64,000 bases of DNA from Phormidesmis priestleyi BC1401 (GCF_001650195.1 NZ_LXYR01000016.1:1-64000); one strand, 5' to 3'. Shown: positions 1 through 64,000, counted from the first letter of the stretch. The notes: a model not told the origin generated them from the letters alone. Translations and numbers: made by a program.

Positions 1-82
1 ACTTTTTGTCGGAGGTCATCGCTGTAGGGGGCTGGCATCGCTCATTTGAGGGTCTCAACTTCTATAGTATGTCCTAACCTAA

Positions 83-409
83 CTGGCAACGGCTATATCG
101 CCTACGATCGCAACTTGGATCACCAACACTTTTGGAATAACAGCATTAGCTCTGCGTAGCATTGGTCTGAGAGACGCTGAAGATTTCGAGATTTTTGAGG
201 CAGCAAAAGCTCAAGGAGTTATCTTCATGACCAAAGACAGCGATTTTGTTGATTTGGTCGATCGCCTTGGAGCACCACCCCAAATTATTTGGTTGCCGTG
301 TAGAAATACCTCAAATGCTCGGCTGCAAGAAATCTCGATCGCTACATTGCCAGAAACACTAAGACTTCTGCAAGCAGGCGAACCATTAGTCGAAATTAGC
401 GGTGACTAA
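83..409 (+). pseudogene. 5'-truncated DUF5615 PIN-like toxin remnant
   Basis: In one frame from about 83 the translation reads like the body of a DUF5615 PIN-like protein: an ISPTIATWITN segment, then LRSIGLRDAED, then the acidic MTKDSDFVDLV motif, then IIWLPCRNTSNARL near the end. These are hallmarks of small PIN-like toxins that usually follow a DUF433 antitoxin gene. The expected start and first strand (roughly eight codons, with the first catalytic Asp) are missing: the frame closes at a TAA at 80-82 and no plausible start lies before the internal ATG at 227. No antitoxin is visible in the 80 bases upstream. I read it as a decayed 5' end; translation from 227 would give only a 60-residue C-terminal piece. 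Family assignment is from recalled motifs. Confidence 0.6.
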
Positions 410-490
410 AACTCAAAAAAATTGCCCGTATTGCATTGAGAGTTTTGTACACCCTCCTACACAATCCAGGCAATCTAAAGCTGATTTTAA

Positions 491-1033
491 TTACTTCAGC
501 TTTTGTTTGATGAAGGCTAGAATCTGCCCCTGTTGCTTTTTCAACGCATCGATTTCAGCCTGCATCTTCGCGATTTTGGCATTGAGTGCCTGAATATCTG
601 CACCTGCTCCCCCTTCAGTCGTCGCTGGAGCTGCAGGAACCACCGCAGCAGGGCGACGTTTTGCCTTCGTCATCGCCATTTTAATCGCCGTGATCAAAAT
701 CTTCTGATCAAAAGGCTTCTGGACAAACTCGAAATATTCAAACGGCTCTTGCAGTTTCTCCGCAACTTCTTCTTTGCGCCCAGACATCAGCACCAGCGGA
801 ATGCTCTGCAGCTCTGGCTGAAGCTGAATCTGCTGAAAGACTTCCCAACCACTCATTCGCGGCAGCAAAAAGTCTAGCATAATCAGATTAGGAAGCTCTT
901 GCCGGATCAGATTGATGCCCTGAACACCATCCTTGGCTTCTAGAACCTCAAAATTTCCCTTCGGCAACATATCACGCACCATCGTGCGGATAACGGCACT
1001 GTCATCAATGACCACGATTTTGTGACTTGCCAC
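491..1033 (-). CDS. CheY-like response regulator with C-terminal coiled coil
   Basis: A 180-residue protein with one receiver domain (residues 1-125) and no DNA-binding output domain. The acidic pair lies in VVIDDSA, the phospho-accepting Asp is about D54 (MLDFLLP) and the conserved Lys is about K106 (VQKPFD). After the receiver comes an Ala/Pro-rich linker and a short heptad-like helix (ALNAKIAKMQAEIDALKK) that could drive oligomerisation or partner binding. Receivers of this kind usually work with a separate histidine kinase; none is adjacent here, so the partner is unknown. It is transcribed away from lipA, leaving about 180 bases for both promoters. Confidence 0.85.
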   Translation of the reverse strand: MASHKIVVIDDSAVIRTMVRDMLPKGNFEVLEAKDGVQGINLIRQELPNLIMLDFLLPRMSGWEVFQQIQLQPELQSIPLVLMSGRKEEVAEKLQEPFEYFEFVQKPFDQKILITAIKMAMTKAKRRPAAVVPAAPATTEGGAGADIQALNAKIAKMQAEIDALKKQQGQILAFIKQKLK

Positions 1034-1211
1034 AACTGAACTCCTGTAGAGTGACGGCGAAACGAATGAAATACCACGAGCGTTTGAGGGAACCCAGATA
1101 GGCTGAGTGTCAAAACAAAGTGTACCCTCTATGGCTAATAAATCGCGGTGATCTGATTATTGTAAGCGAACAGATCAGCAGGACGACTATCCCAGCACTC
1201 CCACTTTGAAT

Positions 1212-2147
1212 ATGTCATCTGAACCGATAACCCCAAGTTCTAACTCTGTGTCATCACGATCGTCCGCTATTACCGCGATGCCCGACTGGTTGCGTCGCCC
1301 GCTTGGGAAAGCCAGCGAGATTTCGACGGTGCAGCGCATCATCAAACAGCGTCAGATCCACACGATTTGCGAAGAGGGACGGTGCCCCAACCGGGGAGAA
1401 TGCTATGCCCAGGGCACAGCGACATTTCTGCTGATGGGTCCGGTTTGCACTCGTGCGTGCGGCTTTTGCCAAGTGGATAAAGGGCACGCCCCCATGCCGT
1501 TAGATGCCGACGAACCTCAAAAAGTCGCTGAATCGGTGCAACTGCTGGGGTTACGCTATGTCGTGCTCACCTCAGTTGCGCGTGATGACTTACCTGATCA
1601 GGGTTCTGGCTGGTTTGCGACGACGATCGCAGAGATTCGTCGCGTTACCCCGTTGACTCAGATTGAGGTGCTGACCCCTGATTTTTGGGGCGGACGCGAA
1701 GACAATGTAACTCCTGAAGCGTTGCAGGCTCGGCGAGTGGCGATCGTGGTGGCAGCAAATCCGGCTTGTTATAACCACAACGTTGAAACGGTGCGCCGAT
1801 TACAGGCTCCGGTGCGACGCGGAGCAAAGTACGATCGCTCTCTCAATGTGCTGCAAATCGTCAAGCAGTTGAATCCGACCATTCCTACAAAATCGGGCTT
1901 GATGCTGGGGCACGGCGAAACGGAGGCAGAAGTGATCGAAACGTTGGCAGATTTGAGAGCGGTGAACTGCGATCGCCTGACGATCGGGCAATACATGCGC
2001 CCATCGCTCGATCACCTGCCTGTTCGGAAATATTGGCACCCTGACGAGTTTGATCACCTGGGAGCGATCGCCCGTGAAATGGGATTTTCTCACGTTCGAT
2101 CAGCTCCTCTCGTCCGCAGTTCTTATCACGCTGGGGCAGACGAATAA
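1212..2147 (+). CDS. lipA: Lipoyl synthase
   Basis: Radical-SAM lipoyl synthase, which inserts two sulfurs into octanoyl groups on E2 and H proteins. Both iron-sulfur motifs are present: the auxiliary cluster cysteines CX4CX5C at about C53, C58 and C64 ([12 protein letters not shown]), and the radical-SAM CX3CX2C at C79, C83 and C86 (CTRACGFC). The ending RSSYHAGAD carries the conserved RSSY serine that ligates the auxiliary cluster. The 311-residue length is normal. I start at the ATG at 1212 rather than the TTG two codons earlier. The small PSI gene psaX follows about 95 bases downstream on the same strand. Confidence 0.95.
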
Positions 2148-2241
2148 GCCTCGTTCACAAACTGCTTAATCGAAATTTACCTTCAGAAGTGTCCTTGTTT
2201 TGGTATCCCTTTAAGAAGGTCACTAAATCTGGAGAACGCTT

Positions 2242-2385
2242 ATGGCAACTCAAGTAGCAAAAAATCCGACGGGCGCAACCATCAAAACGAGTAAGCCTCC
2301 CTACCCATACCGCACGGGCTGGGCATTGTTACTTCTAGGCATTAACTTTGTGGTGGCAGCTTACTACTTCGGAATTCTCAAGTAG
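2242..2385 (+). CDS. psaX: Photosystem I subunit PsaX
   Basis: A 47-residue single-helix protein. Its end (YPYRTGWALLLLGINF, then VVAAYYFGILK) closely matches PsaX, the peripheral PSI subunit that binds a chlorophyll next to PsaB in Thermosynechococcus. The N-terminal extension is about ten residues longer than I recall for that homologue. A GGAG Shine-Dalgarno lies just before the ATG (ctggagaacgctt). PsaX occurs in only part of the cyanobacteria, so it helps to place the genome. A strong hairpin follows. Confidence 0.88.
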   Translation: MATQVAKNPTGATIKTSKPPYPYRTGWALLLLGINFVVAAYYFGILK

Positions 2386-2422
2386 TCGCTGACCGCAAAT
2401 CCGCTCCCATTCACACGTTGGA

Positions 2423-2471
2423 GATTCCCCCTAGTTTTTTCTCAATCCCTGAGACGAGATTAGGGGGAATC
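2423..2471. terminator. Hairpin between convergent psaX and trpA
   Basis: The arms gattccccct and agggggaatc form a 10-bp stem around a T-rich loop. It lies between the 3' ends of two convergent genes, so it may terminate both. There is no long T-run after either arm, so efficiency is uncertain. Confidence 0.55.
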
Positions 2472-2473
2472 TT

Positions 2474-3274
2474 CTACTCAGGTGAAATTGAGGCTTTTAG
2501 ACTTTTGCAAAACTCTTCGATCGACTTCAACCCCTCCGCCGGAGTTCCTTCTGCTAGCCGCTTTACGAACGCACTGCCCACAATCACGGCATCTGATCCC
2601 CATTCCATGACTTGACGAGCGTGTTCGGGCTGAGAAATGCCAAACCCGACTCCGATCGGTTTGTCAGTGACGTTTCGCAGATCTACTATTAAATCTTTGA
2701 CTCGCGCTTGAATCTGAGTCCGCACCCCTGTTACGCCCGTAGTGCTGACTAAATAGATAAACCCTTGAGACTGATGCGCGATCGCCGCAATGCGCTCTGG
2801 CGGACTCGTAGGCGCGACCAGCAGAATTACCTCAATGCCGCGTGCTGCCGCAGGCTTTAGCAGGCTGTCAGACTCTTCTAAGGGCAAATCAGGAACGACG
2901 AGACCCTTGATTCCGGCGGCGGCGATGTCTTGCAAAAATTGCTCGATGCCTCGATTGATCATCGGATTGTAGTAAGTGAAGAGAATCAGGGGCGATCGCA
3001 GAGTCGGCGCAACCTGTTTAACCATCTTCAGCACGTCGTCTAATCGGGTTCCTCGTTCGAGTGCTCGCGTCGCGGCGGCTTGAATCACCGGACCGTCTGC
3101 CAACGGGTCGGAGTAAGGAACGCCCAACTCAATTAAATCGGCACCAGAGCGATCAAGAACGCGCAGCGCTTCAGCCGTCGTCTCTAAATCGGGATCACCT
3201 GCGGTAATAAATGGAATCAGGGCGCAGCGAGCATGATCCCGCAGATGCTCAAAGCACTGAGAAACTGAAGTCAT
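2474..3274 (-). CDS. trpA: Tryptophan synthase alpha subunit
   Basis: Converts indole-3-glycerol phosphate to indole, which channels to TrpB. The catalytic Glu is about E49 and Asp about D60 in [15 protein letters not shown]. The phosphate-binding end [12 protein letters not shown] is also present. The 266 residues cover the whole TIM barrel. It lies downstream of ndhL and a DUF3007 gene on the same strand, an arrangement that recurs in cyanobacteria; no other trp gene is nearby. Confidence 0.95.
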
Positions 3275-3357
3275 TTCTATCCTTCACGAACTAGAGGAAT
3301 GCAAATCATTAGTTTAAGCCGATCGGGGGAAGGTTTACCGCGATCGTCCTGTATTCT

Positions 3358-3672
3358 CTAGCCCTTCGCCTGCTGATTTTCTCGCTCGATTTCGGCTTGC
3401 ATCGACGCTAATTCTTCGGGGGTCAACTCTTCTAGACGCTTTTGCAAAACGGCTTCTTCATAATCTCTGAGCTGCTGGTCATAGGTCATGTCTTTCGACA
3501 GCACCCGCGTCAAATAGCTAAACACCCAGACCACGAGCGCACTCACCAAAAGCACCTGGCTCCAGATTCCAGCATTCATGCTGTCTAGACCCACCCACTG
3601 CAATATCAGATATGCCAGTCCGCCAGCCACAAACATGCCTAGACTGATTCCGATCGCATCAATTCGCCGCAT
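3358..3672 (-). CDS. DUF3007 family small membrane protein
   Basis: A 104-residue protein with two hydrophobic segments (about 8-30 and 36-57) and an acidic, helical C-terminal tail (LEELTPEELASMQAEIE). It matches the cyanobacterial and plastid-lineage DUF3007 type found between ndhL and trpA. Its function is not established; the position directly downstream of ndhL (61 bases) suggests a link with the thylakoid NDH-1 complex, which is inference from context. Confidence 0.75.
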   Translation of the reverse strand: MRRIDAIGISLGMFVAGGLAYLILQWVGLDSMNAGIWSQVLLVSALVVWVFSYLTRVLSKDMTYDQQLRDYEEAVLQKRLEELTPEELASMQAEIERENQQAKG

Positions 3673-3733
3673 TTACCAACCCATTCATTAATAACTCAGA
3701 GAGAAGGGGAAACCACCCTTCACTCTCCCTGAT

Positions 3734-3946
3734 TTAGGCTTCAATTTCTCGCCGCTTCGGTCTAAAGTTCAAAAATGGGGCAAGCAAAAGCATTCCGGGG
3801 AAGAAGAAAAACACCATAAAGTACATGAAGCTACGCTCAAAAGAGCTAACCACATACCAGCGCTTTTGCAAGTAGAAATAGAGCACAAGCGGAACCACAA
3901 CCAGGTAGGCTCCGCCCAGAACTAAATACAGGAGTGCAACGTCCAT
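3734..3946 (-). CDS. ndhL: NAD(P)H-quinone oxidoreductase subunit L
   Basis: A 70-residue integral membrane subunit of NDH-1 (the former ictA gene), needed for respiratory and cyclic electron flow and CO2 uptake. Two transmembrane helices flank the loop [15 protein letters not shown], followed by [15 protein letters not shown], a pattern typical of NdhL. It is the first gene of the apparent ndhL-DUF3007-trpA unit. Confidence 0.93.
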
Positions 3947-4140
3947 GCTTTTACAGAAACTAGATTTCTCTCATCCTACCGTCATTTCAGCCGGGACCAA
4001 GCTTTTTTACCAGAAGGCTTTCTGGGGTTTGTCTACGAAAAGTCTCTATAGGAGTTGCACATTGCGCCAATTAGTGGTGGAATGGTTCAATGTGTAAAAG
4101 CGCTGTAAGTTTTTGCATCGCTGTCATCAGACAGTTGACT

Positions 4141-4451
4141 GGGGGCATGGCGGAATGGTAGACGCAACGGACTTAGTTTAATTGAGCACCTGAGCAGAAA
4201 TGCCCAGCGTGAATGGAGTCAAATTCGGTGAACGCTTTAACACTGCCAACGCCGAGCCAACCCGAACTAGAACGCTATTCGGAAGGTGTAGAGACTAGAC
4301 GGCTCCTGCCTGACTGACGGACTTGGGACGTTAAAAGGTAAAGGCATAGTCCAGACTGCAAACATACGGTTGCCGTGTGGTAGTGAAAGCTATAGTGGTA
4401 AGAAAATCCGTTGACTGCAAGGTCGTGAGGGTTCAAGTCCCTCTGCCCCCA
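4141..4451 (+). tRNA. trnL-UAA: tRNA-Leu(UAA), interrupted by a group I intron
   Basis: The 5' exon 4141-4174 begins GGGGGCA and pairs with TGCCCCC at 4444-4450, followed by discriminator A at 4451. The D-arm, the anticodon stem (ACGGACTT with AAAATCCGT) and the T-arm (GGTTCAAGTCC) are all present. The intron splits the anticodon after its first base (T|AA), the classic cyanobacterial and plastid position. Joining 4174 to 4403 gives an 83-nt tRNA with a long variable arm, as expected for leucine. CCA is not encoded. Confidence 0.95.
4175..4402 (+). ncRNA. Group I intron in tRNA-Leu(UAA)
   Basis: About 228 nt between the exons. It ends in the expected terminal G (gtggtaag) before the 3' exon. 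The conserved catalytic core is recognisable as the P7/P3/P8 stretch aaaggcatagtccagactgc. The 5' splice site follows a T, as group I introns require. No homing-endonuclease frame is present, so it is a compact, probably self-splicing intron, slightly shorter than the roughly 250-nt Anabaena version. Confidence 0.92.
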
Positions 4452-4658
4452 TCTTTAAGTTAGGAAGTTTGTTCCTGAGCGCTCTGAACAATCTAAGGTT
4501 TGGGGCGCTTCTTGTAGAGACTCATCGTCTTTGATACATTAGACCTATAATCTAATTCCTTTGCTGAAAGGATTTTTTAAATCTCGCTCTGGGCAGCTTA
4601 CACAACCCTTGCTTAGGATCATGGATTAAATAATCTGTAAGACTTGTGAGCGTCTTCT

Positions 4659-4759
4659 GCCCTCCTCACGAAGTGGGGCAAGCCCTCGCCAACTCTTCTC
4701 CTTGGGGAGAAGAGAGTCTTGTTCCCTCTCCTTGGGGAGAGGGCTAGGGTGAGGGTGAG
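4659..4759. repeat. Dispersed repeat copy 1
   Basis: One copy of a roughly 100-bp repeat. It runs from cctcctcacgaagtggggca through two imperfect inverted segments around ttctccttggggagaa and ccctctccttggggagaggg, and ends gctagggtgagggtgag. Related copies lie near 15.9, 34.2, 37.9 and 60.4 kb. No flanking inverted repeat was seen for this copy. The rest of 4452-4929 is AT-rich and holds no gene I can support; it probably contains the promoter of the next gene. Confidence 0.85.
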
Positions 4760-4929
4760 AAGTGGCACCTTAGCAAATCCGCGTTCCTTGGTCGTGATAT
4801 GACTGTCCGCAAGATAAACATGAAAATTTGATGAGTTTTGATAAAATTCCCACTTGGATCAGTATCATCACTCAAGAGACACATTTTTTTTAAGAGCTAC
4901 CCTGCTTTATCAATCTGGTGCTGATACAA

Positions 4930-6420
4930 ATGGACGGAACGCCCGATCGGAATCTCAGCGATCTTCAGTTAGAATCCGTTAACGTGCAGCCTGCCTCCGA
5001 TCGTCTTCCCAGTCAGCCTTTGGGTACTCTGATGAGTGGAACGATCGGAGATGCGCAAATGAATGGGCACCCACCAGAACCGCTCAAGCGAATGTCTCGT
5101 TCAGGACGCAACCTTCAACAGGCCCAAGAGACCATTTATCAGTTTCTCTTAGAGATTGTTAAAAAATGGCCTCCTGAAGAAGTTTTATTAGAGTTTAAGC
5201 GTCTCTTTTTCTATCACGTCGAGACGACTAGCTCTAGTGCGATTCCGGCGATTTACGAGATCGTATTCAGCAATAACGAAGAAGAGTTTAGAAATACGCT
5301 GAAGCGATCGTGCTACATTCTCGTCAACAATTGGGACGCAAGTCGAAATTTTAAGCCGATTCAAGAATTAGTCGAAACCTTTGAAGACAGCAGCCTCGAT
5401 CTCCACACCGTTTCTCCAACTCTCAAGCGTTTAAGGGCGTGGATTGACCACTTTAGAAAAAGCAAAGATTATCAAGAACTAAAGCTCTTTACGTCTCGAT
5501 ATGACGAGTCTAGTCAAGGTTCGTGGTCAAATCGCTACACCTCTTATCTGCTCGTTCCTCAATATATTGACTTGGCAAACCCGATCGAGCAGCGAGAAGC
5601 CGCAAGAACATTGTCAATGCAGCTTAAAGACAAATTTAAGTTTAATTTAGCGATGTATATCGCTAAATCTCAATCTGCAACCTCGCCCGAAAGATTGCCA
5701 AAAAATCCGACAGCATTGGGTGACAACGTTTTGCAATTGATTAAGACGATCGTGGCAAAACGCGGTCCGTTTAGCTATGCAAACTTAGCGAATATTTTTA
5801 TTAATCAGACCTATCAATTGTCTTATAAAGAGTTTAAGCATGAGCTAAAGCGATATCTGATTTTGTCAGTTGATGGAACCGGATCAATTGGGACGTTGCG
5901 ATCGAGACTGAGCGAAAAATTAGACCCGCTCTACGCAAATTATGACTACGAGTTAGTCAACGACGCGTTGATTCTCAGAACGTGCAATCGCATCATCGAG
6001 CATCTCACCACCGAAAACCGCAAAGATCCCTCTCCTTTATTTGTGCTGCTTGTTTCTCAAGGAAGCCCGATCACATTAGTGATTATGTTGCTCAAGCTGA
6101 TCTTGATTTGCAAAAATTCACGAACTCATCTAGAAGCACAAATCGCTGAACTGATTCACTATTACGAAAGATTTCAAGAAGACGAATGTTGGTGGGTGGT
6201 TAACTTTCTAGAAGTTTTTAACGTTACGTTTGCTATCTATGCCGAAAACGTGCAGTACAACTTGATTAAGATGGATAAGGCTCAAGAGCCTCTTCAGATC
6301 CCGAAAACGCAGCAGAATCTAGATACCTACCGCGTTTTTTCGCAGCTCAAGCGCGATGTCGTTTTAGAAGCCCCTGATGAGTCTGAGCCAGCAGACATCG
6401 ACTCGGAAAAACCTGAATAG
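4930..6420 (+). CDS. Conserved cyanobacterial protein of unknown function
   Basis: A 496-residue, mostly helical, soluble protein with no signal peptide or transmembrane segment. A variable N-terminus (about 50 residues) leads into a conserved-looking core starting RSGRNLQQAQETIYQFLLEI and continuing through WPPEEVLLEFKRLF and FRNTLKRSCYILVNNWD. I recall similar proteins across cyanobacteria but know no function or fold. I prefer the ATG at 4930 to the GTG at 4918. It is a single gene converging on the downstream membrane-protein gene with only 26 bases between them. Confidence 0.8.
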   Translation: MDGTPDRNLSDLQLESVNVQPASDRLPSQPLGTLMSGTIGDAQMNGHPPEPLKRMSRSGRNLQQAQETIYQFLLEIVKKWPPEEVLLEFKRLFFYHVETTSSSAIPAIYEIVFSNNEEEFRNTLKRSCYILVNNWDASRNFKPIQELVETFEDSSLDLHTVSPTLKRLRAWIDHFRKSKDYQELKLFTSRYDESSQGSWSNRYTSYLLVPQYIDLANPIEQREAARTLSMQLKDKFKFNLAMYIAKSQSATSPERLPKNPTALGDNVLQLIKTIVAKRGPFSYANLANIFINQTYQLSYKEFKHELKRYLILSVDGTGSIGTLRSRLSEKLDPLYANYDYELVNDALILRTCNRIIEHLTTENRKDPSPLFVLLVSQGSPITLVIMLLKLILICKNSRTHLEAQIAELIHYYERFQEDECWWVVNFLEVFNVTFAIYAENVQYNLIKMDKAQEPLQIPKTQQNLDTYRVFSQLKRDVVLEAPDESEPADIDSEKPE

Positions 6421-6446
6421 ATGTTTAGAGAATGCCTTCAAATTTT

Positions 6447-7391
6447 TTAGCGTCGATCGTCCAGCGTGACAAGTCCGGCTCCTGCGACTTCAGCGAGGGT
6501 GTTAATAAACCGATAGAGTGCGAGGACACTGAGCAACTCACCCGTCGGAAAGCGCTGCCCCAGAAAGGCGCTTCCTTGAGAGAGCAATGCGATCGCAACG
6601 GCTTCAAAGACTCCAATGCCTCCTGGTAGCCCCGGAATCACAAATCCGGTCAGCCACGCCAGCGCAAACGCTCCCATCACCGCCGGAAACTGATCAGGGG
6701 AAAGCGGCACGATCGCCCCAAAAGTCAGAATGAATCCGATGCCCCGCAGTCCCAAAAATCCGAGTTCTCCTAACAAAGGCTGGATGGGATAGCGCTTCAT
6801 CGGCACAGTTATCGCCTGAGATGATCCTGACGCTTTTTGCTTAAGCTTGGCAAGATAGCCGATCAAGGGATTGAGAAATCGGGGATGCACGATCGCCAAC
6901 ACAGCAACCAACGCAACCACCACCAGAATTTGGGCAACCCAACCATAGACTGCTGCAATCTGCTGAACCCCGATTAGCGCGATTAAAAGGGCAGCGACGA
7001 CCATGAGCAGCGGTTCTAGCAAGACGCTGACGATCGCGATTTCTGTCGGAATTCCTGTTTTTGCTGCGGCTGAGATGCGCCCATAAAAATGCCAAATATT
7101 GCCCGGTAAATATTTGGCGAGGTTGGTTTGCAGATAGATTTTCACACTCCAAGCCGCAGTGACAGGTTGATTGAGCAGTTGCAGAATCCAACTCCAGACC
7201 CAGCCTGCAAAAATGTGAGCTAAGAGAGTCACACCGAGCGCGATCGTCAGACCCGCATATCCAACCGCATCAACCCGAATTGCAGCGACTTCTTGCCAGT
7301 GGTCTTTAAGAGTTTTTGCTAAAAAAAATAGCACTAGACCCAAGATGAGCCAACGCAGAGAAGCTTTGAGACGTGAGCGAACTGCTTGCAT
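6447..7391 (-). CDS. Flippase-like / lysylphosphatidylglycerol synthase-type membrane protein
   Basis: A 314-residue polytopic protein with about seven to eight hydrophobic helices. Features typical of the LPG synthase transmembrane (UPF0104) family are the KIYLQTNLAKYLPGNIWHFYGR segment and the late glycine-rich GFVIPGLPGGIGVFEA. The soluble aminoacyl-transfer domain of MprF is absent, so it is not a complete lysyl-PG synthase. Family members often act in lipid-linked transport or glycolipid assembly; the substrate here is unknown. Confidence 0.8.
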   Translation of the reverse strand: MQAVRSRLKASLRWLILGLVLFFLAKTLKDHWQEVAAIRVDAVGYAGLTIALGVTLLAHIFAGWVWSWILQLLNQPVTAAWSVKIYLQTNLAKYLPGNIWHFYGRISAAAKTGIPTEIAIVSVLLEPLLMVVAALLIALIGVQQIAAVYGWVAQILVVVALVAVLAIVHPRFLNPLIGYLAKLKQKASGSSQAITVPMKRYPIQPLLGELGFLGLRGIGFILTFGAIVPLSPDQFPAVMGAFALAWLTGFVIPGLPGGIGVFEAVAIALLSQGSAFLGQRFPTGELLSVLALYRFINTLAEVAGAGLVTLDDRR

Positions 7392-7709
7392 ATGTGAAGT
7401 GATAACAGGTTCAATTTAGTTCAATTCGCCTCTGTCAGCACGATTAGTCTGAACCCAATTGCAATCTCTCCAGAGTTAGAAAAGTATAGCGGTGGGTTTG
7501 AAGATGAATGAGCCTTTTGCTAGAGGCGATCGTAGCCCCTGGATCTGTAGTCTTGATAAGCAATTTAGATTGATGAAAATCTAATCACTCATCACTTTCA
7601 TTGAGACCTGAACCGGGTTTAACAGAGTGACCTATGGAGTTGCAAATCTTCATCAATCTTGGCAGTAAAGATTTTAAACCTACTGGTTTGAAGCAAAAAG
7701 GAGTATTTT

Positions 7710-8102
7710 ATGAGCCGCCTAACTTTCTTCTTTAAGAGTCTGCGATTGAAAGAAATTTTGACCGTTTTTCTAGCAGGATTTGTTGTTTTATTGAGTACTG
7801 GTTTACAGGTTCCTTTTCAACTGATTGCCGACAGTTCGATCAAGGCAAACTCCTCAGATTTGATTTATTCAGGGTCTAATGTTCCTGATTCTGACCGTCC
7901 TGATATTGGGGCTAAACAGCAAAAGTCTTTACCAAGTTTGCCGAATCAAAAGCAGCCTGTGCTGAAGCGGAGCGACCCAGACGCGAAGATTTTAGAGCGG
8001 GTTGGTGAAGCCTTTAAAGACGCAACTTCCTTTGTGAAAGACACGGCAGATTCTGCCTCAGCCCGCCCCGAAGCGAAAGCTAACCCTGCTCTGGGTCAGT
8101 AG
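7710..8102 (+). CDS. Small exported protein with N-terminus shared with its neighbour
   Basis: A 130-residue protein. The N-terminal 30 residues (FKSLRLKEILTVFLAGFVV) form a hydrophobic signal or anchor, and the remainder is polar and low in complexity (QKSLPSLPNQKQPVLKRSDP), with a short amphipathic stretch near the end. The N-terminus closely resembles that of the gene 48 bases downstream (FKS-RL-LTVFLAG), so the pair probably shares targeting. An AAAAAGGAG ribosome-binding site precedes the ATG. Function unknown. Confidence 0.7.
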   Translation: MSRLTFFFKSLRLKEILTVFLAGFVVLLSTGLQVPFQLIADSSIKANSSDLIYSGSNVPDSDRPDIGAKQQKSLPSLPNQKQPVLKRSDPDAKILERVGEAFKDATSFVKDTADSASARPEAKANPALGQ

Positions 8103-8150
8103 AACGATCGCTTACTACCCTAAATCACTTAATCTAATGGAGCCAATGTT

Positions 8151-8774
8151 ATGAACAAGCTTGTTTCTATCTTTAAATCAATTCGTTTACGTCAAGTGCT
8201 CACCGTTTTTCTAGCGGGAGTTCTCTTAGTGATCACGACCGCCTGTGCGGGAAATGCTCAAGCGAAAATGCCTCGGGGCGGCACGACTGGAAGTGCAGGC
8301 TCTAATCCGGTTGGACAAAATCAACCTTATGAAGGCGGCATGAACAACTTTAGCGATACGGCTCCGGGGCAAGCCGCTAAAGGAACTGCTGAAAAAACAA
8401 AAGCACTAATCGATCGAGCAGAGCGCGATATCAACACGAAAGGAGTCAATAGTGTTGACCAATATGTTGATAACTTCCGCTCTGGTGCTCCTCTAGATGA
8501 GAGAGTCAGAAAACTCACTGATGATGTGAAAGAAGGAGCTAAGAACGCAGCAGACGATGTGAAAGGGGTGGGCGATCGGGTCTCTAACTCTGCCGATCGC
8601 GTCAGCGATCGCACGGCAAGAGGCGCAAAGAATGCCGCAGAAAACATCAAAGATAATACTGGAGACGCTGCTAAGAGAACGTCGCGTAGTATCAAAGACA
8701 CTGTGAAGGATGCAGCCCAGGCGACTGAAGATGCGGCGAAGAGCGCTAACCAGAAAGTGCAAAAAGATCTCTAG
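8151..8774 (+). CDS. Exported amphipathic-repeat (LEA/apolipoprotein-like) protein
   Basis: A 207-residue protein. Residues 1-35 form a signal sequence with a weak lipobox (VITTAC-AG). From about residue 75 it contains 11-residue-like amphipathic helices rich in Lys, Asp and Ala (KEGAKNAADDVK, RGAKNAAENIKD, KDTVKDAAQATEDAA). It looks like the cyanobacterial DUF6658-type proteins. Such helices resemble LEA or membrane-lining proteins of stress responses, but no role is proven. It probably forms an operon with the upstream gene; a strong terminator follows. Confidence 0.72.
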   Translation: MNKLVSIFKSIRLRQVLTVFLAGVLLVITTACAGNAQAKMPRGGTTGSAGSNPVGQNQPYEGGMNNFSDTAPGQAAKGTAEKTKALIDRAERDINTKGVNSVDQYVDNFRSGAPLDERVRKLTDDVKEGAKNAADDVKGVGDRVSNSADRVSDRTARGAKNAAENIKDNTGDAAKRTSRSIKDTVKDAAQATEDAAKSANQKVQKDL

Positions 8775-8789
8775 CTTCGACTCATAGCA

Positions 8790-8827
8790 AAAATATCCCC
8801 GGTTTCTCTCAGAAGTCGGGGATATTT
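8790..8827. terminator. Bidirectional terminator
   Basis: The arms aaatatccccg and cggggatattt form a perfect 11-bp stem with an A-run before it and a T-rich end after it. It sits between the convergent 207-residue protein gene and larC and could terminate both. Confidence 0.8.
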
Positions 8828-8831
8828 GTCT

Positions 8832-10202
8832 TCAATTTGAGGGCTGAAGATACCAGGTTTGAAGAGCCACTCGATGGACTTCTCGCCAAGCAACGCTGTG
8901 TTGACGAGCAAGCTGTGCACAGTCTTCATACTCTGGCTGCACATTGATGATCGCGCCGTCTTTCTGCCGCGCGACTTTCATCTGAACGGTTCCATACTCG
9001 GTTTCGACGGGGTGAAAGGCGCGATCGAGAATCGATCGCCTCTGACTCATGTGACGAACTCCTAATGTGCTGGTCTCTCGAAACAGGACAGCTTCACACA
9101 TAGACTCCTTTTCAGGGGGACAAATCACCGTCAGCAGCACACCCGGACGCGATTTCTTCATGCCGATCGCTTGAGTAAACACATCCACGGCTCCGACTGC
9201 AAACAACGCTTCAAAAACATAGCCGATCGCTTGGGGATTCAAGTCATCGATTTGAGTCTCAAGGACAGAAATCGAGTCAGACGTGGCAACAGTTTGAGTT
9301 TTGGATGAATTATGGGTGTGATCAACCCAGTCCGCCGCCGTCAGTTCTCCAATCCACAGCCGCAGAATATTGGGGATTGGCAAATCCCGCGATCCGGCAC
9401 CCAGCCCAACCTTGTGCAGCGTCATCGCAGGCGGAGCGCCAAACCGAGTCGCCAAAGTGGTGACGATCGCCGCCCCGGTTGGTGTCACTAATTCACGATC
9501 GATGCCATTGCTGTAAATCGGGACTTGCCTCATCTCGCAGAGTTTTAGCACCGCAGGCACAGGCACAGGCAGCCGACCATGCGCCGCTCGAATCGTGCCG
9601 CCTCCAGTCGGAAGTGCCGAACAGTAGACGCGATCGAGGTCTAGCCAATCCAATCCTAAACAGGTGCCGACAATATCTACGATCGCATCGATCGCCCCAA
9701 CTTCATGAAAATGCACCTGTTCTGCCGGAACGCCATGCACCGCCCCCTCAGCTTTTGCCAGTTGTCGAAAGACTTCTAGACTCCAGGCTTCAGCCCGTGG
9801 AGGCAATTCTGCTGTTTGGATCATTTGCTCAATTTCAGGCAAATGCCGCAGTCTCGAAACAGGTTTCTGCTGACCCTCAGAATGACGATCATGAGAATGG
9901 CTATGACCTGCTTCAGAATGGTGATGCCCGTGGGAATGGCTGTGATCTATCTCAGAGTGAGCCGTTCCTGGATCAGACTCATGGGAATGATCATCCAACA
10001 GGTCAACCCAGACCTTTGTTGCCTGCTGCCCATTTCGATGCACCAGTTCTGCCCGAAGTCGATACTCACCCGCGATACCCAAGCGATCGAGCTTCGCAGT
10101 CAGGTAGTCTAAAGGAACGCCCACACTCACGAGCGCTCCTAGACACATATCTCCCGCAATTCCAGTCGGGCACTCTAGATAAGCAACTTTATGCATCGCC
10201 AT
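8832..10202 (-). CDS. larC: LarC-family nickel insertion protein
   Basis: A 456-residue DUF111/LarC protein. LarC inserts nickel into the pincer cofactor of lactate racemase and related enzymes. The start ([17 protein letters not shown]) and the [27 protein letters not shown] and [10 protein letters not shown] motifs are diagnostic. A His-rich insert at about residues 75-115 (repeated [13 protein letters not shown]) probably holds metal. LarB and LarE are not in the window, so whether the full pathway exists is open. In other genomes this gene is often frameshifted into LarC1/LarC2; here it is a single frame. The ATG two codons downstream is an alternative start. Confidence 0.88.
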
Positions 10203-10253
10203 AGAAGTTAAATCGTTTCCCTACACCCTACACCCGATATCCCGTCTTAACTT

Positions 10254-10922
10254 ATGGCAACCGTCTACAAAATTCATCCCGCAAATCCTCAGCGTCGAGG
10301 CATCGACCAAGTGGTGAATGCCCTGCGAAGCGGTGCTGTGATGCTCTACCCGACTGACACGGTTTACGCGATCGGCTGTGACCTCAACTCTAAATCAGCC
10401 GTGCAGCGAGTTAGACAACTCAAGCAAATGTCTAATGACAAGCCATTAACGTTCCTATGTCCGTCGCTGTCTAACATTGCTCAATATGCAGAAGTCAGCG
10501 ATCAGGCTTATCGAATCATGCGAGGTCTCGTTCCTGGTCCTTACACATTTTTGCTGCCAGCGACTAAGCTTGTACCGAAGTTAGTTATGAGTCCCAAACG
10601 CAAAACGACTGGAATTCGAGTCCCCGATCATCCTCTCTGTCAAGCTCTTTTAGAGTCATTAGGAAACCCTGTGATTTCGACCTCTGCCCACATTCCTGCT
10701 AGTGATGAAACCGAGCCAGCTAAGGGGCAGACTGAAACCCAATCGTTAGTGGAACTGTTTGACGCGATCGAAGGTCTAGTCGATGTAATTGTTGACACTG
10801 GAGAAGAGCCATCCTATCAAGGTTCAACTATCTTGGATTTAACCAGTGACGAACCCACCGTGATCCGTCGAGGGCTGGGATGGGAAGCCACCGCAGACCT
10901 GGCGATCGCAGAGAAATCCTGA
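10254..10922 (+). CDS. YciO-type member of the Sua5/YrdC/TsaC family
   Basis: A 222-residue YrdC-fold protein. It matches the YciO branch better than TsaC: KIHPANPQRRGIDQVV, YPTDTVYAIGC, LVPGPYTFLLPATK and KRKTTGIRVPDHPLCQALLE all have close E. coli YciO counterparts. TsaC/Sua5 makes threonylcarbamoyl-adenylate for the t6A modification of tRNA; the role of YciO in cells is unsettled. No Sua5 C-terminal domain is present. It stands divergent from larC with 51 bases between. Confidence 0.82.
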   Translation: MATVYKIHPANPQRRGIDQVVNALRSGAVMLYPTDTVYAIGCDLNSKSAVQRVRQLKQMSNDKPLTFLCPSLSNIAQYAEVSDQAYRIMRGLVPGPYTFLLPATKLVPKLVMSPKRKTTGIRVPDHPLCQALLESLGNPVISTSAHIPASDETEPAKGQTETQSLVELFDAIEGLVDVIVDTGEEPSYQGSTILDLTSDEPTVIRRGLGWEATADLAIAEKS

Positions 10923-11214
10923 GTTCTCTGCTCATCTAAGGCTCTCATTCCTTTTAGCAGCCAGTTTTCAGATCGTCCACTGAACTACAGTAGTATGTTG
11001 TTTAACAAGGCTGGACGATTTTCTATACGGAGGCGCTTCCTGTGCAGACTCTGCATGGATTTGCACTGACTAGACTAGGTTCCATGCCGACTCAGCGGTG
11101 CGTTGCTCAAAGCAACCAACTGAGAAACTGACCCCAATATCGCTAAACTTGCCGGAAGACACTGGAAGTCAGTGTGTATCAATCAGTGTGCACTACCAAA
11201 GTCTGATTCCCGCT

Positions 11215-12459
11215 ATGAATGCTAAATCTGCTAACTCACTTCAACACGAAGCAACCTTGACTGCTGCGATCGAGCCAGATGCTTCAACCGTTAATAGAGT
11301 CAACCCTGACGAAACCTCTCCAACCGAGTTATCTCTCGAAACCCAAAAATTAGCCCATCTTCTTGCCACCGAGCTAGAAGCAGAACTTCAGATTACGAGT
11401 CAAACAATTCAAGCGGTGACCGATCGCATCGCTACAGAAGTTGAGCGAATTTGTCTCAAAAGCGATCGCATTCAGACTTCTGGAGAAATTAGCTCTTGGC
11501 GACTGACGTTGGCTCGTTATCGCCTCCAAAAATGTGCAACCTATTATCGACTCAATTCTCGGCAAGGTCGCGTTGAGCTGCATAGCACTCTCAGCACAAT
11601 GGTTTACCGCCCGATCGCGCCTGCCCATTTACAGTTGAGCTTTCAGGCGCGCTGTAGTCTGATTGAAGATTTCCTGCAAGGTTTCTACACCGAGTCGCTT
11701 AGAGCCTTTCGACGAGAAAATAGATTAGCCGATAACTATCAGCCTCGCACTCGGCTACAGCTCGCTGAATATATGGCGTTTACCGAGCAGTATGCCAAGC
11801 GACGAATTACCCTGCCAAGCCAGCACAATCAGCAATTAGTCATTCTACGCGCTCAGCGATTTGCGAGTCGCCAACCCCACGAGATCGCCGTTGACATCGA
11901 AACCGCGATGGAGTCCGCAAAAGGAGATGAAGCAGAAGCCTATGGGCGATCGCCGATTCTGAAAATGATTCGAGAGCAGATGGTCGCCGATAGTGTTGAC
12001 CCATCAGAAACAGCGTTGCGCGATCGAGTCGTTGATGAACTGATTCAATATCTCGAATCTCAGGGACAAACGGAGTGTGCGAATTATTTGACGCTGAAAC
12101 TTCAAGATCTGTCCGTTCCTGAAATCGATGATATTTTGAATATGTCTCCGCGTCAGCGCGATTATCTTCAGCAGCGCTTTAAATATCACGTCGAAAAGTT
12201 CGCTATCTCCCAAAACTGGAAGCTCGTCCACGAGTGGCTAGGTGCCGACCTCGACCAAAATTTAGGATTACCTCCCCACGAATGGGACGCATTTTTAGCT
12301 CAACTGTCTCCCGATCAAAAACGCCTTCTCACCCTCAAACGATCCGCCGCAAGCGATCAGGAAATTACTCAAACCCTCAAGTGGACTGCTAAACAACTGC
12401 AAAAGCGCTGGGCAGGTTTGCTAGAAGCTGCTCGTCAGGTGCGAAACCAAGCAAAGTAA
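11215..12459 (+). CDS. hetZ: HetZ-family protein
   Basis: A 414-residue protein strongly resembling HetZ, a DNA-binding regulator of early heterocyst differentiation in Anabaena. Shared stretches include SRQGRVELHSTLSTMVYR, EYMAFTEQYAKRRITLP, MSPRQRDYLQQRFKYHVEKF and HEWLGADLDQNLGL. The C-terminus carries a helix-turn-helix-like LTLKRSAASDQEITQTLKW. I choose the ATG at 11215 because the homologue is about 400 residues long; a GTG at 11098 would add 39 residues. The patU genes that accompany hetZ in Anabaena are absent. HetZ also exists in non-heterocystous filamentous strains, so the gene does not by itself indicate heterocysts. Confidence 0.87.
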   Translation: MNAKSANSLQHEATLTAAIEPDASTVNRVNPDETSPTELSLETQKLAHLLATELEAELQITSQTIQAVTDRIATEVERICLKSDRIQTSGEISSWRLTLARYRLQKCATYYRLNSRQGRVELHSTLSTMVYRPIAPAHLQLSFQARCSLIEDFLQGFYTESLRAFRRENRLADNYQPRTRLQLAEYMAFTEQYAKRRITLPSQHNQQLVILRAQRFASRQPHEIAVDIETAMESAKGDEAEAYGRSPILKMIREQMVADSVDPSETALRDRVVDELIQYLESQGQTECANYLTLKLQDLSVPEIDDILNMSPRQRDYLQQRFKYHVEKFAISQNWKLVHEWLGADLDQNLGLPPHEWDAFLAQLSPDQKRLLTLKRSAASDQEITQTLKWTAKQLQKRWAGLLEAARQVRNQAK

Positions 12460-12574
12460 TCCGTTTTAACGAGCGGTGTAATGGGGAGCATCAGAAGTCC
12501 GAAACTCTAGCGTTCAATACGGATTGCACTTCTCAGCCTGTGTTAAATTGAGCATAATCTTGCGGTTGAGTGGT

Positions 12575-13840
12575 ATGGCGATCACGAAAAAAGCACTTGT
12601 TCTCGGCGCAACAGCAGCCGCAGTCACGGCAGTAACAGTTACAGGTTTTGGGATTCAGCGATCGAAGGTTCAAGCATTTTTCCGTGAAAATCCCAAAGAA
12701 GTGGTTGATGAAGTCTGGAACATTATCGATCGCAGCTTCGTCGATGGCACGTTTCACCAAGTCGATTGGAAAGCGGTTCGCACTCAATATCTCAATCGTG
12801 ACTACGCCAGCAAGAAAGACGCTTACGATGCCATTCGCGAGATGCTGAAGAAGTTGGGTGATCCCTACACCCGATTTATGGACCCGGAAGAGTATAAAAA
12901 TATGCAGATTGACACCTCTGGAGAACTAACAGGGGTGGGGATTCAGCTTGCAGCGGACGAAAAGACCAAGAAACTGACGGTCATCTCTCCGATCGAAGGG
13001 AGTCCTGCTGCAAAAGCTGGAATTTTGGCAAAAGATATCATTACTAAAATCGACGACACAAGCACCGATGGCATGGATGTCAACAAAGCCGTCACTCTGA
13101 TTCGGGGAGCGGTAGGTTCTCAAGTTCAACTCACGGTTCTCCGCAATAATCAAGAGTTTAGCTACTCGCTCAAACGCGACAAAATCGAAATCCATCCCGT
13201 TCGTTACAGCCTCAAAAAGGCTCCCACGGGCGATATTGGCTACATTCGACTGGTGCAGTTTAGCGCCAACGCCGCCCCCGAAATGCGAGAGGCAATCCAG
13301 AATCTAGAAAAGCAGCAAGTGACGGGATATGTCCTAGATCTGAGATCGAACCCCGGCGGCTTACTTTACGCTAGCGTAGACATCGCCCGAATGTGGATTC
13401 AAGACGGTGGAATTGTCTCGACGGTCAATCGTCAGGGTGAATCTGATCGTGAAAATGCCGATCGCCGCGCCCTGACCGACAAACCTCTAGTCGTCTTAGT
13501 CGATGGCGGGTCTGCAAGTGCCAGCGAAATTCTCTCAGGGGCACTGCAAGATAACAGCCGCGGCACGATTGTGGGCACTAAAACGTTTGGAAAGGGACTC
13601 GTGCAATCGGTGCGCGGCTTGCAGGATGGCTCAGGGTTAGCCGTGACGATCGCGAAGTATCTGACTCCAAAAGGTCGCGATATCAACAAACATGGAATCG
13701 ACCCCGATGTCGTCATTGAGTTGAGCGACCAACAGCGTCAAGCGTTAGGACGCGATCGCGACAAGATTGGAACCCCTGAAGATCCGCAGTTTGCCAAAGC
13801 GCTACAGGTGTTAAACCAACAGACCTCTGCTAAGAAATAA
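12575..13840 (+). CDS. Carboxyl-terminal processing protease (S41 family)
   Basis: A 421-residue CtpA/B/C-type serine protease. An N-terminal hydrophobic signal (about residues 7-25) exports it to the lumen or periplasm. Next come a tail-binding helical region (about 40-95), a PDZ domain (about 100-185, GVGIQLAADEKTKKL) and the S41 core. The Ser/Lys dyad is at about S315 (GGSASASEI) and K340 (GTKTFGKG). CtpA matures the D1 precursor; which of the three cyanobacterial paralogues this is cannot be settled by eye. I start at the ATG at 12575 rather than the TTG at 12524. It lies 115 bases after hetZ. Confidence 0.9.
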   Translation: MAITKKALVLGATAAAVTAVTVTGFGIQRSKVQAFFRENPKEVVDEVWNIIDRSFVDGTFHQVDWKAVRTQYLNRDYASKKDAYDAIREMLKKLGDPYTRFMDPEEYKNMQIDTSGELTGVGIQLAADEKTKKLTVISPIEGSPAAKAGILAKDIITKIDDTSTDGMDVNKAVTLIRGAVGSQVQLTVLRNNQEFSYSLKRDKIEIHPVRYSLKKAPTGDIGYIRLVQFSANAAPEMREAIQNLEKQQVTGYVLDLRSNPGGLLYASVDIARMWIQDGGIVSTVNRQGESDRENADRRALTDKPLVVLVDGGSASASEILSGALQDNSRGTIVGTKTFGKGLVQSVRGLQDGSGLAVTIAKYLTPKGRDINKHGIDPDVVIELSDQQRQALGRDRDKIGTPEDPQFAKALQVLNQQTSAKK

Positions 13841-13846
13841 CCCCAG

Positions 13847-14035
13847 TTAGACGGGTTTACACTTGCCTGCTCGAATTAAGCCAACCCGACGCGCGATCGC
13901 GACTCCTTGTGACTCAAAAGGACCCCACTGTTCGCGCTGAGTCGCTTCCTCCTCAATCGCTACCTCGTCGGCTGGCACAACTTTGCACGAGCCGTCTTCT
14001 TGTCTGACTACATACCAAGCGTCTGAATTGCTCAT
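13847..14035 (-). CDS. Small conserved cyanobacterial protein
   Basis: A 62-residue acidic protein with WYVVRQEDGSCKVVP near the start and EQWGPFESQGVAIARRVGLIRAGKC at the end (described as one motif region, residues 35-60). Similar small proteins recur in cyanobacteria; some databases label them as transposase-related, which I see no basis for. No membrane segment or metal motif. Convergent with the protease gene, only 6 bases away. Confidence 0.65.
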   Translation of the reverse strand: MSNSDAWYVVRQEDGSCKVVPADEVAIEEEATQREQWGPFESQGVAIARRVGLIRAGKCKPV

Positions 14036-14305
14036 TGCTTTATTGATTGGCGATCTAACCAGTGGTTGACGAATCTCTGAGTACGGCGAGTTTGATACTT
14101 GCCTTTGAGTTTTGGGAAACCTTGATTTGTTAAGGAGTCTAGATTTTTAGCGAGACCGTCAAGATTTCCTAGAGCATTTCATAAAATTAAAGCCCCCCTA
14201 ATTGTAGTTGCCTCCTACCCCCGCGAATCTTCTAGATAACTTTATGACTCCGCTTCGATCAAATCTCGCAGATAATTTTTAGGGCTTTTTTGCACCCTGT
14301 AAGAT

Positions 14306-15700
14306 ATGACACCCGACACCCAGCGTCCGTCTATTACGCCTCCTCCCGCGCCTCGTGTTCCACCTGCGCCACCACCCATGCGGGTTTTGTCCCACAGTGC
14401 CGCGATCGAATCGACTGACCCCACGATCGCCACCCTAGCGAACGAACTGACGCAAACGATGGCAATGCCGACTGCGCCCATGACAACCCATCATTCGTCT
14501 CCGTCTACCGCCATCAATTCGTCTCCCCCAACCACCGGAACGTCTGCCGGATTGGTGTCTTCAACCTCCTCAATGGGAGGACATCGTCCAGCCCCACCAC
14601 CGACCGTTCCCGGTGCTGCCCGCAATGCTTATAGTTCGGGTTCTCCTACTTTAGAGCAGCTTATTCGCCACGCTTTCGATAAGGGGTTTTCAGACGTTCA
14701 TGTTGGCGTAGGGGAGGTGCCTCGCTATCGAAATCGGGGTGAGATTGATATCACTGAGTGGCCCACGACCGATCGTGATACCTTCTTCAGTTGGCTTAGA
14801 GAAGTTCTCAGTGAGGCAGAGATTCGGCAATTTGAAGAAACGCTCGACTTTGATGGCGCAACTCAATATGAGTTTGCACGAGTTCGGATTAATATCTTTG
14901 ACTCGCTGCACGGTCCGGCGATGGTCATGCGTTTAATTCCGCTGACTATTCTGACGATGGAGCAGTTAAATCTGCCTCCGGTTCTAAGAGATATTTGTCA
15001 CTATCATAAGGGTTTAGTGTTGGTGACAGGTCCGACAGGTTCAGGTAAATCAACGACGATGGCGGCGATGCTTGACTACATCAACAAGGAGATGCCCAAA
15101 CACATCATCACCATTGAAGACCCGATCGAGTTCGTCCACAAAAGTCGAAAAGCTCTGATCAAGCACCGAGAAGTCGGAATTCACACCCACAAGTTTGACA
15201 GCGCTCTAAAAGCAGCTTTGCGAGAAGACCCCGATCTGATTTTGGTCGGTGAAATGCGGGATAAAGAAACCGTGAACACCGCGCTTAAAGCTGCCCAAAC
15301 CGGACACTTAGTCATGGGAACGCTGCACACCAATAGCGCTGTGAAAACGATCGAGCGGATTCTTAGCTTGTACAATCCCAGTGAGCAAGAACCGATGCGG
15401 GTTTCTCTCGCAGAATCCCTCGTGAGTGTCGTTGCTCAGGGTTTGTGCCGCACCACTGATGGCAAACGGGCTGCTTTCCATGACATCTTGATTAACACCG
15501 ATGCGATTAGAGATTACATTCGCAAAGGTGAGATTGACGAGATCGAAGCCATTATTCCTAAATGTACGTTTGATGGAATGTGCACGATGAATCAGTCCCT
15601 CTACAAACTCTATGAAGATGGGCGGATTACCGAGGAAGTCGCGCTAGAGATGTCGCCCAAGGTGAATGAGATGGCACAAATGCTGCGAGGTCGGGTGTAA
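14306..15700 (+). CDS. pilT: Type IV pilus retraction ATPase, PilT family
   Basis: A 464-residue secretion-type ATPase. An unusually long Pro/Ser/Thr-rich N-terminus (residues 1-115) precedes the N-domain (SDVHVGVGEVPRYR) and RecA core. Walker A is GPTGSGKST at 242-250; the Asp box is TIEDPIEFVH, Walker B DPDLILVGEMRD and the His box TGHLVMGTLHT. These identify a PilT/PilU retraction motor rather than PilB. Cyanobacteria have several PilT paralogues; the Pro-rich N-terminus suggests the PilT2 type linked to phototaxis in Synechocystis, which is inference. No other pil genes are adjacent. Confidence 0.88.
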   Translation: MTPDTQRPSITPPPAPRVPPAPPPMRVLSHSAAIESTDPTIATLANELTQTMAMPTAPMTTHHSSPSTAINSSPPTTGTSAGLVSSTSSMGGHRPAPPPTVPGAARNAYSSGSPTLEQLIRHAFDKGFSDVHVGVGEVPRYRNRGEIDITEWPTTDRDTFFSWLREVLSEAEIRQFEETLDFDGATQYEFARVRINIFDSLHGPAMVMRLIPLTILTMEQLNLPPVLRDICHYHKGLVLVTGPTGSGKSTTMAAMLDYINKEMPKHIITIEDPIEFVHKSRKALIKHREVGIHTHKFDSALKAALREDPDLILVGEMRDKETVNTALKAAQTGHLVMGTLHTNSAVKTIERILSLYNPSEQEPMRVSLAESLVSVVAQGLCRTTDGKRAAFHDILINTDAIRDYIRKGEIDEIEAIIPKCTFDGMCTMNQSLYKLYEDGRITEEVALEMSPKVNEMAQMLRGRV

Positions 15701-15725
15701 GACAGTGAATTTGCCCAATGCTGTA

Positions 15726-15748
15726 GAGACGTTCCGGTGGAACGTCTC
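15726..15748. repeat. Perfect inverted repeat after pilT
   Basis: gagacgttcc, a 3-base loop, then ggaacgtctc: a perfect 10-bp stem. A related palindrome lies at 27136-27153, so this may be a small dispersed palindrome rather than only a terminator. Confidence 0.7.
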
Positions 15749-15783
15749 GCCGATTTCGCCATGACCCACCATCTGCCACATCA

Positions 15784-15820
15784 AAAAAAGGGAGGACATA
15801 ATTAGTCCCCCCTTTTTTCT
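15784..15820. terminator. Terminator downstream of pilT
   Basis: An A-run and gggagga pair with tcccccc and a T-run (one mismatch) around aca-taattag. A T-run follows the stem on the + strand, so it is a good intrinsic terminator for pilT; the reverse complement would also work for the atpC side. Confidence 0.75.
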
Positions 15821-15857
15821 GTAATCAAATTCCACAAATCAAATGAGAGCAATTTTC

Positions 15858-16024
15858 GGCATTGCTGAATCGATCGATGAAGCACAGATTTTACCCTCAC
15901 CCTAGCCCTCTCCCAAAAGGAGAGGGGACAGGAGTTCTGGCTCCCTTCTCCCCAGGAAGAAGGGTTAGTGAGGGCTTGCCCCACTTCGTGAGGAGGGCAT
16001 TTCATATCTGCATTCAGCAATGCC
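15858..16024. repeat. Dispersed repeat copy 2, enclosed by a 13-bp inverted repeat
   Basis: A reverse-orientation copy of the family (ccctcaccctagccctctcc at 15895 through ccccacttcgtgaggagggc). It is bounded by ggcattgctgaat at 15858-15870 and its exact complement attcagcaatgcc at 16012-16024. The right end stops 3 bases before the atpC stop codon. The arrangement resembles a miniature element. Confidence 0.8.
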
Positions 16025-16027
16025 CGA

Positions 16028-16441
16028 TTAGACTCCACCACCTGCCGCTTGAAGACGAGCACGAGCACGCTTCAGGGCTTGAGTTGCTTGAATTTGTTCT
16101 TGTTTGTTGGTACTTGCCTGAAGTTTGCTGTAGCGAGATTCAGCTTCGGTGTAGGCTGCACGCGCCGCCTCACGATCGATGCTGTCTCCACGTTCAGCCC
16201 CGTTGACTAAAACGGTCACTTCATTATTCTCGACTTCAGCAAAGCCGCCCATCAGAGCGATCGGAACCCAAGTCTTGTCGGCTGATCGAACCCGCATCAC
16301 GCCCGTTTCTAGAGCCGTGAGTAACGGTGCATGACCGCTCAAAATACCGATTTGCCCGGTTGTGCTAGGAAGAATCACTTCCTCAGCGCTAGTATCCCAG
16401 ACGGTTTTGTCTGGTGCAATCACACGAACGGTTAAAGCCAT
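16028..16441 (-). CDS. atpC: ATP synthase epsilon subunit
   Basis: A 137-residue F1 epsilon subunit. The N-terminal beta-barrel ([16 protein letters not shown], then [19 protein letters not shown]) is followed by a two-helix C-terminal domain rich in Ala and Arg. I use the ATG at 16441, preceded by GGAGGAAATT; an upstream in-frame ATG adds only four residues. It lies directly downstream of atpD, the separate atpBE (beta-epsilon) operon usual in cyanobacteria. Confidence 0.95.
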
Positions 16442-16518
16442 AATTTCCTCCAAAATAAAAGCAGTCGAGAGGGATAAGGGTTGAGCTGTCAGAAATCAAT
16501 TCAGCCCTCATCCTGTTT

Positions 16519-17985
<1,467 letters not shown>

Positions 17986-18140
17986 CTAGTGTGTGATTCA
18001 GCGATTCAAACAATTAAAAACAAAACTTTGCGTGTTATCCGCAATTTTTCAGCTTATCACTGAGGGGTCACAGATAATTAAGCAGATTGTTGGTTGAATC
18101 AGAATCAACGCAAATCTCCTCTCAGGCTCCCTTTCAGATC

Positions 18141-18169
18141 AAAAGCCCCTCAGTTTGACGAGGAGCTTT
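18141..18169 (-). terminator. Terminator downstream of ndhJ
   Basis: Read on the minus strand, aaagctcctc and gaggggcttt form a 10-bp stem with one G-U pair, and TTTT follows. It separates the ndhC-K-J operon from atpD. The rest of 17977-18140 is the atpD upstream region. Confidence 0.7.
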
Positions 18170-18201
18170 AGTAGCGTAACGCGGCTCAGACATCTGGAAG
18201 G

Positions 18202-18732
18202 CTAATATGCGTCTTGCAACTCAAAGAAGTCTTGGGAAACATAGTCTTTACGAAGCGGATAGCCGACCCAATCGGCAGGCATTAAGAGACGCTTTAAACT
18301 GGGATGCCCTTCATAAATGATGCCGTACATATCAAACGATTCGCGTTCCTGCCAGTCTGCTGCTTTCCAAATCCAATAAACCGATGGGACTACCGGATTT
18401 TCGCGGGGTAGAAAGACCTTGAGACGCACTTCGTCAGGTCGATCGGCATTATCACTCAACTTCGCCAGATGGTAAAAGCTGACCAACTCCTGACCGGGAC
18501 CAGAATCATAGCCGCCCTGGCACTGAAGGTAATTAAACCCATAGGCAAAGAGCGCGGTCGAGAACGGAATCAGAAGTTCCGCATCAACTTTGATCATCTC
18601 GGTGCCGCTGGCATCTTTTCCTAAAAACTCATGCTCAAAGCCGTTTTGAGTCAGCCACTTTGACGTTTTGCCCACTTCGATAATAGGAGCCGCTTCAGTT
18701 TCAGAAGCATTCGGTTGGAGTTCTTCAGCCAC
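18202..18732 (-). CDS. ndhJ: NAD(P)H-quinone oxidoreductase subunit J
   Basis: A 176-residue hydrophilic subunit of the NDH-1 peripheral arm (30-kDa/NuoC type). The signature is [17 protein letters not shown], then [22 protein letters not shown]. Translation appears to begin at a GTG (18732) that overlaps the end of ndhK by 8 bases, so the two are translationally coupled. Confidence 0.95.
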
Positions 18733-19456
18733 GATCGAGACCCTCCTTTTCGGTTGCCTTGAGTGCAGGTGCGATCGGCAGACCCATCGCTTCTCTCAAT
18801 TCTGCAGCAGGGGTTTGGCGATCAGCGAGCGCCATATATCTGCCATCGTGAATTTCAGCAACCGCTTTCATGCGGTGAGTCGTGCTGTAATAGCGATGCG
18901 TCTGACGAAGAGCACCTCGTTCCTGAATCGACTCGTTTGAGATTTTCTTTCTCAGCTTGATGATGGCATCGACGATCGCTTCCGGGCGAGGAGGGCAACC
19001 AGGAAGATAGATGTCAACTGGGATCAGCTTGTCCACACCCCGAACCGCCGTGGGCGAATCGACGCTAAACATACCGCCCGTAATGGTGCAAGCACCCATC
19101 GCGATGACATACTTCGGCTCTGGCATCTGCTCATAGAGACGAACGAGCGCCGGAGCCATCTTCATCGTGATTGTGCCAGCAGTAATGATCAGATCTGCTT
19201 GGCGAGGCGACGATCGCGGCACCAGACCAAAGCGATCGAAGTCGAACCGCGACCCAATCAATGCTGCAAATTCAATAAAGCAACAGGCAGTTCCAAAGAG
19301 CAGCGGCCACAGGCTGGAGAGCTTCGCCCAATTATAAAGATCATCAACGCTCGTCAAAACCACGTTTTCAGACAGAGCTTGAGTGATATCAGGACGCTCG
19401 ATCGGGTTAATCAACCCCTCAGCAGCGCCATTTCTTGCAGTAAGTTCCGAGTTCAT
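18725..19456 (-). CDS. ndhK: NAD(P)H-quinone oxidoreductase subunit K
   Basis: A 243-residue NuoB/PSST-type subunit carrying the N2 [4Fe-4S] cluster. The cluster cysteines are in GTACCFIEF (two), GACTITGG and LPGCPPRPE. The C-terminus is extended past the core, as usual in cyanobacteria. I start at the ATG at 19456, which overlaps the ndhC stop (ATGA). Confidence 0.95.
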
Positions 19457-19815
19457 GACCATTCCAACGCTCCTTTGCGCCAAGCGTAGACTAAACCAAT
19501 AATGAGAATCCCGATAAAAACCAGTGCCTCGATGAACGCTAATAGCCCTAATCGACTAAAGGCGACTGCCCACGGATAGAGAAACACGGTTTCAACATCA
19601 AAGATCACAAAGACCAGTGCAAACATATAGTAGCGAATGTTGAACTGAATCCAAGCGCCTCCGATCGGCTCCATGCCCGATTCATAGGTCGTGCGGCGCT
19701 CAGGTCCACGACGACTCGGACGCACCAGCTTAGAAGCCGTCAATGCCAGGACGGGCACCAAACTACAGATGAGTAGGAAGCCCAGAAAATATTCGTAGCC
19801 AGTCAGGACAAACAC
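19453..19815 (-). CDS. ndhC: NAD(P)H-quinone oxidoreductase subunit 3
   Basis: A 120-residue membrane subunit with three helices. The functional loop between helices 1 and 2 includes [13 protein letters not shown], and [16 protein letters not shown] is the family signature. It begins with GTG at 19815 and is first in the ndhC-ndhK-ndhJ operon. This operon order is conserved in cyanobacteria and plastids. Confidence 0.96.
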
Positions 19816-20080
19816 AGTAATAGCCGCCTCTCATAGGGTGGGTGAAAACGCTTGTGTTACTTCTTCTTCACACTCACATTATAGATGGACGTGACCCTCT
19901 GGCGTATATTCAACGACTCACAAGACTAAAAATCTGCCCAGCCGTTGATAGATAGTTTTCTATGGAGTCGCTTCTTACCATTTCCCAAAAATGGATCTTA
20001 AAAAGGTGGAGTCATAATGTCATAATAATTAACGGAGATTCTAAGATTGGCATTCTAGTCCACTACCGTCTCCTAGAGCT

Positions 20081-20416
20081 ATGAGCACCGAAGTTATTGA
20101 TCCAAAATCACTCGATCGTCATGAATGTGCCGCCTGCGGCTATGTTTATGAGCCTGTAAAAGGAGACGATCGTCGAAATATCGCCGCGGGAACTCCGTTT
20201 GAGGAATTGCCTCCTAGCTGGCGTTGTCCCGTATGTGGCGCACCCACGTCTAGGTTTCAGAACGTCGGTCCGCTCAATAGCCCATCTGGGTTTAAAGAGA
20301 ATCTGGGGTATGGCTTTGGAGTCAACACACTAACGCCAGGGCAAAAAAATCTCCTCATTTTTGGTGGGTTGGTTCTATTCTTCTTGTTATTCCTCAGCCT
20401 CTATGGGTTGCAGTAG
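20081..20416 (+). CDS. rubA: Membrane-anchored rubredoxin
   Basis: A 111-residue protein with an N-terminal rubredoxin domain whose iron ligands are at about C16/C19 (CAACGY) and C49/C52 (CPVCGAP), and a C-terminal membrane anchor (about 87-108). RubA is needed for assembly of photosystems in cyanobacteria and chloroplasts. It is the first gene of the conserved rubA-ycf48-psbEFLJ arrangement and is divergent from ndhC. Confidence 0.94.
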   Translation: MSTEVIDPKSLDRHECAACGYVYEPVKGDDRRNIAAGTPFEELPPSWRCPVCGAPTSRFQNVGPLNSPSGFKENLGYGFGVNTLTPGQKNLLIFGGLVLFFLLFLSLYGLQ

Positions 20417-20467
20417 TCGAGCAAATTCGCTACAGAAAACGTAAATTGTTATCAGAGATTAGAAGCG

Positions 20468-21475
20468 ATGCAGTGGACTGTGAGAGCCTGGAAACAACTT
20501 GTCATATTATTGGCGGTCGCTTTATTGACCACTAGCTGCAAAGCTTTTTTGCCGACCGTCGCCAACAACCCCTGGGAAATCATTTCACTCCCCGTTGAAG
20601 AGAATCTTCTCGATGTCAGCTTTACGGGCGACTCAAAGCACGGTTGGCTCGTCGGCACAAACTCATCCCTCTTAGAAACTGACGATGCTGGAAAGACCTG
20701 GGAACTACGCAAGCTCGATCTAGGCGAACAGAATTATCGCTTGAGTTCCGTCAGTTTCTCAGGGCAAGAAGGCTGGATTACGGGACAGCCTTCCCTCCTC
20801 CTGCACACCACCGATGGCGGTAAAGCCTGGTCACAGATTCCTTTGAGCGAAAAGCTGCCGGGAGCGCCCAGCACCGTAGTGGCGATCGGCGCAAATGCCG
20901 CAGAAATGACGACCGACTTGGGCGCAATTTATCGGACAGCCGACGGCGGTCGCAACTGGAAAGCAATGGTGACTGAGGCATTTGGCGTGCTGAGGAGCCT
21001 CGATCGAGCAGCCGACGGCAAATATGTCGCCGTGTCTTCGAGAGGAAACTTCTTCTCAGTGTGGGAACCGGGCGATCAGGCTTGGCACCCTTATAACCGC
21101 AATAGCTCTCGTCGCGTGCAGAGCATGGGCTTCACCAAAGATGGTCGTCTGTGGATGTTAGCGCGGGGTGGGCAGGTGCAGTTTACGGCTTCTACTGATC
21201 CAGAAGACTGGCAAGAAGTCCAAAACCCAGAATATTCAACGAGTTGGGGTCTGCTAGATCTGGCTTACCGTACACCCGATGAGCTCTGGGTCGTCGGTGG
21301 AAGCGGCAACTTGCTCGGCAGTTTCGACGGGGGCAAAACCTGGCAAAAAGACAAAGAGGTTGAGAACGTTCCGGCTAACCTGTATCGAATTGTGTTTCTT
21401 AGCCCCGAACAAGGGTTTGTCATTGGTCAGCGAGGAACGTTACTGAGATATCAGGGAACCCCGCAAGCTGCCTGA
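20468..21475 (+). CDS. ycf48: Photosystem II assembly factor Ycf48 (HCF136)
   Basis: A 335-residue lumenal beta-propeller. The signal sequence ends in a lipobox-like LLTTSCKAF (Cys near 24), so it is probably lipid-anchored. Repeated WLVG, TDDAGKTW and TADGGRNW segments mark the propeller blades. Ycf48 binds precursor D1 during early PSII assembly. It lies 51 bases after rubA, and the psbEFLJ operon follows. Confidence 0.94.
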   Translation: MQWTVRAWKQLVILLAVALLTTSCKAFLPTVANNPWEIISLPVEENLLDVSFTGDSKHGWLVGTNSSLLETDDAGKTWELRKLDLGEQNYRLSSVSFSGQEGWITGQPSLLLHTTDGGKAWSQIPLSEKLPGAPSTVVAIGANAAEMTTDLGAIYRTADGGRNWKAMVTEAFGVLRSLDRAADGKYVAVSSRGNFFSVWEPGDQAWHPYNRNSSRRVQSMGFTKDGRLWMLARGGQVQFTASTDPEDWQEVQNPEYSTSWGLLDLAYRTPDELWVVGGSGNLLGSFDGGKTWQKDKEVENVPANLYRIVFLSPEQGFVIGQRGTLLRYQGTPQAA

Positions 21476-21570
21476 TCCCCAGTGCTAATTTGAAGGGCTT
21501 TGGTAGCGGTTTTTAAGTGCTCGTTTTGAAAGAAACCAAACCCTACAAATTGTAAATTCAAAGGGTTTGC

Positions 21571-21599
21571 TTGTGAGGATTTCTATCGTCCCTTATGAT
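21571..21599 (+). promoter_or_regulatory. Putative sigma-70-type promoter for psbEFLJ
   Basis: TTGTGA, a 17-base spacer, then TATGAT, ending 40 bases before the psbE ATG. Both boxes are close to consensus. Seen in sequence only; the transcription start is unmapped. Confidence 0.5.
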
Positions 21600-21639
21600 G
21601 TTTATAAGGCTTTTAATTGTTGTCCGTGGAGGAATCTGA

Positions 21640-21900
21640 ATGGCTGGTACTACTGGAGAGCGTCCGTTTGGTGACATTGTTACAAGTATTCGCTATTGGG
21701 TGATTCACAGCATCACCATTCCGGCTTTGTTTGTGGCAGGTTGGTTGTTTGTCAGCACAGGCTTGGCATACGACGTGTTTGGCACTCCTCGCCCCAATGA
21801 ATATTTTCCCGCCGCACGGCAAGAAGTGCCGATCGTCAACAATCGCTTTGAAGCAAAGCAGCAAGTTGACCAATTCATTGGCGAAAAAGACAAGAAGTAG
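21640..21900 (+). CDS. psbE: Cytochrome b559 alpha subunit
   Basis: An 86-residue PSII subunit. The heme-ligand His is about H23 in [15 protein letters not shown]. The single transmembrane helix is followed by the conserved lumenal [11 protein letters not shown]. It is the first gene of psbEFLJ, with a GTGGAGGAATC ribosome-binding region upstream. Confidence 0.97.
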
Positions 21901-21926
21901 TTTTTCCCCCAACTGATTCAAATACT

Positions 21927-22061
21927 ATGACCAGCAATTCTCCCAATCAACCGATCGTCTATCCCATTTTTACGGTGAGATGGTTAGCCGTTCACACGCT
22001 AGCGGTTCCTTCTGTTTTCTTTTTAGGCGCGATCGCGTCCATGCAGTTTATTCAACGATAG
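21927..22061 (+). CDS. psbF: Cytochrome b559 beta subunit
   Basis: 44 residues: a short polar start, [17 protein letters not shown] with heme ligand about H23, and the typical end ASMQFIQR. It lies 26 bases after psbE and forms the b559 heterodimer with it. Confidence 0.96.
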
Positions 22062-22070
22062 GTAAAAGCA

Positions 22071-22193
22071 ATGGCAGCTAAATCTCCCAACCCCAACCAG
22101 CAGCCCGTTGAGCTAAATAGAACGTCCCTCTACTTAGGCTTGTTGGCAATCTTTTCGCTCGGCATTCTATTTTCCAGCTATTTCTTCAACTAA
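22071..22193 (+). CDS. psbL: Photosystem II protein L
   Basis: 40 residues ending with the conserved [11 protein letters not shown] and FSSYFFN segments. A single-helix PSII subunit at the monomer-monomer interface; it lies 9 bases after psbF in the operon. Confidence 0.96.
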
Positions 22194-22262
22194 TCAAACA
22201 TTCAGGCGGCTAACCCCGTTTAGAGTGGTCTACAAATCGATCGCTTGTTAGGAGGTAAAACT

Positions 22263-22382
22263 GTGGGTACTGGTGGAAGAATTCCCCTTTGGATTGTTGC
22301 AACCGTAGCAGGAACCGGAGTTCTATGTGTTTTAGGTCTTTTCTTTTACGGGGCTTATGCGGGTTTAGGCTCCTCAATGTAG
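22263..22382 (+). CDS. psbJ: Photosystem II protein J
   Basis: 39 residues: [13 protein letters not shown] at the start and [14 protein letters not shown] at the end, typical of PsbJ, which affects QB-site function and PSII assembly. A GTG start is used, with a strong AGGAGGT ribosome-binding site eight bases upstream. Confidence 0.95.
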
Positions 22383-22423
22383 GATGATCTGGACTTGTTC
22401 TAAGCAATTTGTTTAATAAAAAG

Positions 22424-22457
22424 AAAGCCGCTTATCTATTTAGGTTAGGCGGCTTTT
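22424..22457 (+). terminator. Terminator of the psbEFLJ operon
   Basis: aaagccgc and gcggcttt form an 8-bp stem followed by TTAA. It also lies just past the psaI stop codon on the opposite strand, so it may serve both. Confidence 0.75.
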
Positions 22458-22483
22458 AATGTTGATGTCAGTGTGCTGCTCGC

Positions 22484-22612
22484 TTAGACACCCGTTGGGT
22501 CTTCGCGCTCAATGTATAGAAACAGCAAGCCCATGACGACGATCGGCACGAGCCAGGTAACAACGGGGATTAGAATCCAGGGCAGATATGATGCTGCGTA
22601 TGAACCTGTCAT
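22484..22612 (-). CDS. psaI: Photosystem I subunit VIII
   Basis: 42 residues. [20 protein letters not shown] and the continuing [10 protein letters not shown] match PsaI, a single-helix subunit that stabilises PsaL and the PSI trimer. The C-terminal EREDPTGV is a few residues longer than usual. In many cyanobacteria psaI adjoins psaL; here a 2 kb gene lies between them. Confidence 0.93.
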
Positions 22613-22744
22613 AAGGTTTTTCCTAGGGTTGTTAGATGAGTCCATCTCTGAAGTTACTTGTGAAAGGGTTCACTGATTTGGGGTTCTAAGAATTCTTAAC
22701 ATTCAGGAGAGGTTCATTAGACTTTATTGAGTATTCCGAACGCC

Positions 22745-24808
22745 TCAAGCATCAAACTCATCCAGCGAGAGGTCGGGTAAGTCTGGCGGAATGACCGCAC
22801 GATCGAGCACTACTTTATGACTTTCGCGCTGGGTCGCGACTTCGACAGCGATCGCTTCGAGCTGAATCTCTAGACTGCCAAAGGGCACGATTAGCTGAGT
22901 GCTTGCCTCCAAATCACCCAAGCCGTTAGGCGCAAAATCGACGAGCCAGCGAGGACCATCTAACAAAGCACGAGTTTGGCGATCGTTGATCCAGAATTTG
23001 ACGTAGAAGCGCGGCAGAAGATTGGGAAGCCTAGCGCGAATAGCAATCGATCGACCTGCGATCAGTTCTTCACCCACAAGGTCTAAAATCGGCGTTGGAA
23101 CGTCTTGATCGAGCGATAGGAATAAGGGATTTGGAACCTGGTTTACCGAGGGCTGAGGCTGCTTTTGAGGAGTTGAGATGGCTTCTATCAGTGGCTCATC
23201 TTCTACAACGACTTCTTGACTTAACAACTTGTCTTCGAGAGAAAGTGGCAGCGCGGTCGTCTCAAAAGATGTTGAAGGAACGATCGCACCCTCAATAGGC
23301 GATTCAGGTAAAGTCGCGCTTTCTGGTTCAGGAATTGTCTCTCTTAATTCTTCGGATAACTCTGTGTCAGATGCCAACAAATTCAGCCGATCGAGAAACC
23401 GCCCCTGAATATTTAAAGCTTGAAATGCAGACTGAACGGGAGAAACTTTGGCAATCGCCCCTAGTCGCTGAGATTCGGGTTCGGGTGGGAGCGTGAGTTG
23501 AGGTTGGATTGAGGCGGACTCGATCGAGTCCGCCTCCTCAGTTTCGGGAACGATCGCGGCTTCAGCGCTGGCAGCACTAACAGGTACAGCAAACGATGGC
23601 AGATCCAGACCTTTTTTGCTGCCTTCTGAAGTTGAGGCTGACGGGTGAAGTTGAGGCGGCAACGGCTGATCTGAGGCATATTTGAAGCTCGGAGGCTCTT
23701 TAGGAGTCGCAACAAGATTTAAGAAGGTGAGATTGAGGCTGGGAGATTCGGAAGGTTTTTCAGCCGCATTGGCGGCAGACTCTAGCGATCGCTCCAGTTC
23801 TTCTTCATCCGCGATCGGGTGATCAGCGATCGTCTCCAATAGTTCATCGGCATCGGCAGTGAGCGTAAACGACTGACTCGCCAACACAGATGGCTCCTCG
23901 GAGGCTAAAGTCAAGTCATAAAAGGTAACTTCACCCAAAATCAACTGGGTCTTGAAGTCAGACGGTAGCGTCAAGTTGCAAGTGATCGGAGTTGGAATCG
24001 ATTGATTGAGAATCGGTTTGCGAGTCTCCAGCAAAACTTTGGCGCTCTGGGGGTCGCGGAAGCAAATTCTGATTTCGGCATGAGTGAGTAAGACGGGCGT
24101 TTCTGACTGATCTACTGGAATAATTTGACCTGAAAGCGTTAGCGGTTGCCCTCGACGGGCGATATAGGTGTCTTGAGTCAACACGATTTGCAGCGGAGGA
24201 AGCTGACTTGCTTGACCACTCTCTTGAGCGAGTTGCTCTGTGATTTGCAGCAAGCGATCGACAGACGATTCAGCCGCGTTGACCGATTCAGCAGGGGTTT
24301 CTTCGGGCGTGAGTTCGGGTGAATCCCAAGATTCAGCAGTCGGCTGAGAGGAAACGATCGCGGATTCTGGAGTGGAGTCGGCAATTTCGATGGTCGATTC
24401 GACGGGTTCGGGGGAGGTTTGCCAATTGGGTTCCCACTCTTCGTCTGGCTCGATCGGCGACACCTCAAACTGAACAGAATATTGCCAGCCGTTGCCCATC
24501 AGCTCTGACATCAAATCGCCAGAGCAGGTGAGTTCCCAGGTGCCAGATTTGAGAGACGTGTAGGGAATCACCACAACTAGCCCGTCTGCATTGGTGCGAT
24601 TCGATCGCTTCTGAGTGCGGCGTTTGGGCGGAACTTCTTCCGTCGCCTGATGCATGATGCGAACTTCGACATTGGTTTGTTTGCGGCTCGATCGTGCTAC
24701 GACGCGATAGCGACCTTCTAGAATTTCCACAGTCGGAGATTCTAGGGGCAACCAAGAGCGATCGCCTTCTTTTTGTAATAGAAATTCCCAATACTCCATC
24801 TCAGCCAT
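22745..24808 (-). CDS. Large acidic protein of unknown function between psaL and psaI
   Basis: A 687-residue soluble protein. Residues 1-130 and the last roughly 130 look globular and beta-rich (WEFLLQKEGDRSWLPLES; ISIAIRARLPNLLPRFYVKFW-type segment near 595). The middle is acidic and rich in Glu, Pro, Ser and Ala and probably disordered. The folded parts resemble immunoglobulin-like beta-sandwich modules (QDTYIARRGQPLTLSGQI), which is a weak reading. No signal peptide or membrane segment. I recall similar long proteins in other cyanobacteria but no function. An alternative ATG lies three codons in. Codon use matches the neighbours, so recent transfer is not indicated. Confidence 0.72.
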   Translation of the reverse strand: MAEMEYWEFLLQKEGDRSWLPLESPTVEILEGRYRVVARSSRKQTNVEVRIMHQATEEVPPKRRTQKRSNRTNADGLVVVIPYTSLKSGTWELTCSGDLMSELMGNGWQYSVQFEVSPIEPDEEWEPNWQTSPEPVESTIEIADSTPESAIVSSQPTAESWDSPELTPEETPAESVNAAESSVDRLLQITEQLAQESGQASQLPPLQIVLTQDTYIARRGQPLTLSGQIIPVDQSETPVLLTHAEIRICFRDPQSAKVLLETRKPILNQSIPTPITCNLTLPSDFKTQLILGEVTFYDLTLASEEPSVLASQSFTLTADADELLETIADHPIADEEELERSLESAANAAEKPSESPSLNLTFLNLVATPKEPPSFKYASDQPLPPQLHPSASTSEGSKKGLDLPSFAVPVSAASAEAAIVPETEEADSIESASIQPQLTLPPEPESQRLGAIAKVSPVQSAFQALNIQGRFLDRLNLLASDTELSEELRETIPEPESATLPESPIEGAIVPSTSFETTALPLSLEDKLLSQEVVVEDEPLIEAISTPQKQPQPSVNQVPNPLFLSLDQDVPTPILDLVGEELIAGRSIAIRARLPNLLPRFYVKFWINDRQTRALLDGPRWLVDFAPNGLGDLEASTQLIVPFGSLEIQLEAIAVEVATQRESHKVVLDRAVIPPDLPDLSLDEFDA

Positions 24809-24896
24809 GTTCGAGGAGCTTCCCGCGCTAATTGTTCAGGCTGTTAATCTAACCTGTTTCTGTCAGGCATTTTACCTGAGTCTTCGCCTAAACACT

Positions 24897-24932
24897 GAAA
24901 AAGAGCCTGAATGTTTTTGGCAGACAGGCTCT
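24897..24932 (-). terminator. Terminator of psaL
   Basis: On the minus strand, gagcctg and caggctc form a 7-bp stem and are followed by TTTTT. This separates psaL from the acidic-protein gene downstream. Confidence 0.75.
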
Positions 24933-24954
24933 CACACTAGATTCCGTAGGAAGG

Positions 24955-25425
24955 TTAGTTAAATCCGCCTCGGAAGATGCCATCAATAATGGAGAAATTG
25001 CTCAACAGCAGATAGGCAACGAAGGCGCTGCCTGTTGCACCCACAAAAAATCCACCCGTAAACTGGCTCCAGCCATTAGCAGACTGAAGAGAATCGCTAG
25101 AGCTTTCGTCGTCTCCTTGGAAAGACACTAGCCCATAAGCAGAGAGGCAAAGGGTTGCAATCAAGACGAGCGCGACACCCGAAATCAGCCCGCCCGCGTT
25201 GGCAACATCAGAGTCACGCAGGGGACCTAGCTTTACCCAAGGACCAATGATGAAGTAGCCGTGAGCCAAGCCGATTTCTAGCCCACGCAGCAGAGGAGAT
25301 AGCCCTTTGCGATAGGCGGGCAAGTTGCCGACAAACGCACGGGTAAAGGCGGAGTCACTGATAGGAGTTGAAAGATGCCCTGTAAACGGATCGCCGTTGT
25401 AGGGTTTGATGAGCTGCTCAGTCAT
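24955..25425 (-). CDS. psaL: Photosystem I subunit XI
   Basis: A 156-residue membrane protein that forms the PSI trimer or tetramer interface. It has the typical start [20 protein letters not shown], the [23 protein letters not shown] region and three helices. The acidic [10 protein letters not shown] loop lies between helices 2 and 3. It ends FRGGFN. Confidence 0.96.
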
Positions 25426-25540
25426 AAGTTAATATTTCCTAGCACTTTGAACAGTGACAGAAGAATTTGACACTCATCTTAAGCAGGTGCGGGGACACAT
25501 TCTTGAAAGCGAGCGTTGAGCGTTAGAAAAGTTCACTATT

Positions 25541-26824
25541 CTAGTCATCTCTCAAACGGAATATTTGCTGACGAAGTTTGTCAACCATTTCTAAAAGGGC
25601 GGTTTGCTCGATCGCCGTTTGCTCTCCGCTTCTCAACCACTTCAACTGCACGGTTTTAGTTTCTGCCTCGGTGTCACCCAAAATCAGACAGGCAACCGCA
25701 TCGCTACGATCGGCGCGTTTGAACTGTTTCCCAAAGGCACTGCCGCTTAAATCAAGTTCGGTGATGAAGCCCGATCGTCGCAGCGATTGCGCCAAGGTTA
25801 GCGCCTGAGACTCTGCCTTCTCACCTCTGGACACGATATAAAAGTCCACTGGGGAAGGCGTTGCAGGCTGAATTTGTTGCAGAAGCAAGATTAATCGCTC
25901 TAATCCCATCGCCCAACCGACCGCCGGGGTTTCGGCTCCGCCCAGTTCGGCAACGAGTCCGTCATAGCGACCTCCCGCGCAAACCGTCGCCTGTGCGCCC
26001 AAATCGTCAGACTGAATCTCAAAAACAGTGTGGGTGTAATAGTCCAGCCCACGAACGAGCCGGGAGTTGACGTTGCAGGCGATGCCTAAATCACTCAATA
26101 GCTGCTGCACCCGATCGAACCGCCGTTGAGAATCGGGACTGAGATAGTCTAAGATACCAGGTGCCTGATCCAAAATGGTTTGGGTGCGCGGATCTTTGCT
26201 GTCGAGAATCCGTAAAGGATTGCGAGTCAGACGATCTTGAGAGTCCGCGTCTAATTCTTCTTTGAAAGGAGTCAGATAAGCGACCAATGCCTCTCGATAT
26301 TTTTGGCGATCGCTGCTGTCTCCGATCGAGTTCAAATCCAGTCGTAAATCTTTTAAACCCAGCGTTTGCAAAATCTCAGTGGCAAGCGCGATCGCTTCAG
26401 CATCGGCTCGAAAATCTGCACTCCCCAAAACCTCAACGCCCAGTTGATGAAACTGTCGCTGCCGTCCCGCTTGAGGACGCTCATAGCGAAACATCGCCCC
26501 AACATACCAGAGCCGCTGCACGCCTCCCTGAGCAGAAAGATTATGATCGATGTAAGAACGCGCCACTCCAGCCGTGCCTTCAGGTCGAAGGGTTAAAGAG
26601 CGATCGCCCCGATCTTGAAAGGTGTACATTTCTTTACTGACGACATCAGTGGCTTCGCCCACGCCGCGCTCAAACAGTGTCGTCTGCTCAAAAATGGGCG
26701 TGCGAATTTCTCGATAGGCAGCCCGCGTCAGAATATCCCGCGCGATCGCTTCGACCCGCTGCCAATAACCCACCTCATCGGGCAAAATATCCCGCGTTCC
26801 TCGGCTTGCTTGAATTGAACTCAT
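25541..26824 (-). CDS. hisS: Histidyl-tRNA synthetase
   Basis: A 427-residue class II synthetase. It shows RGTRDILPDE at the start, motif 2 (RYERPQAGRQRQFHQLG), the histidine-specific LVRGLDYYTHTVFE, and motif 3 (AVGWAMGLERL). The C-terminal anticodon-binding domain is complete. A small conserved gene lies 18 bases upstream, possibly in the same transcript. Confidence 0.96.
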   Translation of the reverse strand: MSSIQASRGTRDILPDEVGYWQRVEAIARDILTRAAYREIRTPIFEQTTLFERGVGEATDVVSKEMYTFQDRGDRSLTLRPEGTAGVARSYIDHNLSAQGGVQRLWYVGAMFRYERPQAGRQRQFHQLGVEVLGSADFRADAEAIALATEILQTLGLKDLRLDLNSIGDSSDRQKYREALVAYLTPFKEELDADSQDRLTRNPLRILDSKDPRTQTILDQAPGILDYLSPDSQRRFDRVQQLLSDLGIACNVNSRLVRGLDYYTHTVFEIQSDDLGAQATVCAGGRYDGLVAELGGAETPAVGWAMGLERLILLLQQIQPATPSPVDFYIVSRGEKAESQALTLAQSLRRSGFITELDLSGSAFGKQFKRADRSDAVACLILGDTEAETKTVQLKWLRSGEQTAIEQTALLEMVDKLRQQIFRLRDD

Positions 26825-26842
26825 GAACCTACTGTAAAAACT

Positions 26843-27103
26843 TTATTCAGCCTGAACGTCTTCCCAGGCACCATAGCAATCGCCATAGTAAGCCAAAATC
26901 TGATCAACTCGCGTCTGAGAAGCCGCCGTTGCAGAGTCTACAAACTGAATCCACAAACTTTCAATTTGGCTTTGGCGATAGTCGAAATGGGTCGATCGCT
27001 GCGACACTAACCCAGTTTCAACCCCTTCAACTTGAGACAAATGGGCGGCAACTTCTCGATAAACAGCTAGCGGCAACTCCTTACATTGGACGTGATATCT
27101 CAA
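26843..27103 (-). CDS. Small conserved protein upstream of hisS
   Basis: An 86-residue soluble protein starting RYHVQCKELPLAVYREVAAHL and ending AYYGDCYGAWEDV. It probably has an alpha/beta fold. I do not recognise a function; similar small proteins occur in cyanobacteria. It is close to hisS and may be co-transcribed. Confidence 0.65.
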   Translation of the reverse strand: MRYHVQCKELPLAVYREVAAHLSQVEGVETGLVSQRSTHFDYRQSQIESLWIQFVDSATAASQTRVDQILAYYGDCYGAWEDVQAE

Positions 27104-27135
27104 CTTTGGTGCTCCTGTATAGGTGTGTCAATTAG

Positions 27136-27153
27136 ACGTTCCAGCGAAACGTC
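27136..27153. repeat. Short palindrome related to the one at 15726
   Basis: gacgttcc, agc, then gaaacgtc: a 7-of-8-bp stem sharing the GACGTTCC arm with the 15726-15748 palindrome. It lies between the LuxR-type gene and the 86-residue protein gene. Confidence 0.5.
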
Positions 27154-27166
27154 CTACAGGATTGTC

Positions 27167-27445
27167 TCATTTAGCGGTGCTGATGCCTTTATAAGGAGGG
27201 AGGGCGCAGCAATTGACCTCATCTAGACAGACTTTGCCCCACTGCAATGCCCACCGGACTAGGGAAACCCGATTGTCAGTTTCTGTCTTGGTCAAGATAT
27301 TGCTGATGTGGTTATCCACCGTGCGCTTACTGATTTCTAACCTTTCAGCGATATCTTGGTTTGTCAAACCAGCCGCTACTAGCTCGATCACTTGCAGTTC
27401 CCGATCGGAGAGCGTTGCCTGCACTTGAGATTCGCTCTCTGCCAT
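27167..27445 (-). CDS. pedR: PedR-like LuxR-type redox regulator
   Basis: A 92-residue protein that is almost only a LuxR-type helix-turn-helix (LSDRELQVIELVAAGLTNQD, then KRTVDNHISNILTKT). There is no receiver domain. The C-terminal KVCLDEVNCC places cysteines at about 73, 79 and 80. This matches PedR of Synechocystis, which is inactivated through a conserved Cys by thioredoxin when photosynthetic electron transport rises. The identity is from recalled sequence. It is divergent from the PP2C gene. Confidence 0.82.
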   Translation of the reverse strand: MAESESQVQATLSDRELQVIELVAAGLTNQDIAERLEISKRTVDNHISNILTKTETDNRVSLVRWALQWGKVCLDEVNCCALPPYKGISTAK

Positions 27446-27606
27446 AATCGTTGATTCCTATACTGTGTATATGTACTTATTCTGACTTAATTCTAGAAGG
27501 TTGTTGGTCAAGCGCGAAAGGCTTGCGTTTAACATGGAGGATGTCAGAAGCCGTTTTTAGGTGAACCGTCGAGCTAAATTGCGAGACCCACCCATCCCTA
27601 TCCTCA

Positions 27607-29925
27607 ATGCAAAACGATCAGCCCATTCTTCAGTGCTCTAATTTTTTCTGTCAGGCTCTCAATCTAGAAAGCCACAGATTTTGTCACAAGTGTCGATCGC
27701 CGCTGATTAAGCGGTATTTGTGGGCAGTCGGATCAGGGTTAGAAGCGTTTGCGTCTGGGGAGTTGGTGGGCGATCGCTATCTGCTCAAAAATGGTCAAAT
27801 TCTCCTCGATACGAAGCCGGGTTTAGCTCCCGAAAGCCCCTCTGAAATCCCGGCAAAGTGGGAAGTGTATTTACGGTTGTCTCCGCTTCGACTCCACGTT
27901 CCGCAGATCTATGGAGTAGTGACAGAACCGCGATCGACCTCGACGCTTCTTTTGTTAGAAGATGCGCCGATTTATCCCGACGGAGCAACGCTGAGACAAG
28001 GCACCGATTTGGCTGGCAGCATGATGCCAAAGCTGACGAGTCTTTGGCAAGAAAGTCATTCCCTCCGGCAGCTTAATTGGCTGTGGCAGATTTCTCGATT
28101 ATGGGAGCCGTTTTGTCAAGAGCATGTAGCTTCTACTCTTCTAAACTCTGATCTGCTGCGGGTTGATGCGTCTGCTGTCCGATTGTTAGATGTGCAGCCC
28201 GACTCTCAAGAAAGTCCGACTTTGGCAGAGTTGGGTCAGCTTTGGGAACAGTGGCAAGAACAAAGTGCTGCTTCCTCGATTTCGGGCTTTCTGTCTCAAC
28301 TTTGTCAGCACATGATCCAGGGGCAGATCAGAACAGGAGATCAGCTAATGGATCGGCTGGATCAGGGAGTGACTCATTATGGGTGGAGTCAGACGCGAAA
28401 AATTCAGATTGCGACGTTTACTGACCAAGGTCCGAGTCGTCAGAGCAATGAAGATGCGTGTTATCCGGCGAGTGGAAGCCAGGTTGAGTTGACGATCGGA
28501 CAAGCCTCAAAATCCTCGGCAAAACCTCTACTGATTGTCTGTGATGGCATTGGCGGACACGAAGGCGGAGAAGTGGCATCGGAGTTAGCGATCGCCACCC
28601 TAAAAGCCCAAACCGAAAACCTATTCTCAACCACCCATCACACTGACGCAGCGACCTTAGTGAGCGGACTAGAACAAGCTGCCCTTGTCGCAAATGATGT
28701 AATTTCGCAGCGCAACGATCAAGAACATCGCCAAGAACGTCAGCGCATGGGAACTACTCTAGTCATGGCACTCGCTCACGCCCATGAGCTATTGGTGTCT
28801 CATGTGGGTGACAGCCGCGCCTACCGAGTTACCCGAACGGGATGCTACCAAGTCACGTTAGATGATGATGTCGCATCGAGAGAAGTTCGGTTAGGGTATG
28901 CCCTTTATCGAGATGCCCTTCAGCAACCTGCCTCTGGCGCTCTCGTTCAGGCTTTGGGAATGAGTAGTTCTAACTTTCTGCATCCGACCGTGCAGCGGTT
29001 TGTGTTGGACGAAGATTGTGTGTTTCTGCTCTGCTCAGATGGGTTGAGCGACCACGATCGAGTCGATGAATGTTGGCAAGATGAGATTGCCCCAATTTTG
29101 GACGGCAGTGTTGATCTCGCAGCCGCAAGCCGTCGATTAGTTGAGATTGCCAATACTCGCAATGGACACGACAACGTTACAGTGGGCTTGGTCTATTGTC
29201 AGGTGACGCAAAATCAGACCTCGATCGCTCCTTTAGAGATAGATTGGACTCGATCGACTGCACGACTTGCTGAACGCTCGCCCAATGAGCCTTTAGAAGA
29301 ATTTCCATCTCAACCCTCTACTCTGAAAACTCAGATTGCTCAACCGCCGCGATCGTCTTTTTGGGTCTTGTCATTGTTGGTGATGCTGCTGTCACTGCTG
29401 GGCATTGGCGGACTGCTGGTGCTGCTAGTGCCTGAGATTCGAGCCATGCTGAACCCGGTTAATTTATCGCCACCTAGCCCGACTCCGATTGCCAGTTCTC
29501 CGATTCCTACGGTTAGCCCCTCGACTACTCCCGCGTTACAAACGAGACAGGTGATTCAGCTCGATCGCCCTTCTGCAAGTAACGGCACTCAAATTCCGGT
29601 GCTGTTTGCATTGACCCGTCAACCCAAGATCTCAGTGCCTTCTACAGCAGAACAACGGGTTGGGAGCGTAGTGCCAGGGACGATCGTGCGAGTAGTCAAA
29701 CAGCAAGCAACCGATGATCGCATCTTGTGGGTTGGGCTTGAAGTCTGCTCTGTCCCGGCTGACAATAAGATGTCTAACACCGTCAAACCAGGAGATTTTG
29801 GCTGGCAGGAAGAACGGACGATCGTGCCGTTTGTCACCCAAAATCTAAGCCTCAAACCTGTTCAACTAGGACGATGTGCGCCTTCTGCCTCGTCCGCTAC
29901 TCCTTTCCCCTCGGCGACTCCCTGA
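27607..29925 (+). CDS. Zinc-ribbon / pseudokinase-like / PP2C protein phosphatase
   Basis: A 772-residue multidomain protein. A CX4C...CX2C zinc ribbon (C10, C15, C26, C29) is followed by about 200 residues that look like a degenerate protein kinase (GDRYLLKNG, LLLLEDAP, LLRVDASAVRLLDVQP) without catalytic Lys or HRD/DFG motifs. A PP2C domain (about 266-535) has all the metal-binding motifs: RQSNEDACYP, VCDGIGGHEGGE, SHVGDSRAYR, LLCSDGLSD and GHDNVTV. A transmembrane helix (about 584-608) follows, then a Pro/Ser linker and an SH3-like extracytoplasmic domain. It probably dephosphorylates Ser/Thr targets at the membrane. The FHA-containing gene downstream is an obvious candidate partner. The pseudokinase and SH3 calls are inferences. 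Confidence 0.82.
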   Translation: MQNDQPILQCSNFFCQALNLESHRFCHKCRSPLIKRYLWAVGSGLEAFASGELVGDRYLLKNGQILLDTKPGLAPESPSEIPAKWEVYLRLSPLRLHVPQIYGVVTEPRSTSTLLLLEDAPIYPDGATLRQGTDLAGSMMPKLTSLWQESHSLRQLNWLWQISRLWEPFCQEHVASTLLNSDLLRVDASAVRLLDVQPDSQESPTLAELGQLWEQWQEQSAASSISGFLSQLCQHMIQGQIRTGDQLMDRLDQGVTHYGWSQTRKIQIATFTDQGPSRQSNEDACYPASGSQVELTIGQASKSSAKPLLIVCDGIGGHEGGEVASELAIATLKAQTENLFSTTHHTDAATLVSGLEQAALVANDVISQRNDQEHRQERQRMGTTLVMALAHAHELLVSHVGDSRAYRVTRTGCYQVTLDDDVASREVRLGYALYRDALQQPASGALVQALGMSSSNFLHPTVQRFVLDEDCVFLLCSDGLSDHDRVDECWQDEIAPILDGSVDLAAASRRLVEIANTRNGHDNVTVGLVYCQVTQNQTSIAPLEIDWTRSTARLAERSPNEPLEEFPSQPSTLKTQIAQPPRSSFWVLSLLVMLLSLLGIGGLLVLLVPEIRAMLNPVNLSPPSPTPIASSPIPTVSPSTTPALQTRQVIQLDRPSASNGTQIPVLFALTRQPKISVPSTAEQRVGSVVPGTIVRVVKQQATDDRILWVGLEVCSVPADNKMSNTVKPGDFGWQEERTIVPFVTQNLSLKPVQLGRCAPSASSATPFPSATP

Positions 29926-30064
29926 TGCCACTCCCAAGATTTGAGGCGCAAAGTTTAGCGAAGCTCGATACACTGATAAAGCACTGGGTGTCATGGTTGA
30001 TCAGACCGCATGGAATGAGTGATTCATCTACTATTTAAGAAGTTAGGATTGGTTGTGGTTGTGA

Positions 30065-31759
30065 ATGTCTTTGCCTGAAATTCCTTGTTTAAGTCTTGCG
30101 ATCGAGCGTCTTCGTGCCACTGAAGTCAGTCACTTTGCGATTCATGTGATTGAGGCTCCCTATAAAGGGGGCTATGTTTTGCGCGACTGCACTTGGTCTG
30201 AGTCACTGGTTCAAACCTGGCACGCGTGGCAAGAATTATTTTCTGCGCGTAGTTTGCCCCCAGTGCCTCACGTTTCTGAGGTGAAGATCCCGGCACCCGT
30301 GGCTGAGGCGACTACTCCATCAGGTCAGCCTGTTTCTCGCGGGGTGCGCTTGATGCAGACGTTGGGAATTGATCTGTGGGGGTGGCTGTTTGGAGGTTCT
30401 ATTCAAAGTAGCTTTGACCAAAGTCAGGGCATTGCGATCGGACAAGCGAAACCTCTGCGTCTGCGTCTCGACATTCGCGACCCTGATTTGATTGCAATTC
30501 CGTGGGAGATCATGCAGATTCAGGCAGGGAAGCAAGCCATTTCGCTTAGTCAGCAGGTGCTGTTTAGTCGCACGACTAGCGATGTTGATGCCCTTCCCCC
30601 GCTGCGGACGGATCAGAGTTTAGCAGTTTTGCTAGTGTTGGGACAGGATGCTGCGCCCGCAGTTCCACCGATTTCAGGAGGGTTGGATGACCTGTCTTCG
30701 CGGGCGTTGCGCGATCGTCAGCCAACCCTCAAAAAACTCAAGCTAGAGCAAGAAGCCGCTGCGCTGTCTCAAATCTTGCAAAATCGAGGAGGATTGGGCA
30801 ACCCTTCCGATCGCAACGCCTACCAATATGCGGCTCCCTGTCAGGTGGATATTCTGCTGCAACCCACTCCGGCTGAACTGATTGAAAAGCTGGAAACTGA
30901 GCGCTACAACGTCCTGTTTTATGCAGGGCATGGCGAGCCTGCTCCTGATGGTGGGCTGTTGTTTTTGCGCCCCGATATGACGCTCAACGGCACCGAGTTG
31001 GCGCAAGTGCTCACCCGTTGTCGGGTCAAGCTGGCGGTGTTTAACTCCTGCTGGGGCGCACAGCCCGACGAGCAAACCTATCAGGCGATTCCGCGCAGTA
31101 GTTTAGCGGAGGTGCTATTGCATCACGGAGTCCCGGCGGTGTTGGCAATGCGGGAGCCGATCACCGATCAGGAGGCTCTGAGTTTTATTCAGGCATTTGC
31201 TCAGGCGCTGGCAGATCGGATGCCGATCGACCAAGCCGTTGCGGTGGCAAGACAGCATCTCCTGACATTATTTAAGTTTAATCAGCAAGCCTGGACGCTG
31301 CCCGTCCTCTATATGCACCCAGAATTTGAGGGTGAATTGCTGAAACCGTTGGATGAAGGCGCGACTCAATTTCCGCCAAATCCGAGCCAGTTTGGGCGAC
31401 GATCGGCGATCGCATCCCTACGATCGCTAGTGACTACCAAAGTCTGGACGGTGCGCGGGGGGCTGATGCGCGTCGGCATGAGTGACGATAATGATTTGGT
31501 TTTGCCTGGAGAACCGGGAATTTCTCGCAGGCACGCTGAGATTTTTTATCGCAATGCGTCTCAAGATACCGGGCAACCGACCTACTTTTTGCGCGACTTT
31601 TCTCGCTATGGCACTTGGGTGTTTACGAGTGGCGGCTGGCAAAAAGTCCACCATCAAGAAGTCTTGCTTCAGTCCGGCGTGCAGTTAAAATTTGGAGGAT
31701 CGCAAAATTCTACGTTAGAGTTTTCGGTCACGGCTCCCGAATCGCCTGACTCGGCATAA
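30065..31759 (+). CDS. CHAT protease-like protein with C-terminal FHA domain
   Basis: A 564-residue protein. The central CHAT domain, a caspase-like clan CD fold, carries the catalytic pair His about 288 (FYAGHGEPAPDGG) and Cys about 327 (FNSCWGAQ). A C-terminal FHA domain (about 460-555) shows VGMSDDNDLVLPGEPGISRRHAEI, the phospho-threonine-binding signature. The N-terminal 200 residues include a region before the CHAT core found in related cyanobacterial proteins. FHA would recruit the protease to phosphorylated partners. It follows the PP2C gene by about 140 bases on the same strand, suggesting a phosphorylation-controlled module. Substrates are unknown. Confidence 0.85.
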   Translation: MSLPEIPCLSLAIERLRATEVSHFAIHVIEAPYKGGYVLRDCTWSESLVQTWHAWQELFSARSLPPVPHVSEVKIPAPVAEATTPSGQPVSRGVRLMQTLGIDLWGWLFGGSIQSSFDQSQGIAIGQAKPLRLRLDIRDPDLIAIPWEIMQIQAGKQAISLSQQVLFSRTTSDVDALPPLRTDQSLAVLLVLGQDAAPAVPPISGGLDDLSSRALRDRQPTLKKLKLEQEAAALSQILQNRGGLGNPSDRNAYQYAAPCQVDILLQPTPAELIEKLETERYNVLFYAGHGEPAPDGGLLFLRPDMTLNGTELAQVLTRCRVKLAVFNSCWGAQPDEQTYQAIPRSSLAEVLLHHGVPAVLAMREPITDQEALSFIQAFAQALADRMPIDQAVAVARQHLLTLFKFNQQAWTLPVLYMHPEFEGELLKPLDEGATQFPPNPSQFGRRSAIASLRSLVTTKVWTVRGGLMRVGMSDDNDLVLPGEPGISRRHAEIFYRNASQDTGQPTYFLRDFSRYGTWVFTSGGWQKVHHQEVLLQSGVQLKFGGSQNSTLEFSVTAPESPDSA

Positions 31760-31880
31760 GTGCAGCCAAATCTGATCACCCGATCGGGCTAATTTATGAA
31801 TTGGGTTACGGAATGTGTAACGGGCGAGTTGTAGATATCACCACAAACAGCAGTGACTCAGTGGATGCGGGTATTACAGT

Positions 31881-32534
31881 ATGGCAAGTGAAGCAAATCG
31901 TTCTCATTCGATCGTAGGTCTGCAAACCGAGCAAGACTTCGCAAACGCACTTCTTCAAACCGACGATGTGACCCTACGGTGGAATCCGAACAACTCCATT
32001 GATACGGTTGAGATTGAGGTGGCAGAAACCCCCACCAGCACAATCTCCTATCCCTGGAATCCGACCGACCCTGGTGCCGAGTCATTTCTTTTAGAACTCG
32101 AACGAGAGTTTTCGTTAGAGGACTGGGATGACAGCGAGGTTGCTTTACGATCGAGCGCTTTCTTTAACCAGCTTGACGGACTGTGGGCAGCTACTGACTT
32201 AAAAACGACGCTGGCTCAAAAATTTGCATCGGTGCCTCAGACGCTATTGGCGGCGATCGCGCGTCAGGCTCAAAAAGTGGTTGAGACTTCTAACTCTCTG
32301 GCAGATCAGTTGGTGCAGTGTGTTCAAGAAGCCCTACCGACGTGGGCAGATGATGATTTGCAGGTGTTGGCGCGTCCTTTCGCGTATGCGATGCGAAGCG
32401 ATGGTGCAAATGTTGTCGATGCGACGGTGAATAGCGTTCGCCCGATCGCGTGGAGTGATTTGTCTGAAACGGAACAAGCGCGGATGAGTTTGGCGATCGC
32501 GCGCTATGCAATCGACCAGTTAGGCAACCCCTAA
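31881..32534 (+). CDS. Protein of unknown function downstream of the CHAT-FHA gene
   Basis: A 217-residue acidic soluble protein. A Trp-containing N-terminus (DDVTLRWNPNNSIDTVEIEV) leads into a helical C-terminal part (AQKFASVPQTLLAAIARQAQ). No known motif is recognised. Its position 121 bases after the CHAT-FHA gene on the same strand makes it a candidate third component, substrate or regulator; that is inference. A terminator follows. Confidence 0.7.
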   Translation: MASEANRSHSIVGLQTEQDFANALLQTDDVTLRWNPNNSIDTVEIEVAETPTSTISYPWNPTDPGAESFLLELEREFSLEDWDDSEVALRSSAFFNQLDGLWAATDLKTTLAQKFASVPQTLLAAIARQAQKVVETSNSLADQLVQCVQEALPTWADDDLQVLARPFAYAMRSDGANVVDATVNSVRPIAWSDLSETEQARMSLAIARYAIDQLGNP

Positions 32535-32567
32535 AATTGCAGGGTTCGATTTTATGACTAGCATTGA

Positions 32568-32594
32568 AGGCGTGGCGGTGTCACGCCCTTTTTG
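32568..32594 (+). terminator. Terminator after the PP2C/CHAT/217-aa cluster
   Basis: aggcgtg and cacgccc make a 6-7-bp stem followed by TTTTTG. It sets the cluster apart from guaD. Confidence 0.65.
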
Positions 32595-32642
32595 TTGGGA
32601 TAGATTACTTCGATTGCCATTTATAGATTTGAGATTGTCATC

Positions 32643-33989
32643 ATGTTGCCTGAACGATCGCTGACTGCCATTCGGTGCGCTTTTCTGGATTTTGTCGATG
32701 ATCCGTTCTATGTGGCTGAATCAGAGAGCGTTCGTTATTTTGCTGATGGATTGCTCGTTTTAGAAGAGGGCAAGGTCAAAGCCCTTGGAGACTATCAGCA
32801 GCTTAAAGATCAGTATTCAGAGGTTGCGATCGTGGCGCATCCCGATCGCTTGATCATGCCGGGGTTTGTGGACACGCATATTCATTTTCCTCAAACCGAA
32901 ATGATTGCCGCTTACGGTGAGCAACTTCTGGAATGGCTCAATCAATACGCCTTTCCGACTGAGAGAAAGTTCAAAGATAAAGCCTATGCTCAGAAGATTG
33001 CCGCTTTTTTCTTAGAGGAACTGCTGAGGAACGGCACCACGACCGCCCTAGTGTTTGCCGCCGTTTATCCTGAATCAGTCGATGCCTTTTTTGAAGAAGC
33101 CAGCCGTCGAAATCTTCGCATGATTGCAGGCAAAGTCATGATGGATCGCAACGCCCCAGATTTCTTGTCTGACACTGCCGAAACGTCTTATCAAGACAGC
33201 AAACGCCTGATTGAGAAGTGGCACAAACACGGGCGGCTGCTCTACGCCGTTACGCCCCGATTTGCCATCACCTCAACCGATGAGCAACTGCGGCTAGCAG
33301 GCAAGCTGTTAGAAGAATTTCCAGATGTTTATCTACACACTCATCTGTCAGAAAACATGGATGAGGTCGCCTGGGTGAAGGAGCTTTTTCCCCGCTGCAC
33401 AGGCTATTTGGATGTCTATGATCAGGCGGGATTAGTGGGCGATCGCTCCGTTTTTGCTCACGGAGTTCAGCTCACAGATCAGGAGTTTCAGCGATTGTCA
33501 GAAGCCAATGCCGCGATCGCATTTTGCCCCACGTCAAATCTATTTTTGGGGAGCGGACTGTTTAGAATCGAGCAGGCTAAATGTGTGGAACATCCTGTCA
33601 AACTCGGCTTGGGAACTGATGTCGGCGGGGGAACCAGCTTTTCGATGCTGAAAACTGCCCACGAAGCTTACAAGGTTGCTCAACTGCGGCGACAAACCCT
33701 ATCCCCCTTCAAAGCCCTATTTTTGGCAACGCTAGGCGGCGCTAGAGCGCTGTCGCTTGGGGATACGATCGGAAACTTTGACGTAGGGAAAGAAGCTGAT
33801 TTTATCGTGCTGGATGTGCGATCGACTCCGTTAATGGCGGTTCGCAACCCAGTCGCCAACGCCATCTCGCTTGCCGACCTTGCTGATCAAGTTTTCAGTC
33901 TCGTCATTATGGGAGACGATCGGGCGATTTGTGCTACCTACATTGCTGGAGAACTGGCTTACGAGAAAAGTAGCAGTCCTGATTTTTGA
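32643..33989 (+). CDS. guaD: Guanine deaminase
   Basis: A 448-residue amidohydrolase converting guanine to xanthine. Zinc ligands are seen in GFVDTHIHFPQ, LHTHLSENMDE and GLGTDVGGGTSF, and the guanine deaminase signatures WLNQYAFPTERKF and PRFAITSTDEQL are present. The length is normal. It stands alone, between the CHAT cluster and a dispersed repeat, and supports purine salvage as a nitrogen source. Confidence 0.92.
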   Translation: MLPERSLTAIRCAFLDFVDDPFYVAESESVRYFADGLLVLEEGKVKALGDYQQLKDQYSEVAIVAHPDRLIMPGFVDTHIHFPQTEMIAAYGEQLLEWLNQYAFPTERKFKDKAYAQKIAAFFLEELLRNGTTTALVFAAVYPESVDAFFEEASRRNLRMIAGKVMMDRNAPDFLSDTAETSYQDSKRLIEKWHKHGRLLYAVTPRFAITSTDEQLRLAGKLLEEFPDVYLHTHLSENMDEVAWVKELFPRCTGYLDVYDQAGLVGDRSVFAHGVQLTDQEFQRLSEANAAIAFCPTSNLFLGSGLFRIEQAKCVEHPVKLGLGTDVGGGTSFSMLKTAHEAYKVAQLRRQTLSPFKALFLATLGGARALSLGDTIGNFDVGKEADFIVLDVRSTPLMAVRNPVANAISLADLADQVFSLVIMGDDRAICATYIAGELAYEKSSSPDF

Positions 33990-34142
33990 GCCGTCTCCGT
34001 AAATTCCGCACACTGTCCGTATGAATGTGAAGCTTGCGAGATCCGTCCGCGCTTTTGGGGAATGATGAGTCGGTCAGGACTGCGATCGAGGCTCATCAAC
34101 GGCATCAACAGAGAAATTCCTTTTCTGTGATTCTACATAGGC

Positions 34143-34316
34143 TCGTGAATTAAACAACTTCGGGAATTGTACAAGCCGGATTTACCCTCCTCACGAAGTG
34201 GGGCGAAGCCCTCGCCTAACCCCTTCTCCCTAGGGAGAAAGGAACCAGAGTTTGCTCCCTCTCCCTAGGGAGAGGGTTGGGGTGAGGGCAAATTCGGATC
34301 TTAGTTTAATTCACGA
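34143..34316. repeat. Dispersed repeat copy 3, enclosed by a 13-bp inverted repeat
   Basis: The core (cctcctcacgaagtggggcg to agggttggggtgagggc) is bounded by tcgtgaattaaac at 34143-34155 and its exact complement gtttaattcacga at 34304-34316. The 174-bp unit looks like a MITE; the end sequences differ from those of copy 2. It occupies most of the 390-base gap before the HEAT-STAND gene, and no gene was seen there. Confidence 0.82.
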
Positions 34317-34379
34317 TCCCTAGAAGCCGATGAGCAGTTCTGCAACGAGATCCTTTCATCCTCTTGCAGGCGTTTTGGT

Positions 34380-37300
34380 ATGGCAACGCGCAACCGACCT
34401 TCGTTTTTTCTAGCTCTTCAGTTGAGTCTTCTTTGCACATCAGTAATTGTGCCAATACCCCAAAAGGCACTGGCAACTAGTCCGTCTGCCCTTTCGGCGC
34501 AGGTTCATAAGTTGGCAAGCAGTTCGTCGCCTGAGTCAGCGATCGCTACGCTTAAAAAAGAGGGTGCCCCAGCGATCGAGGCACTGATTCACGTCATCAA
34601 AGACCGCAAAGAGCCGCAATCTGTGCGATTGTTTGCGATCGCGGCGATCGCAGAGATGGGTGCGGATGCAAAAACGGCGGTTCCTGCTTTGGTGTCGGTG
34701 CTTCAAGATTCGCCTCCCGCGATTCGTCTAAAGGCGATCGAGGCACTGGCAGGGATTGGCGCGAATGCAAAAGCGGCAGTGCCCGAACTGCGGAGCGTCT
34801 TAACGGATAAAGATTCTAGTGACGAGGTGCGTCAGGCAGCCATAAAAGCGCTGGGAAGGATTGGCACAAACGCAAAAGCGGCGGTTCCTGATTTGATCGA
34901 TGCCCTCAACGATCCCAGTGAAGCCGTGCGGACTCAAGCCATCAATGCGCTGCCCAGTTTAGGACCAGAGGCAAAAGTCGCCATTCCAGAACTGGTGCCG
35001 ACGCTCTCTGATTTGTCTAGGGATGTGCGACTCGCCGCGATCGCCGCCCTCGCCCGCTTTGGACAAGATGCAAAACCCACGGTCAAAGCCCTCGCTCAAC
35101 TCTTATCTGACCCCGATCGCCAAATTCGCCTCAGCACCACGATGACTCTGAGCCGCATTGGTGCCGACGCCAGTGATGCCGTTCCTGCTCTGACGCAAGC
35201 ACTCGGAAACAGCGATCGCAACACGCGTTCTTTAGCCGCGAAAGCACTGGGCAGTATTGGCGAAGCGGCAAAGTCGGCAGTTCCTGAGTTGATAAAAGCG
35301 CTGTCTGACCCAGACAAAGATGTGCGATCGAAAGCCGCCTCTTCACTCGGCAGAATTGGACTAGAGGCACGATCGGCGCTTCCCGAATTGGTAAAGACGC
35401 TCAAAGACGAAAACTATGAGGTGCGACTCAGTTCAGCCAATGCCCTCGATCTCATTTCAGGAAGACTGCAAGACAAAGCCTCTGCGCTGACGGGCACTGA
35501 GTTAGCAGACGCTTACACGGCTCTAGCGTCTGCCCAACCGATCTTAGAAGAATCCAAAAATGATGATGTGTTGACTGCGGTGCGGCGATCGCTGAGCGTG
35601 CTCAAAACGCAAAAAGATTCGCGGTTGTTTGGGCGCTTTTTTGAGTGGAGTCACTCAAATCCGGCGATCGCCGGGGTGTTGCTCTATCTGCTGGCGATGC
35701 CGTCGCTGTGGGGGCTAATTCTGCTGATTTGTCCGCTCTGGCTGCTCAAACTCAACAATCTGCTCAAACCCTATACCGATTTTGAGATTCCTAGTCCTCT
35801 CGGTGGCAGCGTCAAGGTGCCACTGCGGTTTGTGCTGTTTTTGGCGATGTTTCACTATCATCCGCGGGTGCTAGATGCCTGGGTCGCAGAACATATTGAC
35901 GTAGCGCGGGAAGCCTTTGCCCATAAAAATACGGTGAGCGATCGTAAAGTCTATATCCCGATCCCCGTTGTGTTAGGCGGCAACACCGTCGCAGAATTGG
36001 CGAGTCAAGATTTGCACTCAACCTTTTGGGATGGGCGGCAGTGTCTATTGATCTGGGGAGAAGGCGGCATCGGCAAAACCAGTTTGGCGTGCAATTTGGC
36101 AGGATGGGCAATGGCAGACGATCGCACGTCGCGGCTCTGTCGGCATCGAATGTTGCCTGTTCTAATCGAGCAAGAACTTGATTTCAAACTGCCTGCCGAT
36201 AAACATCCGTTTCGAGAAGCGATTCGAGGACAGGTGCAGGCTCTCATTGATGCTGCCGAACCGATTTCAGATGAGTTTTTAGAAAAGTTGTTGAGACAAC
36301 GACGAATTCTCGTGATTGTCGATCGCCTCTCAGAACTCAGCGAAGCCACCCGTGAGCAGATTCGCCCCGGACACCCTGACTTTCCGGCAAATGCTCTAAT
36401 TGTGACCTCACGAGTTGAAGAAACTCTCGACGAAGTGCCCAAAACCACGGTCAAACCACTGCGGATTGAGGGCAATCGCCTTTCATCGTTCTTAGAGGCG
36501 TATCTGACGCAACGCAACAAGCGCGAACTCTTCACCGACTCAGAATATTTTGACGCGTGTAGTCAGCTTTCTAAATTAGTGGGTCAGCGCAACATCACCG
36601 TTCTGTTGGCAAAACTCTACGCCGAGCAGATGATCGCCAAAGAAGAAGGAGTCAGCGAAGACAATCTGCCAGACAACATCCCCGATTTGATGTTGAGCTA
36701 TCTCAATGAACTCAATCGCGATGCCGACGCAGATGAACCGGACAACTCCACTATTCACAAAGACGCTCAGATCATCGCCTGGGAGTGTTTGAGACAGTCT
36801 TATTATCCCGCTCCTGCTAAACGAGACGTGATTTTGGCAGAGATGGAAGCCCGATCGGGCGCAACCAGTGAAGCCGTAAAAGCGAGACTCAAACATTTAG
36901 AAAAGCGGCTGAGAATTGTGCAAGCCGTCGGACCTGCCCAAGATCAAATCTGCTTTGCCCTCGACCCATTAGCAGAATGTCTCGCGGCTCTTTATCTCGT
37001 CGAGCTTTATCGTGACCAAAAAGACCTTTGGCAAGAGTGGCTGATTCAAGCCGACGCGATGCCGGGTGCCCCAGAGAGCATTCAAGGCTTTTTGCTGGCG
37101 ATGCGCGATTGCTGCATGACCCGCAGTGCCGAAATCGATGTGCCTGACACCGTTTTAGAAGAGTTGGGTAAACGAGTAGGCTTAAGTGCCGAAACGCTAC
37201 GACGCACCCAAGTTGAACAGCGAATTCGTCGTCTCGCGCCTAATCTGGCAACTGGCGATCTGCAAGTGCGTCTAGACGCGATCTGCGAACTCGGAGAACT

Positions 37301-37853
37301 CGGATCGGCGGCAAAAACGGTTCTTCCAGCTTTGATTCGAGAATTTCAGGCACACGACTGGCAGATTCGACGTGAAGTTGCGAGAGCGATCGGGCAGATC
37401 GGACCCGAAGCCCGAACCGCGATTCCTGCTCTAGTCGATCGGCTGCGAGATGACGATCGCCGCGTCAGTGGAGAAGCGATCGCGAGTCTCGGCAAATTAG
37501 GAACCGGGGCAGTTCCCGCCCTGATTGTGGCACTCGAAGCTAAACCTGCTCACGTTCGCAGCACGGCGGCTTGGGTGCTGTCTAGCTTTAATCAGTTTGC
37601 GAGAGCAGCGGTTCCAGCATTGACTCAAGCGCTCAAAGATGACGATTGGCAAGTCCAATGGGTGGCTGCTTACGCCCTCGGCTGCATCGGACCGGATGCC
37701 AAATCCGCCATTCCTGCCTTAATCGAAGCGTTTAAAGGGGAATATGAACTGGTCAGCAAGGAAGCTAGCCGCACCCTTTGGCGAATTAGTGGAGAAGCAG
37801 AGACGATCGTGGCGGCTCTCGGCGAGATAAGCACCGGACGAGACGATAGTTAG
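34380..37853 (+). CDS. HEAT-repeat / STAND-type NTPase / HEAT-repeat protein
   Basis: A 1157-residue protein. A signal-like N-terminus (about 10-32) precedes roughly eight to nine HEAT repeats (about 50-360; units such as GIGANAKAAVPELRSVL). A transmembrane helix lies at about 430-455 (LLYLLAMPSLWGLILLIC). Next comes a P-loop NTPase with Walker A GEGGIGKTS at about 561-569 and Walker B RRILVIVDRLSEL, followed by a helical region, then four further HEAT repeats (about 970-1140). The layout is that of a STAND/NACHT-like signalling ATPase, a group that includes NLR-type immune sensors. If the signal functions, the first HEAT block faces outside and the NTPase the cytoplasm. The gene lies between two dispersed repeats. 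NACHT assignment is not certain. Confidence 0.82.
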   Translation: MATRNRPSFFLALQLSLLCTSVIVPIPQKALATSPSALSAQVHKLASSSSPESAIATLKKEGAPAIEALIHVIKDRKEPQSVRLFAIAAIAEMGADAKTAVPALVSVLQDSPPAIRLKAIEALAGIGANAKAAVPELRSVLTDKDSSDEVRQAAIKALGRIGTNAKAAVPDLIDALNDPSEAVRTQAINALPSLGPEAKVAIPELVPTLSDLSRDVRLAAIAALARFGQDAKPTVKALAQLLSDPDRQIRLSTTMTLSRIGADASDAVPALTQALGNSDRNTRSLAAKALGSIGEAAKSAVPELIKALSDPDKDVRSKAASSLGRIGLEARSALPELVKTLKDENYEVRLSSANALDLISGRLQDKASALTGTELADAYTALASAQPILEESKNDDVLTAVRRSLSVLKTQKDSRLFGRFFEWSHSNPAIAGVLLYLLAMPSLWGLILLICPLWLLKLNNLLKPYTDFEIPSPLGGSVKVPLRFVLFLAMFHYHPRVLDAWVAEHIDVAREAFAHKNTVSDRKVYIPIPVVLGGNTVAELASQDLHSTFWDGRQCLLIWGEGGIGKTSLACNLAGWAMADDRTSRLCRHRMLPVLIEQELDFKLPADKHPFREAIRGQVQALIDAAEPISDEFLEKLLRQRRILVIVDRLSELSEATREQIRPGHPDFPANALIVTSRVEETLDEVPKTTVKPLRIEGNRLSSFLEAYLTQRNKRELFTDSEYFDACSQLSKLVGQRNITVLLAKLYAEQMIAKEEGVSEDNLPDNIPDLMLSYLNELNRDADADEPDNSTIHKDAQIIAWECLRQSYYPAPAKRDVILAEMEARSGATSEAVKARLKHLEKRLRIVQAVGPAQDQICFALDPLAECLAALYLVELYRDQKDLWQEWLIQADAMPGAPESIQGFLLAMRDCCMTRSAEIDVPDTVLEELGKRVGLSAETLRRTQVEQRIRRLAPNLATGDLQVRLDAICELGELGSAAKTVLPALIREFQAHDWQIRREVARAIGQIGPEARTAIPALVDRLRDDDRRVSGEAIASLGKLGTGAVPALIVALEAKPAHVRSTAAWVLSSFNQFARAAVPALTQALKDDDWQVQWVAAYALGCIGPDAKSAIPALIEAFKGEYELVSKEASRTLWRISGEAETIVAALGEISTGRDDS

Positions 37854-37861
37854 CGATGAAT

Positions 37862-37972
37862 TGCGCCCTCACCCTAGCCCTCTCCCACAGGAGAGGGAAC
37901 AGGATTTCTAGTCCTCTCCTGCGGGAGAGGGGTTGGGGGTGAGGGAAATCCATCTCTAGATTCAGCAATGCC
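37862..37972. repeat. Dispersed repeat copy 4
   Basis: A reverse-orientation copy (ccctcaccctagccctctcc to gagaggggttgggggtgaggg), starting about 10 bases after the HEAT-STAND stop codon. It ends with attcagcaatgcc at 37960-37972, the same 13-mer that bounds copy 2; the left partner is missing. Confidence 0.78.
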
Positions 37973-38072
37973 AAACACTGCATGGGGTTGAAGCCTGACT
38001 TTTCTAGTACGTCACAACTAGATTGCTAAGGAGAGCGATAGAATCATTAAGGACTATTTCATCGCGTCCTCA

Positions 38073-41000
38073 ATGCCAAAGCGTGTCAGCAAATCTAACA
38101 GCCCCGAAGCCAAGAATCTAAGCGCCGACTTAGACTCGATCGCCAAACCCTCAAATCCCTCATCTCTCAATACAATCCGGGTGCGGGGTGCCCGACAGCA
38201 CAACTTAAAAAACATCGACCTAGAGTTACCCCGCGATCGGTTGATTGTGTTTACTGGGGTGTCTGGGTCTGGAAAGTCATCGCTGGCGTTTGACACCATT
38301 TTTGCAGAGGGGCAGCGACGATATGTAGAATCCCTCAGCGCTTATGCACGGCAGTTTTTGGGACAGGTCGATAAGCCTGATGTGGATGCGATCGAAGGAC
38401 TCAGCCCTGCGATTTCAATCGATCAAAAGTCCACCTCTCACAACCCGCGATCCACGGTTGGGACTGTCACCGAGATTTACGATTATCTGCGATTGCTCTA
38501 CGGGCGCGCTGGTGAGCCACACTGTCCTCATTGCGATCGCTCCATCTCGCCCCAAACGGTGGATCAGATGGTCGATCAAGTCATGGAATTGCCCGATCGG
38601 ACTCGATTTCAAGTCTTAGCGCCAGTCGTGCGCGGCAAAAAAGGGACTCATCGCAAAACGATTTCTAGCCTCAGCGCTGAGGGATTTGTGCGAATTCGGG
38701 TCGATGGCGAAGTGCGCGAACTCAGCGACTCGATCGAGCTAGACAAAAATCAACTGCACACGATCGAGATTGTCGTTGATCGTCTCGTCAAAAAAGAAGG
38801 TATCGAAGAACGCTTGGTCGATTCGCTCACGACCTGTTTGAAACACTCCAACGGGATCGCCATCATCGATTTGATGAAAGAAGAATCGACGGTCAATAAC
38901 GTTGTTGATATCAAGTCACAAAGTCTCAAGGCGGCTGAAAAGGGTGGAGCCTATCAAGTCGATGAACCGAAACCCGATGCTCAACCTGCCGAACTGGTCT
39001 TTTCAGAAAATTTCGCCTGCCCTGAACACGGCGCAGTCATGGAGGAGCTATCCCCGCGTCTGTTCTCGTTTAACTCCCCGTATGGCGCGTGTCCTAACTG
39101 TCATGGCTTGGGCAGTCACCGCAAATTTTCGCCCGATCTGGTGATCCCGAATCCGAAGTTGCCTGTTTATGCGGCGATCGCGCCCTGGTCAGACAAAGAC
39201 AACACCTATTATCTGTCGCTAATTTGCAGCGTCGCCGATGCCTTTAAGTTCGAGATTCAGACCCCGTGGGAAAAGCTCACACCTGAGCAGCAGCACGTCT
39301 TGCTGCATGGCTCTAAAGACCCGATTTGGATCGAGGCAGACTCGCGCTATCGAGAAAGCAAAGGCTATAACCGTCGCTATGAAGGCGCACTTCCTCTGCT
39401 CGAACGGCAATATCAAGAAAGCTCGTCTGACCTCTATAAGCAGAAGTTAGAGCAATATCTGATCGACCAGCCCTGTGACGACTGTGGCGGCAAACGACTC
39501 AAGCCCGAATCAATCGCGGTGCGACTCGGACAGTTTCGCATCACCGATTTAACGAGCGTTTCGATTCGAGAATGTTTGCATCGAGTCAATACCTTAAAGT
39601 TGACCGATCGTCAGGCGCAAATTGGGGATCTCGTTCTGCGAGAAATCAAGGCGCGGCTGCAATTCTTGCTCGACGTGGGACTGGATTATTTGACCATCGA
39701 TCGGACTGCCATGACGCTCTCAGGTGGTGAAGCGCAGCGAATTCGTCTCGCTACGCAAATCGGCGCAGGCTTAACCGGAGTTCTCTATGTGTTGGACGAA
39801 CCGAGTATCGGACTGCACCAGCGCGACAACACTCGACTGCTCAACACCCTGACCAAACTACGAGACTTGGGCAACACGCTGATCGTCGTCGAACATGATG
39901 AAGAAACCATTCGAGCGGCTGATTATCTCGTCGATATTGGTCCCGGTGCAGGGGTTCACGGCGGACGGATTGTGTCTCAGGGCGACTTAGAAACGCTGCT
40001 CAACACTGAAGAATCCTTGACGGGAGCCTACTTGTCAAAACGGCAGTGCATTCACACACCCGCCGATCGCCGCCCCGGAAACGGTCGATCGCTAAAAATT
40101 CGCAGTGCTGCCCGCAACAACCTTAAAGAAATCGATGTCGATATTCCATTAGGCAAACTGGTCTGCATCACTGGAGTGTCGGGTTCGGGCAAATCAACGC
40201 TGGTTAACGAACTGCTCTATCCAGCAATCCAGCACCACTTTGGACAAAAAGTTCCGCAGCCGAGAGAAATGCAGCCTGTTGAAGGACTGAACGGGCTCGA
40301 CAAAGCGATCGTGATTGACCAATCCCCGATCGGGCGCACTCCGCGATCGAATCCTGCGACTTACACAGGCGTTTTTGATGTGATTCGAGATATTTTTACC
40401 GAGACGATCGAGGCAAAAGCCAGAGGCTACAAACCAGGACAGTTCTCGTTTAACGTCAAAGGCGGACGCTGTGAGGCGTGCAGTGGTCAGGGCGTGAACG
40501 TGATCGAGATGAATTTCTTGCCCGATGTTTATGTCCAGTGCGAAGTCTGCAAAGGCGCGAGATATAACCGAGACACATTGCAGGTGAAGTTTAAAAGCAA
40601 GTCGATCGCGGATGTCTTAGCGATGACCGTCGAAGAAGCCGCCGAGTTCTTTAAAAACATTCCTCAAGCGGCGGCTCGTCTGCAAACCTTAGCTGATGTC
40701 GGTTTAGGCTATATGCGACTCGGACAAACCGCCCCAACCCTCTCTGGTGGTGAAGCTCAACGAGTCAAACTTGCGACAGAACTTTCGCGCCGCGCCACGG
40801 GCAAAACCCTCTACCTGATTGACGAGCCGACCACAGGCTTATCATTCTATGACGTTCACAAGCTGTTAGACGTGGTGCAACGCCTCGTAGATAAAGGCAA
40901 CTCTGTCCTCGTGATCGAGCACAACATGGATGTGATTCGCTGCTCAGACTGGATTATTGATTTAGGACCTGAAGGCGGCGACTTGGGCGGCGAGATCGTG

Positions 41001-41105
41001 GCGATCGGCACTCCCGAAGAGGTGGCACAAAATCCGGCTTCCTACACGGGACAATATCTCAAGCACGTTCTAGAGCAGTATCCGGTGGCTCCGATTACGG
41101 CTTAA
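38073..41105 (+). CDS. uvrA: Excinuclease ABC subunit A
   Basis: A 1010-residue damage sensor of nucleotide excision repair. Both ATP-binding halves are present: Walker A GVSGSGKSS at 62-70 and a second GVSGSGKSTL near 708, plus two signature motifs LSGGEAQR. Zinc modules are visible as CPHCDRS, CPEHGAVMEE with CPNCHGLGSH, and CEACSGQG with CEVCKGARY. An N-terminal extension of about 30 residues is unconserved. It is a single gene, 68 bases before the TPR gene. Confidence 0.97.
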   Translation: MPKRVSKSNSPEAKNLSADLDSIAKPSNPSSLNTIRVRGARQHNLKNIDLELPRDRLIVFTGVSGSGKSSLAFDTIFAEGQRRYVESLSAYARQFLGQVDKPDVDAIEGLSPAISIDQKSTSHNPRSTVGTVTEIYDYLRLLYGRAGEPHCPHCDRSISPQTVDQMVDQVMELPDRTRFQVLAPVVRGKKGTHRKTISSLSAEGFVRIRVDGEVRELSDSIELDKNQLHTIEIVVDRLVKKEGIEERLVDSLTTCLKHSNGIAIIDLMKEESTVNNVVDIKSQSLKAAEKGGAYQVDEPKPDAQPAELVFSENFACPEHGAVMEELSPRLFSFNSPYGACPNCHGLGSHRKFSPDLVIPNPKLPVYAAIAPWSDKDNTYYLSLICSVADAFKFEIQTPWEKLTPEQQHVLLHGSKDPIWIEADSRYRESKGYNRRYEGALPLLERQYQESSSDLYKQKLEQYLIDQPCDDCGGKRLKPESIAVRLGQFRITDLTSVSIRECLHRVNTLKLTDRQAQIGDLVLREIKARLQFLLDVGLDYLTIDRTAMTLSGGEAQRIRLATQIGAGLTGVLYVLDEPSIGLHQRDNTRLLNTLTKLRDLGNTLIVVEHDEETIRAADYLVDIGPGAGVHGGRIVSQGDLETLLNTEESLTGAYLSKRQCIHTPADRRPGNGRSLKIRSAARNNLKEIDVDIPLGKLVCITGVSGSGKSTLVNELLYPAIQHHFGQKVPQPREMQPVEGLNGLDKAIVIDQSPIGRTPRSNPATYTGVFDVIRDIFTETIEAKARGYKPGQFSFNVKGGRCEACSGQGVNVIEMNFLPDVYVQCEVCKGARYNRDTLQVKFKSKSIADVLAMTVEEAAEFFKNIPQAAARLQTLADVGLGYMRLGQTAPTLSGGEAQRVKLATELSRRATGKTLYLIDEPTTGLSFYDVHKLLDVVQRLVDKGNSVLVIEHNMDVIRCSDWIIDLGPEGGDLGGEIVAIGTPEEVAQNPASYTGQYLKHVLEQYPVAPITA

Positions 41106-41173
41106 GACGGGACAACTGACAGGGAAAATGTCCAAAGCAGGTTGAAGCAGTATCCAGTTATGAGTTAGACGAT

Positions 41174-42973
41174 ATGAACAGCGATCGTATCCGAGGGGAT
41201 CGGGCAGAGAATCTAGAACAGTCGATCGCGGCTTACGAATTAGCTTTACAGGTTTACACTCGTGAGGCATTCCCAGAAGATTGGGCGAGGACGCAAAACA
41301 ATCTGGGAATTGCCTACCGCAACCGTATCCGAGGGGATCGGGCAGAGAATCTAGAACAATCGATCGCGGCTTACGAATTATCCTTACAGGTGAGAACTCG
41401 TGAGGCATTCCCAGAAGATTGGGCGGAGACGCAAAACAATCTGGGAATTGCTCATAACCATCGCATTCAAGGGGATCGAGCAGAGAATTTAGAACAGTCG
41501 ATCGCGGTTTACGAATTAGCTTTACAGGTTTGCACTCGTGAGGCATTTCCAGAAGATTGGGCAGGGCTGCAAAACAATCTGGGAAATGCTTACAGCGATC
41601 GCATTCAAGGGGATCGGGCAGAGAATCTAGAACAGTCGATCGCGGCTTACGAATTAGCTTTACAGGTGAGAACCCGTGAGGCATTCCCAGCAGATTGGGC
41701 AATGACGCAAAACAATCTGGGAACTGCTTACAGCGATCGCATTCGAGGGGATCGGGCAGAGAATCTAGAACAGTCGATCGCGGCTTACGAATTAGCTTTA
41801 CAGGTGAGAACCCGTGAGGCATTCCCAGCAGATTGGGCAATGACGCAAAACAATCTGGGAACTGCTTACAGCGATCGCATCCGAGGGGATCGGGCAGAGA
41901 ATCTAGAACAGTCGATCGCGGCTTACGAATTAGCTTTACAGGTGAGAACCCGTGAGGCATTCCCAGAAAAATGGGCAGGGACGCAAAACAATCTGGGCAG
42001 TGCTTACAGTGGTCGTATCCGAGGAGATCGGGCAGAGAATCTAGAACAGTCGATCGCGGCTTACGAATTAGCTTTACAGGTGAGAACCCGTGAGGCATTC
42101 CCAGAACAGTGGGCAATGACGCAAAACAATCTGGGAAATGCTTACAGCGATCGCATCCGAGGGGATCGGGCAGAGAATCTAGAACAGTCGATCGCGGCTT
42201 ACGAATTAGCTTTACAGGTGAGAACCCGTGAGGCATTCCCAGAAGATTGGGCAATGAGTCAAGGGAACCTAGCAGCAGTTCTGATGCAACGTGCCTCCCT
42301 GACTGAGAGTGATACCGATCTAGAGACTGCCATTGCCCTGCTAAAGGCAGCGCTAGACGTTGCTGCTCCCAACAGTCCTAACTTCATCAACTCCCAATAT
42401 CGGCTGGGCATTGCCCTCTCCCGTCGCTATGAACACAGCCAAAATTCCAGCGACCTAGAGCAGGCATTGCAAGCCTACAAGATTGCCTTAGACGCGATTA
42501 GTCCCGAACATTACGACAGAAAACAAATCTGGCAAGCCCTACCGACCACTCAATCCATTTTGGGCAGTCGCCTAGTGCGCGAAGGCAAATGGCAAGAAGG
42601 ACTCCAGCTTTTGCTCAACAGCGTCCGGCAACTCAGCACCGGAGACGATCCTCTAGCTCACGCTAACGCCCTTTTCCAAACAGGACGCGCTCACGAAACC
42701 CTCTCTGATTGGGACAACGCCCGTCTTTATTATCGAGATGCTCTCCGTCTCTACGACCACCTCAAAAATGAACTAGGCATCGCCAAAAGCCGTGCCGGAC
42801 TGGGAAGTGTCCTCGTGTCGCAAGGATATTTAGAAAAAGGTCTCGCCGAACTCGATAAAGCGCGTGAAAGCTATCATCAGTTGCAACAGCCCGATAAAGC
42901 GGCTGAAGTCGATATTATTTACCAAGCTGCCCAACGCGCAATGGAACGGCAAACGACCGAGGCATACGTATGA
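41174..42973 (+). CDS. Tetratricopeptide-repeat protein with near-identical 46-residue units
   Basis: A 599-residue helical protein. Residues 5-365 are about eight tandem 46-residue units of the type RIRGDRAENLEQSIAAYE + LALQVRTREAFPEDWAMTQ + NNLGNAYSD, a TPR variant common in cyanobacterial signalling proteins. The C-terminal 230 residues are less regular TPRs. The ATG at 41174 lies inside a repeat unit, so the original N-terminus may have been lost or the gene may start naturally there. It overlaps the start of the downstream ATPase gene (ATGA), indicating coupled translation. Presumably a scaffold or sensor for that ATPase. Confidence 0.82.
   Translation: MNSDRIRGDRAENLEQSIAAYELALQVYTREAFPEDWARTQNNLGIAYRNRIRGDRAENLEQSIAAYELSLQVRTREAFPEDWAETQNNLGIAHNHRIQGDRAENLEQSIAVYELALQVCTREAFPEDWAGLQNNLGNAYSDRIQGDRAENLEQSIAAYELALQVRTREAFPADWAMTQNNLGTAYSDRIRGDRAENLEQSIAAYELALQVRTREAFPADWAMTQNNLGTAYSDRIRGDRAENLEQSIAAYELALQVRTREAFPEKWAGTQNNLGSAYSGRIRGDRAENLEQSIAAYELALQVRTREAFPEQWAMTQNNLGNAYSDRIRGDRAENLEQSIAAYELALQVRTREAFPEDWAMSQGNLAAVLMQRASLTESDTDLETAIALLKAALDVAAPNSPNFINSQYRLGIALSRRYEHSQNSSDLEQALQAYKIALDAISPEHYDRKQIWQALPTTQSILGSRLVREGKWQEGLQLLLNSVRQLSTGDDPLAHANALFQTGRAHETLSDWDNARLYYRDALRLYDHLKNELGIAKSRAGLGSVLVSQGYLEKGLAELDKARESYHQLQQPDKAAEVDIIYQAAQRAMERQTTEAYV
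41186..42260 (+). repeat. Tandem 138-bp coding repeats of the TPR gene
   Basis: Eight units of 138 bp (the last incomplete) beginning near 41186, 41324, 41462, 41600, 41738, 41876, 42014 and 42152. Long stretches such as cgatcgcggcttacgaatta are the same in nearly every unit, and units 4 to 6 differ by only a few bases, which implies recent expansion or gene conversion. Confidence 0.88.
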
Positions 42974-44238
42974 CCACTGCCGACGACATTTTTGATCAAT
43001 CGTCTAGCAACATCCAGCGATTAGGACTCAAGGAAATCCCCTTCACCGAAAGCCCGATCGACCTGCGAAGCGAAACCTTACAGCGCATCTTCACAGGACG
43101 ACAGAATGAACTGCGTCAGATGTTTAATCTGTTCCAGAGCCGTGAACGTCGCCGAATTCTTGTCTATGGTCGGCTGGGCATTGGCAAAAGTGCCTTTTTA
43201 CTAGAAGTCCTATCAGTCTTGCGCCGGAAGCGTCCGAAGATGTTGACGACCTACATCTCCCTCCCCGCAAATCTGGACTTGGCAACTACCGCCTTGATTG
43301 CAGTAGCACGAGCCATGCCAGACGACAATTGGGCACAGAGTCAGCTTTACCAAATGGGTATTCCAACCGAACAGGCACTGAAAGAACGCAGCACAAAAGC
43401 CTCTGCAAATATGGTTTTTGGTGCCGAGTTGAGCGAGAAGGATTTACCCATTACCAAACCGCAGTACCCCACTGTGAGCCTGGAAACCCTGCTGGAGCGG
43501 GCACAAGAAAAATATCCCGAAGGGGTTGTGATCGCCATTGATGACCTCGACAAGCAAAACCCCAGCGTCGTGCGCCAACTGATGCACGATGCTCAGGGCA
43601 TGTTGAAGGGACGAGCCTGGTTCTTGCTAACCGGACACCCAATGGGCATGACTGGAGACTTGCTGACCAGTGAACGCGGCTTGTTTGACCTGCAACTAAA
43701 GCTAGAAGAACTGGATCTGCCAACGACTTATCAGATGCTGATTAATTACCTCAGTAGCGCCCGGATTAACAATAATTGCACTGATCCTAAAGACCCGCGT
43801 TGTGTTCTGCCCTTCCTGCCAGAAACAGCAAAACGATTCTGTGAGGTCTCTCTCGGCAAGCCTCGTCTCTTTAATCGCTTGGGCAACACAGTCCTGTCAA
43901 CGGCTGCTGACCTTCAGGCAAAGGTGATTACTCCAGACGTACTAGAACAAGGGTTGCGGGCTGCTGCCTTGACCTTACATCAGCAAGCGGCTTTGACTGT
44001 GCAAGAAGAACGGGTTCGTGTGCTATTGCTACAACGGGGTACTCTTTCTGATGACACAATAACGATGGATGATCTCGAACAGATAGGCTTCCGCAGTTTT
44101 AGTGATGCCTATCTTATTTTAGAAAGACTGGAAGAAGCAGATCTCGCTCACCAGTTAAATCAAGACGCTGCCAAAGCATTTGCACCGATTCCTTTGCCCC
44201 CTTCTGACGATGAGTTTCTTTCACTCGGCGGGAGTTAA
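42970..44238 (+). CDS. Orc/Cdc6-like AAA ATPase partnered with the TPR protein
   Basis: A 422-residue P-loop ATPase. Walker A is GRLGIGKS at 67-74, Walker B is VVIAIDDLDK at about 188-197, and a sensor-like WFLLTGHP follows. The C-terminal region (about 330-400) looks like a winged helix (LEQIGFRSFSDAYLILERLE). The order resembles Orc1/Cdc6 and STAND-like AAA ATPases. Its start overlaps the TPR stop, so the pair forms one operon. No effector domain is visible in it; the role is unknown. Confidence 0.8.
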   Translation: MTTADDIFDQSSSNIQRLGLKEIPFTESPIDLRSETLQRIFTGRQNELRQMFNLFQSRERRRILVYGRLGIGKSAFLLEVLSVLRRKRPKMLTTYISLPANLDLATTALIAVARAMPDDNWAQSQLYQMGIPTEQALKERSTKASANMVFGAELSEKDLPITKPQYPTVSLETLLERAQEKYPEGVVIAIDDLDKQNPSVVRQLMHDAQGMLKGRAWFLLTGHPMGMTGDLLTSERGLFDLQLKLEELDLPTTYQMLINYLSSARINNNCTDPKDPRCVLPFLPETAKRFCEVSLGKPRLFNRLGNTVLSTAADLQAKVITPDVLEQGLRAAALTLHQQAALTVQEERVRVLLLQRGTLSDDTITMDDLEQIGFRSFSDAYLILERLEEADLAHQLNQDAAKAFAPIPLPPSDDEFLSLGGS

Positions 44239-44322
44239 AATCGATAATTTAGTCCGAAAGCTATAGGAACGCCGATCGGGATTAGTCGCTAAACTTCAAC
44301 TAACCCTTATCACTCATCCCTC

Positions 44323-45177
44323 ATGCTCGAAACTTGGCAACATGACTGCATTCACACCAACGGCATCAACCTACACTATGTGACTCAAGGTGAAGGTCCT
44401 CTAATGCTGATGCTGCACGGATTTCCTGAATTTTGGTATTCCTGGCGCAAGCAGATTCCCGAATTTGCCAAAGATCACAAAGTGGTGGCAATCGACCTGC
44501 GTGGCTATAACGACAGCGACAAACCTGACGACAAAGAAGCCTATGTGATGACCGAGTTTATCGCCGATGTCAAGGGCGTAATTGAAGGATTGGGCTACGA
44601 TCGCTGCATTCTAGTGGGACACGATTGGGGAGGCGCGATCGCCTGGAATTTCGCCTATGCCTATCCCAACCTGGTCGAAAAACTGATTATTCTCAATCTG
44701 CCTCACCCTGCCAAATTTGCCCAAGGGCTTCGCACTCCTCAGCAGCTTCTTCGCAGTTCCTATATGTTCTTGTTTCAGCTTCCGTTTGTGCCAGAAATGC
44801 TGATTCAGTTCGATGACTATAAAGCGCTAGAATCGGCATTTTTGGGAATGGCGGTCAACAAAACTGCTTTCACTCAAGAAGACCTAGATGCCTATAAAGA
44901 TGCGTTTGCTAAGCGCGGCGCAGTGACGGCTGCTCTCAACTATTACCGCAATATCTTTCAGCAAGGACTCACAAGCCAAGACTGGAGCGTATTAGACGTT
45001 CCGACTCTGATGATTTGGGGTGAGAGTGACACCGCTTTGGGTAAAGAGTTGACCTATGGCACAGAAGCCTATGTGCGAGACTTTCAGATCAAATATATTC
45101 CTCATTGCAGTCATTGGGTGCAGCAAGAGCAGCCGCAGCTTGTCAATCAATACATCCGCGAGTTTTTACCCAAATAG
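44323..45177 (+). CDS. Alpha/beta hydrolase, epoxide hydrolase / dehalogenase type
   Basis: A 284-residue alpha/beta hydrolase. The nucleophile is an Asp (about D101, VGHDWGGAIAW), not Ser, and the oxyanion motif is HGFPEFWYSWR. The late catalytic His lies in HCSHWVQQEQP. These fit soluble epoxide hydrolases and haloalkane dehalogenases. The true substrate cannot be told from sequence. No linked pathway gene is visible. Confidence 0.85.
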   Translation: MLETWQHDCIHTNGINLHYVTQGEGPLMLMLHGFPEFWYSWRKQIPEFAKDHKVVAIDLRGYNDSDKPDDKEAYVMTEFIADVKGVIEGLGYDRCILVGHDWGGAIAWNFAYAYPNLVEKLIILNLPHPAKFAQGLRTPQQLLRSSYMFLFQLPFVPEMLIQFDDYKALESAFLGMAVNKTAFTQEDLDAYKDAFAKRGAVTAALNYYRNIFQQGLTSQDWSVLDVPTLMIWGESDTALGKELTYGTEAYVRDFQIKYIPHCSHWVQQEQPQLVNQYIREFLPK

Positions 45178-45295
45178 ATTGCGGCGACTCACATCGACCT
45201 TCTGAAACAAGTAATCTTTGTAACCCAAAGACTGTCTCCCACGGTTTTCTAACCAAGAACTGTGGGAGATGGGCTTCAACAGTTTATCAACTCTG

Positions 45296-45622
45296 CTATA
45301 CGGCGACGAGAGCAGGACTGTTTATGTCCTCAGACTCTGTGAGAACTTCAAAAACCTCATCCATTCCAGTCAGCTCTAACAGCATTCTGACTTGCTCACT
45401 CACTGAGCGGAGAAAGAGCCGCTTATTTGCCTCACGAACTCGCTTATAAGCCGTCACCAAAGCCATCAACCCGTGGCTGCTCGTAGACTCTACGGTTGCG
45501 AAGTCAATTAGCAAGACATCGACATCAGACTGCAATGCTAAATCGGTTTGATGGTGGAACTGAGCGATCGCGTCATCGTCGATCGAGGCAGGAAATTTGA
45601 CAGTTTTTGTTAAGAAGTCCAT
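45296..45622 (-). CDS. STAS-domain protein (anti-sigma factor antagonist type)
   Basis: A 108-residue single STAS domain. The phosphorylation loop VLLIDFATVESTSSHGLMAL carries candidate serines at the position phosphorylated in SpoIIAA (read here as two adjoining motifs). The usual Asp before the loop is replaced by Glu (VES). Proteins of this kind bind anti-sigma kinases or partner-switching regulators. No partner kinase or phosphatase is adjacent. The 45623-46255 gap upstream is AT-rich and holds no gene I can support, only one HIP1 site near 46020. Confidence 0.82.
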   Translation of the reverse strand: MDFLTKTVKFPASIDDDAIAQFHHQTDLALQSDVDVLLIDFATVESTSSHGLMALVTAYKRVREANKRLFLRSVSEQVRMLLELTGMDEVFEVLTESEDINSPALVAV

Positions 45623-46255
45623 ACACTACCACCTGATTTACTAAGTTTATCTTCACGAAACTAAACATTCTGCTCATCCATTAATAGCAGATCTAAAGCT
45701 ACAAAGTACGAAATGGGTGATTGAAAGTGTTATTAGAATATTGGCAGACTTCAAAATAAAAGTTTGATAAGTAGCTAACAAAATGTCAATAGATTTACTC
45801 TCGAATTGATGTTTTTTAGCACTCTGAACAATAAGCTGATTTTTTTAGTTAACTCATCTATCTAGAGAAAGAAATCTTTTGGTGTATAAAGATACTTATA
45901 TAGGTGAGGGCTTATCTAATGCTTATATCGTTCTGGTAGGGGCTAAGTCTGACTTTTCCTGGTTGCTCATTCTCTCTACAAAAACGACGATTTTTCTGAC
46001 AGCATTAAAAGGCACTCACAGCGATCGCTGAAACTAACACTTTCTAACAGTTTGTGTTCCAAATTACCTTTTCTTTCTTTGACATTTAACCTCACGAAGT
46101 CAATAGATGTTGTTAGGAGAAGTCAACCCATCTAAAACTTAGAGTTGGCGATTCTCTCCTCCTAAGAACTGGATCAAGATTGCCTCTGTAGATAGACAGC
46201 AACTCTGAAAAAAGTGCCTAGCATTAATAGTGTAAAGAGTTTTAGGAACTTAACA

Positions 46256-46456
46256 ATGCAAACTCCTTCTGGTACTGATTTACCTCCTGTCTCCACTGAA
46301 TACAACGGCAAAGACCGCAATGCGTTTCTGTTCGGCTGGACTCCTCAAGCCGAGTTGTGGAACGGACGACTTGCCATGCTTGGCTTTCTGGCATACCTGG
46401 TTTGGGATCTAGCTGGCTTTAGCGTGCTGCGCGACTTGCTGCATCTAATCAAATAA
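46256..46456 (+). CDS. High-light-inducible protein (single-helix Hlip)
   Basis: A 66-residue small chlorophyll-binding-like protein. The motif WTPQAELWNGRLAMLGFLAY carries the ExxNGRxAMxGF chlorophyll-binding signature of the LHC superfamily. Hlips protect PSII assembly intermediates and dissipate energy under high light. I start at the ATG at 46256; an in-frame ATG at 46214 would add 14 non-conserved residues. A long AT-rich upstream region fits strong regulation. Confidence 0.88.
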   Translation: MQTPSGTDLPPVSTEYNGKDRNAFLFGWTPQAELWNGRLAMLGFLAYLVWDLAGFSVLRDLLHLIK

Positions 46457-46488
46457 GCGCTTCGCAGGTCGGGCGATCGAGCGCTTTT
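46455..46488 (+). terminator. Terminator of the Hlip gene
   Basis: aagcgct and agcgctt form a 7-bp stem overlapping the stop codon and are followed by TTT. Confidence 0.6.
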
Positions 46489-46514
46489 CAGCCATTCACA
46501 TTAAGTAAGAAAAA

Positions 46515-46552
46515 TAAGGATGATCGGTCTCGGACAAGTCATCCCTTTTTGG
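46515..46552 (-). terminator. Terminator for smpB
   Basis: On the minus strand gggatga and tcatcc form a 6-bp stem, followed by TTATTTTT. It lies between the convergent Hlip and smpB genes. Confidence 0.5.
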
Positions 46553-46615
46553 AGTTTTGTAGCTGATTCAGCAATGCCAGAATTTAGACGATCGAACTGA
46601 CCTAAGCGAACTGTT

Positions 46616-47083
46616 TTAGTAGTTTTTCAACGCTCGCTGCATATCTCGCTGGTCGTCACGCTTTTTGATGTCTTCTCGCTTGTCATAAAGTTTTTTACCC
46701 CGCGCCAAACCGATATCGACCTTCACCCAACCCCGCTTCATAATCATCTTGAGAGGCACGAGCGTTAAGCCTTGCTGCTCTACTCTGCCCAGCAGCTTAC
46801 GGATTTCCTCTCGGTGAAGTAAGAGCTTACGAGTGCGACGAGGATCGTGGTTAAAAAATTGGCTGGCAGTTCGGTGCGGAGAAATATGCACATTCAACAG
46901 CAGCGCTTCCCCATCACGAATTAGGGCAAAGCCATCTCTGAGGTTGACTTTCCCTTCCCGAATCGATTTGACTTCGGTCCCAACTAGCTCAATCCCAGCT
47001 TCATAGGTTTCCAGAATCTCATACTGGAACCGAGCTTGACGGTTGTCGCTAACAATTTTGAAACTTTCGCTCTTTTCACTCAT
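46616..47083 (-). CDS. smpB: SsrA-binding protein SmpB
   Basis: A 155-residue trans-translation factor that delivers tmRNA to stalled ribosomes. The typical order is present: NRQARFQYEILETYEAGIEL, GTEVKSIREGKVNLRDGFA, then the basic C-terminal tail KKLYDKREDIKKRD. Not linked to ssrA in this window. Confidence 0.96.
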   Translation of the reverse strand: MSEKSESFKIVSDNRQARFQYEILETYEAGIELVGTEVKSIREGKVNLRDGFALIRDGEALLLNVHISPHRTASQFFNHDPRRTRKLLLHREEIRKLLGRVEQQGLTLVPLKMIMKRGWVKVDIGLARGKKLYDKREDIKKRDDQRDMQRALKNY

Positions 47084-47510
47084 GCTCTCAGTTTAAACCG
47101 TCAAATCAAAAAAAAATGCCCCTGGAGGTCAGTAGGAGCATTCTCTAAAGAGTGATGAATCAAGGATTAGTACAAGTTTACTATCAAAAGCGGTTTTGTC
47201 AACCCATTTCTAGATTTGATAACTCAGCACGATCGTAGCTTCTTAAACAATTGAGAAAAGTCAATGCTTAGTCCTCACAAATCGTAATTCTAAAGACCCA
47301 CAGACTGTAGCAATTAAGACAATTTAGAACCTTTAAGTCATTCACTATTTGATTAATTCTAAAGAACTTCATCTAAAAATTGAATTCTTTGGAAGTAACT
47401 TGAAGACCCTCATTTATGTCTTTGTTTTTATGTACGCCCTAGTGTCTTAGGTGGAACTGTCCCCTCTTTGTTACTAGGTTCGTCTGTTCACTCACCCAGA
47501 AAAGCTTGTC

Positions 47511-49111
47511 ATGATGCACCGAGCAATGCTCGAAAAAGTTCAGCCTGTCCCACGGCAACGTCAGTCATTCGGTCGATTTTCTAAATGGTTCTCTCCAAGC
47601 TGGTATGCCAAACGGTTGACTCCAAGCTGGCAAGCCTGCATTCCCATTGCACTGACGATCGTGCTGGGGTGGAGCTACGCCGGAATGACCCAAACCCCGC
47701 CGACGCTAGAAAGTATTTCTCAGGCAACTGCCGAACTGAAAGTCGGCATTGACACCATGTGGGTGATGATCGCCGCCATGCTGGTGTTTTTCATGAATGC
47801 TGGATTTTGTAAGCTCGAAACGGGCATGTGTCGCCAGAAAAACGCAGTCAACGTACTGACGAAAAACCTAGTCGTCTTCGCGCTCTCAACCGTGGCATTT
47901 TGGGCGATCGGCTTTGGAATCATGTTCAGCAACAGCAATAGCTTTTTGGGTGCCAGCGGCGGATTTTTCCTGTCGGGTGCAGACAACAGCCCCGCGATCG
48001 GAGATGCCTATCAGGGCATTTTCTCAGCGCTGAACTGGACGGGCGTTCCGCTCGGCGCAAAATTCTTCTTCCAACTCGTATTTGCTGGAACAGCCGCCAC
48101 GATCGTGTCGGGCGCAGTGGCAGAGCGCATCAAATTTCTTGACTTTTTGATCTTCAGCCTGCTGCTGGTCGGAATCGCTTACCCCATCACCGGGCACTGG
48201 ATTTGGGGCGGCGGCTGGCTGGCAGGTTTAGGCTTTTATGACTTTGCTGGCTCGACGGTCGTTCACGCAGTTGGCGGCTGGGCTGCCTTGATGGGAGCCG
48301 CCTTTCTTGGACCCAGAATCGGCAAGTACAACGCAGATGGCTCTGCAAATGCGTTGCCTGCTCACAACATGAGCATTGCCACTCTAGGAGCGCTGATTCT
48401 GTGGCTAGGCTGGTTTGGCTTTAACCCCGGCTCGACGATGGGTGTAGGCAATGGCTCACTGATTGCTCACATTGCGTTGACGACCAACACTGCTGGGGCA
48501 TTTGGGGCACTTGCAGCCACCATCACTGCCTGGGTGGTTTTGGGCAAGCCTGACCTCTCCCTGACCTCTCAATGATTATCAATGGTCTATTGGCAGGATT
48601 GGTTGCAGTGACGGCTCCTTGTGCGTTTGTCAGTGTCACTTCGGCAGCGATTATTGGCACGATCGGGGGCATCTTAGTTGGGTTTGCCGTGGGCTTTTTT
48701 GACAAGCTGCACATTGACGATCCGGTTGGTGCGGTTTCTGTTCACTTGGTTAATGGCGTTTGGGGCACGTTAGCGCTTGGTTTGTTTAGTCAAGCTGGAC
48801 AGTTTGGGGCGGCACCTGCACCCGCCGCCGGACTGTTGTTCGGGGGCGGCATCGGTCAGCTTTGGATACAGTTTTTAGGAACCATTTCTGTGGGCGGGGC
48901 TACCGTTTTGCTATCTAGCATTTTCTGGTTTGCGCTCAAGGCGACTTTGGGCATTCGTGTCAGCGCTGAGGAGGAGTTTGAAGGGTTGGACATTGGCGAA
49001 CACGGGATGGAGGCATACGCAGGCTTCGCGAAAGATACGTCAGGAATGTCTTCGAGCCGAGCGAATGTTTCGTCTGGCGACATCTCAAATGTGACAAATC
49101 CTTACCCATAA
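47511..49111 (+). pseudogene. amt: Ammonium transporter gene split by an 11-bp tandem duplication
   Basis: An Amt-family permease in two frames. The first frame (47511-48575, 354 residues) contains the early and middle helices (MNAGFCKLETGMCRQKN, GHWIWGGGWLAGLGFYDF, GWFGFNPGS). The second (48572-49111, 179 residues) holds the last helices from [17 protein letters not shown] to the conserved end [20 protein letters not shown]. The break coincides with a perfect tandem copy of cctgacctctc (48549-48559 and 48560-48570). Removing one copy restores [12 protein letters not shown] in one frame. The stop and the next ATG overlap as ATGA, so some reinitiation is conceivable. A second, intact amt follows. 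Confidence 0.88.
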
Positions 49112-49169
49112 GAGATTCCTAAGCCTGAGGAGAATTGAAAAGAGCAGATTTTTGGCTCATCAAGTCAGA

Positions 49170-49204
49170 AAGGGGAGTATGGTTCGACGACTTATACTCC
49201 CCTT
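49170..49204 (+). terminator. Hairpin after the split amt gene
   Basis: aaggggagtat and atactcccctt form a perfect 11-bp stem. Only a weak T-rich stretch follows, so it may be a terminator or an mRNA stabiliser. Confidence 0.55.
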
Positions 49205-49316
49205 CCGTCGTTGTTTGAGCGAAATTCATTTGACTAAGTGACCCAACGATTCTTTCAATAAACTCTTTTCTAAAGAGGTGTAAAAAAGGTAACAGTCGGT
49301 TGATAAAAATGAAAAA

Positions 49317-49330
49317 GTATTTAGCTATAC
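49317..49330 (+). promoter_or_regulatory. Putative NtcA-binding site
   Basis: GTA, eight bases, TAC: an exact match to the NtcA consensus GTAN8TAC, about 100 bases before the intact amt. NtcA activates amt genes under nitrogen limitation in cyanobacteria. No clear -10 box was seen at the usual 22-base distance, so the call is tentative. Confidence 0.55.
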
Positions 49331-49426
49331 AGAATTAAGTGGTGTAAAGCTGTGGAATTCAATCATATCAATTAAGTTCGGTCTATTGCCGAATTAGAGT
49401 TCTTGGCGTTGAAGGTTGAAAGTCTA

Positions 49427-50848
49427 GTGTTGAATAAAATCTTAATGACGGGGCTGGCAGCGTTAGCACTGCTGAATGGTCCTTTAATTTCAAGTGCCTT
49501 GGCTGCTGACGATCCGATCAAAGCAGCGACAGATGCGGCAGCAGCGGCTCAAGTTTCGGGAGACACGGGATTCATGCTGATCTCGGCAGCCCTCGTGCTG
49601 TTGATGACTCCTGGGCTTGCCTTTTTCTATGGTGGCTTTGTCAGAACGCGCAACGTCCTCAACACCATGATGATGAGCTTCATTCTCATGGGCATTGTGG
49701 GCACTTCGTGGATCTTGTGGGGCTATAGCCTCGCGTTTGCACCCGGAACTCCGTTCATTGGGGGCTTGCAGTGGTTGTTCTTAAATGGGGTCGGGCTAGA
49801 AACCACTGACTACCTGAAAGGTACTCCACCCGATGCAGTCGTGTCTTATGCGGCGACGATTCCTCACCAAACATTCATGATTTATCAGGCGATGTTTGCC
49901 ATCATCACCCCAGCGCTGATTTCTGGGGCGATCGTCGAGCGCGTTAGCTTCAAGGCTTACTTCTGGTTTATTGTGCTTTGGTCGAGCATTCTTTACCCGA
50001 TTTTTGCTCACATGGTTTGGGCAAAAGGCGGCTTCCTCGGCTTGTATGGCGGCATAAATGCCCTCGACTTTGCAGGCGGAACGGTCGTACACATCAGTTC
50101 GGGTGTGTCGGCATTGGTAGCGGCTTGGGTGATTGGTCCTCGCAAAACCTATCCGGATCAACCTGCTGCACCGCACAACGTCCCCTTCATTTTGCTGGGT
50201 GCAGGCTTGCTGTGGTTTGGCTGGTTTGGCTTTAATGGAGGAAGCGCACTGGCTTCTGGCGCATTGGCAACGGTGGCGTTTGTGGCGACTAACACGGCGG
50301 CGGCGGCAGCAGCGCTCGTGTGGGTGATTTTAGAATGGGTGCTGCGAGGCAAACCTACAGCAGTTGGCATCGCGACAGGTGCGGTTGCAGGGCTAGTGGG
50401 CATTACGCCTGCCGCAGGGTTTGTAACCCCCGTTGCCGCAATTTTGATTGGTGCGATCACGGCAACGGCTTGTTTCTTTGCAGTTAGCTTTAAGGCAAAA
50501 ATCCAGTTTGACGACTCTCTCGACACCTTCCCAATTCACGGGGTTGGCGGAACAGTAGGCGCAATTTTGACTGGACTTTTTGCAACCAAGGCGGTTAACT
50601 CTGCGGGCGGCGATGGGTTGTTTTATGGCAATCCGGGTCAACTGGGGACTCAGCTAATTGCGATCGTGATTACCTACGCTATTGCAGGAATCGGCACGTT
50701 TGTGATTCTCAAGGCTCTCGATGCCACGATCGGGCTGCGAGTGAATCCTGATGTTGAGTTGCAGGGTGTTGATATCAGTGAACACGGCGAGGAAGGCTAT
50801 GGCGAGGAATTCTCTTCTGGCTTTGGTTTGACTCGTAGCGAATCTTAA
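49427..50848 (+). CDS. amt: Ammonium transporter, intact
   Basis: A roughly 473-residue Amt permease with a cleavable-looking N-terminus (LAALALLNGPLISSALA) and eleven helices. Conserved segments include GLAFFYGGFVRTRNVLN, the pore-lining histidine regions in DFAGGTVVHISSG and DTFPIHGVGGTVGAI, and GWFGFNGGSALASG. Start uncertain: GTG at 49427, TTG at 49403 or ATG at 49445. It follows the broken amt and is preceded by a perfect NtcA consensus, so it is probably the functional nitrogen-regulated copy. Confidence 0.92.
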   Translation: MLNKILMTGLAALALLNGPLISSALAADDPIKAATDAAAAAQVSGDTGFMLISAALVLLMTPGLAFFYGGFVRTRNVLNTMMMSFILMGIVGTSWILWGYSLAFAPGTPFIGGLQWLFLNGVGLETTDYLKGTPPDAVVSYAATIPHQTFMIYQAMFAIITPALISGAIVERVSFKAYFWFIVLWSSILYPIFAHMVWAKGGFLGLYGGINALDFAGGTVVHISSGVSALVAAWVIGPRKTYPDQPAAPHNVPFILLGAGLLWFGWFGFNGGSALASGALATVAFVATNTAAAAAALVWVILEWVLRGKPTAVGIATGAVAGLVGITPAAGFVTPVAAILIGAITATACFFAVSFKAKIQFDDSLDTFPIHGVGGTVGAILTGLFATKAVNSAGGDGLFYGNPGQLGTQLIAIVITYAIAGIGTFVILKALDATIGLRVNPDVELQGVDISEHGEEGYGEEFSSGFGLTRSES

Positions 50849-50881
50849 AAAGTCTGGTTTTCGAGAAGGTGAATGATTAAA

Positions 50882-50926
50882 ATCAAAGGCTCCCAATTCG
50901 TTGAAATCGGGAGCCTTTGATGATTT
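50882..50926. terminator. Strong bidirectional terminator after amt
   Basis: atcaaaggctccc and gggagcctttgat form a perfect 13-bp stem followed by gattttaaa. It separates amt from the convergent small genes on the minus strand. Confidence 0.82.
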
Positions 50927-50934
50927 TAAAGAGG

Positions 50935-51069
50935 TTATTTGCCTCTTGCTTTTTCTTGTCGTCGGCGATCGCGCCAATCATTTAAGGTCAGGTAGGCAAT
51001 TCCCCCTGTGACGCTGATTAGCAACACAAACGCAACAATCACGAGAACGCTAAATTCTGTCGATTCCAC
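50935..51069 (-). CDS. 44-residue single-helix membrane protein next to petN
   Basis: Too short for ordinary gene finders. It starts with GTG at 51069 and reads MESTEFSVLVIVAFVLLISV, then TGGIAYLTLNDWRDRRRQEK. One transmembrane helix is followed by a strongly basic tail, the usual look of a small thylakoid protein. It resembles uncharacterised cyanobacterial PSII-associated miniproteins (Psb35-like is a guess). It lies 18 bases downstream of petN on the same strand, so co-transcription is likely. Confidence 0.6.
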   Translation of the reverse strand: MESTEFSVLVIVAFVLLISVTGGIAYLTLNDWRDRRRQEKARGK

Positions 51070-51087
51070 AATGCCCCCACACGGTAA

Positions 51088-51177
51088 TTAGAAGCCGTTG
51101 CGACCCCAGATGACCATTGAAATTGAGAATGTAAACACAGCCAGCATTGAAACCCAACCCAAAGTCAAAATATCCAT
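51088..51177 (-). CDS. petN: Cytochrome b6f subunit PetN
   Basis: A 29-residue single-helix subunit. The sequence [20 protein letters not shown] and the ending MVIWGRNGF are typical of PetN, an essential subunit of the b6f dimer. It stands upstream of the 44-residue membrane protein gene. Confidence 0.94.
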
Positions 51178-51274
51178 AGCTTCGATAGTAAAAACATTAC
51201 GAAAGGATGCTAATCACTATCATAATTCAAAGGCGTGATAGCTTTACCTTGGGTTTGAGAATCGTCCGCGCAGC

Positions 51275-51724
51275 ATGAATTCAGACATGACGTTTGTAGA
51301 GCGAATTGAGTCAATCAAGGCGGGAGTAGTAGCATCGCTAGCGGTGGCGATCGCGTTCACGGGTGCATCTTTGATCAATCGCCTAATTTTGGCAACTCGG
51401 TTTGAGCCGTTGTCAAGTCTGCAAACGGCAGATGGGATTAGTTTTTTAGTGAGTGGCGCGATCGCGGTGATTGCAGGCGTGTTGTTTGGCATCACCTACC
51501 GCTATGTAATTCGGCAAGACCAAAACTCACATCTCAAATCGGGTGTAGTTTTGGCGTTTGGGCTGGTGCGCGGGTTGGCGCAGATTGATGTGGGTGTGAT
51601 GACGCAGGGCGTTTTGTTGCCATTTGTGGTGATGGCACTAGAGAGTATTTTGCTGTTTGCGATCGCGCGTGTGGTGCTCGATCGAACGATGAGCAATGGC
51701 TGGGTCAGACCCTTCAAGTCTTGA
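51275..51724 (+). CDS. Conserved cyanobacterial membrane protein
   Basis: A 149-residue protein with about four hydrophobic helices (about 13-35, 50-72, 85-103 and 108-130) and a short cytoplasmic start. ITYRYVIRQDQNSHLKSGVV is the most polar loop and GLVRGLAQIDVG is notable. I recall similar unnamed proteins in cyanobacteria but no function. Divergent from petN. Confidence 0.72.
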   Translation: MNSDMTFVERIESIKAGVVASLAVAIAFTGASLINRLILATRFEPLSSLQTADGISFLVSGAIAVIAGVLFGITYRYVIRQDQNSHLKSGVVLAFGLVRGLAQIDVGVMTQGVLLPFVVMALESILLFAIARVVLDRTMSNGWVRPFKS

Positions 51725-51812
51725 GCAGATTGTGGTCTAGCTCAAGCTTTTGATAGTCCCATATCGTAAAGGACAGAGAAAAAGATTGTCTGAGATGGCT
51801 CAACTTTGCCCT

Positions 51813-52475
51813 TTAAGGAGTGAATTCCTCAAAGGGGGCAGGGCTATAGGTCATAGCACGATCGAGCGCTGAGAGAGTTTTATCGTTCGCCCGATCGCTA
51901 TTCACACAACGGCAAACCAGTTGAGCCACGTCTGCCCGGTGAATGCTTCCGGCAATTTTGGGATCTTCGGTGAGGACACCATTTCCAGTCGCGGGTTCAG
52001 ATTTCAGTCCGCCGGGTCGAATAATGGTGTAGGTTAAGCCACTGGCGATTAGATGCTGTTCGGCTTTTTCTTTTTCTGCCAATACGTCTTTTAACGCTGC
52101 AAACGCCTGAGGAGGAAGAGCCGCTGCACTCTCGCCACTGCCGATCGAGGTGATTAAAATAAATCGCTTCACGCCCGCTTTGACGGCAGCATCAATCAAA
52201 TTTTGGTTGCCTTTGTAGTCGGAGCGCTCTCCGTCTTGGGGCTTGCCTCCGATCGTGCTAATCACGAGGTCGATCGGGCTTCCTGACATCGCTTGAGTAA
52301 TTTGTTCAGGATTTAAGGCATCTCCGATCGCCGTTTCAACGCCCATTGTCTGCAATTCAGCCGCTACCGATTCTGATCTCACAAAGGCTTTGACGGTGTG
52401 ATTTTGAGCCAGCAGCCCGTTGAGAATTTCTCGTCCAACCCCCTGACTGGCTCCGGCTAAAAAAACGTGTGACAT
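51813..52475 (-). CDS. NAD(P)-binding atypical SDR (NmrA-like)
   Basis: A 220-residue Rossmann-fold protein. The dinucleotide-binding motif is FLAGASQGVGREI at the start, and an atypical SDR core follows (LVISTIGGKPQDGE; SIGSGESAAALPPQ; TIIRPGGLKSEPATG). It lacks the classical YxxxK dyad. I choose the ATG at 52475; an upstream in-frame start would add 18 unconserved residues. The substrate is unknown. Confidence 0.85.
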   Translation of the reverse strand: MSHVFLAGASQGVGREILNGLLAQNHTVKAFVRSESVAAELQTMGVETAIGDALNPEQITQAMSGSPIDLVISTIGGKPQDGERSDYKGNQNLIDAAVKAGVKRFILITSIGSGESAAALPPQAFAALKDVLAEKEKAEQHLIASGLTYTIIRPGGLKSEPATGNGVLTEDPKIAGSIHRADVAQLVCRCVNSDRANDKTLSALDRAMTYSPAPFEEFTP

Positions 52476-52677
52476 AGTTGGGTTTCTGGGATTAGTGGTT
52501 ATTAAACTTTTGCGGAGAGTGGTCAGCAAACTCGCGAGATCACTTATTCTTAATCAACAGGGCATCTAGATCGGAAATCAAACCTGATCTAGGTAGAGAA
52601 AGCCGTCTACTAAAATTGATTGTCTCTGGTTAGATTAAGGAAGACCGATCGTGACTTTGAGTTTATAGGAGTTTGCT

Positions 52678-53061
52678 GTGAACCAGAACAGCCTCAACAA
52701 TCTTCAATTAAGTATTACTGGCTTTGGGCGCATTTTAACCATTATTGGGTTTGCGTGGTTATTGGCGGCGCTGGGGCTGGGCTGGTTAGTCAAGTCGTTT
52801 TTTGTGCTGCTGGCACTGCTGATGCTTGCTCCGATCGTGGCGTTTTTGGGTTTTCGCTGGTGGTTGCGAAAAAATGTCGTGCAGGATGCTTGTCCGGTTT
52901 GCAGTCATGAATCTACGGGCTTTAATGGGGCGGCGATTCAGTGCCCTAACTGCGGAGAAGCCTTGCAGGTCGAACACGGACACTTTAAGCGAATGACGCT
53001 GGCGGGTACGATCGATGTCGATGCGGTTGAGGTCTCGGCAACCACGATCGACGATGGTTAA
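52678..53061 (+). CDS. Membrane protein with C-terminal zinc ribbon
   Basis: A 127-residue protein with two adjacent helices (about 17-60) and a cytoplasmic zinc ribbon: CPVCSHES and CPNCGEAL (two CX2C pairs). It starts with GTG at 52678. Function unknown; such membrane-anchored zinc ribbons are frequent small proteins in cyanobacteria. Confidence 0.72.
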   Translation: MNQNSLNNLQLSITGFGRILTIIGFAWLLAALGLGWLVKSFFVLLALLMLAPIVAFLGFRWWLRKNVVQDACPVCSHESTGFNGAAIQCPNCGEALQVEHGHFKRMTLAGTIDVDAVEVSATTIDDG

Positions 53062-53177
53062 ACCCAACTTATGCCGCTTGCGTTACGGGTGGTGATATCC
53101 GTTCGCAATTGATCGGTCAGCGTTATGCTGGTCGAAAGCAATTAGTAGGGCAACTGTTTGAGAGATCTGTGACAGTT

Positions 53178-53660
53178 ATGCATTTTGAACTAGCATCCGA
53201 TGAGCATAATTATATGCTTGCAGCAGAGAGCCAGTTTAGCCGCCTTGAGGAGCGAACCTGTCGCCCGATCCTCAACGGTAAGCGAGTTCCTCGAAGCAAT
53301 GAGGTTGTCACGTTTTCATTCGGGATGGATGGAATTGATGAACTGGTCGGACGGTTTGAATATTTTGATATCAACGCTCGTAATCAATCTGCTGAGTTTG
53401 GCTACTCGGTCAATTCCAAATTTAGACGACGAGGAATCGGTACAAAAATGCTGCTCACAGCCATCACTCATCTGTTTTCAACAACAACCCTAAATAAGTT
53501 ATATTGTCAAACCGCTGCATTTAACACTGCATCGATCAGGCTACTTGAGAAACTAAATTTCCATCAAGATGGAGTATTGCGAGAACACCATGAATTAGAT
53601 GGAGAACTCTGGGACGACTGTATCTATAGCGTCCTGCGGCGTGAGTGGAGAGAAATATAA
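53178..53660 (+). CDS. GNAT-family N-acetyltransferase (RimJ/RimL type)
   Basis: About 160 residues. The acetyl-CoA motif A is SKFRRRGIGTKMLLTAITHL, and LYCQTAAFNTASIRLLEKLNF (split here at LE-KLNF) matches the RimJ/RimL-type motif B. The final LDGELWDDCIYSVLRREW is characteristic. I start at the ATG at 53178; the frame also opens with an ATG- or ATT-like start at 53109. The substrate is not predictable. Confidence 0.82.
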   Translation: MHFELASDEHNYMLAAESQFSRLEERTCRPILNGKRVPRSNEVVTFSFGMDGIDELVGRFEYFDINARNQSAEFGYSVNSKFRRRGIGTKMLLTAITHLFSTTTLNKLYCQTAAFNTASIRLLEKLNFHQDGVLREHHELDGELWDDCIYSVLRREWREI

Positions 53661-53682
53661 ATATGACAATATTGATTTTGCG

Positions 53683-53997
53683 TTAATCGTCGTCTTCCAT
53701 CCGAGCAACCACAACTGCACAAAAGGCAAATGCTAAAACGATCGGCATCGGTGACTCGAAGAAATAGCCCGAAGCGGCAGCGACGATCGTGCTAACCACG
53801 GCGGATAGACCCCAGACTCGTTCGCTAACGGTGAGTCCTCGTTCGGCTTTGATGGCTCTTAACACTTGAGTTGGAATCGGCACGGGCATGACTGCATTGG
53901 GAGGAAATGCCCAATAGCCCGATCGCTCTCGAAACCAGTCTGTCCATCCGTTGTCTTGGCACCAGTCAGAAATCCATTGTTCGCAATAATGATTCAT
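53683..53997 (-). CDS. Conserved hypothetical protein with a membrane hairpin
   Basis: A 104-residue protein. A Trp-rich start (CEQWISDWCQDNGWTDWF, then WAFPPNAVMPVPIP) is followed by a hydrophobic C-terminal segment (about 62-98) of one or two helices. I recall similar small cyanobacterial proteins; function unknown. Convergent with the GNAT gene. The gap 53998-54305 holds nothing recognisable. Confidence 0.65.
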   Translation of the reverse strand: MNHYCEQWISDWCQDNGWTDWFRERSGYWAFPPNAVMPVPIPTQVLRAIKAERGLTVSERVWGLSAVVSTIVAAASGYFFESPMPIVLAFAFCAVVVARMEDDD

Positions 53998-54305
53998 ATC
54001 TAAATTGAAAGAAGTAGTAGGTTCGGAAGACTAAAATTCAGGTCGCTTGCAGGAACTAAGCGAGAAGGCTAAAACTTTTTTGATAGTTGAAATATTTAGA
54101 GAGGTTGCTTTGAATGTGAGAGAGTCGCTAGTGACTCAGAAAGTCTCGCATTCTTCAATACGTTCGTGAACCAATGAAAATGCCAAATTCGATACCGCTA
54201 TTCCACTGACGATAGCAGAGCTAACTCTGTGATGGGTGCCAAAGACAATAAAGTTTACTTTCTTACCCTTCTGTGAAATCTTCTGTAACGTGCTGTTTCA
54301 CTGCG

Positions 54306-54899
54306 TTACGGTTCTGCGGATTCTTCTGTTGCAAAATCGACTTTATCGTAAAGATCTGTTAACCCGACTTGAAACGGAACGGAGGCAAATTCTAGCGTGT
54401 CATCTTCAAGATCGTATTCTAGAAACGTCCATTTCTTGAAGTCAGTTCTGCAATATTGCTCAACGTGCAGGGTGTATTGATCAATCAGGACATATTCTTG
54501 AAAACTTGTAATCGTGCGATAGGCAGCAAACTTTTCGTCTTTGTCGTAGTTTTTTGTAGACTTCGATAGCACTTCTGCGATCGCCACTGGATTGATTAAT
54601 GTGTCTCTTCGTCCTTCTGAATACTCGATCGGTTGAGCCATCACCATCACATCAGGATAGGTGTGAATTCGTTTTTCAGGAATCCAGAGACGCTGATCGG
54701 TGATAAACACTTCGTAAGGCTGGCGCTTGAGAGCAACGTTTAGAGCAGCACTGAGGTTGAGTGCAACTGTATTGTGATTAGGTGTGCCGCCTGTCCTTAG
54801 AATGATCTTACCGTTGATGTATTCATGACGTTCTTCTGAGTTAATTTCGAGGTCTAAATATTCTTCAGGCGTGTAGTAGCGTTGCTCTTGAGCTTGCAT
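54306..54899 (-). CDS. Uma2-family (DUF820) restriction-like nuclease fold protein
   Basis: A 197-residue protein of the very large Uma2 family abundant in cyanobacteria. The order YTPEEYLDLEINSEERHEYING, HNTVALNLSAAL, RLWIPEKRIHTYPDVMVM (catalytic Asp) and INPVAIAEVLSKSTKNYDK is typical. The fold is PD-(D/E)XK; the function is generally unknown. Eight bases separate it from the upstream lumenal-protein gene. Confidence 0.87.
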   Translation of the reverse strand: MQAQEQRYYTPEEYLDLEINSEERHEYINGKIILRTGGTPNHNTVALNLSAALNVALKRQPYEVFITDQRLWIPEKRIHTYPDVMVMAQPIEYSEGRRDTLINPVAIAEVLSKSTKNYDKDEKFAAYRTITSFQEYVLIDQYTLHVEQYCRTDFKKWTFLEYDLEDDTLEFASVPFQVGLTDLYDKVDFATEESAEP

Positions 54900-54907
54900 T
54901 TCAACTC

Positions 54908-55699
54908 CTAACGCTTTATGGTCTCGTATTTTCTCTCATCTATCGGCAGAAAGTCTAGACGATAGCGATAAAGGGCGACAGGGGTTTCTCCAACTTTGAA
55001 ATAACTGGGGTCTTGAGGAGAGAGATAAACCGCCGTGATTTGGTCAGCCTCGATCGTATCTCCTCTCTGATAAGCCGTCGTGGTCTCGACTTGATTAAGA
55101 TAAGGCTGAGACGTACCGCGAAAGACTTGCTGAAAGATTTCGGTCGTGATGAATTGATCAGGGGCGGGAGTTTCGACTGCTCTTGAATTGATGATCGAGA
55201 TCAACTGACGATCGCCGTGCAGCAACGTAATCTGACGATTGGGAGAACTCGGATCGACTTTGACGGCAAGAACGGCTCGATCGCCCAGATAGGCTTTTGC
55301 TAAATTCAAGCCGTTAAAGGCACGATCGGCAACGATTTCTGTCTGACTGGATTTTGATGGCAATTTCAGCGCTCTCAGAATCGGATTGTTAGACGCAATG
55401 CTTTGCTGGACGAACCGCACATCGAACGCGACAGGCTGATTAAGATACTCGCGATTGCTCTCAAATCCTGGAGTAATGATGTCGGGTGCAAACGGTGCTA
55501 CCAAATCAACGAGGGTACTTTTGACGTGCCAAGTTCCGGCTAACCAATCCGGGTAGGCTAAATCTCCTTCGGCAGCTTGTGCAGTGGGTTTGCTTTGCCA
55601 ATCGGGAAATGCGGCAACTCGCTCTGCTAGGGTTTCTGCTTGGGCAGGAGGACTGCAAAATAGCCAAACGAGAAGCAGTAGGGGATAGATAAATTTCAT
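54908..55699 (-). CDS. Exported (probably lumenal) DUF6816-type protein
   Basis: A 263-residue protein. A Sec signal (KFIYPLLLLVWLFCSPPAQA) is cleaved at AQA-ET. The remainder, from AERVAAFPDWQSKP and DLAYPDWLAGTWHV onward, is beta-rich, like a lipocalin-type barrel. It resembles a cyanobacterial/chloroplast lumenal family of unknown function. I start at the ATG at 55699; the upstream in-frame start overlaps the U32 gene. The gene lies 11 bases after the U32 gene. Confidence 0.78.
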   Translation of the reverse strand: MKFIYPLLLLVWLFCSPPAQAETLAERVAAFPDWQSKPTAQAAEGDLAYPDWLAGTWHVKSTLVDLVAPFAPDIITPGFESNREYLNQPVAFDVRFVQQSIASNNPILRALKLPSKSSQTEIVADRAFNGLNLAKAYLGDRAVLAVKVDPSSPNRQITLLHGDRQLISIINSRAVETPAPDQFITTEIFQQVFRGTSQPYLNQVETTTAYQRGDTIEADQITAVYLSPQDPSYFKVGETPVALYRYRLDFLPIDERKYETIKR

Positions 55700-55710
55700 T
55701 AAAGATGTCT

Positions 55711-58211
55711 CTAAAAAGTGCCGCGTGTCACCCCTAATTGATTTTGTAGGTTTAACGATCGCCAAAGTTGAGAGCCGTTGATTTCTCCGTTTAACAGCTT
55801 TTGATAGCATTCGATCGTGTGTTTGACCTGTTCGGCAGATTCGTTGACAAATTCAATCCTAAAGTGATTCACGCCTAGTTTTGCAAGTGATTGCAAATAT
55901 TCTGCGCCCGTTTGGGCTTTGCCGTTAAAAACTGTGTTGCGGCATCCAGCATCGGCGGTGAGAATGTGTTCGGTGCCGACGCGATCGCGCAACTTCACTT
56001 CATGCTTTTCGCAGGGTCGCCCGCAGTTGGTGTAGTCGGTTCCGTCGGACATGAAGGCGCAAAAAACGCAGTGTTCCATGTGAAACATCGGCATATGCTG
56101 ATGAATGGTCACTTCATACCAATCAGGCGAACCGCTCGTTAATAAGTCTTGCAGTTGCGCGATATTCAAGTCATAAGACGCGGTGACTCGTTCCAATCCA
56201 AAGGTCTGAATTAGATAGTCTGCGGTCAGGGCATTGGCAACGTTGAGCGAAAAATCTCCGATGCAGCGATCGGACTTAAAAAACTGAAGCTGATCATAAT
56301 TCCGCACCAGATAGCCATTGGCTTGAGAATCGCGCACCTGTTGCAAAATCCAATTCTCTCCAGATTTTGTAATTCGCGGCGGCGCAACCCAAATCTTTTT
56401 GTCTCCGCTCTCTCTCACCATCTGCACCGCTTGTTTATAAGCACGCGGATCTTCAAACTCACAGTAAAGCGTCTGAATATCGGTTTCTAACGCGGCTCGA
56501 AGTTGACTCAAACTGCGGACTAAGACGAGAAGACTGGGAGCCGACACCGTGCGATGAGGAACGTTGGGCAGCAACTCTGAAAGCGTCGCATCCGAATTGA
56601 TCTGCCAACGCTTTGGCTCTGCCCGTAACGTTTCTAGCTGAGTGACAATCTCTCGACGAATGCGGTTTAGCTCACTCACAGGCAGCATCGCCGACCCATT
56701 GAGATGATTAGTCAACTTCTCTAAGCGAAAAGGAGTGTTGCCGAGTCGTCCTAACTGTTCTTGTAGGCGATCGCTCGTCAATGGTCTGTTGTGCGCTTCA
56801 ACCAACGGCATCTCAGACTCGACTTGCACGACATGACCAATACGATCGCGACCAATCACAACCAGAGATTGTCCAACGTCTCCATGAATCTCAAGATCAA
56901 TGGGACGCTGAAACTGGGGCGTGTCTCCTGCGAAGGTTTGTCTAATTTGTCGATCGAGATCTGGGTCGCTCGTCTTCCAGATGCGATCGCCGAGATGAAT
57001 GCGTTTAAAATTCAGCGCACCACGTCCAAACGCGAGAATTGCATCTTGTTTGTGATGCTCGATCGTGTAAATTCGTCCGCCTTCTTCTGACGCTTCAGGG
57101 TGTCCACTATCGAAAACAACGCCATCACCGGGCTTTAAAGGGGCTTGTAATTGTACTGTGATTTGTTCGTTGCGAATGTGGGTGACTTCGCCGAGATAAA
57201 CGCCGCGCTTCTTGCCAAATCGAGCGTGAACTAATTCCTGGTTGTTGATACCCTCAAACCACCCGGTGTGTAGCCCTCGCGAGAAGCCATCTCAAGCCGA
57301 TATCGGTCTTCTCCTGGAGCGGTGGATTCTAGATCGGACATGACACGATCGAGCGCTTCTCGATAGACTCGCGTCACGGTTGCCACATATTCAGGCGATT
57401 TTAGCCGCCCTTCGATCTTGAGGCTGCTGACTCCGGTTTTGACGAGTTCTGGCAGCACGTCTAGCCCTGCTAAATCTTGAGGACTCAGCAGATATCTGCG
57501 GTTCGCTCCAGCGTGTTCGTTCGCATTACCTAAATCGATTACTTGACCGTCTGAAATCAATTCATAAGGCATTCGGCACGCCTGGGCGCACTCGCCGCGA
57601 TTAGCAGACCGACCGCCCAGCGATTCACTCGTCAAACACTGCCCCGAATAGGCGACGCACAGCGCCCCATGCACAAACACTTCTAGCGGCAGCGAGACAT
57701 TTTTCTCGGCAATCTGCCGCTGAATTTTGTCAATTTCTTTCATCGAACATTCACGAGCCAGCACCACTAGCTGACACCCGATCGCTTTGGCAAATTCGAC
57801 CCCGGCAGCGCTGGTGATGGTCATTTGAGTCGAGGCGTGAATTGGGAAATCGGGCGACAAGTGACGAATCAGCCGACAGATGCCGATGTCTTGAACGATC
57901 GCCGCATCGACTCCAGCCGCAATAATGGTGCGAAGATAGTGTTCTGCCTCAGCCAACTCGGTCGGAAAAACCAGCGTGTTGAGCGTGACATAGCCCTTCA
58001 CGCCGCGACGATGCAGAAATTCCATCAACTGCGGCAAATCAGCTCCGGTGAAGTTTTGCGCTCGCATTCGCGCGTTAAATCGCTCTAAGCCAAAATAAAT
58101 TGCGTCAGCACCGTTCTCGATCGCCGCTTTAGCACAGTCCCAATGTCCAGCCGGGGCAAGCAGTTCGGGGCATTGCAGAGATTGAGAAACGTCGTTTTCG
58201 GCAGCGTGCAT
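55711..58211 (-). pseudogene. U32 peptidase / RlhA-like gene split by a 2-base insertion
   Basis: A U32-family protein in two frames. The N-terminal frame (57231-58211, 326 residues) has LLAPAGHWDCAKAAIENGAD and the Cys-rich MPYE-bearing core. It ends in a false tail after REGYT. Shifting frame at the extra CA dinucleotide near 57267-57271 gives GWFEGINNQELVHARFGKKR and an open frame on to 55711, with VVIGRDRIGHVVQVESEMPL and the C-terminal cysteines (HCVFCAF, CGRPCEKHE). Removing two bases restores one protein of about 830 residues, the expected length. RlhA-type enzymes hydroxylate 23S rRNA. Sequencing error or true decay cannot be separated here. Confidence 0.85.
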
Positions 58212-58269
58212 GAGCGTTGAGAAGATGGCGGCTTCTTCATGATAGTGTGCAGGTTAACGGTGAAATTGT

Positions 58270-59445
58270 TTATCGAATCCGTCCGACCACGAATTTGAGA
58301 TATCGCCCTTCTGGAAATTGTGCTGGAACGGGATGGTCGATCGCGTGTCCTGCTTCGTGAATGATTTGAACTCGTCGCCCTGCTGAAGCACCTGCTGCCG
58401 CTAACACTTCGTTAAATGCTTCTGGACTGACTTGACTCGTGCAGCTCGCCGACACCAAAAGTCCATTAGGGGCAACGCATCGCAGCGCTAACGCGTTTAA
58501 CTTGGTGTAACCGCGCAGGGCAGCATAGCGATTTTGCTTGCTCTTAGCAAAACTGGGCGGGTCGAGAATGACCAAATCAAACGATCGCTTTTCTTGAGCA
58601 TAGCCGTCTAGCAACTCAAAGCAGTCTTGAGTAATAAAGGTGTGTCGCTCTGGATCAAGGTGGTTAAGGGCAATATTTTTAGCCGCCGACTCTGCTAACC
58701 CTTTGCCGATATCGACGCTGGTAACATGATGGGCATTGCCCCGCAGCGCATAGAGCGAAAAGGCTCCTGTGTAAGAAAAACAGTTGAGCACGTCTCGATC
58801 GCCACTCAACCCTTCGACAAACCGCCGATTTTCTCGATGATCCAGAAACAGTCCGGTTTTTTGTCCCGTGTGCAAATTCACCTCAAACTTCAAGCCATGT
58901 TCTTGCACGACGAATGCTTTAGGAGAGGGTTTGCCCCACAGCAGTTGAGTTTTGCTTTCACCCTCGGCACGATCGCCCAAATGCTGCGTTCTCAACGCGA
59001 TGCCCTTAAGGGATTTAATCTCAATGAGCGACTTGACTAGCCAATCTAATAATTCTTCTGCCCCTGGCATATAGGTCTGAATGACGGCAAAATCGCCATA
59101 TAAATCAACGGTTAGCCCTGGCAGCCCATCGCCCTCACCAAACAGCCACCGATAGGCGGTGCAGCCTTGATCTCTGAGCGACGATCGTAACTCCCACGCG
59201 GCTTGAACCTGCTGACGAAACCAGGGAGGGGTTGGCAGATCACGATCGGAGAAAATTCGAATCGCAATCGCGCCTTGGTCATCCCACAATCCATAGCCTG
59301 TCCAGCCAGCACACCGCACTTTCACCCAGCTTCCTGACGGCAGATGCAGATCTTTAGAAATGTGAGTTCGATAGACCCAGGGATGCCCTCTCACTAAATG
59401 GTCTCTGAGAGTCGTGGGCAGATGAATTTCGCGGAGCTTTGCCAT
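58270..59445 (-). CDS. Class I SAM-dependent rRNA methyltransferase (RlmI type)
   Basis: A 391-residue enzyme. An N-terminal PUA domain (RGHPWVYRTHISK) is followed by a Rossmann methyltransferase with FSYTGAFSLYAL, VDIGKGLAESA, the catalytic-type ILDPPSFAKSK and SCTSQVSPEAF. These match RlmI, which methylates a cytosine in 23S rRNA. I start at the ATG at 59445 because an upstream start adds 18 unconserved residues. The neighbouring U32 gene is also an rRNA-modification family. Confidence 0.9.
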   Translation of the reverse strand: MAKLREIHLPTTLRDHLVRGHPWVYRTHISKDLHLPSGSWVKVRCAGWTGYGLWDDQGAIAIRIFSDRDLPTPPWFRQQVQAAWELRSSLRDQGCTAYRWLFGEGDGLPGLTVDLYGDFAVIQTYMPGAEELLDWLVKSLIEIKSLKGIALRTQHLGDRAEGESKTQLLWGKPSPKAFVVQEHGLKFEVNLHTGQKTGLFLDHRENRRFVEGLSGDRDVLNCFSYTGAFSLYALRGNAHHVTSVDIGKGLAESAAKNIALNHLDPERHTFITQDCFELLDGYAQEKRSFDLVILDPPSFAKSKQNRYAALRGYTKLNALALRCVAPNGLLVSASCTSQVSPEAFNEVLAAAGASAGRRVQIIHEAGHAIDHPVPAQFPEGRYLKFVVGRIR

Positions 59446-59574
59446 TGAGATCGAGGGGCGTTGAGCAACTATCGTGACAGATTCTGCAAATCGCCGCAAT
59501 CGTAGTTCGCGATCGAGTTAATTTCTGATAAAGTATTGATAAGTTTTTAACTTTTTCTTTACAACCTGTGGATT

Positions 59575-59793
59575 ATGCATCCTGACACTTCCCAAGATAT
59601 GCACTCAACCACGATGTCGACGACACAACCTGAAGCACGGATGCTCTCAAAAGATGTGCAGCAAGGTTATTTAGAGATTCAGCAAGAAGACTGGGTGAAG
59701 GATTTGCTCAACAAACTCGCGCCTGAAGAACATCACGTTGTTTTAGAGGCTTTCACAGATCTCAAGCGATTTAATCGCAAAAAGTATAGCTAG
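59575..59793 (+). CDS. Small hypothetical protein
   Basis: A 72-residue charged protein, probably helical in its second half (QQEDWVKDLLNKLAPEEHHV). It begins with several possible ATGs (59575, 59599, 59614); the later ones remove a variable start. No recognised motif. It ends 15 bases before the convergent response-regulator gene. Confidence 0.6.
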   Translation: MHPDTSQDMHSTTMSTTQPEARMLSKDVQQGYLEIQQEDWVKDLLNKLAPEEHHVVLEAFTDLKRFNRKKYS

Positions 59794-59808
59794 ATTTGGG
59801 CTGACCTA

Positions 59809-60222
59809 TTAGACCCACTGCACTAACCTTTGCACAGGCAGCACTGATTTTACTTTTGTTAGCACTTCCTCAAAATCGATCGGTTTGCGAATCAGCCCAT
59901 TAACTTCAACCGTCTCAAGCGTTGATAGCTGAATCTGATCATGACCTGTCACCAAAAAAATAGGTAGAATTGAGCGATCGTGATGTTGACGAATCTGCCG
60001 AGCCACCTCAAAGCCGTTCATTTCTGGCATCATGACATCTAGCAACACGAGATCGGGAGGAGACTGGTTAATCTGAGCGATCGCCGCACGTCCGCTATCA
60101 GCGATTTCGACCTGATAACCTTCACTTTCTAAAAGTGCTTGCATTAGATAAGAGTTATCGGCAACATCATCAACCACAAGGATTCGAGGAGTTGCTTTGT
60201 TCTGGAGAGACCAATAGTTCAT
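59809..60222 (-). CDS. Single-domain response regulator
   Basis: A 137-residue receiver domain: VVDDVAD at the start, the phosphorylation site in LVLLDVMMPEMNGF and the conserved Lys in IRKPIDFEE. No output domain. It is divergent from the large hybrid kinase gene about 400 bases away, which makes it a likely phosphotransfer partner (inference). Confidence 0.9.
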   Translation of the reverse strand: MNYWSLQNKATPRILVVDDVADNSYLMQALLESEGYQVEIADSGRAAIAQINQSPPDLVLLDVMMPEMNGFEVARQIRQHHDRSILPIFLVTGHDQIQLSTLETVEVNGLIRKPIDFEEVLTKVKSVLPVQRLVQWV

Positions 60223-60331
60223 CAGAGCTTATTATCGGTTTTTAGACGCAGGCGCTTAGTCAGATCATCCTACTTCGGACAGTGCAAGCCTCTCATCCTG
60301 TAGAGAGATTTGCACTGCCCAGGTTGTCAAA

Positions 60332-60481
60332 AGACCTCCTGCGTGAACTGGACAGCCCTCTGCACAAAGTGGGGCAAGCCCTCCCCAACCCTTCTCCCCA
60401 GGAAGAAGGGAGCAGAACCTCTTGTTCCCTCTCCTTGGGGAGAGGGCTAGGGTGAGGACGAAGGATTCGTGCAGGAGGTCT
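60332..60481. repeat. Dispersed repeat copy 5, enclosed by an 11-bp inverted repeat
   Basis: The core (aaagtggggcaagccctccc to gagggctagggtgagga) is bounded by agacctcctgc at 60332-60342 and its exact complement gcaggaggtct at 60471-60481. The 150-bp unit lies between the divergent response regulator and hybrid kinase genes and has a different end sequence from copies 2 and 3. Confidence 0.82.
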
Positions 60482-60617
60482 ATGATGTCGAGATCGAACT
60501 GTTGTGCCAACGCGGGGACGACAGAAGCGTTTAGTGTCTAGCAGTTGATCACTCGCCAATCCCGCTGCAAATTTCGCTATTCTTGAAGCAGTAACGCGCT
60601 ACAGGTAAAGTCATTTC

Positions 60618-63600
60618 ATGCTAAACCGTTTGAAAATCGGCACCAAAATCGGCTCAGGGTTTGCACTCGGTTTAGCAGTCTTCTCGGTCGTTGGGTTTAT
60701 TGCCTATCGCGGCACTCATCAGTTAGTCGAAACTGCCCGCGCAGAAGCGCACACCTACCAGGTGTTAAGTGGTTTAGATGAGATTCTTTCGCTCGCTAAA
60801 GATGCTGAAACGGGACAGCGAGGCTATATTCTTACCGGGGAACCGCGCTATCTCGAACCCTATCAGACCGCCATTAAAAAGATAGAACAGAAAACAACAG
60901 ACATCAGAGAATTGACGGCAGACAACCCTAGCCAGCAGCGTAATCTTGATAGGCTAGAGCCTGTGATTGGAGACAGGCTAGCAGTGTTGAAGGAAGTGAT
61001 CAACCTGAGACAGGCAGAGGGGCTTGAGGCAGCAGTAGCCCTCATTCGCAAAGATCGGGGCAGACAACTGATGGGTGAGATTCGTCGCATCGTCGGGCAA
61101 ATGGAGGAAAACGAGCAAAAATTACTGCTTCTCCGCACCGAAGCGGCTGAATCTGCTGCTAACACCACGCTCTCAAGTATCACATTGGGAGTTCCAACAG
61201 CACTCGCGCTGCTGACGGTGCTGGGAATCTTGCTGAATCGACACATTTCTAAACCGCTGAATGGTGTCTCTAAAGTGGCAGAAAAAATCGGCGAAGGAGA
61301 CTTATCGGTGAGTCTGCCTGTCAGCGATCGTCAAGATGAAATCGGAGTTTTGACGCGCACGATCAATCAAATGATTATTCGGCTGCGCGAAAGCACTCAA
61401 AAAAACGAGGAGCAAACCTGGCTCAAGACTAATTTGGCTGACGTGAGTCAACGGCTGCAAGGGCAGCGCAACTTAGCAAACATCTCAAACTTGCTGTTGT
61501 CAAATCTTGCCACGATCGTCGATGCCCAACAGGGCGCATTTTATGGACTGAATGAAACGAGTGGTCAGCCACAGTTAAAACGATTGGGCAGCTATGCCCG
61601 TGATCAGTCTCGATCGCTGTCTGAGTCGATTCAACTCGGCGAAGGATTAGTCGGGCAGTGTGCCCTTGAAAAGCGCACCATTCTCTTAAATGAGGTCCCC
61701 AGTGATTATTTTCAGATCAATTCAGCGTTGGGAAGCGTGTGTCCTCGCAGCTTGATTGTGTTGCCTGTGATGTTTGAAAAACAGGTGGTCGCAGTAATCG
61801 AGCTGGCTTCATTACAGCCATTTACCGAGGCGTATTTAGACTTTTTGAATCAGGTCAGTGACACGATCGGGGTGGCGCTCAACACGATCTTGGCTGATAT
61901 GCGAACTCAACAACTATTAGAAGAGACGCAAACCCTTGCCGAAGAACTGCAAGCTCAACAAGACGAACTGCAAGAGAGCAATCAGCAGTTAGAAGAGCAG
62001 GCAAGAGTTCTTCAGGTGTCAGAGATGCAGTTGCAGCAACAGCAAGAAGAATTGCAGCAGTCAAACGAAGAATTGCAGCAGTTAAATGGAGAATTAGAGG
62101 AAAAAGCAGAATTACTAGAAGTTCAAAACCAGGAAGTTGAACACAAAAATCAAGAGATTGAAGATGCGAGACAGGCATTAGAGCAGAAAGCCGCTCAGTT
62201 AGCATTGTCGTCAAAATATAAGTCAGAATTTCTGGCAAATATGTCGCATGAATTGCGAACTCCGTTAAACAGTTTGCTGATTTTGGCGCAATTGCTCAAA
62301 GAAAATTCTGGAGGCAATCTCAACGAAAAGCAGGTGGAATATAGCCGCACGATTCATTCTGCTGGTAGAGACTTACTAGAGTTAATCAACGACATTTTAG
62401 ATTTGGCAAAAATCGAGTCGGGTACGCTGTCGATCGAGCCTGAACGTCTCTCTTTTGTGGATCTAAAACTCTTTTTAGAGGGCACTTTTCAGCAGCTTGC
62501 TCAAAATAAAGGACTGAGCTTTACGATCGAACTCGATTCTCAACTTCCTTCAATCATCTCGACCGATCCCAAGCGGTTGCAGCAAATTCTCAAAAATCTG
62601 TTGTCGAATGCCTTCAAATTCACTGAGCAAGGAAGCATTACCCTTCAAATAAAAGTTGAAGACAGAGTGACTTTAGCGACTCCTCAATCTGAAAGTCCAG
62701 TGATTGCGTTCTCGGTTGTTGATACAGGGATTGGGATTCCGATCGAGCAGCAGCAGGTGATTTTTGAAGCGTTTCAGCAAGCGGATGGCACTACCAGTCG
62801 TAAATACGGCGGCACGGGGCTAGGGCTGTCTATCAGCCGCGAACTGGCGCAGCTTCTAGGAGGCGTGATCGCTCTGGTGAGCCATCCCGGAGAGGGAAGC
62901 ACGTTCTCGCTCTATCTGCCTCAGACTTACCAAAAATTGACAACAGACACCCGTTCAATCCGAGATAATTTGCTTGCGGAGTCAGTGCGTTCGATCGGTC
63001 AAGCGTCTGTGGTGTCTTCTGTAGAACCAGTTTCCGTTACGCTCTCACTGAATGAAGTTAAGGACGATCGAGACCTGATTCAACCGGGCGATCGCTCCAG
63101 TTTGCCGGACGAAAATCGCGTTCTGCTGATCATTGAAGATGACATTAATTTTGCTCGAATCCTGCTAGATTTGTCTCGACAGCAGGGCTTTAACGTCTTG
63201 GTCGCGCTGCGCGGCGGTTCGGGGTTGAATCTAGCGCGTCGGTTTGTTCCCGATGCGATTTTACTCGATATTCACCTCCCGGATATGGATGGCTGGACGG
63301 TGCTCGATCGCGTTAAACATGATCCCGATATTCGGCACGTTCCGATTCACATTATTTCAAGTGACGATCGCTTGCAGCGGGGCTTCCAGCTAGGCGCGAT
63401 AGATTATTTGCAGAAACCAATTTCGTCAGAGGCGTTAACCGAAGCGCTATCAGAAATTAAGAGTTTTGTGGATCGTCCGATTAAACGCCTTTTAGTGATT
63501 GAAGATGATGCCGTGCAAGCCCAAAGCATTATCGAACTGATTGGAAATGGTGACGTTGAAAGTACGGCAGTTAGCACAGGAGCAGACGCGCTTGAGGCGT

Positions 63601-64000
63601 TGCGATCGACGCGCTTTGACTGCATTATTTTAGACCTGGGCTTGCCTGATATGAACGGCTTTGAGCTAATGGAGCAAATCCGGCAGCAGTCCAGCAAATC
63701 GAAGCCTCCGATCGTCGTTTACACAGGCAAAGACCTGACTCGCCAAGAAGAAACTCAACTAAAGCGATTAGCCGAAACGATCATTGTCAAAGATGTGCGA
63801 TCGCCAGAGCGACTGCTTGACGAAACAGCTTTATTTTTGCATCGAGTTCACGCTAATTTGCCTCAGCCTAAACGCCAAATTTTAGAAGATCTGCGCCAAA
63901 CAGATTCTGTTTTGACGGGCAAAAAAATTCTGATTGTCGATGACGATGTGCGAAACATTTTCGCGATTACGAGCTTGTTAGAGCGCTATCAAATGCAGGT
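60618..64000 (+). CDS. Hybrid histidine kinase (CHASE3-HAMP-GAF-HisKA-REC-REC-REC), partial
   Basis: Open to the window end (over 1127 residues). TM1 (about 12-32), CHASE3 sensor (about 40-185, with DAETGQRGYILTG), TM2 (about 188-208), HAMP, GAF (about 287-430) and a long Gln/Glu coiled coil (about 430-535). HisKA phospho-acceptor is H544 (FLANMSHELRTPLN); the ATPase domain has NLLSNAFKFTEQG, DTGIGIP and GGTGLGLS. Two complete receivers have Asp about 884 (LLDIHLPDMDGW) and about 1006 (ILDLGLPDMNGF), and a third begins near 1102 (ILIVDDDVRNIFAI). The order fits the cyanobacterial multi-receiver hybrid kinases. Its stop lies beyond the window. Confidence 0.93.
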   Translation, partial: MLNRLKIGTKIGSGFALGLAVFSVVGFIAYRGTHQLVETARAEAHTYQVLSGLDEILSLAKDAETGQRGYILTGEPRYLEPYQTAIKKIEQKTTDIRELTADNPSQQRNLDRLEPVIGDRLAVLKEVINLRQAEGLEAAVALIRKDRGRQLMGEIRRIVGQMEENEQKLLLLRTEAAESAANTTLSSITLGVPTALALLTVLGILLNRHISKPLNGVSKVAEKIGEGDLSVSLPVSDRQDEIGVLTRTINQMIIRLRESTQKNEEQTWLKTNLADVSQRLQGQRNLANISNLLLSNLATIVDAQQGAFYGLNETSGQPQLKRLGSYARDQSRSLSESIQLGEGLVGQCALEKRTILLNEVPSDYFQINSALGSVCPRSLIVLPVMFEKQVVAVIELASLQPFTEAYLDFLNQVSDTIGVALNTILADMRTQQLLEETQTLAEELQAQQDELQESNQQLEEQARVLQVSEMQLQQQQEELQQSNEELQQLNGELEEKAELLEVQNQEVEHKNQEIEDARQALEQKAAQLALSSKYKSEFLANMSHELRTPLNSLLILAQLLKENSGGNLNEKQVEYSRTIHSAGRDLLELINDILDLAKIESGTLSIEPERLSFVDLKLFLEGTFQQLAQNKGLSFTIELDSQLPSIISTDPKRLQQILKNLLSNAFKFTEQGSITLQIKVEDRVTLATPQSESPVIAFSVVDTGIGIPIEQQQVIFEAFQQADGTTSRKYGGTGLGLSISRELAQLLGGVIALVSHPGEGSTFSLYLPQTYQKLTTDTRSIRDNLLAESVRSIGQASVVSSVEPVSVTLSLNEVKDDRDLIQPGDRSSLPDENRVLLIIEDDINFARILLDLSRQQGFNVLVALRGGSGLNLARRFVPDAILLDIHLPDMDGWTVLDRVKHDPDIRHVPIHIISSDDRLQRGFQLGAIDYLQKPISSEALTEALSEIKSFVDRPIKRLLVIEDDAVQAQSIIELIGNGDVESTAVSTGADALEALRSTRFDCIILDLGLPDMNGFELMEQIRQQSSKSKPPIVVYTGKDLTRQEETQLKRLAETIIVKDVRSPERLLDETALFLHRVHANLPQPKRQILEDLRQTDSVLTGKKILIVDDDVRNIFAITSLLERYQMQ

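Follow-up and report, generated by a model that had tools for sequence, protein, structure and literature searches.

A phosphatase, a CHAT-FHA protease and a small helical protein encoded together in many cyanobacteria look like an undescribed, HetF-related coupling of protein phosphorylation to targeted proteolysis

In the genome of Phormidesmis priestleyi BC1401 (GCF_001650195.1), a gene for a PP2C-type phosphatase, a gene for a protein that joins a CHAT domain to an FHA domain and a gene of no known family follow one another on the same strand. This arrangement raises the question of whether the three genes belong together and whether they could link the phosphorylation state of a protein to proteolysis. 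The window analysed here is a stretch of 64,000 nucleotides (NZ_LXYR01000016.1:1-64000), which is part of contig C16 of the 5.55 Mb genome. ORF calling gave three plus-strand ORFs at 27607-29925 (gene 1, 772 aa), 30065-31759 (gene 2, 564 aa) and 31881-32534 (gene 3, 217 aa), separated by gaps of 139 and 121 bp. A terminator-like stem-loop with an 8-pair stem, followed by the T run CTTTTTG, was found at 32569-32587 (+), in agreement with the preliminary description of three same-strand genes that end at one terminator. A weak stem was seen between genes 2 and 3, and a promoter scan gave no match on the plus strand. Pfam assigned a PP2C domain (PP2C_2, 3.7e-13) to gene 1, and a CHAT domain (3.5e-21) and an FHA domain (1.2e-11) to gene 2.

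We compared 80 named loci around the CHAT-FHA protease, 61 of which had enough flanking sequence for neighbour counts. Gene 3 was located downstream of gene 2, within about 420 bp, in 49 of the 61 loci, gene 1 was located upstream in 38, and the full trio was linked in 30; neither gene 1 nor gene 3 stood beside gene 2 in four. The other neighbours in the window (hisS, a luxR-type gene, the genes for a 156-aa and a 687-aa protein, an amidohydrolase gene and a NACHT gene) were retained in only 1-7 of the 80 loci. The three genes are thus not scattered but keep their order in most relatives. Since this order recurs across cyanobacterial families and the flanking genes do not, it reflects more than chance, and the trio is almost certainly a conserved genetic module. 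When the three proteins were compared pairwise across 30 loci, their identities correlated at 0.82-0.90, and the trio has apparently been inherited vertically. Among named proteins the closest, with 91% identity, comes from Phormidesmis priestleyi ULC007.

Among 386 cyanobacterial genomes, gene 2 was present in 87 (HetF-only matches set aside) and gene 3 in 89, with both in 86; gene 3 occurred alone in three genomes (G005, G123 and G207) and gene 2 alone in one (G237). The two genes were adjacent on the same strand in many of the genomes that bear both, and in the largest sampled family (f7) gene 1 usually also precedes the pair. They co-occurred even where they lie apart or on different contigs, as in family f6, genus g49 and the genomes G286, G116, G131, G111 and G211.

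Homologues of gene 1, at 1e-40, were found in 124 of the 386 genomes, and most genomes contained a second, more distant homologue besides gene 1 itself. Many of the 124 genomes lack gene 2, which indicates that gene 1 has other roles. In several families, moreover, genes 2 and 3 are still adjacent while gene 1 is not linked to gene 2. This distribution would fit an explanation in which genes 1 and 2 stand together by ancestral order without a common mechanism and function is confined to the pair of genes 2 and 3. Such a persistence of ancestral order is at odds with the failure of the other neighbours to stay with the trio and with a linker motif of gene 1, described below, that tracks the presence of gene 2, and we consider it unlikely. 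As a genetic association, the connection of a Ser/Thr phosphatase with a CHAT protease is well supported.

Several other features were observed in the window. A gene at 34380-37853 (+) encodes a STAND NTPase of 1157 aa with the domain order HEAT-NACHT-NCH4-HEAT; it lies 390 bp past the amidohydrolase gene that neighbours the trio, and was found beside the trio in 1 of the 80 related loci. The 687-aa protein (22745-24808, -) had no family match, and its gene is syntenic with hisS in only a few relatives. A TPR protein gene overlaps an AAA_16 ATPase gene by 4 bases at 41174-44238 (+), possibly forming a two-gene NTPase system, and is preceded by a UvrA-like gene at 38073-41105. An ammonium transporter is encoded by two overlapping ORFs at 47511-49111 (+), between which the Pfam profile is split cleanly at 252/253; either the amt gene is frameshifted or the sequence contains an error here. 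A second amt gene, which is intact, lies downstream at 49403-50848.

The CHAT (caspase-like) domain of gene 2 is encoded at 30449-31279 (+). The preliminary description had placed its catalytic residues at His 288 and Cys 327; the domain was recovered, but the invariant pair is His289 (30929-30931) and Cys329 (31049-31051), both of which are present in all 129 rows of the alignment. The CHAT active site residues are therefore intact in the aligned sequences of gene 2 and its orthologues. A profile of this CHAT family scored 218 bits against the genome's own HetF-like gene and 203 bits against that of a relative. It matched another CHAT gene of the genome weakly, with 36 bits, and did not match the other cyanobacterial CHAT loci tested, including ordinary TPR-CHAT. 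Since these scores favour the HetF genes, HetF is the nearest relative of gene 2. The genome contains four CHAT genes; in two other genomes (G129 and G060) the CHAT genes are much expanded, with 37 and 27 matches.

HetF is a CHAT protease that acts at the divisome and in heterocyst formation and cleaves PatU3 (PMC12288457), and its domain plan includes C-terminal TM and TPR regions (PMC8406250). HetF of Anabaena (alr3546) shares with gene 2 a cyanobacterial CHAT domain with a conserved active site. Gene 2 is, however, not HetF itself. The NCBIfam HetF model gave 163.1 bits over residues 97-428 only, against a cut-off of 1200, and Pfam detected only the CHAT and FHA domains in gene 2, with no TM or TPR domain; the FHA domain takes the place of the TM-TPR half. 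Unlike HetF, gene 2 stands beside a PP2C gene and gene 3, and the genome encodes a HetF-like protein separately.

CHAT domains also occur in conflict and cell-death systems, and the preliminary description drew on Craspase-type TPR-CHAT proteins. In a stress-triggered conflict or self-killing module of this kind, comparable to Craspase or caspase-like effector systems, phosphorylation would free a protease that damages the cell. PADLOC gave weak scores for SAVED_CHAT (24.5 bits) and for BovA (14.7 bits), which, like the nearby NACHT-HEAT gene, would be consistent with such a module, whereas the vertical inheritance, the matched divergence across the trio and the relationship to HetF rather than TPR-CHAT argue against it. 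The NACHT gene, as noted, accompanies the trio at a single locus, and scans of nearby genes gave no CRISPR, vWA-MoxR or VMAP match. A role in conflict or cell death is thus not favoured, and we regard it as very unlikely.

Craspase (Csx29 TPR-CHAT with Csx30) resembles genes 2 and 3 in that a small gene adjoins a CHAT protease gene, but in Csx29 a TPR region is fused to CHAT and the gene lies beside those of Cas7-11 and Csx30, whereas gene 2 lacks TPR and the scanned neighbours included no Cas genes. PADLOC gave no Csx29 match for the trio; on domain content, PADLOC scores and the CHAT profile, we rejected membership in Craspase or SAVED-CHAT. Conflict systems of the GAP1-N2 type (Kaur et al. 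2020, PMC7159879) likewise link kinase, zinc ribbon and PP2C genes, but they have an active kinase and are centred on a vWA protein and a GTPase, none of which was seen at the trio. Pfam scans of 18 window proteins detected none of the vWA and MoxR ATPase genes that a vWA-MoxR-VMAP ternary conflict system would have in its cluster.

Gene 1 encodes, in order, a zinc ribbon, a predicted pseudokinase, a PP2C domain, a linker, a TM helix and a C-terminal domain. The zinc ribbon (27634-27693, +) contains four nearly invariant cysteines, Cys10, Cys15, Cys26 and Cys29, and the DZR family was found in 62 of 73 homologues, which confirms this domain. AlphaFold2 modelled the first 265 residues at a pLDDT of 94.6. 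In Foldseek, the predicted N-terminal fold matched PknG (E 3.2e-4), and residues 46-263 (27742-28395, +) of the model resemble PknG, the PAN3 pseudokinase and the pseudokinase of Rv3910/MurJ with VIA Z-scores of 10-11, up to 11.1. It was the predicted fold alone that found kinases; a search of the PDB by sequence with the N-terminal profile found none. The VAIK Lys and the HRD and DFG residues are missing throughout the gene 1 family. Since a kinase-like fold is combined with the loss of these catalytic residues, the label of pseudokinase is right, and the N-terminus is predicted with high confidence to be a pseudokinase like that of mycobacterial MurJ.

The PP2C catalytic domain (28414-29211, +) was full, as had been described: Asp283, Asp313, Gly314, Asp478 and Asp522, among which are the metal-binding Asp residues, and the GDSR motif were conserved in 132 of 132 aligned rows, so that the active-site residues of the phosphatase are intact in the alignment. 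This part (residues 262-537) scored 274 bits against the serine/threonine phosphatase model PRK14559/NF011149, below the cut-off of 374; gene 1 shares the PP2C part with that family but differs from it in the linker motif and in the extension at the C-terminus. A transmembrane helix was predicted by hydropathy at residues 585-608 (29359-29430, +), and a TM-like stretch follows the linker in 93 of 94 scanned gene 1 rows associated with gene 2. The tail of gene 1 had been described as SH3-like, but Pfam gave no match to it in any of 20 homologues, which leaves the SH3-like character as a visual impression only.

The pairing of a membrane-bound pseudokinase with an FHA protein is known from mycobacteria, where the MurJ pseudokinase is phosphorylated by PknB and forms a complex with FhaA (PMC6180346). 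Among the solved structures matched by the gene 1 pseudokinase is 3oun, in which the Rv3910 pseudokinase is bound to the FHA domain of FhaA. The trio resembles MurJ (MviN/Rv3910) and FhaA in that a membrane protein with a cytoplasmic pseudokinase is paired with an FHA protein. The two systems differ in both components: the membrane protein is a flippase in mycobacteria but carries a PP2C domain in the trio, and the FHA protein of the trio is a CHAT protease, a role not known for FhaA. The likeness of the modelled pseudokinase to that of Rv3910 is therefore suggestive.

The FHA domain of gene 2 (31469-31696, +) was confirmed by Pfam, and the FHA profile of the gene 2 family matches DUN1, EmbR and Rv1747. 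Canonical FHA domains contact phosphothreonine through an Arg, a Ser and an Asn residue. The corresponding positions in gene 2, which we take to be the ligand contacts, are Met472, Ser487 and Tyr515. The pocket Ser was kept in 129 of 129 rows. The canonical Arg was present in 104 of the 129 rows and replaced in 25, including the Met472 of the window's protein, and the Asn of the NG motif was found in only 10, with Tyr or Phe in 112, as in Tyr515. The subfamily-wide change of Asn to Tyr or Phe together with an invariant Ser suggests an altered ligand mode, and the altered domain could still bind a phospho-ligand. Since canonical ligand contacts are lost, the reading of phosphothreonine by this FHA domain is unproven. 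Of the proposed link between phosphorylation and proteolysis, the genetic association is thus supported, whereas the reading of phosphothreonine is still a proposal.

A candidate docking site was found in gene 1. The linker between the PP2C domain and the TM helix is variable and rich in Pro, Ser and Thr, with one conserved spot, Thr575, in the juxtamembrane motif K574-T575-Q-I-A (29326-29340, +; family consensus KTQ[VLI][LIV]); in the window's own gene 1 the +3 residue is Ala. We divided the gene 1 homologues into those accompanied by gene 2 in the locus or genome (CHAT+, n=103) and the remaining ones (CHAT-, n=29). Thr was present at the Thr575 column in 83/103 CHAT+ and 10/29 CHAT- phosphatases, and Txx[ILV] in 67/103 and 2/29 (Fisher 1.8e-8, phylogeny ignored). 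Related motif patterns were seen in 66-67 of 94 CHAT+ linkers, where shuffling the linkers would lead one to expect about 6-7. Without gene 2, they were seen in 5 of 27 homologues. A tree-based test of the association between motif and protease offered about five independent contrasts and gave, for Txx[ILV], 2.2 concordant and 0.0 discordant per pairing, which is not significant. Because the motif was noticed in the same data that were used for its test and the independent contrasts are so few, it is a lead and not a proof.

FHA domains prefer pTxx[I/L/V] or pTxx[E/D] (PMC8786283). The occurrence of Txx[ILV] in the juxtamembrane linker, which is new in this analysis, matches this consensus at the level of sequence. 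The loss of the FHA Arg was not tied to loss of the motif: 11 of 13 loci without the Arg still carry it, compared with 32 of 44 with the Arg. This result and the Ala at +3 in the window's own gene 1 speak against the motif as the docking site. A rough scan of kinase loci revealed no general juxtamembrane motif in the kinases of this genome. In the genome G005, gene 2 has decayed to a remnant with stop codons (L073:4219-4383, +; tblastn E 7e-6, residues 499-553) flanked by an intact gene 1 and an intact gene 3; this gene 1 has likewise lost the linker motif. By its sequence, this genome is a natural case in which the protease alone was lost.

Gene 3 had been described as belonging to no known family, and this held: it gave no Pfam or PADLOC match and a chance-level NCBIfam match only, and 33 homologues also lacked a convincing family match. 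Common to the 33 are a YPWNP segment and, towards the C-terminus, a helical core; the invariant positions include Pro119, Asp159, Arg165, Pro166, Arg172, Trp191 and Ser195. The model of gene 3 (pLDDT 80.8) has a helical core from residue 64 and a poorly predicted N-terminus. HMM and structure searches found no convincing solved fold, with a best Foldseek E of 0.74 and a best VIA Z of 5.7, the latter in the range of unrelated helical folds; the absence of matches does not prove a new fold. The 33 homologues have no conserved Thr by which gene 3 would stand out as an FHA ligand. Nor do they conserve a basic residue in a loop, as would be expected of a cleavage site.

The tight association of gene 3 with gene 2 would be compatible with a role as partner, regulator or substrate. 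By analogy with HetF and PatU3, gene 3 might serve the CHAT protease as its dedicated substrate, or else inhibit it; the FHA domain would then bind another phosphoprotein, a kinase or another copy of the protease, and gene 1 would act on the FHA partner rather than serve as a dock. Genes 2 and 3 are the tightest pair of the trio, being adjacent in most loci and co-occurring even when unlinked, HetF as the nearest CHAT relative cleaves the regulator PatU3 (PMC12288457), and FHA domains also mediate oligomerisation (PMC8786283), all of which fits this explanation. Against it, the conserved parts of gene 3 are the YPWNP segment and the helical core and not a basic residue in a flexible segment, and three genomes have kept gene 3 in the absence of gene 2, which is odd for a mere substrate. 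This analogy is possible, if on the doubtful side, and none of the tests favoured a substrate over a regulator.

The best explanation, which we put forward tentatively, is a vertically inherited module in which a HetF-like protease, partnered by gene 3, docks phospho-dependently on a pseudokinase-phosphatase in the membrane. Gene 1, with its zinc ribbon, pseudokinase, intact PP2C domain and single TM helix, would be a membrane-anchored phosphatase and scaffold. Gene 2 would be a HetF-related CHAT cysteine protease that the FHA domain takes to its partner. The likeliest partner would be the juxtamembrane Thr motif of gene 1, phosphorylated by a Hanks kinase from another locus, of which the 23 kinase-domain matches in the genome offer candidates. 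The PP2C domain of gene 1 would reverse the Thr mark and release the protease, and gene 3 would be a dedicated protease partner, rather a regulator or adaptor. In its most specific form, with the protease docked through FHA on the linker phosphothreonine, gene 1 as both dock and reset enzyme and gene 3 in control of the protease, the proposal is speculative and rather unlikely to hold as a whole.

We know of no described CHAT protease that is gated by phosphorylation-dependent docking. In the open-access literature, to which the search was confined (subscription papers lay outside it), no paper joined a CHAT domain, an FHA domain and cyanobacteria. HetF illustrates that cyanobacteria steer division and cell fate by CHAT proteolysis. 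If the explanation is true, a second HetF-like protease would stand under Ser/Thr phosphorylation and form a phospho-controlled irreversible switch, which would provide a concrete output for the many Hanks kinases and PP2C phosphatases of cyanobacteria.
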